This document shows positions 1 to 33,276 of a stretch of DNA of 33,276 nt, in pieces (within the stretch, counting starts at the first letter, position 1; each line of letters starts with the position of its first letter). The DNA comes from Phycisphaerales bacterium UBA2421. GTDB taxonomy: Bacteria; Planctomycetota; Phycisphaerae; Tepidisphaerales; Tepidisphaeraceae. The position numbers were made by a program, and so were the translations under genes. Under the pieces are notes generated by a model. It saw nothing but the letters and a program-made list of their open reading frames with translations, had not been told where the DNA came from and did no database searches. The stretch is taken from the NCBI GenBank assembly GCA_002343075.1, contig DDRH01000025.1, positions 1 to 33,276 on the forward strand, given 5' to 3'.

Positions 1-1
1 G

Positions 2-178
2 CAGCGCCGGGCGGGTGGGGGGTGGGTGTTGCCAGGGGCGGTTGGGGTTGGGCTGATGGCGATCGGCGGCATCGCCGCGCTAGGGGGCGTGCTTCCGCTT
101 CGAGTGATACACAAGATTCCCCCGACCGCCCCGCGGCTGCACGATAACCCTGAGATTGGGCCAATTCAGAACTTTTGA
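2..178 (+). CDS. C-terminal fragment of a membrane protein (5' end outside window)
   Basis: An open frame enters from the left edge and stops at TGA 176-178, giving 58 residues. It holds a hydrophobic Gly/Ala/Leu/Val stretch of about 24 residues (around VLPGAVGVGLMAIGGIAALG) followed by a short polar tail ending PEIGPIQNF. That pattern fits the last membrane helix and tail of an inner-membrane protein. The other two forward frames read as Arg/Gly-rich noise. The stop lies 12 bases before the next start, so the two genes could be cotranscribed. The family cannot be named from this fragment. Confidence 0.45.
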   Translation, partial: QRRAGGGWVLPGAVGVGLMAIGGIAALGGVLPLRVIHKIPPTAPRLHDNPEIGPIQNF

Positions 179-190
179 GGATCGAAGAGG

Positions 191-583
191 ATGGAGTTAC
201 CGCGTTTTGTCGTTCTACATCACACCGGGTGCGATCCGCCGCATTACGACTTCATGCTGCAGGGACTGGACGGTCAAACCTCGAGCGCGGCTGAGTTGGC
301 AACATTCCGAGCGCCGCGCTGGCCAATTAGCGCCGGCGATGAGCTGGAGCAGATCAGCTCCCACCGGGCGGATTTTCTAACCTATGAAGGCCCCTTGACC
401 GGTGGGAGGGGAGCTGTTCGCCGGGTCGCGCGGGGCAGATTTGGGGTGCTGCAAAAGAGCGGCGAGTTCCTGCAGCTCGAACTCAAACCGGATCACGCCA
501 GCAGCGGTTGCCGCATTGCGCTTAGCCGGATCAAAAAAGGTCGGAATGTCTGGCTGGTTGAAACAGCCTGTGAAGCCGTGTAA
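191..583 (+). CDS. Stand-alone LigD-type 3'-phosphoesterase-like protein
   Basis: This 130-residue protein resembles the phosphoesterase (PE) domain found at the N-terminus of LigD DNA ligases, which trims 3' phosphates and ribonucleotides at broken DNA ends. Visible landmarks are the HH...HYDF stretch (residues 10-21), the HRADFLTYEGP segment (58-68) and GGRGAV after it. H10/H11, H18, D20, H58 and Y65 fall where PE domains keep their metal and phosphate ligands. The position after HYDF is Met, where LigD PE has Arg, so activity may be altered. No ligase or polymerase domain is attached and no Ku gene is nearby. Planctomycetes commonly carry such short single-domain copies. The ATG at 191 follows a purine-rich GAAGAGG. 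The fold is likely; catalytic function is uncertain. Confidence 0.72.
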   Translation: MELPRFVVLHHTGCDPPHYDFMLQGLDGQTSSAAELATFRAPRWPISAGDELEQISSHRADFLTYEGPLTGGRGAVRRVARGRFGVLQKSGEFLQLELKPDHASSGCRIALSRIKKGRNVWLVETACEAV

Positions 584-597
584 TGGGTCAAAAAAGA

Positions 598-630
598 GGT
601 GCCGTGGGCCTCTCGGCATCCCACGGCACC
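598..630. terminator. Perfect 11-bp hairpin just after the LigD-PE-like gene
   Basis: Arms 598-608 and 620-630 are exact reverse complements around an 11-base loop. The hairpin begins 14 bases after the stop codon of the upstream gene. No T-run follows on the plus strand. On the minus strand the hairpin is followed by TCTTTTTT, the layout of an intrinsic terminator, although no minus-strand gene ends there. It may act as a processing or stabilising 3' hairpin, or be a copy of a dispersed palindrome. Confidence 0.5.
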
Positions 631-670
631 CAGGGAAGGAGGATCGTTCAACATTTAGTACGATAGGATA

Positions 671-706
671 GGGTAAATGTTCGAGGTACCGGCAAGAAAT
701 TTACCC
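671..706. promoter_or_regulatory. Inverted repeat upstream of the aquaporin gene
   Basis: GGGTAAAT at 671-678 is matched by ATTTACCC at 699-706, separated by 20 bases. It lies about 90 bases before the aquaporin start in an AT-rich stretch that probably holds the promoter. It could be an operator or a leader stem. No clear -35/-10 pair was found to anchor it. Confidence 0.25.
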
Positions 707-797
707 CAAATTATCAAATAATCCGAGATGAATCCGTAAGTAGCATGCCGAAATAGAGTTAGATGCGCTGTCGGCTGGAACGTTTTGAGGGAAAATG

Positions 798-1547
798 ATG
801 CCTATTCGACTTTCCGCGGCGGCGGTAGCGGAGTTTCTTGGGACATTCGCGCTTTGTTTCGTCGGAATCCTGGCCATCCATCATTCTGCCGGTCAGGGTG
901 GTTTGCTGCTCGTCGCGCTGGCTCACGGTCTGATTTTGGTCGGCTTGGTGTCTGCTGCGATGCCGACGAGCGGGGGACATTTTAATCCCGCCGTCACCGT
1001 CGGATTCCTCATCACAGGAAAAATCCGCGCGATGTCGGCAGGCGTCTACATCCTGTCGCAGGCTCTGGGAGCGATTGCCGCTTCTCTGGCGGTTTACATC
1101 ATCCTCGGAAACGATGAGTCCGCGGCGCGGGCAGTGCAGGCGGGCACGCCTCAGTACAACCCCGAACTTGTTTCGACAGCGGGCGCACTGGTCGCAGAGA
1201 TCATCGCGACAGGATTGCTCGTGTTTGTAATCTGGGGAACTGCCGCCGACCCGCGCGCAAAGAATGTAGCCGGGATGGCAATTGGGATCGTCGTTGCTGC
1301 GAACATTATGGCCATCGGACCGATCACCGGTGCCGCGATGAACCCTGCCCGGGTGCTCGGCCCCACGGTCGTCGGTTCCATGCTGCCCGGCGGCACCCTC
1401 TGGAGCCAGCATTGGCTCTACTGGGTCGGCCCACTCGTCGGCGCAGGGATCGTCGCGATTGGGTATCATCTGCTCTTTTGGCCTCGCGATCCCGCGCGAA
1501 ACATCGATCCCGATGCGATGCAGGTCCCTCCCAGCCAGCGCCCCTGA
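798..1547 (+). CDS. Aquaporin / MIP-family channel
   Basis: This inner-membrane channel carries water or small neutral solutes. Both pore-forming half-helix motifs are intact: SGGHFNPAVTVG in the first half and GAAMNPARVLG in the second, with the second NPA followed by the conserved Arg of the selectivity filter. About six hydrophobic segments and a length of 249 residues match bacterial MIP proteins (about 230-280). The second of two adjacent ATGs is preferred because GAGGG at 787-791 is 6 bases from it but only 3 from the ATG at 795. A short Pro-rich cytoplasmic tail ends the protein. The gene is monocistronic and converges on the minus-strand PEP-CTERM gene with a 16-base gap. Water versus glycerol preference cannot be decided by eye. 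Confidence 0.93.
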   Translation: MPIRLSAAAVAEFLGTFALCFVGILAIHHSAGQGGLLLVALAHGLILVGLVSAAMPTSGGHFNPAVTVGFLITGKIRAMSAGVYILSQALGAIAASLAVYIILGNDESAARAVQAGTPQYNPELVSTAGALVAEIIATGLLVFVIWGTAADPRAKNVAGMAIGIVVAANIMAIGPITGAAMNPARVLGPTVVGSMLPGGTLWSQHWLYWVGPLVGAGIVAIGYHLLFWPRDPARNIDPDAMQVPPSQRP

Positions 1548-1563
1548 AGTTGCCCAAGCGCCC

Positions 1564-2547
1564 TCAATGATGCCGGCGTGTTCTCAAGAGCAATCCGAGA
1601 CCGCAAAACCACGCCAGAAGCAACTGCGGTTCGGGTACCGCGGCAGCATTGGCCTTGGCAATCGGTGAGGTGATGCCCGAGATGCCGAAGTTGGCAGCGA
1701 GCGCGGTAAAGTCATTGAGTCCGACCAGTCCGTCATAATCAAAGTCGCCCCGCGCCCAGTTACCCGGCCCTCCGAAGCTCGATGCGAGCGAAGTGAAGTC
1801 GTTGAGGTCAACCCCACCGTCCATCGTAGCGTCGCCGGCAGGGACGAGTGCCAGTAGCAGCGCGCTATCGTCCAGCGGAAACGAACTAGAAACGGAATTC
1901 GCTCCACCGACCTCACTCAGGCGCACCAGGCCGATCGCCGCGCGCGGATCGAGTGCAATCCGCGATGACGTGATGCCTGCCCCATCCCACGCGCCGCCGT
2001 GGCGGGCAGTCGCTATGAGCGAACTGAGCCGGTCGAACTCCGCAACACTCCCATCGTCAACAAACATGCGCCTCGCACCGAGGTCAAGGGTTGCGCCGTC
2101 GACGACTTGCAAAGTGCCAACCCAGCCGTCGGCGCCATTCTGACCCAGTTGGAGCGTACCCGCATCGACTTCGATTGCAGCAAGCGGCCTCGGTCCGTCG
2201 ATCGCAGTGATCAATGCCTGTCGGATGATCAATCTCCCGCCGCCGGTCTTTTTCAGTCGGCTGGACGATGCAGGCGATTGGTCGGCCCAGTTGCCGTTGA
2301 GTAGTAGAGAGTGACCCATTGCGACGCCGACCTTGGCATCGGCGAGCAGGTGTACATCCGAATTGAGCGCGTTGTCGCCCCTGTGGCCATAAAGCGCGCC
2401 CAGTCCGTCGACGCCGCTGCCCTGCAGGAACAAGTTGCCTGCCTGTACGACCATGCCAGTCGTGCCTTCCGGCGCGTCGAGTTCCAGCATCGATGCGGGA
2501 CTATCAAGCTGAACCCCTGCGTGGCCGAGCGCCTTCGGGTGTGCCAC
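1564..2547 (-). CDS. Downstream part of a frameshifted PEP-CTERM/dockerin beta-repeat protein
   Basis: This is the C-terminal part of the large secreted protein whose upstream part is the 2253-5219 entry; the two are out of register by one base near 2578. The GTG at 2547 is only the first start-like codon in frame and has no ribosome site of its own. It encodes further beta-helix-like sequence. Near the end are two Asp-rich dockerin-like repeats, GDATMDGGVDLNDFTSLASS and GDFDYDGLVGLNDFTALAAN. The last 25 residues form a PEP-CTERM signal: AVPEP, a hydrophobic helix, then RTRRHH. PEP-CTERM tails are cleaved by exosortase and send proteins to the outer surface. Without correction of the frameshift this sorting tail is never joined to the signal peptide. 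Confidence 0.8.
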   Translation of the reverse strand: MAHPKALGHAGVQLDSPASMLELDAPEGTTGMVVQAGNLFLQGSGVDGLGALYGHRGDNALNSDVHLLADAKVGVAMGHSLLLNGNWADQSPASSSRLKKTGGGRLIIRQALITAIDGPRPLAAIEVDAGTLQLGQNGADGWVGTLQVVDGATLDLGARRMFVDDGSVAEFDRLSSLIATARHGGAWDGAGITSSRIALDPRAAIGLVRLSEVGGANSVSSSFPLDDSALLLALVPAGDATMDGGVDLNDFTSLASSFGGPGNWARGDFDYDGLVGLNDFTALAANFGISGITSPIAKANAAAVPEPQLLLAWFCGLGLLLRTRRHH

Positions 2548-5219
2548 GCGAAGGGTTGCGCCCGCGGTGGGGTGATCGAACCGCCAAATGCTGGAGCGCC
2601 GACTAGGATTCGACCATCGAATTGCGTTTCGCTGACAATGGAGAGCGTACCACTGGAGACCGCCGCTCCGCCGAATGAATCGGCCAGCAGCCGGAACGAA
2701 CCGTTGCCCGCGCTCCCCGCCAATGTCACCGCCGACCCAGCCGCGACTGCGATCGGCCTGCCGACACTCCCGGCAAACGACACCGGTCCGGCGAGGGTCA
2801 GCTCACCCTCTAATCGAACGACCGAATCGCCTATCGCAGGCGCGAATGTGGTTGCGTTCGTCAATACAACAGGCCCGCCGACGGCCCGCAAGGTCGATCG
2901 CGATGTCGGAGCAAAGTAGATTGGCCCGGTTCCCAGCGCCTCATCGGATGCAACTTGAACGGCTGCCGGTGCGCCCGTAAGTCCGAGTTCCAGCCCGCCG
3001 GTCCAGTCGGGGTTTGATAATGCGAATGTGGTGACTGCGGGGCCGAAATCGCGAAAACGACCCGGTCCCGAAATGGAGGATCGAAAATTCACGTTCCCAC
3101 GCGCGACACCGAGCGGCGCCTGGACAGATTCGAGTACAACTCCTCCGTCAATATTGAGTGTGCCGCTGGAAGAGACGCTATCGAGCAGGGCGCCGACCGC
3201 CGATGCGTGAGTCTGTCCGCGGACGAAGATGGGCCGGCCGATTGAAAGGGCTGTGCCGGGTCGCTGCGCGGTGAGTCGCGTCTGGTTGCCCGGCTCGAAC
3301 TGCCCAGGCAGGCTGCCGCCGGCGATGAAGATGATCGGATCGTTGCTCGCTCCCAGCGGGCCGGGCGCGCCGGGGGAAACATCGTCAAAGATAGTCGTGC
3401 GTCCGGCACCGAGCGTGGTGGGGCCGGTGTAGGTGTTGGTGCCCGCAAGAAGGAGATTGCCAGCCCCGAGCTTTGTAAGCCCGCCGGTGCCAGCGATTGA
3501 TCCCCAGATGGTCAGTCCTTCATCGCCCAAGCTGCCCGACGTGCTCGCAGAGATGATGACCGCTTCGCTGGCCCCAAACTGCATGGGTGTGAAGACGCTG
3601 TTGCCGCGGGTGGTGCTGAGCAGTGCGCCCGATGCGATGGTCACCGTCCCGCCGGTGAGAGAACTGGGCGTGCCTGTGTCACTGTTGCTGGTGCTCCCCA
3701 GAAGAAGCGCGTTAACGTGTCTGCCAGCCGGGGCGACCGTCTGGGCGCCTGTGATTCGAACGTTGTCGTCCGGGCTTGCAACGACAATGTTGTTTGAATA
3801 CTCGGCAGACAGATCAAGCGGTCGAAGCCCCGCTGTGCCCGCGGTGACGAATGAGGCGCGACCCGAGCCGTTACTGCCAGTGCCTGCGTTACCGAAGTAG
3901 GCCCATGCCCAGGGAATGATCGATTGCGATGTCGATCCCGTCGCGCCGCCGCCGCCGACCAAGAGCGAAGCCGCGTTGCCGATCAAAAACGAGTTAGAAC
4001 CGGTTCCGACCGACGCACCGTCCAGAAACAACCCGCCGCGGCTCGTGCGAGTGAGGTGCGCGGCGTGCAGCGTCATCGGCGCGCTCACTCCAGCAAACCG
4101 CACAGTGTTGACCCCGCCGCCGACGGCAATTGTGCCGACTGACTCAGATGCCGGCATCGCGCCAAGAGTCTGCATCACGAGCACCCCGCCGTGGAGCGAG
4201 ACCGAGGCTGAATCACCGATCCGGTTGTGCTCGGTCCCTGTCGAGCCTCGCGTCAGCAGGATTGTTCCGGTCGACTCGATCGCCGGTGATTCCGCGATCG
4301 AACCAGCGAGTGTGAGTGTGCGCCCTGAAAAGATCGTCGGGCCTGTGTAAGAATTGACGGCTGCCAGCACGGCCGAGTCCCGCTCGATCAGCAGCGGCCC
4401 GGTGCCGGAGATGATGCCCCGCACCGCCACGGGGAGAGTCGCTGATAGCGAGATGGTCATCCCCGCCGGGCCGATCTCAAGATCGCGATTCAGTTCTGCC
4501 GCGGCCGCCGCACCAGATCCAAAATGCGTCCACCGAAGTGTTGAGGCGTTAAACTGCAGCGGGGCGGTCCCGGTGCCGAAGCGCGCGTCGTAGTTGTCGT
4601 TGCCGGAGCGATTGGTGAGCGTGAGGATGCCAGTCGATACCGAGACAGGGCCGGCAAACGAGTTGGAATGGCCCAGCGCAATCGCTGCGTTCCCCGTGAC
4701 GGTGACTCCGGCGGGGCCTGTGATAGGAACATCAATATTGTGGATGGTCGCGTCGAGGGCAGCCCGACTGGGGGCGTCATTGGGTGTACCAAATGCTCGC
4801 ACAATGAGGCCTTGCGCGTCGGTACTGATCGAGGCGTTGATAGCTGGCTGAGTATCGGTGACGTCGATGCCGCCGGGGTTGGCGAGTCGGATTTCTCGGA
4901 GGGCGATGTTAGTATCCAGGGTGATGACGAGCCTCGCTGCGCGATCGACCGAGGCGTCTCCGCCGGGCTGGGCAATGTCTGCGAGTCCGCCGCCGCTTGG
5001 AAAGCTCGCCGCGGACCAATTGGCGATGTTGCTCCAGTCGTGGCCCTGATTCAGCACCAACAGCGGCCCGGGTTGCGACGCGATCAGAGGTTCATCGGTG
5101 AATGTGGCTGGTCCCACCCAACTCGCGTCAACCTGTGCCCTCACGACATCCGGCGCGCAGGCAACCGCTGCGAGGCAGGCGAGCGCGATGGGGTGTTTGC
5201 TGCGGCGAGGTCGAACCAT
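2253..5219 (-). CDS. Secreted autotransporter-associated beta-strand repeat protein, upstream part (frameshifted)
   Basis: The likely start is ATG 5219 rather than the TTG at 5300. From 5219 the protein begins with a clear Sec signal: basic MVRPRRSK, a hydrophobic core, then a VRAQ cleavage site. The body is low in Lys and rich in Gly, Thr, Ser and Ala. It carries PATR-type motifs such as LTKLGAGNLLLAGTNTYTG (about residues 575-600), typical of passenger-like beta-helices. From about 2574 downward the frame turns into Arg/Cys/Trp-rich nonsense (RRRSATQGF onward) and ends at 2253, while the true protein continues in the neighbouring frame. Repairing one base gives about 1,218 residues with a signal peptide, repeats, dockerin-like repeats and PEP-CTERM. 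It lies 77 bases downstream of another PEP-CTERM gene, so the two are probably one operon. A surface adhesive or structural role is inferred. Confidence 0.8.
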   Translation of the reverse strand: MVRPRRSKHPIALACLAAVACAPDVVRAQVDASWVGPATFTDEPLIASQPGPLLVLNQGHDWSNIANWSAASFPSGGGLADIAQPGGDASVDRAARLVITLDTNIALREIRLANPGGIDVTDTQPAINASISTDAQGLIVRAFGTPNDAPSRAALDATIHNIDVPITGPAGVTVTGNAAIALGHSNSFAGPVSVSTGILTLTNRSGNDNYDARFGTGTAPLQFNASTLRWTHFGSGAAAAAELNRDLEIGPAGMTISLSATLPVAVRGIISGTGPLLIERDSAVLAAVNSYTGPTIFSGRTLTLAGSIAESPAIESTGTILLTRGSTGTEHNRIGDSASVSLHGGVLVMQTLGAMPASESVGTIAVGGGVNTVRFAGVSAPMTLHAAHLTRTSRGGLFLDGASVGTGSNSFLIGNAASLLVGGGGATGSTSQSIIPWAWAYFGNAGTGSNGSGRASFVTAGTAGLRPLDLSAEYSNNIVVASPDDNVRITGAQTVAPAGRHVNALLLGSTSNSDTGTPSSLTGGTVTIASGALLSTTRGNSVFTPMQFGASEAVIISASTSGSLGDEGLTIWGSIAGTGGLTKLGAGNLLLAGTNTYTGPTTLGAGRTTIFDDVSPGAPGPLGASNDPIIFIAGGSLPGQFEPGNQTRLTAQRPGTALSIGRPIFVRGQTHASAVGALLDSVSSSGTLNIDGGVVLESVQAPLGVARGNVNFRSSISGPGRFRDFGPAVTTFALSNPDWTGGLELGLTGAPAAVQVASDEALGTGPIYFAPTSRSTLRAVGGPVVLTNATTFAPAIGDSVVRLEGELTLAGPVSFAGSVGRPIAVAAGSAVTLAGSAGNGSFRLLADSFGGAAVSSGTLSIVSETQFDGRILVGAPAFGGSITPPRAQPFAWHTRRRSATQGFSLIVPHRCWNSTRRKARLAWSYRQATCSCRAAASTDWARFMATGATTRSIRMYTCSPMPRSASQWVTLYYSTATGPTNRLHRPAD

Positions 5220-5296
5220 TTGAACTGCGACTCCACGGCGGCCCCGTTTCTGAGGAAATCGTACCCGGTGCAGTCGATTTAGCAGCCAGAAAAATC

Positions 5297-7027
5297 TCAA
5301 AATCGACGGCGGTGGAGCAAACCCAGTGAAGCTGCTGCGGCAGCGAGAGGCGCGAATGGCTCGGGCACTGCCGTCTGGCGCGCTAAATCGGCCTGAGTCA
5401 GCCCGAAGTTGGCTGCGAGATCTGTAAAATCGTCTAGGCTCACCACGCCGTCATAGCCAAAATCGCCATCCCTCCAGACCGCAGCGGTTGAGCCAAATGC
5501 GCCGGCGAGCGCAGTGAAGTCGTCGAGGTTGACCGAACCATTGAGGTCGGTGTCGCCCTTGAAGGTCGTTCGCAGGAGAATTGCGGTTCCATCGACCGCC
5601 GTCGGGGTGGGCGTTGTGCCATCGAGCAGCGTCAGGCCGATGGAACTGGCCTCTGCATAGCCAATGGCCTTGCGCGGGTCAGCGTTGAGGCTATCCACAA
5701 TTCTGCCTCCTGCGAAGGTCGCGCGCAAGGCTTGAATCGGCGATGTGCCGATATAGTCAATCAGTACCTTGGAACTCACGCCGGTTGTTGATGAGCCGAT
5801 ATCCAGTGTGCCGTCAGCAACCGTGACCGCTGTTAGAACACTCGTGCCGACAAATGTCCCTCCGGCGGTGAGTTGCAACGTCCCGCCGTTTACGACGAGG
5901 GCTGCATCACGAATCTCCCGCACGCGCATCGTTCCGCCGCCGGTCTTAGTGAGGGTTCTGGCGGGCGCGAGGAAATTCTGCCGAAATCGCACTTGAGCGC
6001 CGTCGGCGATCTCGAACGTCGCATCTTTGTCGATCAGCACATTGGTATTGAATTCGTGTGAACCGGCACTGACTGCTAAGCCGGTGCTGGTCGTGCCCGC
6101 AAGCCGGAGTGTCCACGGGTTGTTCGACACGATCCCGGAGAGCGTGTACCCGACGGGGCTGGTGATCTGCAGTTGGTCGATGGTCACCGTTCCCCCGCTG
6201 AGGCTGATGGTGCGCGGCGTGCTGATGGCGGTTCCGAGTTTTGCGATGGCGGTTGTGCCGCTTGGCGAAAGACCGCCGATCCAATCAGTGGGCGTGTTCC
6301 AGCTTCCGCCGAGCGGGTTGCCCCATTCGATTGGCGCCGGGACAGGCACGCCAACCGTCACGGAAAAGTCGTCGAACAAGGCAAAGTCGTTTGCTGGAAT
6401 CTGCTGGCTGTGGCGAAAATCAAAATCACCGATGATTCCGCTGCCGAGGGTCAGGGTGAGGTTATTGTGAAAGAGCTCGTCGTTCACCGCCACGCTGTAG
6501 CGGTTTGTCACAAAGTTCATTTCGAGCTTGTAGCGATTCCAAGTGTCGCGCGCGACCGTATTGGCTGAGGCAACGAATCCATTCGAGCCGTCCTGCGCGC
6601 GAATCTGGTTATTGAGATCGACCTGCCAACTGGCCATGAAATTGATGTTGGTTGAAAAAACGTCCATTCCCCAGCCGCCGGATTGGGCGGCGCTCGATTT
6701 GATGAACATCGAGAACTCTGCAGTGACGAGAGGCGTGTTGGCCGCGACGGGCGCGATTTCGATCGGATCGTAGAAAACCCACCCTCCGGCGGCGGTAGAG
6801 GGGTTGGCAGTGATTTTCAGCGCCTGGCTGCCCGTATTTGCTGAACCGGCCTGCACTTGCGCGTCAAGGGTCGTGCCGGCCAACTCTGCGGTCCACCCCG
6901 ATTGGTTAACCACCGGGCCCGGCGCGAATCCCGGGGATTCAAAACCGGTTGAGTAGACAGTGGTCTGACTTAAACCTGACGAACATGCTGAAACGATCAG
7001 ACCGCAAGCGACTAGAATCCGGCGCAC
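5297..7027 (-). CDS. Secreted PEP-CTERM protein with jelly-roll-like N-domain and dockerin-like repeats
   Basis: This 576-residue exported protein starts at GTG 7027, five bases after AGGAG. The signal peptide is MRRILVACGLIVSACSSG; the VSAC within it resembles a lipobox, so lipidation is an alternative to ordinary cleavage. Residues 25-230 look like a concanavalin-type jelly roll (STGFESPGF start, FALFDDFSVTVG end). Residues 235-480 resemble the beta repeats of its neighbour (GNPLGGSWNTPTDW, TKTGGGTMRV). Two dockerin-like Asp repeats follow (GDTDLNGSVNLDDFTALAGA and GDFGYDGVVSLDDFTDLAAN). It ends with a PEP-CTERM tail of AVPEP, an Ala/Leu helix, then HRRRF. It is the first gene of the minus-strand pair. 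Carbohydrate binding or a surface role is inferred; no catalytic motif is evident. Confidence 0.88.
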   Translation of the reverse strand: MRRILVACGLIVSACSSGLSQTTVYSTGFESPGFAPGPVVNQSGWTAELAGTTLDAQVQAGSANTGSQALKITANPSTAAGGWVFYDPIEIAPVAANTPLVTAEFSMFIKSSAAQSGGWGMDVFSTNINFMASWQVDLNNQIRAQDGSNGFVASANTVARDTWNRYKLEMNFVTNRYSVAVNDELFHNNLTLTLGSGIIGDFDFRHSQQIPANDFALFDDFSVTVGVPVPAPIEWGNPLGGSWNTPTDWIGGLSPSGTTAIAKLGTAISTPRTISLSGGTVTIDQLQITSPVGYTLSGIVSNNPWTLRLAGTTSTGLAVSAGSHEFNTNVLIDKDATFEIADGAQVRFRQNFLAPARTLTKTGGGTMRVREIRDAALVVNGGTLQLTAGGTFVGTSVLTAVTVADGTLDIGSSTTGVSSKVLIDYIGTSPIQALRATFAGGRIVDSLNADPRKAIGYAEASSIGLTLLDGTTPTPTAVDGTAILLRTTFKGDTDLNGSVNLDDFTALAGAFGSTAAVWRDGDFGYDGVVSLDDFTDLAANFGLTQADLARQTAVPEPFAPLAAAAASLGLLHRRRF

Positions 7028-7061
7028 ATTTACTCCTGATGCTGGGGCGAGGCGCTGTCAG

Positions 7062-7067
7062 ATTATA
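7062..7067 (-). promoter_or_regulatory. Consensus -10 box for the PEP-CTERM gene pair
   Basis: The minus strand reads TATAAT here, an exact sigma-70 -10 hexamer. It predicts a start near 7055 and a leader of about 28 bases before the GTG at 7027. No good -35 lies at 16-18 bases; TTGGCC occurs only 13 bases upstream. Confidence 0.45.
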
Positions 7068-7237
7068 CGACAAAGACGCCGGCCAATGCGAGAGAATATT
7101 TCATAATATCGCGAGCGGGTTTGATCCAGCCGTCGCCACCGCGGCCAGAATTTGCTCATCCCTCGACGGCGCGCGATACTGGTCAGCGCCGCGGAGAGTG
7201 TTGTTTTAGCGGATTTTGAGGTCTGCAAGCTGTGAAA

Positions 7238-7648
7238 ATGAACCAAAATCGCTGGTTAACCGCTGGGTTGTGGCTGAATGCAGTGCTTCTCGGCTGGATC
7301 GGCTTCACGCTCGCGAGTCGTTCGGGTGGAATCACTGCGAATATCCCGGAACTGATGCCGATGGCCATGGCGCAGCCGGCGCAGGGGCCAATCGCGGGTG
7401 GCGCGGGGTTGTTTCTTATGCCGGCGCAGTTTTCTTCAAATACCTGGGGGTGTTATGTCATGGATGTTGATAGCCAGACGCTTTGCGCCTACCAGTTCTT
7501 GCCCGGCGACAAGCAACTGAGGTTGATTGCGGCCCGCAATTTCCGATTTGACAGGCGATTGGGCAATTACAACACGCTTCCCGCCCCGCTGGATGTGAAG
7601 GATCTGGTGGAGAAGGAAGGGCAAACGAACCGGATCGGCGGCGAGTGA
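7238..7648 (+). CDS. Small membrane-anchored hypothetical protein
   Basis: This 136-residue protein has an N-terminal anchor (about residues 7-27, LTAGLWLNAVLLGWIGFTLA) followed by a low-charge linker and a compact soluble part (about 70-130). That part contains CYVMDVDSQTLCAYQFLPG, LRLIAARNFRFDRRLGNYNT and LDVKDLVEKEG. I know similar short anchored proteins from planctomycetes but no function for them. The two Cys residues flanking the VMDVDSQTL segment could pair if the domain lies outside the membrane. The ATG at 7238 sits two codons after a GTG at 7232; either could be used, with GAGG at about 7218 as the only ribosome-site candidate. Confidence 0.7.
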   Translation: MNQNRWLTAGLWLNAVLLGWIGFTLASRSGGITANIPELMPMAMAQPAQGPIAGGAGLFLMPAQFSSNTWGCYVMDVDSQTLCAYQFLPGDKQLRLIAARNFRFDRRLGNYNTLPAPLDVKDLVEKEGQTNRIGGE

Positions 7649-7810
7649 ACGGTTGCTGAATCGAACCAGAGCGATCGCCGAGAGGAAATGGCCCCCTCGC
7701 ATGACCGCGGCGAATGATTGGGGCATTTGATGAGTTGTGCTTGCGGAAATGCATTGCTTTCAGCCGATGTTTCGCGCTAAAATACGAGTAACAACAGGAG
7801 CAGCACCCCT

Positions 7811-8815
7811 ATGATGGCGAAAATGTTCTATACGCTCGACGAAACAAAGTCGGCGCTTGATAAGAGTGAAGAAGAGATCAAGCAATTGGCCCGCGAAGGC
7901 CGTCTGCGCGAGTTCCGCGATGGCCCGCGACTGATGTTTAAGGCTGATCAGGTTGAGTCCTTAAAAGCCGAGATCACTGGCGGGTCGCCGCGCGATCAGG
8001 TCGATCTCTCTGCTGAGACGACCGGCCCGCTGGGCATGATTGACAGCAAGGGCGCGAGTGGGAGCGTCATCAGCCTTGCCGACACCGGTGGCCGAGGGGG
8101 CAGCAGCATCGGCATCGGTCTCGCCCCGAAGGATGACACCGCTCTGGCAGCAGACATTTCGAGCGGCAGCCTTGGAGGAGTGCCTTCTCCTGGAAAGCCG
8201 GGAAGCGGAAGCGGGCTGGCGGGATCAGCGGCGGGACGAAGTGCGATCAACGTCTTTTCACCCGACGAAGCAAGCGCCGACCCAATGGCGCAGACCAATA
8301 TCCAGTCGGGAATCAGCGATCAAATCAACATCGAAGGTGTCGGATCAGGGAGCGGCCTGCTCGACCTCACCCGCGAAAGTGATGATACAAGCCTCGGGGC
8401 CGAACTACTCGACGAAATTTCCCCCGGCGGGTCCAGCGGTAGCCGCAAGGGCATCACTGGCATCGGCGGAACTGGTTTTGGGGCCACCGGAGCCGGTGGG
8501 ACGGCCGTTGGCGGGACAGCGGCAGGAGCCTCGGGAATCGCTAATGCGCCCGTGCGCGGGCGTGGCGCGGTTGGAACCCCAATCTACGTCGAGGCCCGTG
8601 ACCCAAGCTCTGACTTCTTTGGAGGCCTTTGTCTGGGTGCAGCGGCGTTTGTGATATTTGGGTCGTTCGTGCTCGTGTCGGCAGTGCTCGGCAATAAAGC
8701 ACCGGAGGCGCTCGCCGACGCGTTCAACCAGCCGACGGTCTATCTCGCGGGCGCCGGCATTCTGGCAGCGGTCATTTTCGGATTCATCGGATTTATGTTT
8801 GGCAAGCTGCGATAG
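7811..8815 (+). CDS. HTH protein with Gly/Ser-rich linker and two C-terminal membrane helices
   Basis: This 334-residue protein begins with an excisionase/MerR-like helix-turn-helix region (about residues 5-55: MFYTLDETKSALDKSEEEIK, then REGRLREFRDGPRLMFK and DQVESL). About 200 residues of Gly/Ser/Ala-rich linker follow, with short acidic islands such as TRESDDTSLGAELLDEI. The C-terminus has two hydrophobic helices separated by a short loop (about 268-296 and 309-331). The layout suggests a DNA- or protein-binding head tethered to the inner membrane. AGGAG lies 10 bases before the first ATG. The gene is followed by two hairpins and stands alone. Targets are unknown. The HTH assignment rests on similarity of pattern; the head could instead bind protein partners. 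Confidence 0.75.
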   Translation: MMAKMFYTLDETKSALDKSEEEIKQLAREGRLREFRDGPRLMFKADQVESLKAEITGGSPRDQVDLSAETTGPLGMIDSKGASGSVISLADTGGRGGSSIGIGLAPKDDTALAADISSGSLGGVPSPGKPGSGSGLAGSAAGRSAINVFSPDEASADPMAQTNIQSGISDQINIEGVGSGSGLLDLTRESDDTSLGAELLDEISPGGSSGSRKGITGIGGTGFGATGAGGTAVGGTAAGASGIANAPVRGRGAVGTPIYVEARDPSSDFFGGLCLGAAAFVIFGSFVLVSAVLGNKAPEALADAFNQPTVYLAGAGILAAVIFGFIGFMFGKLR

Positions 8816-8915
8816 CCCAAGGGGTTACCGCGCAACGCGCCCACTATTGGGCGCTTACGATCAGGTGGATGAGACGCAGACAGAAGCTCATCAGATTTTG
8901 CGGAGGATGAGCGAC

Positions 8916-8950
8916 GAAGCCCGGGCCACAAGCGCCGGGCTTCTTTATTG
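8916..8950 (+). terminator. Intrinsic terminator of the HTH-membrane protein gene
   Basis: GAAGCCCGG at 8916-8924 pairs with CCGGGCTTC at 8935-8943 across a 10-base loop and is followed by TTTATT. A second perfect hairpin (GCGCCC 8837-8842 with GGGCGC 8849-8854) lies just upstream. The site separates this plus-strand gene from the convergent RnfD-like gene. Confidence 0.7.
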
Positions 8951-8966
8951 GGGCTTCTTCATTGGG

Positions 8967-10202
8967 CTATAAATTGCCCACTCCGCTCGGAGTGGATCGG
9001 GCGAGGCCGATCCGATCCATCAGCGGGGTAAGCAGTCCAGCCAGAATCAGGGCAACGTACGGCCCAAACTCAACGCTCACATACAATTGCAGCGCCGCGC
9101 AGACGACGCCCGCCGTCCCCGCCCAGATGACGCGCCACCGGCGGCAGAGTGGGCGAATGGACGGCGAGGTGGCAAGGAACATGGCAGCGAAAATCAACGG
9201 AGAGGCGAGCAATTCATAGTTCGCGAACGTCACGGCGACGCCCCATGTCGCCGCAGAATCTCGCCACGCAAGCCATCGCCACTGCGGTCCCTGCTCGTTG
9301 AGCAGTATTGGCACAGGCAGCACCAAGAACGCAAGAAACGCTGCGGAGATCATCACCAGCGGTATTCGGTAATCGATCAACCCGCGGTACAGCAGAAACA
9401 GCCCGCCAACTATGACGAACACGGTGCTGGCGGTGCCGATTGGCCGTGGCTCGCCTGCGACCATCAAATCTTCGATCGGAGGCAGGCGGTCGCGAATCAA
9501 GCTTTCGAGCGATAACCAGCCTCGCTCCGGTCTGTCGATGCCGGTGGTGAAGAGCGTGAGTCTGCGGGCGATGGGTTCACGCAAGTAGGCGTCGTAACCT
9601 TCGACGGATTCTTGCGAAAGCCACGGTATCTGCGGATTGATCTGAGAATCAACCGGCACACGGAGCAGATCGCCGCGCACCAGTCGATCGGGTTGCAGCA
9701 CTTGGCGTGGAACAAGGTAGGGCTGAAACATCACCACCAGCAGCAGGTGCGTCAGCAGAACCGGATGAACGCGCGCCGTCCCGCCGAGCAGCCAGCAGAG
9801 AATCGCGAGCACGATCCCCGCCGCTGGGAGAATGGGCCACGGAGATTGAAGGTCCGCGGTTGGCGACGAAGACGAAAACAGGTGGGCTGGCAGGGTCATC
9901 GCCAGCATCAGCGCTGCCACTGCCATACCGAGCACGGAGATGCGGCTGCCGCGCCGGCCAACCCGTTGCCAGACAAGTGCAGCGAGCACCGCTGTGATGA
10001 CTAACGTCGCCGCGCCCGCTGCGGCGCGCCAGCCGAATATCGCCACCCCCGCGGCGAGGGGGAACAACAACGCCACCAGTTGCATCCAGGTAATGCGGTG
10101 GTTTGAAACGCCCGACCATCCGCCGGATGCCACCTGCCACCCGGTTCGGGCATCAGGGCATGATTTTGGCAGTGATTCGTCGGCGGGTGCTGAAGCGTGC
10201 AT
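8967..10202 (-). CDS. RnfD/NqrB-like membrane subunit, divergent
   Basis: This 411-residue multi-helix membrane protein has the overall pattern of RnfD, the flavin-carrying membrane subunit of Rnf/Nqr ion-pumping oxidoreductases. The start resembles RnfD (SNHRITWMQLVALLFPLAAG). The C-terminal third matches best: FLATSPSIRPLCRRW in place of the family's ATDPVT region, then FGPYVALILAGLLTPLMDR, which mirrors the RnfD ending. The covalent-FMN motif (S/D-GAT) normally found in the periplasmic stretch is not present; that region reads VRGDLLRVPVDSQINPQIPW. It lies 46 bases downstream of the RnfC-like gene and is probably cotranscribed with it. RnfA, B, E and G are absent from the window. It may be a repurposed quinone- or electron-handling protein or a decaying one. 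Confidence 0.62.
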   Translation of the reverse strand: MHASAPADESLPKSCPDARTGWQVASGGWSGVSNHRITWMQLVALLFPLAAGVAIFGWRAAAGAATLVITAVLAALVWQRVGRRGSRISVLGMAVAALMLAMTLPAHLFSSSSPTADLQSPWPILPAAGIVLAILCWLLGGTARVHPVLLTHLLLVVMFQPYLVPRQVLQPDRLVRGDLLRVPVDSQINPQIPWLSQESVEGYDAYLREPIARRLTLFTTGIDRPERGWLSLESLIRDRLPPIEDLMVAGEPRPIGTASTVFVIVGGLFLLYRGLIDYRIPLVMISAAFLAFLVLPVPILLNEQGPQWRWLAWRDSAATWGVAVTFANYELLASPLIFAAMFLATSPSIRPLCRRWRVIWAGTAGVVCAALQLYVSVEFGPYVALILAGLLTPLMDRIGLARSTPSGVGNL

Positions 10203-10248
10203 CGATCGAGGTTGAGTCTAACCGGCGTCAGGCGACATCGGCAAATGC

Positions 10249-11280
10249 TCACATCACCCCGCGCCGCGCTCTCCCCGCCGCGGCGCGGGTTGCCTTGACC
10301 AATGGCAACCGCGACGGGCAAACGTAGTCGCATAGCCCGCATTCGATGCACAGTGACGCGCGCGAACGGTCAGCCAGCGATGCGTCACCCATTTGAACGG
10401 CCTCAAGCGCAACCATCGGTAGCACACGAGTTGGGCACACGTCGGCACACCAGTTGCACCGAGTGCAGGGGGCGGGCGTTGTGGGCGCTGTGGCGCGGCA
10501 AATGTGAAGAACCGGGGCGGCTCGGCCTGCGGTGCGGGTCAGGTCGGCTGGCTGATGCAGGATCAGCTCACCAGAAATGGCGCAATCGCCATCTTCAAGA
10601 GTGGGCAGGCGCAGGGCGTGCATCAAATCAGCGAGCATCACCTCCGGGGCGACGGCGGCGAAGGTGACTCGGCCCGTCCGGTGATCGCGGACGCACACCG
10701 GCACCGCGGATGAAACATTGCCAGACAAGAGCCGCGCGATTGTCCACGCAGCGGCGGCGTCGATCATTACCACGCCCGCATCCAGTGGCTGACGACCGGG
10801 CACAAGCTGTCGCGATAAGACCCGTGGCAGCAGCAAAGCCGGATGTAGCTGTGGGTAAGCATGATCCAACTGCACGAGCTTCATGGAGTCATCGCGGCGC
10901 CGTCCGGCGCGCCAGCCAGACGGCAGTGCGGAATCAAAGACTACGATCGATTGTGTGGCCTTCAGCACTTTGGCAACGCATTCGACGCCGAGCTGCACCT
11001 CGCGCGCAAACTGTACTGCCACGTTGGCGTTTAGCCGCGCGACGGAATCGGCGTCCAGCCCAGAACAAACTACGACATCGGCCGGTCGCGCGGCTGCCTG
11101 ATGTAACTGGCCAGAAAGGTCGGGCGAGGTCATCCGATTGATTTCAATTCCCGCCTCGCGAAGGAGTTGAATGAGCAGCGCCACCGTGAGACCCTCGCGC
11201 GACAGTGCGGCTGCGCAGGACGACTCGGGAAGTGATAAATCCGGGTCAACCCCAATTGGAATGAATGCCGCCGTCGCCAT
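10249..11280 (-). CDS. Shortened RnfC-like protein with two 4Fe-4S clusters
   Basis: The last 70 residues hold two CxxCxxCxxxCP motifs (C272, C275, C278, C282 and C311, C314, C317, C321), spaced and surrounded as in RnfC (CTRCNWCADVCPTRVLP, CIECGLCDYVCPSRLPLVK). The middle follows RnfC too: AYPQLHPALLLPRVLSRQLV and PLDAGVVMIDAAAAWTIARL. At 343 residues it is well short of usual RnfC. It lacks the N-terminal barrel-like domain and the GGAGFPT and NGAECEP motifs that form the flavin/NADH site. ATG 11280 (MATAAFIPIG) is preferred over an in-frame TTG at 11316; neither has a strong ribosome site. An electron carrier partnering the downstream RnfD-like protein is inferred. Confidence 0.7.
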   Translation of the reverse strand: MATAAFIPIGVDPDLSLPESSCAAALSREGLTVALLIQLLREAGIEINRMTSPDLSGQLHQAAARPADVVVCSGLDADSVARLNANVAVQFAREVQLGVECVAKVLKATQSIVVFDSALPSGWRAGRRRDDSMKLVQLDHAYPQLHPALLLPRVLSRQLVPGRQPLDAGVVMIDAAAAWTIARLLSGNVSSAVPVCVRDHRTGRVTFAAVAPEVMLADLMHALRLPTLEDGDCAISGELILHQPADLTRTAGRAAPVLHICRATAPTTPAPCTRCNWCADVCPTRVLPMVALEAVQMGDASLADRSRASLCIECGLCDYVCPSRLPLVKATRAAAGRARRGVM

Positions 11281-11403
11281 CTGTATAGGGGTGCCAAGTT
11301 TCGGGCTGCAGGTCAAGCGGCGGTGCGATCGTTGGGCGAATCCTGCCAGCAGTCACAACCGCTCGCCGGATCAAAATGGGGCTGGACGATCATTTTCGGA
11401 TGA

Positions 11404-11988
11404 TCAAGACGAGAGGTCGCCGCCGCCGCTGTTGATTTTTAGAACGCCTCGCTGGCGCTTCACCGCGATGATTCGGTTCTTCAGATTATCAAAAATAGGT
11501 CGCGGATTTGGCAGACTTTGAAGATTGAGCGTGCGAGTTGTTTCGTCGTGTGTATAGATGGTGATCGTCCCAACCCCTAGGATTCGATCGACCACGCTCT
11601 GGTTGAACTGGATGTCTTCAACGTGCCAAAGTTCGAGAGTGTCGATTTTCTTACTGAGCAGGCCGATCTCGCGATCGATGCGGTAGTTGCTGATGCGATA
11701 CTTGATTCGTTTCGTCTCAATGATCGGCACAGCCGCGACGATCGCTCCGATCGCTATGGAAATCGGCCATAGCCACCAGAGTTTGAAATCTTCAAAGTCG
11801 AAAATCCAGATCAGGCTTGGCAGTGCCGCGATGATAAGGCCGAAACTAATCCAGGCAGTCGTATATAGTAACTCCCCGCGGAGCATCGGGGAGCCTTGAA
11901 AGTAGATGCGTTCATCATCCCCGGTCGGGGCTACGTGGTCCGGGTCGAGGGTGGCTTCGAGCGCAGATTGTTCGAGCTTCTTTTCCAT
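11404..11988 (-). CDS. PH-domain (bPH2/YdbS-like) membrane protein
   Basis: This 194-residue protein has two closely spaced hydrophobic helices (about residues 43-62 and 70-90). A bacterial PH-like domain follows, starting at the typical TKRIKYRISNYRIDREIGLL, continuing through LELWHVEDIQFNQSVVDRILGVGTITIYT and ending with LPNPRPIFDNLKN. The family includes YdbS/YdbT proteins, which are small membrane proteins of poorly known role. The start ATG at 11988 lies one base beyond the EVE gene stop (TGACATG), so the two are likely translationally coupled. The family call is firm; the function is not. Confidence 0.85.
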   Translation of the reverse strand: MEKKLEQSALEATLDPDHVAPTGDDERIYFQGSPMLRGELLYTTAWISFGLIIAALPSLIWIFDFEDFKLWWLWPISIAIGAIVAAVPIIETKRIKYRISNYRIDREIGLLSKKIDTLELWHVEDIQFNQSVVDRILGVGTITIYTHDETTRTLNLQSLPNPRPIFDNLKNRIIAVKRQRGVLKINSGGGDLSS

Positions 11989-11989
11989 G

Positions 11990-12418
11990 TCACGCCATCT
12001 TCGCCAAAGTCAGCAGCCGTTTCCACATCTCCGCCGGTACCGGCACGACGCTCAGCCGACTGATACGCAAAAGGTCGAACCCCACAAATGCCGGATCTGC
12101 CTTGATTTGTTGGAGGGTAACCGCAACCTCCAATGGCTGTTTCGCCATGATATCCACCGCCACCAGCTTGGGATTGCCGGCCCTGGGGTCTGGATAAGGG
12201 CCTTTCACAATCTCTGCGATCCCAACACACGCTCGTTCGCTTCCGGTGTGATAAATGAGGGCTAGATCCCTCGGCTTCATTGCACGCAAGTGAATCAGCG
12301 CTGTCGCGTTGGAGATACCTGACCAGCTTGTCACCTTATCGTGTACGAGATCATGCCATGAGTATTCCGTAGGCTCTGTCTTGAGAAGCCAGAAATTGTT
12401 CTCAGTACGCTGAGGCAT
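11990..12418 (-). CDS. EVE-domain protein
   Basis: This 142-residue protein opens with WLLKTEPTEYSWHDL and continues with SWSGISNATALIHLRAMKPRDLALIYHTG, which are characteristic of EVE domains (PUA-like fold; relatives include human THYN1). EVE domains bind modified bases in DNA or RNA. The length matches single-domain members. It is the first gene of a tight minus-strand pair with the PH-domain protein; the upstream zinc peptidase ends 27 bases before this start. The nucleic-acid target in this organism is unknown, and no restriction gene is adjacent to suggest a defence role. Confidence 0.9.
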   Translation of the reverse strand: MPQRTENNFWLLKTEPTEYSWHDLVHDKVTSWSGISNATALIHLRAMKPRDLALIYHTGSERACVGIAEIVKGPYPDPRAGNPKLVAVDIMAKQPLEVAVTLQQIKADPAFVGFDLLRISRLSVVPVPAEMWKRLLTLAKMA

Positions 12419-12445
12419 GCGGATTGGGGGAAAGGATACGTCGGC

Positions 12446-13318
12446 CTACAAGTTTGGAGTGTTAAACGTGTCACCCTGATTTGGATCGCCGGATTGGAAG
12501 CCCTTGCGAAACCATCGAACGCGCTGCTCGCCGGTGCCGTGGGTGAAGCTGTCGGGGACCGCATAGCCCTGAATCTTCTTCTGAATGTTGTCGTCGCCGA
12601 TGGCGCTGGCTGCGTTGAGGGCTTCTTCCAAGTCTCCGGGCTCAAGGATGCTCTTGGTTCTTTGTGCGTGGTGTGCCCACACGCCGGCGTAGTAGTCGGC
12701 CTGCAACTCAAGACGCACAGAAAGGTCGTTGTACTGCGATTCACTGAGTTGCTGCCGCGCCGCGTGCACTTGCCCGCTGACGCCGAGCAGATTCTGAACA
12801 TGGTGCCCGACTTCGTGAGCAATGACATACGCCTGCGCGAAATCGCCCGGTGCCTGGAATCGCTGCCGCAGTTCGCGGTAGAAGCTGAGATCGATATACA
12901 CCGTCTGGTCTTCGGGGCAATAAAAAGGACCCATCTCCGCCGACCCATGCCCGCAGCGCGACCGGACCTGCCCGGTGAACAGCACGAGCTTGGGCGGCTC
13001 ATAGCGTCGGCCTGACTGCGCAAAAAGCTGGCCCCAGACATCTTCGGTGCTCTTCAGCACTGCCGAGACCATGCTTTTGAGCTCTTCCTCTTCCGGGCTG
13101 AATTGCCGCGGGGCCGACTCCCGCTGCGCGCTGGGCGCGCCTCCGCCGGCGGGAAGCTGTTGGATGACCTGCTGCGGATCGCCGCCAAGCAGGGCAATAA
13201 GGATGATGATAATGAGCATCCCGATTCCGCCGCCGCCGACCGCCATCGTTCGCCCTGAAACGGGCACGCCTCTGCGGTCCTCGACGTTGGAGCTTTGTCC
13301 CAGGTTTTTCCAGCGCAT
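12446..13318 (-). CDS. Neutral zinc metallopeptidase (YpfJ family), membrane anchored
   Basis: This 290-residue protein has a short basic head, one membrane helix (about residues 26-46, [19 protein letters not shown]), a disordered Pro/Gly/Ser linker, then a metallopeptidase domain. The zinc site reads HEVGHH (starting at residue 168), with a downstream Glu in [11 protein letters not shown] (about 204). [20 protein letters not shown] and [10 protein letters not shown] are also typical of the YpfJ family. Two cysteines (C122, C134) in the [13 protein letters not shown] segment probably form a disulfide, placing the domain outside the cytoplasm. GAGG lies four bases before the ATG. Substrates are unknown. 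Confidence 0.93.
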
Positions 13319-13487
13319 TGTGTGCCTCGTAATGGCTCAAACGCAGTGATCTTCACCGCTGCCGCCGGAATTGTAGCCCGATCTCTCCGATTCGGAGCAA
13401 CAGAAATCAGATCGCGCCAGCATCAAAGGTCAGAATCGGACACAAGCGGCTCTGGCACGCGACTTCGCGACGGGCCACGGCATCCCC

Positions 13488-13520
13488 AAAAGCAGAACGC
13501 CCCGGCCCAAACCGAGGCGT
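13488..13520 (-). terminator. Terminator of the tRNA-Val transcript
   Basis: On the minus strand ACGCCTCGG (520-512) pairs with CCGGGGCGT (505-497), nine pairs with one wobble, across a six-base loop, followed by TCTGCTTTTG. It begins 15 bases after the 3' end of the tRNA. Confidence 0.6.
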
Positions 13521-13535
13521 GCAACCGTTGAACAG

Positions 13536-13609
13536 TGGGCGTTAAGGGACTTGAACCCCTGACCTCACGGGTGTGATCCGTGCGCTCTAGCCAGCTGAGC
13601 TAAACGCCC
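13536..13609 (-). tRNA. tRNA-Val (anticodon CAC)
   Basis: The 74-base cloverleaf is complete. The acceptor stem is GGGCGTT/AACGCCC, the D stem GCTC/GAGC, and the anticodon stem CACGG/CCGTG around loop ATCACAC, giving anticodon CAC, which reads GTG valine codons. The T stem is AGGGG/CCCTT with loop TTCAAGT. The discriminator base is A, as in valine tRNAs. CCA is not encoded; the sequence after the discriminator is CTGTT. Confidence 0.95.
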
Positions 13610-13624
13610 ATTCTACTGCGATAA

Positions 13625-13652
13625 ACTCTATCCGATCGCGTTGGAACTGCAA
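13625..13652 (-). promoter_or_regulatory. Promoter of tRNA-Val
   Basis: The minus strand has TTGCAG (13652-13647) and TAGAGT (13630-13625) separated by 16 bases. Transcription would begin about 8-10 bases before the tRNA 5' end. The -35 box lies immediately beyond the stop of the MutT gene. Confidence 0.4.
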
Positions 13653-13653
13653 G

Positions 13654-14079
13654 TTAGCTCGCGATTTGAAGGCGAATCCGAATCTCCTCGATCAGCGGGC
13701 CATTGGCGGGGAGAAAATGGAGGGTGAGCAGGTCGGCTGGCGTGCACCAACGGAAATCAGCCACTTCGATCAGCTGCGGTTGCCCGGCAATGTGTCGGCA
13801 GAGCCAAGGGTGAAGCTCGACCTGCCGGTTCCGGTCGGGATAGTGATGATGAAACAGGGGAAGTTGCTCAATAGGTTCGACCGTGATGCCGAGTTCTTCG
13901 CGCAGTTCTCGGACGATGCAGCCTGCTGGCGTCTCGCCCGGTTCACACTTCCCCCCGGGGAACTCCCAAAACCCGCCGTAGTAGTCGTCTGCCCGACGCA
14001 GGCAGGCGAGGACGCGGGTCCGATCATCCGAAACCACGACCCCAACCCCCACGCGGAGCAGCGATGGGCCATTCTGCAT
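13654..14079 (-). CDS. mutT: MutT-type Nudix hydrolase (8-oxo-dGTP diphosphatase-like)
   Basis: This 141-residue protein carries a perfect Nudix box, G-x5-E-x7-REU-x-EE-x-GU, in GKCEPGETPAGCIVRELREE followed by LGI. It is preceded by YYGGFWEFPGG, and the C-terminal RWCTPADLLTLHFLPANGPL is typical of MutT. The family hydrolyses oxidised nucleotides such as 8-oxo-dGTP to keep them out of DNA. ATG 14079 is chosen because GGAGGA lies six bases upstream; the frame stays open to 14169 but that extension lacks family similarity. The leader contains a short hairpin (GCCACA...TGTGGC, about 14139-14155). The gene is divergent from the small RNA unit. Exact substrate preference cannot be read from sequence. 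Confidence 0.88.
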   Translation of the reverse strand: MQNGPSLLRVGVGVVVSDDRTRVLACLRRADDYYGGFWEFPGGKCEPGETPAGCIVRELREELGITVEPIEQLPLFHHHYPDRNRQVELHPWLCRHIAGQPQLIEVADFRWCTPADLLTLHFLPANGPLIEEIRIRLQIAS

Positions 14080-14170
14080 GGTTCCTCCAGATCGGGCCTT
14101 TGTGTGGTAAATGTCACGCCCGATAAAACCCGGTTTCCGCCACATGTTGTGTGGCATGCGATATGGCATA

Positions 14171-14198
14171 ACTATATGCAGAACATGATCTTACGCAA
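14171..14198 (-). promoter_or_regulatory. Promoter of the MutT-type gene
   Basis: The minus strand shows TTGCGT (14198-14193) and TATAGT (14176-14171) with a 16-base spacer. This predicts a start near 14164 and a leader of about 85 bases. It stands back to back with the small RNA promoter, 34 bases away. Confidence 0.5.
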
Positions 14199-14232
14199 CA
14201 AAAAAGATACTTTCGCCAAGCTAAAAGGTCGA

Positions 14233-14261
14233 TTGACTTGGGTAGTAGGCGGAAGTATAGT
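14233..14261 (+). promoter_or_regulatory. Strong sigma-70 type promoter of an orphan small RNA
   Basis: TTGACT at 14233-14238 and TATAGT at 14256-14261 are separated by exactly 17 bases, one mismatch each from consensus. An A-rich tract (CAACAAAAAAGA) lies further upstream as a possible UP element. The predicted start is near 14268. It is the best-matching promoter I found in the window. Confidence 0.7.
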
Positions 14262-14267
14262 CGCCCT

Positions 14268-14368
14268 GAGAACGCAGCGTGAAACTCGCCGCGTAAAACG
14301 ATCTTACGGCTTCTTGCCGTGGCGCACTTCCGGAGGTGGACAGGAGCCACCCCTCCGGAAGTTTTTTT
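14268..14368 (+). ncRNA. Predicted structured small RNA of about 100 nt, family unknown
   Basis: Between the promoter at 14233-14261 and the terminator T-run ending at 14368 there is no credible gene but three consecutive hairpins. The first is 272-279/287-294 (ACGCAGCG with CGCCGCGT, one A-C mismatch; positions relative to 14000). The second is 306-310/316-320 (ACGGC with GCCGT, loop TTCTT). The third is the terminator stem. The RNA does not show the conserved blocks of SRP RNA, RNase P, tmRNA or the TPP riboswitch, nor a PyrR-binding loop. A five-codon frame (GTG AAA CTC GCC GCG TAA) lies inside the first hairpin but is probably meaningless. It could be a trans-acting regulator, or a short leader that ends before pyrK, 200 bases downstream. 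Confidence 0.55.
14326..14368 (+). terminator. Strong intrinsic terminator of the small RNA
   Basis: Arms 14326-14336 and 14352-14362 pair perfectly over 11 bases (ACTTCCGGAGG with CCTCCGGAAGT). Three more pairs (TGG/CCA) follow above a two-base bulge, and the loop is ACAGGAG. Seven T residues follow at 14362-14368. Confidence 0.85.
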
Positions 14369-14567
14369 ATGCGCACGGATCGCACCCACTTGCGACCGCA
14401 CGGCCAGATTTCCCCATCGCGGGGGTCGCCGATGCATTTTAATCCATCACCGATCGACGTGTGATTCAATATTCTACTCGTTTCGCCGTGTCGCCTCGTT
14501 GCACGCAGTTGCAGGATCCTCACTTCACTTCACTTCGATTCTGTGAGCACATCCGTAGAATGCACTA
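14369..14567. other. Intergenic stretch before pyrK with no clear element
   Basis: These 199 bases lie between the small RNA terminator and the pyrK start. They contain a direct CACTT repeat (TCACTTCACTTCACTTCG, about 14519-14536) but no convincing promoter pair, hairpin or reading frame. The pyrK promoter should lie here if the upstream terminator is efficient. Confidence 0.35.
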
Positions 14568-15536
14568 ATGAACCAGCGGCGTGGACAGTTTACCGGGGTG
14601 GTCTGTGCGAATATCCCATTGTGCCGGGAGCATTTTAAGCTGGTGATGGAAGTCCGGGGATTCCCACCAACGAAGGCAGGGCAGTTTGTCCAACTGCTGT
14701 GTCGCTCAACTCGCGATCTTGACTACGTTGAGCGAGAACTCGAGTGGCCCTCGCCTCAGAGGCCGGAGGTTGAAAATGTTGACCTGATTGCGCCTACGGC
14801 CCTGCTTCGGCGACCGTTTTCATTGGCAGGGGCGACAACTGATGGCGAGACAGCGACGATCGAGGTCATTCACCGTGTTGTAGGCGTTGGGACAGACTGG
14901 CTGGTGCAACTTCGCACTGGTGACGAAGTAGGCATTCTTGGACCGCTTGGAAACACGTTCTCACACCCTGTGGAGAACCAGATTGCGATTTTGGTGGGAG
15001 GCGGAGTAGGCATTCCGCCGATGCTTTATCTCGCTAGCGAGCTGGTAGGCAAGAAAGTGATCGCTTTCTGCGGCGCGACCACGCGCGACCTGCTGAGTCT
15101 CACTGTCACCGCGGACGCGCGAACGCCGGGCATTGATTCGATCGAGCCGCTATACAACATTCAGGAGTTCGCCGCGCACGGCATCCCCGCGGTCATCAGC
15201 ACAGATGATGGCAGCTACGGTTTCAGGGGGTTTGTGACCCAGTCGCTCCAGGAATATCTGGATAGATTCCGCATCCGCGGCGAAATGGCGGTGATTTACA
15301 CCTGCGGCCCGGAGGTGATGATGAAGCGGGTCGCCGACCTCGCCAGGGCCCGGCAGATCCCCTGCCAGGTTGCGGTAGAACGCGCCATGGCCTGCGGCAT
15401 GGGCACCTGCCAGAGTTGCTGCATCCGAGTGAAGAAGCCCGACGCCAGCGCTGTCCCGTTGCCGGGGCAGGACTGGTGCTATCGCCTGGCATGTACCGAC
15501 GGGCCGGTGTTCGCAGGGGAAGAGTTGCTTTGGTAA
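14568..15536 (+). CDS. pyrK: Dihydroorotate dehydrogenase B electron transfer subunit
   Basis: PyrK passes electrons from dihydroorotate oxidation in PyrD to NAD+ through FAD and a 2Fe-2S cluster. At 322 residues it is longer than most PyrK (about 260). The extra length is partly an insert at residues 48-78 before the flavin motif RRPFSL (81-86). The nucleotide-binding motif is GGGVGIPPM (144-152), CGPEVMM follows at 246, and the cluster ligands are C276, C281, C284 and C309 in CGMGTCQSCC and YRLACTDGPVF. The ferredoxin-reductase fold and C-terminal cluster make the assignment clear. pyrD starts 26 bases downstream, so the two subunits are made from one message. Confidence 0.92.
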   Translation: MNQRRGQFTGVVCANIPLCREHFKLVMEVRGFPPTKAGQFVQLLCRSTRDLDYVERELEWPSPQRPEVENVDLIAPTALLRRPFSLAGATTDGETATIEVIHRVVGVGTDWLVQLRTGDEVGILGPLGNTFSHPVENQIAILVGGGVGIPPMLYLASELVGKKVIAFCGATTRDLLSLTVTADARTPGIDSIEPLYNIQEFAAHGIPAVISTDDGSYGFRGFVTQSLQEYLDRFRIRGEMAVIYTCGPEVMMKRVADLARARQIPCQVAVERAMACGMGTCQSCCIRVKKPDASAVPLPGQDWCYRLACTDGPVFAGEELLW

Positions 15537-15562
15537 AGTGATGAGTCAAGGTTGAGATTGTC

Positions 15563-16495
15563 GTGATTGATTTATCTGTACATTTGGCCGGATTGAAGCT
15601 CGCGAACCCCACCATGACCTGCTCGGGGACGTGTGGTTATGCGTTCGAGTATGGCGATTTCATGGATTTGTCGCAGCTCGGCGCGTTCGTCACGAAGTCG
15701 GTTACGCGGGAAGAGCGGCCGGGCAACCCGCCGGCGCGGATTGTTGAAACACGCGGGGGAATGTTGAATGCGATTGGGCTGGCGAATGTGGGGCTGAAGC
15801 GGTTCCTTGATGAGAAGGTTCCGCAACTTGAAAAAATGCCGTGTCCGATTGTGGTTAACGTCGCTGGTCATTCGTACGACGACTATGTGGAAACGGTCGC
15901 CGCGATGAACCCAATTGCGTGTGTTGGATCGGTGGAACTCAACGTGTCCTGCCCCAATGTGAAGGACGGGCTTACTTTCGGCACTAACCCCGGTCGTCTA
16001 AAGGAGTTAGTGCATGAGGTAAAGAAGGTCTTGCCGGCCAAGCCATTGATGGTCAAGCTGAGTCCGAACGTGGACGACGTTGCCGTCACTGCGCGGGCGG
16101 CAATTGAAGGCGGGGCCGACGTGCTCACGCTGGTTAACACGTTCACCGCGATGTCGATCGACATCCACAGGCGTCGCCCGCGTTTGGCCAACGTAACCGG
16201 GGGCCTTAGCGGGCCGGCAATTAAGCCGATCGCAATCCACATGGTCAGCCGGGTTTATCGTCAGGTTGCAAAGGCTGCGGGCGTGCCAATCGTGGGTATG
16301 GGCGGCGTGCAAACCTGGCAGGACGCCGCCGAGTTCATACTCGCCGGAGCGTCGGCGGTCGCGATCGGCACGGCATTATTCGTTGACCCAGCCGCTCCGA
16401 ACAAAATCTGTGAAGGTTTGGGCGAGTGGGTGAGCAAACAGGGCGCGGAGAAGCTCAGCGACCTCGTCGGCACCGTGCAAATGCCCGGAGATTAG
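15563..16495 (+). CDS. pyrD: Dihydroorotate dehydrogenase B catalytic subunit
   Basis: This 310-residue TIM-barrel flavoprotein oxidises dihydroorotate to orotate in pyrimidine synthesis. The class 1B pattern is clear: catalytic Cys130 in ELNVSCPNVKDG, LMVKLSPNV, and GGLSGPAIKPIAIHMV. The flavin-phosphate region is VGMGGVQTWQDAAEFILAGA followed by AVAIGTALF. Length is normal for the class. Translation starts at GTG 15563, with AAGG about 10 bases upstream. It follows pyrK, which fits the two-subunit NAD-linked enzyme; the membrane-linked class 2 enzyme is excluded by the motifs. Confidence 0.95.
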   Translation: MIDLSVHLAGLKLANPTMTCSGTCGYAFEYGDFMDLSQLGAFVTKSVTREERPGNPPARIVETRGGMLNAIGLANVGLKRFLDEKVPQLEKMPCPIVVNVAGHSYDDYVETVAAMNPIACVGSVELNVSCPNVKDGLTFGTNPGRLKELVHEVKKVLPAKPLMVKLSPNVDDVAVTARAAIEGGADVLTLVNTFTAMSIDIHRRRPRLANVTGGLSGPAIKPIAIHMVSRVYRQVAKAAGVPIVGMGGVQTWQDAAEFILAGASAVAIGTALFVDPAAPNKICEGLGEWVSKQGAEKLSDLVGTVQMPGD

Positions 16496-16712
16496 CCGGT
16501 AAAATCGCCATCTCTATAGGCTGCTTCGTGGCTTAAGTTAGAATGGACATGAATTCCTGCACGCTTCTCCAACCATGCCAATGAAGTGGTGGCATAAACT
16601 TCATCACATCGCGACGCAGCCCCTGCCCGGAATGCGGGACGACCGTCGAATCGGTGGTCGATTCTCACGCGAACAGACAATAGAATCTTGTCGTAACGGC
16701 AGCTAACAGCCT

Positions 16713-17318
16713 ATGTCGATCGCCATCAGCCAACCTGTGCAACTGCCTCACGAACCATTCGGGCAAACCGGCGTTCGGCAGTATGTCGGTTCATTCTCGG
16801 CGTTGTTTTGCGCTGCGATGGTGGCGATGTGCCTGACGCTCTGGTATCGCAGCTTCACTGTGATGGATACAGTCGAGTTTTATCACGCCCAGAGCAGGAG
16901 CCTCGTGCAATCGGCCCAGGGGCGGCTGGCAATTGTCAACATTCAAGGCAGTGCGGGTGACGGTGCGGGCTGGGGGTTCAGCAGTCGGCCGGTGCGGCGC
17001 GGGCGGTTGGATCGGTGGCCCGACTCGATCTGGAAGACCATTGGCGTTCAGGTCATGTCCGACACTTTTTCCGGTCAGCGGGCATGGTTGCTGCGGGTGA
17101 AGTTTCCCTTTGCGGCGGCGGTGCTCGGAGTGGTCCCGGTGGTGCATGTGATCAAGCAGTTGCGGATGGTTCGGCGCCGGGATGAGCCAGACAACTCACC
17201 GCGAGCGGCGTTCTGCCCGCGGTGTGGAAGGGGTGCGGGGGCGGGCGATTCCCGTTGTCGCTGCTGTGGGCGCGAGTTTCGAGGTGGCTCAACCCATTCA
17301 ATCGCGGTCGGGGCGTAG
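16713..17318 (+). CDS. Hypothetical membrane protein with C-terminal zinc ribbon
   Basis: This 201-residue protein has one helix near the N-terminus (about residues 27-46, GSFSALFCAAMVAMCLTLWY). A polar middle of about 85 residues follows, then a second helix (about 131-150, FPFAAAVLGVVPVVHVIKQL). The C-terminal tail carries two zinc-binding pairs, CPRCG and CRCCG, in a ribbon. Proteins of this build, with a Cys-pair tail after a final helix, are frequent in planctomycetes and have no known role. Its 3' end overlaps the convergent proline-rich gene by about 21 bases. No promoter was identified in the 217 bases before it. Confidence 0.65.
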   Translation: MSIAISQPVQLPHEPFGQTGVRQYVGSFSALFCAAMVAMCLTLWYRSFTVMDTVEFYHAQSRSLVQSAQGRLAIVNIQGSAGDGAGWGFSSRPVRRGRLDRWPDSIWKTIGVQVMSDTFSGQRAWLLRVKFPFAAAVLGVVPVVHVIKQLRMVRRRDEPDNSPRAAFCPRCGRGAGAGDSRCRCCGREFRGGSTHSIAVGA

Positions 17319-17945
17319 TGCCAGCGGCCGCTGAAGAATTTCTGTGAGCATGAACTGCTCGCGAAGGGTTTGCGGCCGCAGCCACCCGCGGAGCTGCCCG
17401 GCATCCACCGCCGGCCCCGGTTGTCGCGCCACGGCCGGGGGTGCAGTGACCGGCGTTGGCGATGCTGCGGCTTCTGGAAATGGCCGTTCGGCGAAGACCT
17501 GCGCTGGCTTCTTCGGCTTCTTTTGTTTTTGCTGCTTCTGCCGCTGATTCCCCCGGTTTATCGACACCGGCGACGGGCGATTGGCGGGGATGTTCATCCG
17601 CGGTGGCACAGGGGGTGGCGGGGCGGGCGGATGATACGGTGCCGGCACACGCTGCGGCGGTGGGGGAGTCGGCGGCTGGTAGCCGGTCGACGTGGACACA
17701 CGTGGGACCGGGGCCGCCGGTGGAGACGGGCGCGACGCAATCTCGTCATAATCCGGCGCGTTTGCCCGCGATGCCTCCAGTTCTGCCCGAACCCGCTCGC
17801 GATGCTCCTGCTCTTTCTTCTTCGATGCCATCTTCGCCAACGCGCCCACGCCCCAGATCAGCGCGAAGATCACAAAAAAAATGATCTTCATCAGCGGATC
17901 TTCATCGCGGGCGGCGAGGATGGAAATGACCGGAGACATGCTCAT
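17298..17945 (-). CDS. Proline-rich membrane-anchored hypothetical protein
   Basis: This 215-residue protein starts with a short polar head, then one helix (about residues 18-37, MKIIFFVIFALIWGVGALAK). A charged KKKEQEHRERVRAELEASR segment follows, then about 110 residues dominated by Pro (PTPPPPQRVPAPYHPPAPPP). A Lys/Gln run (RQKQQKQKKPKKP) and a C-terminal LRGWLRPQTLREQFMLTEIL segment, possibly a helix, complete it. The start could be ATG 17945 or the internal ATG 17891 (MKIIFF). It is the last gene of the NfeD-FloA group, 89 bases after floA, so a role near FloA is possible but unproven. Confidence 0.65.
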   Translation of the reverse strand: MSMSPVISILAARDEDPLMKIIFFVIFALIWGVGALAKMASKKKEQEHRERVRAELEASRANAPDYDEIASRPSPPAAPVPRVSTSTGYQPPTPPPPQRVPAPYHPPAPPPPVPPRMNIPANRPSPVSINRGNQRQKQQKQKKPKKPAQVFAERPFPEAAASPTPVTAPPAVARQPGPAVDAGQLRGWLRPQTLREQFMLTEILQRPLALRPDRD

Positions 17946-18034
17946 TAACCTAGAATCAGTCAGACCTTACGCGAGGCGGTCAGACCTGCTCACAAAACGG
18001 AATCGCCGATTGCAGCGAGTATCATTCACAACCG

Positions 18035-19063
18035 TTACCCTTGTCGCTCCGGCGGCTTGGCAATCGCTTCACGCATACTCGTGTCGGCGGCGACGTTCTT
18101 CATCTTATAGTAATCCATGATCCCCATATTGCCCGTCCGGAACGCGTCGGCCATCGCGCGGGGCACTTCTGCCTCGGCCAGCACGACCAGCGCGCGATTC
18201 TTGGCTTGTTCCGCCACGTTTTCCTGCTCCTGCGCCACTGCCATCGCACGGCGTTTTTCTGCCTCAGCCTGAGCACGCTTTTTATCCGACTCGGCCTGGT
18301 CTGCCTGCAGCTTGGCACCGACATTGTCGCCCACATCAATATCGGCGATGTCAATCGACAATATTTCGAACGCGGTGTTGGCGTCCAACCCCTTTACCAG
18401 CACGGCCTTGGAAATATGATCGGGGTTTTCAAGCACATCTTTATAATCAATCGCTGAGCCGATCGCAGTGACGATGCCTTCGCCCACGCGCGCAATGATG
18501 GTTTCTTCGGTCGCACCGCCGACGAGCGACTTGATGTTGGTTCGGACTGTCACCCGCGCCTTGACCTTGAGCTGAATGCCGTCTTTGGCCACGGCGTCGA
18601 TCGTATTGCGACCCATCGCCGCGGAGGGAACGTCGATCACCTTCGGGTTGACGCTGGTTTGCACCGCTTCAAGAATATCGCGGCCAGCGAGGTCAATCGC
18701 CGTGGCAACGCGCCAGTTCAGTTCGATGTTAGCCTTGTTTGCCGCAATCATCGCTGCGATGACGCGCTGCACATCACCGCCGGCCAGGACGTGGCTTTCC
18801 ATCTCAGCCTGGCTGACCTCCAGCCCGGCGCGCATCGCCTGGATTCGGGCATTGACGATGACGTTGGAATTGACGCGCCGCAGGCGCATGCCGATCAGCT
18901 CCAGCATGCTCACACGCGCGCCGCTGACGAGGGCGCGGATGTACAGGCCGAGGAACTGAAAAATCACTCCGAACACGATGAGCAGGAAAATCAGGATGAA
19001 AACGACCAGCCCAACCATCCAGCCGCTCGTGCTCTCTCTCGCTTGTGCGATAATCTCAATCAT
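18035..19063 (-). CDS. floA: Flotillin-like SPFH protein FloA
   Basis: This 342-residue protein matches FloA, a bacterial flotillin that marks membrane microdomains. A hydrophobic hairpin (about residues 15-50) precedes [20 protein letters not shown]. The SPFH core runs through [40 protein letters not shown] and [12 protein letters not shown]. An Ala/Glu-rich coiled coil follows ([20 protein letters not shown]), then the FloA tail with [23 protein letters not shown] 19063 is chosen because GGAAGGA lies seven bases upstream; the TTG at 19078 would overlap that site. It follows the short NfeD gene on the same strand. Confidence 0.95.
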
Positions 19064-19166
19064 GCTTAATCCTTCCAATTCAGTCTTGTCGATCAGAGCC
19101 TTTTCGATCTATATCACTCGCTCTAAATCACTCATTGCATTCGTTTCGTCATCCGCGATCCCACTG

Positions 19167-19637
19167 TTACGCAACCGTCACCATCTCGACGATGATTCTT
19201 CCTGCATCAATCCTGACAACCCGAACCTTGCTTCCTTGCTGGATAATGCCGATTTGCGATCGAACTTCCATCCGTTCGCCTTCAAAATCGACTGTGCCCA
19301 TCGGACGCAGTTCGCTCATCGCGACACCGACTTTGCCGACTGTCACCGCGGGTGGGGTGATTGGGGAATCGGTGGGCTGCAGCATCATCCGCCGGCCAAT
19401 AGGTGTTCTTGGCCACACCTTCAGCGCCGCGGAGATGGCAAAGGGTGACACCATCGCCGCCAGTAGAAGCACACCCAGGCCGAGATACTGATTGATCTTA
19501 AAGCAAATCGCAATCGCGCCGATCATCGCCGCGGTTGCCATTAACCCCAGCAGGCCATGTGAAGGCAGAAACAACTCGGCTACCAGCAGCACCAAGCTGA
19601 TTCCAAACAGAACGAATGCCCAGGTGGATGCTTCCAT
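19167..19637 (-). CDS. Short NfeD-like protein
   Basis: This 156-residue protein has three to four hydrophobic helices in the first 75 residues (ASTWAFVLFGISLVLLVAEL onward). A C-terminal OB-fold domain of NfeD type follows (about 95-156: VGKVGVAMSELRPMGTVDFE, RSQIGIIQQGSKVRVVRI). NfeD proteins are usually encoded beside flotillin genes and are thought to bind or regulate them. Here it lies between the long NfeD gene (gap 41 bases) and floA (gap about 103 bases). It has no protease domain. Confidence 0.88.
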   Translation of the reverse strand: MEASTWAFVLFGISLVLLVAELFLPSHGLLGLMATAAMIGAIAICFKINQYLGLGVLLLAAMVSPFAISAALKVWPRTPIGRRMMLQPTDSPITPPAVTVGKVGVAMSELRPMGTVDFEGERMEVRSQIGIIQQGSKVRVVRIDAGRIIVEMVTVA

Positions 19638-19678
19638 AAATCAATAGTCAATTCATCAACGACGCGCAATCAAGGTTG

Positions 19679-21199
19679 TCAGGCATTCTCAGTCGGCCTG
19701 ACGACCACATGGTTGCCGTGTACCTGCTGCACCACAATCTGTGTGTTGGCCAGCACAAAGCCGCTATCGCTCACCACATTGGTTGTTACGAGTTCATGCG
19801 TTTCATCGTCGGCAAATGCCGCTGTGCCGCCAGGGCGGAGGTCGGTGAGCGCTCTGCCGACTGCGCCGATCTCCGGCCAGACTTCGTCATCGATGTCCTG
19901 AGCGTAGTCGCCGGTCACCGTGCTGCCAACGGTGGTTGTCAGCACGAGCCTTCCAAAGTACGGCATGTCTGGGAGATGCCGATTTAACCAGACTCCAAGC
20001 ACCATGGCGCCCGCGAGGGAACAAGTGACAATCAGCAGGCCCTTCCAGAATGCCTGGTAAGTGCCCGGCAGGGTCGGCATCCAGCCGGGCCGCACTGGCT
20101 CCGCGGGAACAAAGGTCATCGTCAGGCCGGCCACGATCATCAGCAGGCCCGTAATGCCGATGAAGCCAAACCCCGGAATCACAAACAACTCCACCGCAAG
20201 CAAGCCAATTCCCACGATCATGAGGACAATCTCAAACCACGTGGCATATCCGGTCAGGAGTGGCACGCCGACCAGCAGGCTTAGGGCAAACAGCGCAATC
20301 GCCTCCGGCGGCCCGCTTCCGGGCGTGTGGAATGCGGCATAGAGCGATAGGACAAAGATGGTAGTCAAAATCCCCCGAACCGCGGCACTCCCGAGCAATC
20401 CTATGAGATACTCGCCCTTGGAATGATCGAGCGTATCGACGATCCGAAACTGCCGGCTCTGCACAAACTCACTCAATGAAGCATAAACGCCCTTGGAAAG
20501 CCCCAGCGATGTTGCCTGCGAGGCGGTGACGGTGAGTAGCGACTCGCCGTCATCCACCGGATTTGGCACACCTTCCACGGGCTTCCATCCGTTTTCCTTC
20601 ACGAGCGATTCGTATGCCGCCGCGTCAACAAACTTACGCTCGCCATCGGGACCTTGGATGTAGTGTACCACCCGGCCGACGCTTACCATCGCCTGCACGA
20701 GCAGGGGATCGTAGTTGTTTTTCTCCGCCGAGTCGGCAAATTCGGCGAGAATCGGCCCTTCGCTCTTGGCGCGTTCGGTCTTTTCAAGTTGCTGCCCGGG
20801 CACAATCGGGGCACAGTCGCCGAGCATAGAGCCTTGCTGCATGACGATTTCATTGCACGCGATAGCAATCATAGCCCCCGCCGAGATCGCCTTTTCGTCA
20901 ACATAGGCGATGATGTGCAGGTCGTCCTGCTTTTTGAGCATTTGCGAGATTTCAATCGCGGACATAGCCGACCCGCCCCAGGTGTTGATTTGCAGCAAGA
21001 CGGTGCTCGCTTGGCTGCGCGCATCGGCCAGCCGCTTTTCGAGCATCACCTTACTGAAATCGTTGATTTCGCCCGTGAGTTTGATGACTACAACATCTGC
21101 CCCAACCGGCACCGATGGCTGGGAGGTCGATTCGACCTGGCCGCGGGCGGCACCTATGAGGCATAAAGGGAGGAAGACTGCTAGCAGGCGTCCAAGCAT
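19679..21199 (-). CDS. Long NfeD-type protein with ClpP-like serine protease domain
   Basis: This 506-residue protein has a Sec signal (to about residue 20). A ClpP/SppA-like protease domain follows (about 35-245), then four or more membrane helices (about 275-415) and a C-terminal OB-fold (about 425-506). The likely nucleophile is S106 in EKAISAGAMIAIAC, in the place known from archaeal NfeD homologues. A catalytic Lys would be K140 or K145 in the EKTERAKSEG loop. The INTWGGS stretch around residues 71-77 forms the oxyanion region. It is the first gene of the NfeD-NfeD-FloA run. The weak ribosome site suggests modest expression. Confidence 0.9.
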   Translation of the reverse strand: MLGRLLAVFLPLCLIGAARGQVESTSQPSVPVGADVVVIKLTGEINDFSKVMLEKRLADARSQASTVLLQINTWGGSAMSAIEISQMLKKQDDLHIIAYVDEKAISAGAMIAIACNEIVMQQGSMLGDCAPIVPGQQLEKTERAKSEGPILAEFADSAEKNNYDPLLVQAMVSVGRVVHYIQGPDGERKFVDAAAYESLVKENGWKPVEGVPNPVDDGESLLTVTASQATSLGLSKGVYASLSEFVQSRQFRIVDTLDHSKGEYLIGLLGSAAVRGILTTIFVLSLYAAFHTPGSGPPEAIALFALSLLVGVPLLTGYATWFEIVLMIVGIGLLAVELFVIPGFGFIGITGLLMIVAGLTMTFVPAEPVRPGWMPTLPGTYQAFWKGLLIVTCSLAGAMVLGVWLNRHLPDMPYFGRLVLTTTVGSTVTGDYAQDIDDEVWPEIGAVGRALTDLRPGGTAAFADDETHELVTTNVVSDSGFVLANTQIVVQQVHGNHVVVRPTENA

Positions 21200-21234
21200 A
21201 GTAACGATTGTATTCGTAAGCTGTTGGAAAGTAT

Positions 21235-21248
21235 CGCGTTATAACGCG
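21235..21248. promoter_or_regulatory. 14-bp perfect palindrome upstream of the long NfeD gene
   Basis: CGCGTTATAACGCG reads the same on both strands. It overlaps the last codons of the glycosyltransferase gene and lies 36-49 bases before the NfeD start. A TACAAT hexamer on the minus strand lies between it and the start. It is a candidate operator for the NfeD-FloA cluster. Confidence 0.3.
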
Positions 21249-22453
21249 ACCGCATTATTTGACACATGAGTGGATAAATCGACCCCGCTCTCGCGTTTGG
21301 CCGCCCTATGGTGCCGCCGTTCGACCACCTGCGCGTGCTGGGCCCAGAAATCGGCAAACGTGTCGGCGAGGCTGAACTGCTTCAACCGCGCGGCCGCGGC
21401 GAGGCCCATTTGGGTGCGGGTTTGGCGATCATCGAGCAACCGTTCGATTTCTGCTGCCCAATGATGCGGATCGATGCCCTGGACGACGCGGCCGGTCTCT
21501 CCGTGCTGAACGATGGTCTTCGGCCCGCCCTCGTCACTGACCAATGCCGGCAGCCCGCAAGCCTGCGACTCCATTACCACCTGCCCAAGTGTGTCGGTGC
21601 GGCTGGGAAACGCAAACAAGTCGGCGGCGCAATACAGCTCTGCAAGAGTTTGATCGGTCTGAACGCCCAGTACATAGCTCGGCGTTCCGGCAAGCATCGA
21701 CTTCATCGGTTCGCGAAAAGGCCCATCACCCGCGACTACCAGCGCAACATCTCTCCTTCGCGCTGAAATGAGCTTAAAGGCATCGACGAGCGTTTGTAAG
21801 TTCTTTTCGACGCTCACCCGCCCGATGTAGAGAAGTCGCAGCGGTTCGGTCACACCAAACCGCTGCCAGATGTCCGGGTTGCGATAATCAGCGTTGAACC
21901 GTCGGAGGTTGATCGCGGGTCGAATTGTGCGCAATCGATTGGGCGCGATGCCAAGTTTGATGAGAATCTCGTGATACTCCCGGCTGCGCGCAAAAACCAG
22001 CGTCGCAGGACGATAAAACCACTTCATGAAAACGCTGGTGCCGCCCGTGACGATGCGGCTACCCGAGAGCCGATCAACGTACGCGGGAAAGTCGGTGTGA
22101 TACGTCGCTGCGAAAGGAATTCGCAGCCAGCGGGCGATGAGCCAGCCGCAAAGTCCCACAGGGCCGGGCGTGCTCAAGTGAATCATGTCGAACTTCTGCT
22201 TTTTTGCCCAGCTCAGCATAGTCGAAAAGGGGGGTAGCGCGATGGCCTGCTGCGGGTAATAGGGCAGTGCCGTACTTACGAGCGGCCTGAAGTTCTTTCT
22301 GGCGAACTCGGCGTTGGTCAAGGTGGTTCTGGCCGCGCAGGTATGGATGACGAATTCGTGTTCGGTATGCCTTGCCTGTTCACCCATATCACGAATGAAT
22401 CGGGCGACCCCGTTGATGTCTTCCAGCGTGTCAGTAAACAGGCCAAGCTTCAT
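21239..22453 (-). CDS. GT4-family glycosyltransferase
   Basis: This 404-residue GT-B enzyme transfers a sugar from a nucleotide sugar, probably to a lipid or polysaccharide acceptor at the inner membrane. The N-terminal half holds MKLGLFTDTLEDINGVARFI and HLSTPGPVGLCG, with HTDF in the acceptor loop. The C-terminal half has RLLYIGRVSVEKNLQTLVDA, VVAGDGPFREP, and the E-x7-E region at FPSRTDTLGQVVMESQACGL. This resembles MgtA/PimB-type mannosyl or glucosyl transferases. ATG 22453 has GGAG seven bases upstream; the frame stays open to 22531 without family similarity. trpC ends 161 bases upstream on the same strand. The sugar and acceptor are not determined. Confidence 0.9.
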   Translation of the reverse strand: MKLGLFTDTLEDINGVARFIRDMGEQARHTEHEFVIHTCAARTTLTNAEFARKNFRPLVSTALPYYPQQAIALPPFSTMLSWAKKQKFDMIHLSTPGPVGLCGWLIARWLRIPFAATYHTDFPAYVDRLSGSRIVTGGTSVFMKWFYRPATLVFARSREYHEILIKLGIAPNRLRTIRPAINLRRFNADYRNPDIWQRFGVTEPLRLLYIGRVSVEKNLQTLVDAFKLISARRRDVALVVAGDGPFREPMKSMLAGTPSYVLGVQTDQTLAELYCAADLFAFPSRTDTLGQVVMESQACGLPALVSDEGGPKTIVQHGETGRVVQGIDPHHWAAEIERLLDDRQTRTQMGLAAAARLKQFSLADTFADFWAQHAQVVERRHHRAAKRESGVDLSTHVSNNAVAL

Positions 22454-22614
22454 ACAATCTCCAGACAGTCTCGAAGCTCGATCTTGTAGCCGGAGATGGC
22501 CAATGATGCACGCGGGGGAGTCATTTGCCACAGAAATGAAGAGTGGAGACGCGAACGCCCTCCCAGGCCGATCCGATGTTGCTTCGCGGGGGTTCGTTCG
22601 GAGGAAGTACTGCG

Positions 22615-23427
22615 TCAGTTCCCCATCAATTCGCGAATCTTGCCGCTGATGTCCTGAGATTTCATAATGCTTTCGCCGACAAGAATCGCACGCACCCCGG
22701 CGTCGGCAAGCTTTTGCACGTCGGCGGCAGTGTGGATGCCGCTTTCGCTTACCAGCACACTGCGATCTTCAACCAGTTCTGCCATTCGGAGGGTCGTTCC
22801 GAGGTCGGTCTTGAACGTGCGTAAGTCACGATTGTTGATGCCGATGAGACTGTAGGCCTTCATCGGCACCCCGATCACCCCGTCACGCACACGCATGAGA
22901 TTATCAAGGTCGTGGACCTCAATGAGGGTGGTAAGATGTAACTCGGTGGCCAGAATCTGCAGGTCGATCAACTCATTGGTTTTCAGGCACTCGGCGATCA
23001 GCAACACCGCATCCGCCCCGGCGGCGGCTGACTCGTATATCTGATACGGATCGACGACAAAATCTTTCCTCAGCGCGGGAAGCTCGATTGCATCGCGAAC
23101 CCGCTGGACAAACTCTAGCTTTCCCTGAAAAAACTGCTCGTCGGTCAGCACGCTCACCGCGTCGGCTCCGGCACTGGAGTACTCCCTGGCAATCGCCACC
23201 GGATCAAAATCGAGACGAATGATACCGGCGCTCGGCGAGGCCTTTTTAATCTCGGCGATCAGATTAAGTGGCCGGCCATACTCCGGCGGCTTGGTGACCG
23301 CGTGAAAGAAGTTACGGGGCCGGGGCATCGCCAGCGCACGAGCCTTCATTTCTTCAAGTGGGCAGACGGCTTTGCGTTCGGCCACTTCCCGGTGCTTGAC
23401 GGCGATGATGTCGTCGAGAATGCTCAT
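22615..23427 (-). CDS. trpC: Indole-3-glycerol phosphate synthase
   Basis: TrpC closes the indole ring in tryptophan synthesis, turning CdRP into indole-3-glycerol phosphate. At 270 residues with a single TIM barrel it matches the stand-alone enzyme. Motifs include LIAEIKKASPSAGIIR with the catalytic Lys/Glu region, VLTDEQFFQG, LRKDFVVDPYQIYESAAAGA, SLIGINNRDLRTF and VLVSESGI. No other trp genes are in the window, so the pathway is scattered. The ATG has no clear ribosome site. A TTGACA-16-TAGGCT promoter lies in the divergent region upstream. Confidence 0.96.
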   Translation of the reverse strand: MSILDDIIAVKHREVAERKAVCPLEEMKARALAMPRPRNFFHAVTKPPEYGRPLNLIAEIKKASPSAGIIRLDFDPVAIAREYSSAGADAVSVLTDEQFFQGKLEFVQRVRDAIELPALRKDFVVDPYQIYESAAAGADAVLLIAECLKTNELIDLQILATELHLTTLIEVHDLDNLMRVRDGVIGVPMKAYSLIGINNRDLRTFKTDLGTTLRMAELVEDRSVLVSESGIHTAADVQKLADAGVRAILVGESIMKSQDISGKIRELMGN

Positions 23428-23481
23428 GTGTCATTTGCACGACCGGGGCGATAAGATACCGGTCCGCCGACGGGCGGGCGA

Positions 23482-23509
23482 AGCCTAAACCAGCGAAATT
23501 GAATGTCAA
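23482..23509 (-). promoter_or_regulatory. Candidate promoter of trpC
   Basis: The minus strand has a perfect TTGACA (23509-23504) and a poor TAGGCT (23487-23482) 16 bases apart, predicting a leader of about 48 bases. It sits in the 94-base gap between trpC and the divergent CPBP gene. Confidence 0.35.
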
Positions 23510-23521
23510 ACCACCCCTGTG

Positions 23522-24400
23522 ATGACTGAAGAACAGATTGCGTGGATCGTCGTCGTCGTGTTGACCGCTGCGCTGGTGCTGTGGCTTTGCTTGACCCGCT
23601 GGTTTTCCGCAGTTCTAGGCACCCCGCGGGCGGACGTGGGCCAGCCGATCCTGCCCTGGGCTGCAGCGGTGTTTCTCGGGGGCGTGGTGTGGCTCGCCTC
23701 GCAGTTAATCTATGTCGTGTACCTGACGGCCTCACGCACATCGGCGAGCCCCGGCACCACGCTTCCGACAACGAACTCAGCCGATTTTGAGTTTGCTGCC
23801 CACGAGTTGGCGATTGCCTCGACGGTGCCCCCCTTTCTCGGTGCCGCTGCCATGCTGTTGGCGGCGCTTGTGAAGGGGGATTGGCTTGTCAAGATCGGCC
23901 TATGCCTGAGATTGATCCCTCGGGGCTTGGGGCAGGCGGTGGTTGGGCTGGTGTTGGCATATCCTCTCGTGTTTTGGACTTTGCAGGGCGTCGAGCGGCT
24001 GTACCGCATGATCGACTTCGAGCATCCGCGCGAGCACGAACTTCTGCAAAAGCTCACAGAAAGCGGCACGGACGTCGTACGTCTGGCGATGCTCATCGGG
24101 GCGGTGATCGCAGCCCCGCTTTTCGAGGAACTTCTCTTCCGCGGGGGGCTGCAGACACTGGTGAGGTGGGGCATGACACGGTGGATGGGCCGCGAACGAT
24201 TGATGTGTGCCTGGGCTTCGATTTTGATCGTTTCGCTGTTATTCGCCTCGATCCATCCCCTCTGGATGGCACCGGCGATCCTCGTATTGAGCGTATGCAT
24301 TGGATACCTATATGAGCGAACTGCCAACCTCTGGGCGTGCATCTTCATGCACGCGATGTTCAATGGCCTGAACACCGTTATGTATCTCGCCCAATCTTAA
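23522..24400 (+). CDS. CPBP-family intramembrane metalloprotease (CAAX protease type)
   Basis: This 292-residue protein has about seven to eight hydrophobic helices and the CPBP/Abi motifs: EELLFRG (about residues 202-208), FASIHPLW with its His (about 245), and HAMFN (277-281). These residues form the intramembrane active site. The family processes prenylated proteins in eukaryotes and has varied, mostly unknown roles in bacteria. The start is ATG 23522, directly preceded by a GTG; neither has a clear ribosome site, so a leaderless or weakly translated message is possible. tyrS begins 55 bases after its stop. Confidence 0.88.
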   Translation: MTEEQIAWIVVVVLTAALVLWLCLTRWFSAVLGTPRADVGQPILPWAAAVFLGGVVWLASQLIYVVYLTASRTSASPGTTLPTTNSADFEFAAHELAIASTVPPFLGAAAMLLAALVKGDWLVKIGLCLRLIPRGLGQAVVGLVLAYPLVFWTLQGVERLYRMIDFEHPREHELLQKLTESGTDVVRLAMLIGAVIAAPLFEELLFRGGLQTLVRWGMTRWMGRERLMCAWASILIVSLLFASIHPLWMAPAILVLSVCIGYLYERTANLWACIFMHAMFNGLNTVMYLAQS

Positions 24401-24455
24401 GTTTGGCGGGCGGTTTGATTGCCGGGAATCGATCGACCATCTAAACTCGCATGAA

Positions 24456-25664
24456 ATGACACCGAGCATCGACGAACAGATCACCTCGCTCCAGCGGCGC
24501 ACCGACCGGCTCATCAGCACCGACGACCTGCGCGCCAAGCTCACCCGCAGCGCCAAGACCGGCAAGCCAATGCGTATCAAACTGGGAATGGACCCCACCG
24601 CACCCGACGTGCATCTCGGCCACGCGGTGCCGCTGAAGATCATCAGGCAGTTTCAGGATTGGGGCCACAAAGCAGTGCTGATCATCGGCGACTACACCGC
24701 CCGCGTGGGCGACCCGAGCGGGCGCAACTCGACGCGGCCCGTGCTCACCGGCGATGAGATCGACGCCAACGCCAAGACCTATGTAGCGCAAGTCGGCAAG
24801 ATCTTGCTCACCACGCCCGATCGGCTGGAAATTCGATACAACGGCGAGTGGCTCGGCAAGATGAACATGACCGATATCATCAAGTTGCTGAGCCGAAAGA
24901 GTGTTGCGCAACTGCTGCAGCGGGAAGACTTTGCGCGTCGCTTCGCCGAGCAGGTCGATATTCGCCTTCACGAGCTGTTCTACCCCCTTCTGCAAGGGTG
25001 GGACAGCGTGGTGATCGAGGCCGACCTGGAAATGGGCGGCAGCGACCAACTGTTTAACAACTTGGTAGGCCGAGAACTGCAGAAAGAGCAAGGCGGCGAC
25101 GGCCAATGCGTGCTGGTGACACCGCTGCTGGTCGGCACAGATGGCTCTGCGAAGATGAGCAAGAGCAAGAAAAATTACATCGGCCTGACCGACCCCCCGA
25201 GCGGGGCTGACGGGATTTTTGGCAAGATCATGCGGGTTCCTGATACGCTGCTCAGTTCGTACTACAAGCTGTTGACCGAGGTCGAAGAAACGCTCTACGA
25301 ACGACAAATCGCATCCGATCCGCGACAAGCCAAAATCGACCTGGCAAAGATGATGATCACATGGCTGTACGATGGCAACGCGGCCTCGGCGGCTGAGCAG
25401 GAATTTCAGAAGGTGATCGTCGGCGGGGGGATTCCTGATGAAATGCCGGAGTTGAAGGTTGGCCCCGGCCCGCATCGGCTTGCTCCGCTTCTTGCCCGCG
25501 CAGGTTTCGTGACGAGCAACAGCGAGGGCATTCGAAAAATCAAGGAGGGTGCGGTCAAGCTGGACGGAGAAAAAGTGCCCGCGGGGGCGTTTAACGAGGA
25601 TTTCACTTTTGGCAGCCCGCGTGTATTGCAGCTGGGCAACCGGCGGTTTGTGCGGGTGAGTTGA
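24456..25664 (+). CDS. tyrS: Tyrosyl-tRNA synthetase
   Basis: TyrS charges tRNA-Tyr. At 402 residues it carries the class I signatures HLGH (53-56) and KMSKS (233-237), plus LGMDPTAPDVHLGHAVPLK and GDYTARVGDPSGR. EADLEMGGSDQLFN is the binding segment for tyrosine and adenylate. A C-terminal S4 RNA-binding domain (about 340-402) ends the protein. The motif spacing fits the TyrZ-like subgroup rather than E. coli TyrS. The start ATG follows the CPBP gene closely and may be cotranscribed with it. An antisense open frame of similar length is a shadow of the GC-rich codon pattern. Confidence 0.97.
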   Translation: MTPSIDEQITSLQRRTDRLISTDDLRAKLTRSAKTGKPMRIKLGMDPTAPDVHLGHAVPLKIIRQFQDWGHKAVLIIGDYTARVGDPSGRNSTRPVLTGDEIDANAKTYVAQVGKILLTTPDRLEIRYNGEWLGKMNMTDIIKLLSRKSVAQLLQREDFARRFAEQVDIRLHELFYPLLQGWDSVVIEADLEMGGSDQLFNNLVGRELQKEQGGDGQCVLVTPLLVGTDGSAKMSKSKKNYIGLTDPPSGADGIFGKIMRVPDTLLSSYYKLLTEVEETLYERQIASDPRQAKIDLAKMMITWLYDGNAASAAEQEFQKVIVGGGIPDEMPELKVGPGPHRLAPLLARAGFVTSNSEGIRKIKEGAVKLDGEKVPAGAFNEDFTFGSPRVLQLGNRRFVRVS

Positions 25665-25689
25665 GAAGTCTCGACTACATTGTATAGTC
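25661..25689 (+). promoter_or_regulatory. mazEF promoter with overlapping inverted repeat
   Basis: TTGAGA (25661-25666) and TATAGT (25683-25688) are 16 bases apart. The inverted repeat GACTA...TAGTC (25673-25677 and 25685-25689, seven-base gap) covers the -10 box. That is where a MazE-type autorepressor would bind. Confidence 0.5.
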
Positions 25690-25711
25690 TTTGACGATAC
25701 AGAGGTGCAAA

Positions 25712-25954
25712 ATGGCTCGTGTTGCGATCGCAAAGTGGGGTAACAACCTGGCGTTACGTCTTCCCAAGGCCGCCGTGCAGGCGCTGGGTGCGGAAAGCGG
25801 CACCGAGTTCGAGCTTGACGTACGCGGCGGCGCGCTCTTCGCCCGTCCAATTCGGAAAAAGCCGAATCTTGCCGAGTTGGTGAAGAAAATCACGCCGCGA
25901 AACCGGCACACCGCGACCGATTGGGGCAAACCCGTCGGCGGCGAGGTCTGGTGA
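25712..25954 (+). CDS. mazE: MazE-type antitoxin (AbrB/SpoVT fold)
   Basis: This 80-residue protein pairs with the MazF toxin encoded next to it. The N-terminal half is a swapped-hairpin DNA-binding domain (VAIAKWGNNLALRLPKAAVQ, then GTEFELDV). The C-terminal tail (RNRHTATDWGKPVGGEVW) is the flexible part that wraps around and inhibits MazF. ATG 25712 has GAGG about seven bases upstream; the in-frame TTG at 25691 is unlikely. The stop overlaps the mazF start by one base (TGATG). Autoregulation together with MazF is expected from the family and from the inverted repeat over the promoter. Confidence 0.92.
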   Translation: MARVAIAKWGNNLALRLPKAAVQALGAESGTEFELDVRGGALFARPIRKKPNLAELVKKITPRNRHTATDWGKPVGGEVW

Positions 25955-26304
25955 TGGCGCGCGAGACTTACATTCCTGATCTTGGCGATCTGATACACAT
26001 GACTTTCAGCCCGTCGACAGGGCGGGAACAGACCGGCCCTCGCTACGCTGTTGTGTTAACCCCGAAGTCTTATAGCCGGGCTTCGGGGCTGGCGCTTTGC
26101 TGTCCGATTACCTCTAAGGTGAAAGGTTATCCTTTTGAAGTCGCGGTCGGTGGTTCGGTTGTTCAGGGCGTGGTGCTGTGCGACCACGTCCGAAGCATCG
26201 ACTTTCGCGAGCGCAACGCCGTGTTTATCGAAAAGGCCCGGCGTGATGTGATCGATGATGTCACGGCGATGGTACTTCCGCTCGTGGATCCGCGGGCACT
26301 TTGA
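25954..26304 (+). CDS. mazF: MazF-type mRNA interferase toxin
   Basis: This 116-residue endoribonuclease cuts mRNA and halts growth when freed from MazE. The sequence follows E. coli MazF/ChpB closely: YIPDLGDLIHMTFSPSTGRE, TGPRYAVVLTPKSYSRASGL, CPITSKVKGYPFEVAV and GVVLCDHVRSIDF. The catalytic Arg of GPRYAVV and Thr of PITSK are both kept, so the toxin looks intact. It starts at ATG 25954, overlapping the mazE stop, with GAGG seven bases upstream inside mazE. The cleavage sequence cannot be predicted. Confidence 0.94.
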   Translation: MARETYIPDLGDLIHMTFSPSTGREQTGPRYAVVLTPKSYSRASGLALCCPITSKVKGYPFEVAVGGSVVQGVVLCDHVRSIDFRERNAVFIEKARRDVIDDVTAMVLPLVDPRAL

Positions 26305-26516
26305 CATGCGATACCGATGTCCGTGCCGACGGCTGCAAATCCAATCTCTTCTCCACGGTTGGCGATTCTGACATGCTGCCAGTGCGTTTCATCGCCGATG
26401 AGAGTGGCTGAAAGCGTGACAACGACGATTTTGATGCCGAACGCCTTGGGTCAGGTGAAAGAGCAGCGACGATGCGATACCCTGCTGGCTGGCAAGCAAA
26501 TTAGGAGCCGCCCGCA
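26305..26516. other. Non-coding gap between mazF and the acetyltransferase gene
   Basis: These 212 bases separate mazF from the GNAT gene. A plus-strand frame of 67 codons runs through it but has no ribosome site and no family likeness. No promoter, hairpin or repeat was clear; TTAGGAG at its right end is the ribosome site for the next gene. Confidence 0.4.
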
Positions 26517-27071
26517 GTGAAGCTCGAAACCGAACGTCTCATCATCCGCAATTGGAAAATCAGCTCGCGCGGGGACATCATGGGCGCGTTTGCGATGTAT
26601 TCCGATCCGCAGGTACTGCGATACTTCCCCCCGACCAAGCAGATCGCGTCCATGTCTGAAATGAAAGAAGTACTTCGACAGCGCATCGAGCGGAACAAAA
26701 CGTATCCGCCGGGGCAGGGGCTTTGGTGCGTCGAGGAGAGAGCCGAGTCCAGGGTAGTCGGCACGGCGCTGCTCAAGCCGTTGCCTGATGGTGCCGGCAA
26801 TCTCACTGCTGAAATTGAAGTCGGCTGGCATCTTCGCCGCGATGCATGGGGCAAGGGTTTTGCCACGGAGTTTGGCCGGGCACTGCTGGAGTATGGATTT
26901 GCCGAGTTAAAGCTCGCAGAGATTTTTGCGGTCGTGTTTCCGTCCAACCAGCAGAGCGTGCGCGTCACCCAGCGGCTGGGCATGGAACCTCTCGGGCCGA
27001 CGGATAAATACTACGGCACGACCACCGAACTCTTCCGCATGACCGCCGATGCCTGGCGGCAGGCGATTTAG
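26517..27071 (+). CDS. GNAT acetyltransferase (RimJ/RimL type)
   Basis: This 184-residue protein has the typical opening MKLETERLIIRNW and the acetyl-CoA loop RRDAWGKGFATEFGRALLEY. It ends with the VFPSNQQSVRVTQRLGMEPL segment of the Acetyltransf_3 group. It moves an acetyl group from acetyl-CoA to a protein N-terminus or small amine. Translation starts at GTG 26517, with AGGAG nine bases upstream. It is convergent with pepF, leaving only four bases between the two stops. The substrate is unknown. Confidence 0.9.
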   Translation: MKLETERLIIRNWKISSRGDIMGAFAMYSDPQVLRYFPPTKQIASMSEMKEVLRQRIERNKTYPPGQGLWCVEERAESRVVGTALLKPLPDGAGNLTAEIEVGWHLRRDAWGKGFATEFGRALLEYGFAELKLAEIFAVVFPSNQQSVRVTQRLGMEPLGPTDKYYGTTTELFRMTADAWRQAI

Positions 27072-27075
27072 GCCC

Positions 27076-28890
27076 TCACAGCAAGTCATCCAACTCCTCA
27101 ACAAGCTGCGAGAACCGCTTCATTGCCGCGTTCACTGGTTGCGGGCTTTGCATGTTGACCCCGGCATCGCGCAGTAGGTCCAGAGGCCACTTGCTGCAGC
27201 CGCCCTTCAGGAAGCTCAGGTACTGCCTTAGCTCCGCCGCGCCGCCGCGCAGCACGCGCTCGCTTAACGCGATTGCGGCGCTGAGACCCGTTGCATACTT
27301 GTAGACGTAGAATGCGCGATAAAAGTGAGGAATACGGAGACATTCCAACTCGAGTTCGCTGTCAATCGCAAACTTCGGCCCAAAATAATCGTTCAGAAGT
27401 CGGCGATACTGTGTCCGCAGCGTCTCTACGGTAAGCGGCTCACCCGCTTCGACAAGGTCGTGCGTAATTTTCTCAAACTCGGCAAACATCGTCTGCCTGA
27501 CAACTGTCCCACGGATCTCATCAATCGCGTGGTTTATCAGGTACGCCCGCTCAGTCTTGTTCTTAGTCTGCTTCAATAAGTGATCGAGTAGCAGTTGTTC
27601 ATTAAACGTGCTCGCCACTTCGGCGACGAAGATCGTATAGTGGCTGTACTGAAACGGCTGGCTTCCCCGGCTGTACCAACTGTGCATGCTGTGGCCGGCT
27701 TCATGCGCGAGCGTAAACATGTGGTCGAGCACCTCTGGCTGGTAGTTCATCATGATGTACGGCATGCCATCGAAGGTCCCGTAGCTGAACGCGCCGCTTT
27801 GTTTGCCGGCATTTGGGTAGCGGTCACACCAGCGGGCCGTCGTCAGCCCTTCGGCGAGCACCCTGCAATATTCATCCCCCAGCGGGGCCATTGCCTCAAT
27901 GCATGTCTTTACCGCAGTATCCCACGGTGTCTGCTTTGAAATTTTGGACAGGATAGGAGCGTAAGTGTCGTATTGGTGGATCTCCTTCAGCTTCATCGCC
28001 CGTCGGCGCAGTTCATAATATCGATGCACCGCGGGGAGATTTTTGCGGACGCTCGCGATCAAGTTGTCGTAAACGCTTACCGGCACATTGTCGGCAAACA
28101 GCGCCGATTCGCGCGCCGACTTAAACCCCCGGGCCTTCGCATAAAAAGCATCTTTCTGCACCGAACCGTTATACGCCGCCGCGGTGCAGTTTTTGTGGAG
28201 GTCGTACTGTGCATAGAACTGTTGAAACGCGGCCTTCCGCACCGACGCATTTCCCGAGTGAAGCAGGGCGCTGTACGACGAGTGCCCCAACTCGATTGTC
28301 TGCCCCTTCTCATTCTTAATCGTGCCGAATTTCAGGTCGGCGTCATTCAACTGCCTGAAGATTTGTGAAGGCGATTCCGCAATCTGCTCGGTCATGGCAA
28401 GGAGTTGCTCTTCTTGCTTGCTCAGCGTGTGCTTGCGGTAACGCAGCACGCGTTCGAGTACCAGCTTCCATTCTGCCAACTCCTTTTGCTTCAGAAATCG
28501 CGCGATCCTGGCTTCTGGAATCGCCATTAGCTCGGGCCGAATGAATGACGATGCTTCGCTTGCCTTGGTTGCGACATGCTGATACCGGCCGCGCATGCGC
28601 TGGCTGACGCTATCGCCCTGATCTTCAGCACATTTGAGAAAGGCGTACACGCCCAGACGCTCGCCCAGCCGGTCAAAAGCCGAGTCATACTTCAGACACG
28701 AGGCCAGCATCGCGCTGGATTGTCCGAGTTTGCCCTTAAACTTCGAAAAACCTGCAATCTGCCTTTCCCACTTGCCAAACGTGCGTTCCCAATCGTCGGC
28801 GGTCTTAAACAGCTTGCTTAGGTCCCATGTATCCTCAATCTTCACTTTGCTGCGCGGTAACAATTTTACGGTGGATTTTGGTTTGGTCAT
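27076..28890 (-). CDS. pepF: Oligoendopeptidase F (M3 family)
   Basis: This 604-residue cytoplasmic zinc peptidase cleaves short peptides. The M3 site is HEAGHSMHSWYS (HEAGH about residues 396-400). The third ligand Glu lies in the following helix at FVAEVASTFNEQLLLDHLL. SYGTFDGMPYIMMNYQPEV precedes the site and HFYRAFYVYKYATGLSAAIA follows, both typical of PepF. The family opening EDTWDLSKLF is near the N-terminus. The start is uncertain: ATG 28890 gives an N-terminus like other PepF, while GTG 28929 and ATG 28905 are in frame upstream; none has a good ribosome site. Confidence 0.95.
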   Translation of the reverse strand: MTKPKSTVKLLPRSKVKIEDTWDLSKLFKTADDWERTFGKWERQIAGFSKFKGKLGQSSAMLASCLKYDSAFDRLGERLGVYAFLKCAEDQGDSVSQRMRGRYQHVATKASEASSFIRPELMAIPEARIARFLKQKELAEWKLVLERVLRYRKHTLSKQEEQLLAMTEQIAESPSQIFRQLNDADLKFGTIKNEKGQTIELGHSSYSALLHSGNASVRKAAFQQFYAQYDLHKNCTAAAYNGSVQKDAFYAKARGFKSARESALFADNVPVSVYDNLIASVRKNLPAVHRYYELRRRAMKLKEIHQYDTYAPILSKISKQTPWDTAVKTCIEAMAPLGDEYCRVLAEGLTTARWCDRYPNAGKQSGAFSYGTFDGMPYIMMNYQPEVLDHMFTLAHEAGHSMHSWYSRGSQPFQYSHYTIFVAEVASTFNEQLLLDHLLKQTKNKTERAYLINHAIDEIRGTVVRQTMFAEFEKITHDLVEAGEPLTVETLRTQYRRLLNDYFGPKFAIDSELELECLRIPHFYRAFYVYKYATGLSAAIALSERVLRGGAAELRQYLSFLKGGCSKWPLDLLRDAGVNMQSPQPVNAAMKRFSQLVEELDDLL

Positions 28891-29076
28891 GTTGGTGACA
28901 AACATAATCGCCGGGTCGCAGAAATTCACCTGATGATCGAGCCTTGCCTGGCGTGTGAATCGTGCGACGGCTTATCCCGTTTCAAAATCTGCACGATAGA
29001 TGACGCAAAATGAAAGCCCAATCATGCGCCATGCCTGCGACTTCCGCAGTATCATCAGTCGTTTACGACCTTGGCG

Positions 29077-30123
29077 ATGGCGGAACCAATCAAGGCAGAA
29101 ATTTTCGGCTCCCTCCCCGGCGGCGACGTGGTGGAGGCTTTCGACCTTAAAGGGCCCGCAGGGCTTTCGGCGCGTGTTATCACGCTCGGCGGAATTGTGA
29201 CGCACCTGCGCGCCCCAGACCGGCGGGGCGACGCCGCCGACGTTGTCCTGGGATTTAATAATCTCGCCGGCTACCTCGCTCCGCACCCGTATTTCGGGGC
29301 GATCGCTGGCCGAGTTGCGGGCCGAATCAGCCAGGGCCGTTTTCAGCTGGATGGCCGGGAGTATTCGCTGGCGTGCAACGACCCCCCCAACCACCTTCAC
29401 GGTGGCGACCGTGGTTTTGACAAGCGGCTTTGGAATTCAGAGCCGCTCGATCGCGCCGACGGCGCCGCGTCCCTCCGCCTCAGCCGGCTCAGTGCCGATG
29501 GCGAGGAAGGCTATCCTGGCAATCTGCGGGTGAGTGTGATTTACACAGTGACGGCGGCCAACGAATTGGTGATCGAAACCGAAGCCACGACCGATCGCCC
29601 GACACCCGTCAATCTTACCCACCATTCCTATTTTAACTTGGCTGGTGAAGGATCGTGTTCGGTTGAGTCGCATCAATTGCAGGTGTTCGCCGGCAGTTAC
29701 GCCCCCGCGGATGCGGCGTCCGGGCTGACGGGTCGCCGCGAGCCGGTCACGGACAACGACCTTCGCACGCCAAAACGCCTCGGCGACGTCATTCCCAACC
29801 TGCGCGGCCGACACGGCGACCTCTACTTCATCGACCGGGCCGCGCCCGCCGGTCTGGTTGATGTCGCCCGATTGGTGGACCCTGCGAGTGGCAGAGCGAT
29901 GACCGTACGTTCGACGGAGACTTGTGTGCAGTTTTATACAGGCGTCGGTCTGGACGGCACGCTGGTTGGCAAATCGGGTCGGAAGTACGGGCCGTTTGCA
30001 GGGTTATGCCTTGAGTGTGAAGGATTCCCGGATGGTGTGAACCGGCCCGAGCTTGGAAACATCGTACTCCGGCCCGGTGAGGTGAGCCGGCATACGACTG
30101 TTTACGCATTTTCAACGCTGTGA
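29077..30123 (+). CDS. galM: Aldose 1-epimerase (galactose mutarotase)
   Basis: GalM interconverts the alpha and beta anomers of sugars such as galactose and glucose. This 348-residue protein shows the substrate-binding PYFGAIAGRVAGRI, the NHLHGGDRGFDKRLW segment with one conserved His, and the NLTHHSYFNLAGEG segment with the catalytic His. The catalytic Glu is in GLCLECEGFPDGVN near the C-terminus. ATG 29077 is preferred over the TTG at 29071, though no strong ribosome site is visible. The stop is followed nine bases later by the start of the chimeric frame, so the two are probably cotranscribed. Confidence 0.94.
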   Translation: MAEPIKAEIFGSLPGGDVVEAFDLKGPAGLSARVITLGGIVTHLRAPDRRGDAADVVLGFNNLAGYLAPHPYFGAIAGRVAGRISQGRFQLDGREYSLACNDPPNHLHGGDRGFDKRLWNSEPLDRADGAASLRLSRLSADGEEGYPGNLRVSVIYTVTAANELVIETEATTDRPTPVNLTHHSYFNLAGEGSCSVESHQLQVFAGSYAPADAASGLTGRREPVTDNDLRTPKRLGDVIPNLRGRHGDLYFIDRAAPAGLVDVARLVDPASGRAMTVRSTETCVQFYTGVGLDGTLVGKSGRKYGPFAGLCLECEGFPDGVNRPELGNIVLRPGEVSRHTTVYAFSTL

Positions 30124-30132
30124 GGGTCTGCG

Positions 30133-30792
30133 ATGAGCTTAGATCATGATCACGGCACCGCTGTCCTAACCCGGCCGCCGAAACACCTTGATTACAGCCT
30201 GACCGGCGAAGAGGCAGGCCGGGCGATCGAGCGCGGGCTTGCGGAGGCTGAGTGGTACCAGTGTCCCGTTCCCCGCTCGACCATGCGCCAGTTGCTCGAC
30301 GAAGACACCGTCAAGCTGATGGCTGAAAAAGGCATCTGGTGGAGCCTGCAGCCATTCATTGATGACGGATCGAGCCCCTGGCCCGCGGGGAGCCCCAACC
30401 GCATCAAGCAGCTCGAGATGTTTGCCGGTACCGACAACGCCTTCGCGCTAGCGAAAAAGCACAAGGTAAAGATCGCGGTCGGCACCGACAAGCTGTTCGA
30501 TGCCCGCGCCGCGAAGCTTCAAAATGCGAACATCGTCCTGCTGACTCGATGGTTTACGCCCGCCGAGACGCTGCGGCTTGCGACCTCGCAAAACGCCGAA
30601 CTGCTCGCCCTGTCCGGGCCGCGCAATCCTTACCCCGGCAAGCTGGGCGTGATCGAACCGGGCGCGCTGGCCGACCTGCTCATCGTCGAAGGAGACCCCA
30701 TCGCCGATATCAAGCTACTGGCCGACCCCGCGAGCAACATTCGCCTGATCATGAAAGACGGCCGGGTATACAAAAACACGCTCCCCCGTTGA
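30133..30792 (+). CDS. Chimeric frame: desaturase-like N-terminus fused to amidohydrolase C-terminus
   Basis: This 219-residue frame joins two unrelated pieces. Residues 13-54 (PPKHLDYSLTGEEAGRAIER through EWYQCPVPRSTMRQLL) look like the start of planctomycete membrane fatty-acid desaturases. Residues 54-219 match the last third of imidazolonepropionase-like amidohydrolases: LLDEDTVKLMAEKGIWWSLQ, the metal-ligand Asp in VGTDKLFD (D119), RWFTPAETLRLATSQNAELL, and ADLLIVEGDPIADIKLL. The amidohydrolase HxH, Lys and other His ligands are missing, as are all desaturase His boxes, so neither enzyme can work. The frame is intact and has GAGGG five bases before its ATG, so a protein may still be made. 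The junction lies near 30290-30300. The amidohydrolase part is certain; the desaturase part is from memory of family members and less sure. Confidence 0.75.
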   Translation: MSLDHDHGTAVLTRPPKHLDYSLTGEEAGRAIERGLAEAEWYQCPVPRSTMRQLLDEDTVKLMAEKGIWWSLQPFIDDGSSPWPAGSPNRIKQLEMFAGTDNAFALAKKHKVKIAVGTDKLFDARAAKLQNANIVLLTRWFTPAETLRLATSQNAELLALSGPRNPYPGKLGVIEPGALADLLIVEGDPIADIKLLADPASNIRLIMKDGRVYKNTLPR

Positions 30793-30875
30793 CGCGGCGA
30801 CCGGGCCGAGCCGGAACGGCATCAGGCAATACCTGATGACATTTCGTCAGTTAATCACTATGGTGGGGGTCGCTG

Positions 30876-32063
30876 ATGCGTCTGGCTGATTTTATCCTCG
30901 CGAACGTCGAACCGATCCTGGCGGAATGGGAAGTGTTCGCGCGGAGCATCGATTCCTGCGAGGCGCTCGACCAGCTCACCTTGCGCGACCATGCCGGGCA
31001 AATCCTGCAGGCCACCGCGCGAAACATGAAGTCGGCACAATCGCCGGAAGAACGGGCGCAGAAATCCAAAGGCCAGCCGCAACCAGGCCAGGATAGCGAC
31101 GCCCTCGACGGCGCATCGGACATGCACGCGCTCGACCGGCTGAACCTCGGGTTTGACATGCTCGAGGTCATGAGCGAGTACCGCGCCCTGCGCGCCAGCG
31201 TGCTTCGGCTTTGGCATGAAAGCACGCGCGACATCAGCCACACCGACGTCGAAGATCTCACCCGCTTTAATGAGTCGATCGATCAATCGCTGGCGCAAGC
31301 CGTCGCCAGTTACACCCGGCGGGTCGATCAGGCGCGCGACATGTTCCTCGCCATCCTCAGCCACGACCTGCGCAACCCGCTCAGCGCGATTTCCATGTCC
31401 GCTTACGTTCTGCCGCGGCTGGTGAATAACCAGACCGAAACGGTGGAGTGCAGCCTGCGCATCGCGCGCAGCGTGCTGGTGATGGAGCGGATGATCAGCG
31501 ATCTGCTGGATTACACGCGCACGCGCCTGGGCGCGGGCATGCCCGTTACCCCCGCCCCGGTCGACCTGGCCGAACTGGCGCGCGGGTTGATCGAGGAATA
31601 TCGCTCGGCCTATCCCGATCGCAACATTCACTCCACCTTCTCCGGCGACCTGCGCGGTCAGTTTGATGCCGACCGCGTGCGCCAGGCGATCTCCAACCTG
31701 CTGGGCAACGCGGTGCAGCATGGCGCGGTCGACGTTCCGATTTCGCTGCAACTCAAGGGTGAAGAATCGCATGTCGCAATCTCCATTCACAACGGCGGCA
31801 CACCCATTCCGCCGGGCGAACTGCCGAACATCTTCAACCCGCTCGTGCGCGGCTCCAGCGCCGTGAACCCGAAAGCCAATCGCCCGGGCAGTATCGGCAT
31901 GGGCCTGTACATCGCCCGCGAAGTGGCCAAATCGCACGGCGGCCATATTCACGTCACCTCCACCGCAGAAGAAGGCACGCGTTTCACCATCCGCCTGCCC
32001 CGCAAGCCCGCTCCCGGCACGCGGCCGCCCATCCTGGATGCCGGCCAGATTCGTAAAATGTGA
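30876..32063 (+). CDS. Soluble sensor histidine kinase with RsbRD-like N-terminal domain
   Basis: This 395-residue kinase lacks membrane helices. Residues 1-145 resemble the helical RsbRD/RsbR N-terminal sensor region (MRLADFILANVEPILAEWEV; LEVMSEYRALRASVLRLWHE). HisKA follows with the phospho-acceptor H163 in ILSHDLRNPLSAISMSAYVL. The ATPase domain (about 260-380) has an N-box (VRQAISNLLGNAVQHG) and a G2 box (GSIGMGLYIAREVAKSHGGH). The usual G1 box (DxGxG) reads HNGGTPIPPGELPNIFNPLV, a common variant in such kinases. A Gln/Ser/Pro/Gly insert (about 53-82) splits the sensor region. GGGGG lies about nine bases before the ATG. No response regulator is adjacent, so its partner is elsewhere. Confidence 0.92.
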   Translation: MRLADFILANVEPILAEWEVFARSIDSCEALDQLTLRDHAGQILQATARNMKSAQSPEERAQKSKGQPQPGQDSDALDGASDMHALDRLNLGFDMLEVMSEYRALRASVLRLWHESTRDISHTDVEDLTRFNESIDQSLAQAVASYTRRVDQARDMFLAILSHDLRNPLSAISMSAYVLPRLVNNQTETVECSLRIARSVLVMERMISDLLDYTRTRLGAGMPVTPAPVDLAELARGLIEEYRSAYPDRNIHSTFSGDLRGQFDADRVRQAISNLLGNAVQHGAVDVPISLQLKGEESHVAISIHNGGTPIPPGELPNIFNPLVRGSSAVNPKANRPGSIGMGLYIAREVAKSHGGHIHVTSTAEEGTRFTIRLPRKPAPGTRPPILDAGQIRKM

Positions 32064-32154
32064 ATGATCGGTCTCAATTGATTGCGAAGCGTTGCCGCCG
32101 GCTGCCCGTAGGCGCACGCGCCGCTTTCTATCCATCCAACCTGGTTCGCAAAAA

Positions 32155-32173
32155 CATGGGCGAGACGCCCATG
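32155..32173. repeat. Dispersed palindromic element (HGRDAHAT type)
   Basis: CATGGGCG (32155-32162) and CGCCCATG (32166-32173) are exact reverse complements around AGA, followed by CCACC. Translated in one frame this gives HGRDAHAT, a string I recognise from spurious proteins in many planctomycete and verrucomicrobial genomes, which marks a common intergenic palindrome. On the minus strand the hairpin is followed by TTTTT, so it could also stop transcription. Confidence 0.6.
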
Positions 32174-32251
32174 CCACCTCGCGGGGATGCCCCGATGCAG
32201 CGTTGTCGCACCACCACGCATACTGCTTCGTAACAACACAAAGGATCCACC

Positions 32252-32704
32252 ATGACCAAAACAGAACGAGCCAATCTGCCTCAACCGCATCAATCGTATG
32301 AACGGGCCGACCCCAATGCCGAATCGGGCATGGGTGATTTGGACAAAGCCAAATCCACGCCGGTCAATCGCCCGGACGGCCACCAGCAGGCCAACGAGAA
32401 TCGCCCCGGCGGCAAAGACCCGGCGCCCGAGTTGCCCGCCAATGCCGCGCCCACTGATCCCGAGTCAACCGATAACACGTCGATTGACGAGGTCGAGGTG
32501 GGCATCGGCCAGGGCCTGCAACCGACGCCTGATGTGGCCGATGGCAAAGTGGCCTTTGGCCCGCCGCGCGATGCGTCGCACGATCCTGAATTGATCGGCG
32601 ACGACGGCCAACCCATCGACCCAACGACGACGCTGCCCGAACAGCCGGTCGGCAAGAAGCCCACCGCGAAAGATGCCGCGCATCGGCATGATGACAAAGT
32701 GTGA
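32252..32704 (+). CDS. Small disordered acidic/polar protein
   Basis: This 150-residue protein has no hydrophobic core, no Cys and almost no aromatic residues. It is rich in Pro, Asp, Gly, Asn and Thr (DKAKSTPVNRPDGHQQANEN, NAAPTDPESTDNTSIDEVEV) and ends AHRHDDKV. It is probably intrinsically disordered. AAAGGA lies seven bases before the ATG, supporting translation. Coding bias, with strong GC at third positions, supports a real gene. The composition recalls desiccation- or stress-linked hydrophilic proteins, but that is only a guess. Confidence 0.65.
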   Translation: MTKTERANLPQPHQSYERADPNAESGMGDLDKAKSTPVNRPDGHQQANENRPGGKDPAPELPANAAPTDPESTDNTSIDEVEVGIGQGLQPTPDVADGKVAFGPPRDASHDPELIGDDGQPIDPTTTLPEQPVGKKPTAKDAAHRHDDKV

Positions 32705-32737
32705 TTCGACGTGGGCGGTTCGCATGGCTGCACGCGG

Positions 32738-32929
32738 TCACAACAGTCGCCGCAGCCATTGCGCGACGAACTTCTGCACCAGCCCTGCAACCAGGCCGCC
32801 GGCCATCCCGGCGGCTTGGGCGTTTTCCAGCGCCGCCTGAAACTCGGCATCGTTCCGAAGCGCCGCGGTCGCTTCCTCCACCAGCACGGCACGCTCCAAC
32901 GCCGCCCGACCGCTGGGTACTGCTTCCAA
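32738..32929 (-). CDS. Possible 63-residue helical peptide downstream of the ASCH-like gene
   Basis: A minus-strand frame with protein-like character begins at a TTG one base after the ASCH-like stop codon. It reads RAALERAVLVEEATAALRND, then EFQAALENAQAAGMAGGLVA and a Gln/Arg/Leu tail ending WLRRLL. It would form one or two amphipathic helices with a Gly hinge. The TTG start is weak, and the frame is open further upstream in antisense of the neighbour. It is therefore a tentative gene, possibly coupled to the ASCH-like gene. Confidence 0.35.
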   Translation of the reverse strand: MEAVPSGRAALERAVLVEEATAALRNDAEFQAALENAQAAGMAGGLVAGLVQKFVAQWLRRLL

Positions 32930-32930
32930 C

Positions 32931-33276
32931 CTAAAACGGCGTAAACCACACCGGCTGCGGATGTCCCTTTGGTTTGCGCAGCCGCTTGGCGCGCTGCACA
33001 TCCACCAGATGCCAGCGGAAACGCGGAAGGATGAATGATGAACGATGAATGGAAGACCGTCCTTCATCATTCATCATTCCGACTTCATCATTGATTTCCT
33101 CCACCCGTTCAATCACCGCACTCCCCACGATCACCCCCGTCGGCAGTTCCGCGTCCGGCGGGATCAGCTTCACCTGTTGCGCCAGCTCGATCATCCACCC
33201 CGGCACCGGCCCGAGCGCATCCGCCAAATCATACGACCACGCCTTCCCCCTCCGCCCACCGCCCTCTGCCGTCTGC
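32931..33276 (-). CDS. ASCH/PUA-like domain protein with in-frame palindromic insertion (5' end outside window)
   Basis: The frame is open to the right edge and ends at TAG 32931-32933, giving 114 visible residues. The family pattern is GKAWSYDLADALGPVPGWMI, KLIPPDAELPTGVIVGSAVI, and the C-terminal RFRWHLVDVQRAKRLRKPKG followed by HPQPVWFTPF. These resemble ASCH-domain proteins, which have a PUA-like fold thought to bind RNA or modified nucleotides and are often found near mobile elements. Between VIERVEE and FRWHL an extra stretch (about NDEVGMMNDEGRSSIHRSSF) is encoded by a small imperfect palindrome. The insertion keeps the frame. Whether the protein still folds is unknown. Confidence 0.6.
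   Translation of the reverse strand, partial: QTAEGGGRRGKAWSYDLADALGPVPGWMIELAQQVKLIPPDAELPTGVIVGSAVIERVEEINDEVGMMNDEGRSSIHRSSFILPRFRWHLVDVQRAKRLRKPKGHPQPVWFTPF
33033..33079. repeat. Small imperfect palindrome inserted in the ASCH-like gene
   Basis: The arm at 33033-33053 (GAATGATGAACGATGAATGG plus A) is nearly the reverse complement of the arm at 33060-33079 (TCCTTCATCATTCATCATTC). Translated, such ATTCATCATTCATC repeats give the HHSSF strings common in spurious planctomycete proteins. It looks like a miniature mobile or REP-like palindrome. Confidence 0.55.

Follow-up and report, generated by a model that had tools for sequence, protein, structure and literature searches.

The window (by which we mean the whole 33,276-nucleotide stretch of Phycisphaerales bacterium UBA2421 DNA that was analysed) probably carries the gene for a non-coding small RNA of about 100 nt. 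Judging from sequence, this RNA most likely acts in trans without Hfq, and where pyrK is adjacent, rare read-through would reach pyrKD. Comparison with related genomes supports the conservation of the RNA, its promoter, its terminator and the covariation of that terminator, its mostly single-copy occurrence, and its presence at sites where pyrK is not adjacent. We regard the RNA as belonging to a new family within a known kind. The evidence for the gene is good, that for its function is not.

The locus is located between a MutT-type gene and pyrK (Table 1). This is where the sequence-only reading had placed it, and Pfam agrees: a NUDIX protein is encoded on the minus strand, and PyrK and then PyrD follow on the plus strand. 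The protein taken as PyrK is the one with the DHODB Fe-S domain. The near-consensus promoter that had been proposed can be read directly from the letters, and the pattern TTGACW-N16-18-TATANT occurs a single time in the 33-kb window compared to none in 100 shuffled sequences. In a looser scan of positions 5000-24000, there were 11 promoter-like sites versus 6.0 (sd 2.6) in shuffles, and the promoter of the small RNA had the top score (10/12). The window also has a minus-strand site of 9/12 at 14283-14254, and a back-to-back promoter for the MutT gene had been suggested. That promoter is not conserved: among 36 loci with a divergent mutT, the best minus-strand scores are 6 to 9, reaching 9 in seven and 10 in none. 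Farther along the minus strand there is a tRNA-Val(CAC) at 13535-13609, with a terminator-like hairpin after it (13520-13497).

Table 1. Features of the small RNA locus and its neighbours, in window positions
Feature	Position	Strand	Basis or remark
NUDIX (MutT-type) gene, divergent	13654..14169	-	Pfam PF00293; start codon uncertain
Sigma-70-type promoter, TTGACT-N17-TATAGT	14233..14261	+	Sequence, and counterparts in class loci; -35 TTGACT 14233-14238, spacer 17, -10 TATAGT 14256-14261
Predicted small RNA, ~101 nt	14268..14368	+	Start inferred ~7 nt past the -10 box; 3' end is the T run
5' hairpin, predicted in the window sequence	14272..14294	+	Folding; 5' part differs among genera
Conserved hairpin 1, CGGC-UUCUU-GCCG	14307..14319 (14304-14322 in the window)	+	Stem almost invariant; length and sequence of the loop not fixed
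GCCGUGGC, nearly invariant, and short linker up to the terminator	14316..14325	+	Comparison of relatives
Intrinsic terminator	14326..14368	+	11-bp stem ACUUCCGGAGG/CCUCCGGAAGU, inner GGUGG/CCACC, apical loop with GGA, U7
pyrK-type gene (dihydroorotate dehydrogenase electron-transfer subunit)	14568..15536	+	Pfam PF10418; T run ends 200 nt before it
pyrD	15563..16495	+	Pfam PF01180 (DHO_dh)

The predicted fold of the RNA (14268-14369) has an energy of -41 kcal/mol, which was equalled by none of 200 dinucleotide shuffles (z = -3.28). The GC-rich, 11-bp terminator stem and run of seven T's that had been described approximately 100 nt after the promoter are seen in the sequence. In the DNA, ACTTCCGGAGG (14326-14336) pairs with CCTCCGGAAGT (14352-14362), and the T's occupy 14362-14368, with the first T taking part in the stem. 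This terminator was absent from the list produced by a simple scan, probably because that scan limited the loop to 3-8. Two further hairpins had also been noted. Both are predicted in the window, but only the second (14304-14322) is conserved in relatives, and the one at 14272-14294 is not.

Among relatives, the predicted RNA has a median length of 107 nt (93 loci). Its 5' part has a median of 47 nt (80 loci), cannot be aligned across genera and folds only modestly better than shuffled sequences (mean z = -0.91). The loop of hairpin 1 varies in length by steps that are not divisible by 3, which argues that the core of the RNA is not coding. A 258-amino-acid frame on the plus strand (13666-14442) crosses the block, but it is antisense to the MutT gene and was rejected. 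The changes in loop length break any frame in relatives and there is no excess of ORFs (see below), in keeping with the earlier statement that no coding gene fits. In several loci (L091, L104, L105, L108, L118, L120 and L132), an extra long hairpin has apparently been inserted into the hairpin 1 loop. These loci keep the flanking CGGC and GCCGUGGC, and several of them are titled Sedimentisphaerales.

The RNA is widespread in one class of Planctomycetota, taken here to be the Phycisphaerae, with matches in about half of the genomes sampled from it. A blastn search of 101 genomes, including the source genome, with a 221-base query gave matches in 25, 20 of which are among the 26 genomes of the window's family. 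The conserved motif is present in 24 of the 25 matched genomes; the match L023, in which the motif is absent, is unrelated and was discarded as a copy. In the 19 other genomes of the family, DNA identity is 82 to 100% across roughly 52 to 91 bases. The main matches to PyrK in the family have 53 to 68% protein identity, leaving out the weakest, fragmentary ones. A model (R1) built from an alignment (A1) of 23 sequences detected the RNA in 141 of 298 genomes of the class, 23 of which had supplied the model. A second model (R2), built from an alignment (A3) of 100 sequences (96 distinct), detected it in 156 of the 298, with a single match in all but five. In the source genome, the next R2 matches have E-values of 0.03 or weaker, and the first of these is the same place on the opposite strand. 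R2 found no RNA in 142 of the 298 genomes, including 6 of the 26 in the family, indicating either that the class can do without the RNA or that diverged forms were missed. One locus (L246, in G078) escaped the large, strictly filtered R2 search but scores 34.6 bits when searched on its own.

Outside the class, we found no convincing copies in the genomes sampled. R1 had matches in 23 genomes of a 391-genome sample of the phylum, five of them weak and outside the class (E 5e-5 to 9e-4; 22.7 to 26.3 bits). These five are not counted, because their scores fell to 7.6 to 20.7 bits with R2. In a 294-genome sample of the phylum, all 22 R2 matches are within the class; this sample differs in part from that used for R1, and two of the five genomes with weak matches had been dropped from it by completeness. 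A strict DNA pattern run over the GTDB collection (84,980 species) gave 49 loci, in records titled Phycisphaerae, Phycisphaerales, Sedimentisphaerales, Tepidisphaeraceae, Humisphaera, Planctomycetota and a few other labels. Two loci, L111 and L103, are in records titled Candidatus Kuenenia stuttgartiensis and Blastopirellula marina, respectively. These titles are probably wrong, since the matching contigs (G164:C18 and G267:C84) are placed in the window's class. Viral contigs yielded 38 stretches with an exact 16-mer, none of which scores as the RNA (best E 0.05), and we take these to be chance matches.

For comparisons between loci, we oriented 118 copies (20 from blastn and 98 from the model), 114 of them in the class. 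The four weak ones outside it (L253-L256) are excluded from all counts of 114. Two doubtful loci without the GCCGUGGC core (L247 and L250; 17.1 and 25.0 bits with R2) are included in the 114 for counts of promoters and neighbours and were dropped from the analyses of predicted length, loop GGA, leader and antiterminator.

The promoter, the core and the terminator are all conserved. A promoter scoring at least 9/12 precedes the RNA in 99 of the 114 class loci versus 3 of 113 control stretches of equal length taken downstream, and at least 10/12 in 93 versus none (0/113). A median of 67 nt separates the -10 box from GTGGCG. When each of 18 families is given one vote (six of the families contain a single sequence), at least 90% of the votes agree on CGGC, on GCCGUGGC, on the T run and on parts of the terminator stem. 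Across the 100 aligned sequences, 97.9% of cells pair and 11 of the 12 modelled pairs of the terminator have two-sided changes, counts that are inflated by kinship and that lean towards the modelled structure because A3 was aligned by a model bearing that structure. Covariation was 0.379, compared to 0.158 after shuffling (none of 500 shuffles reached 0.379) and at most 0.077 in a slid control, which retains the kinship and not the fit. In contrast to the terminator, hairpin 1 has two-sided changes in none of its five pairs in A3, because its stem hardly varies, and its pairing rests on folding. The picture given by the sequence-only reading is thus borne out in relatives for the promoter, the terminator pairs and the sequence of hairpin 1, and is not borne out for covariation in hairpin 1 or conservation of the 5' hairpin.

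The genes around the RNA are less constant than the RNA itself. pyrK is downstream and co-directional in 78 of the 114 class loci, which come from 12 of the 18 family groups. In 36 class loci a divergent mutT lies upstream, and 11 of these 36 are without pyrK. By tblastn with the window's proteins, neither gene is beside the RNA in 25 of the 114. The downstream gene is convergent in six loci from families f1, f4, f12, f15 and f18, and encodes PHO4 (L012), an O-methyltransferase (L224), CstA (L208, L246, L248) or a zinc-binding dehydrogenase (L185); these are the cases verified with Pfam and not the total over the 36 class loci without pyrK. The convergent cstA of L208, L246 and L248 is a neighbourhood shared between f4 and f15. 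Other co-directional neighbours encode a class II tRNA synthetase (D, K, N type) in f6, a pantoate ligase in f14, a HAD hydrolase in f10 and an ACP phosphodiesterase (all by Pfam), and a DegT-type aminotransferase in f12 (by eye). In one genome (G018), the RNA is beside mutT, and pyrK is on a separate contig without an R2 match. Another genome, a single contig (G012), has the RNA and a best PyrK match that is weak (E 6e-5, 30% identity). A third (G011) has pyrK and no R2 match, with a kinase-like frame (by eye) upstream of pyrK. Because the RNA is also found before convergent genes and at 25 loci without pyrK and mutT, it is not just a leader of pyrK.

Where pyrK does follow, it is close. The median gap between the end of the model match and pyrK is 59 nt, and the gap is shorter than 45 nt in 23 of the 78 loci. 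A promoter of at least 9/12 is present in only 9 of these 78 gaps, and four are too short to hold one. Since the gap seldom holds another promoter, pyrK probably depends on read-through, and read-through into pyrK is likely in many relatives.

These short gaps and the probable dependence of pyrK on read-through are what make a cis-acting attenuator the strongest rival to an RNA that acts in trans. The RNA could be the 5' leader of pyrKD, with a terminator that is switched by a pyrimidine signal, a protein or the translation of a leader peptide. Copies elsewhere would then be relics or the leaders of other genes, and the co-directional neighbours other than pyrK could be such genes. At the 78 loci with pyrK downstream, a role in cis fits at least as well as one in trans. 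However, an attenuator of pyrK should always be upstream of it on the same strand, and this is not what we found, given the convergent genes in five families and the genome (G011) that has pyrK without the RNA. Further, the 5' part, the expected seat of an aptamer or antiterminator, is not conserved. Neither an antiterminator nor a leader ORF is enriched over the 80 loci analysed: pairing between the 5' part and the core shows no excess (mean z = -0.06, n = 80; z < -2 in 5), and ORFs that begin in the 5' part and continue into the core are present in 29 of 80 versus 35.9 expected. An SD-ATG is present in 4 of the 80. A switch driven by a protein or ligand and not involving such pairing would be compatible with these results. 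We favor a trans-acting sRNA because neither an antiterminator nor a leader peptide gave a signal and because the RNA does not need pyrK, and we consider attenuation of pyrKD unlikely.

Two other explanations appear much less probable. One is that the unit is only a strong promoter and a terminator and that the RNA itself has no function, being transcriptional noise, an insulator or a DNA-level site. Covariation in the terminator alone is expected of any conserved terminator, and the search for a simple antisense target gave none. Nonetheless, the CGGC-loop-GCCGUGGC module is outside the terminator and is among the most highly kept sequences across the 18 families, and the promoter, core and terminator travel together at fairly steady spacing, leaving a functionless unit very improbable. 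The other explanation, which we rate as improbable to only a slightly lesser degree, is that the terminator's apical loop presents its GGA to the translational regulator CsrA and that the RNA titrates CsrA as CsrB and RsmY do. CsrA is encoded in 57 of 61 class genomes (G000-G060), the stem beneath the GGA changes by compensation, and the GGA is predicted to be unpaired in several families (f1 19/20, f4 2/2, f6 2/2, f16 10/10, f18 3/3, f22 9/9, f25 1/1, f26 1/1, f27 1/1). However, the loop GGA is absent in others (f14 0/17, f19 0/15, f3 0/9, f12 0/4, and 0/2 each in f7, f8 and f9) and rare in f10 (1/9) and f15 (1/3). Because it is missing in f3, f12, f14 and f19, a role with CsrA could apply to only part of the group. 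Known CsrA-titrating RNAs carry many binding sites, whereas this loop usually has one GGA (the count covers the terminator loop, with one GGA in some families and none in others). The CsrA binding consensus is ANGGA, which GUGGA and UCGGA loops do not meet. Co-occurrence is also weak: CsrA is lacking in 1 of the 38 genomes that carry the RNA and in 3 of the 23 that do not. CsrA was not found in three sampled genomes of f11 and was found only weakly in one of f13. The apical loop itself (14340-14346 in the window, and its counterparts) is AUCGGAGC in f4 and f18 and contains GUGGA in most of f16 and f22.

Hfq is an unlikely partner of the RNA. A search for Hfq (PF17209) found it in none of 61 class genomes, many of which are drafts in which a gene could be missed in single cases; the same search was positive in 5 of 14 control genomes. 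An Hfq-dependent mode of action in trans is therefore improbable, no host Hfq having been found in the 61. A simple antisense target was rejected. The exact 12-base complement GGAAGTGCGCCA has 50 matches in the 26 genomes of the family, 19 of which are the RNA itself, and the 31 elsewhere are fewer than the 59 found with a reversed control.

The RNA does not match described families. As the sequence-only reading had anticipated, there was no recognised RNA family at the locus: cmscan against Rfam 15 gave no matches up to E 10, and none up to E 1 in 13 diverse related loci. Our literature search, which was weak on subscription papers and did not reach supplements, found no description of the RNA. 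The suggestion of an orphan sRNA, perhaps a new planctomycete regulatory RNA, is supported by the absence of a match in Rfam together with the conservation of the promoter and stem and the compensation in the terminator.

The closest systems are the trans-acting bacterial sRNAs. Like these, the RNA has its own sigma-70 promoter, a length of about 100 nt, conserved stem-loops and a terminator with U7, and comes from one intergenic gene in which a highly conserved core is combined with a variable portion. It differs in having no Rfam 15 match and in being found in a class where Hfq was not detected in 61 genomes. 6S RNA (RF00013) is likewise a widely conserved small RNA and is usually not tied to one neighbouring gene. 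However, the 6S model has 187 positions, RF00013 has no match at the locus, and 6S sites are separate from those of the window RNA, so 6S was rejected as its identity. Elsewhere in the genomes, 6S matches with E at most 0.001 are present in 24 of 61, in 12 of these above the cut-off, and several of the 24 have the window RNA as well; no 6S match was found in the genome from which the window comes. The leader attenuators of pyr operons, known in PyrR-type and pyrBI-type forms, also combine a promoter and an intrinsic terminator upstream of a pyrimidine gene, as is the case in the 78 loci with pyrK. The window RNA differs from them in matching no Rfam leader, in showing no signal of an antiterminator or leader ORF, and in occurring without a downstream pyrK. 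Lastly, the Rhodopirellula-1 motif is a candidate RNA from Planctomycetes and, going by its description in a table, from Proteobacteria as well (Weinberg 2010, PMC2864571). As far as that table description allows comparison, the restriction of all R2 matches in the phylum sample to one class speaks against identity with this motif.

We postulate the following for the RNA. The housekeeping RNA polymerase would initiate at the TTGACA/TATAGT-type promoter, and the majority of transcripts would stop at the intrinsic terminator, yielding a short RNA in which a 5' part that varies is followed by a GC hairpin whose stem hardly changes, then by GCCGUGGC and finally by the terminator hairpin with its U tail. 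This RNA most likely acts in trans and independently of Hfq. The hairpin 1/GUGGC module could be the site of contact with a partner, either a protein or mRNAs bound by base pairing. Where pyrK is just downstream, rare read-through probably supplies pyrKD as a by-product. Transcription, action in trans, the partner and read-through are parts of this model that we infer. Taken together, we think that the RNA is a new, single-copy, Hfq-independent sRNA that probably acts in trans, and that transcription reaching pyrKD by read-through may also come from its promoter.

A bolder reading, which we offer tentatively and regard as possible rather than probable, is that this is a class-wide, Hfq-free regulatory RNA in which CGGC-loop-GCCGUGGC docks a partner that is new to bacterial sRNAs. 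In many lineages, read-through from its promoter into pyrKD might then couple the RNA to pyrimidine synthesis, with one unit serving as both a trans-acting RNA and the leader of pyrKD.

Few regulatory RNAs have been described in Planctomycetota. A 2022 review (PMC9029176) counts 8 distinct sRNAs in the PVC group as a whole versus 345 in Proteobacteria. An RNA that is mostly single-copy and present in 156 of 298 genomes of a class without detected Hfq (0/61) would provide a defined handle on the use of sRNAs in this group, and the covariance model enables its annotation. At loci where the sRNA precedes pyrKD, a connection between an sRNA and pyrimidine synthesis can be put to a direct test.
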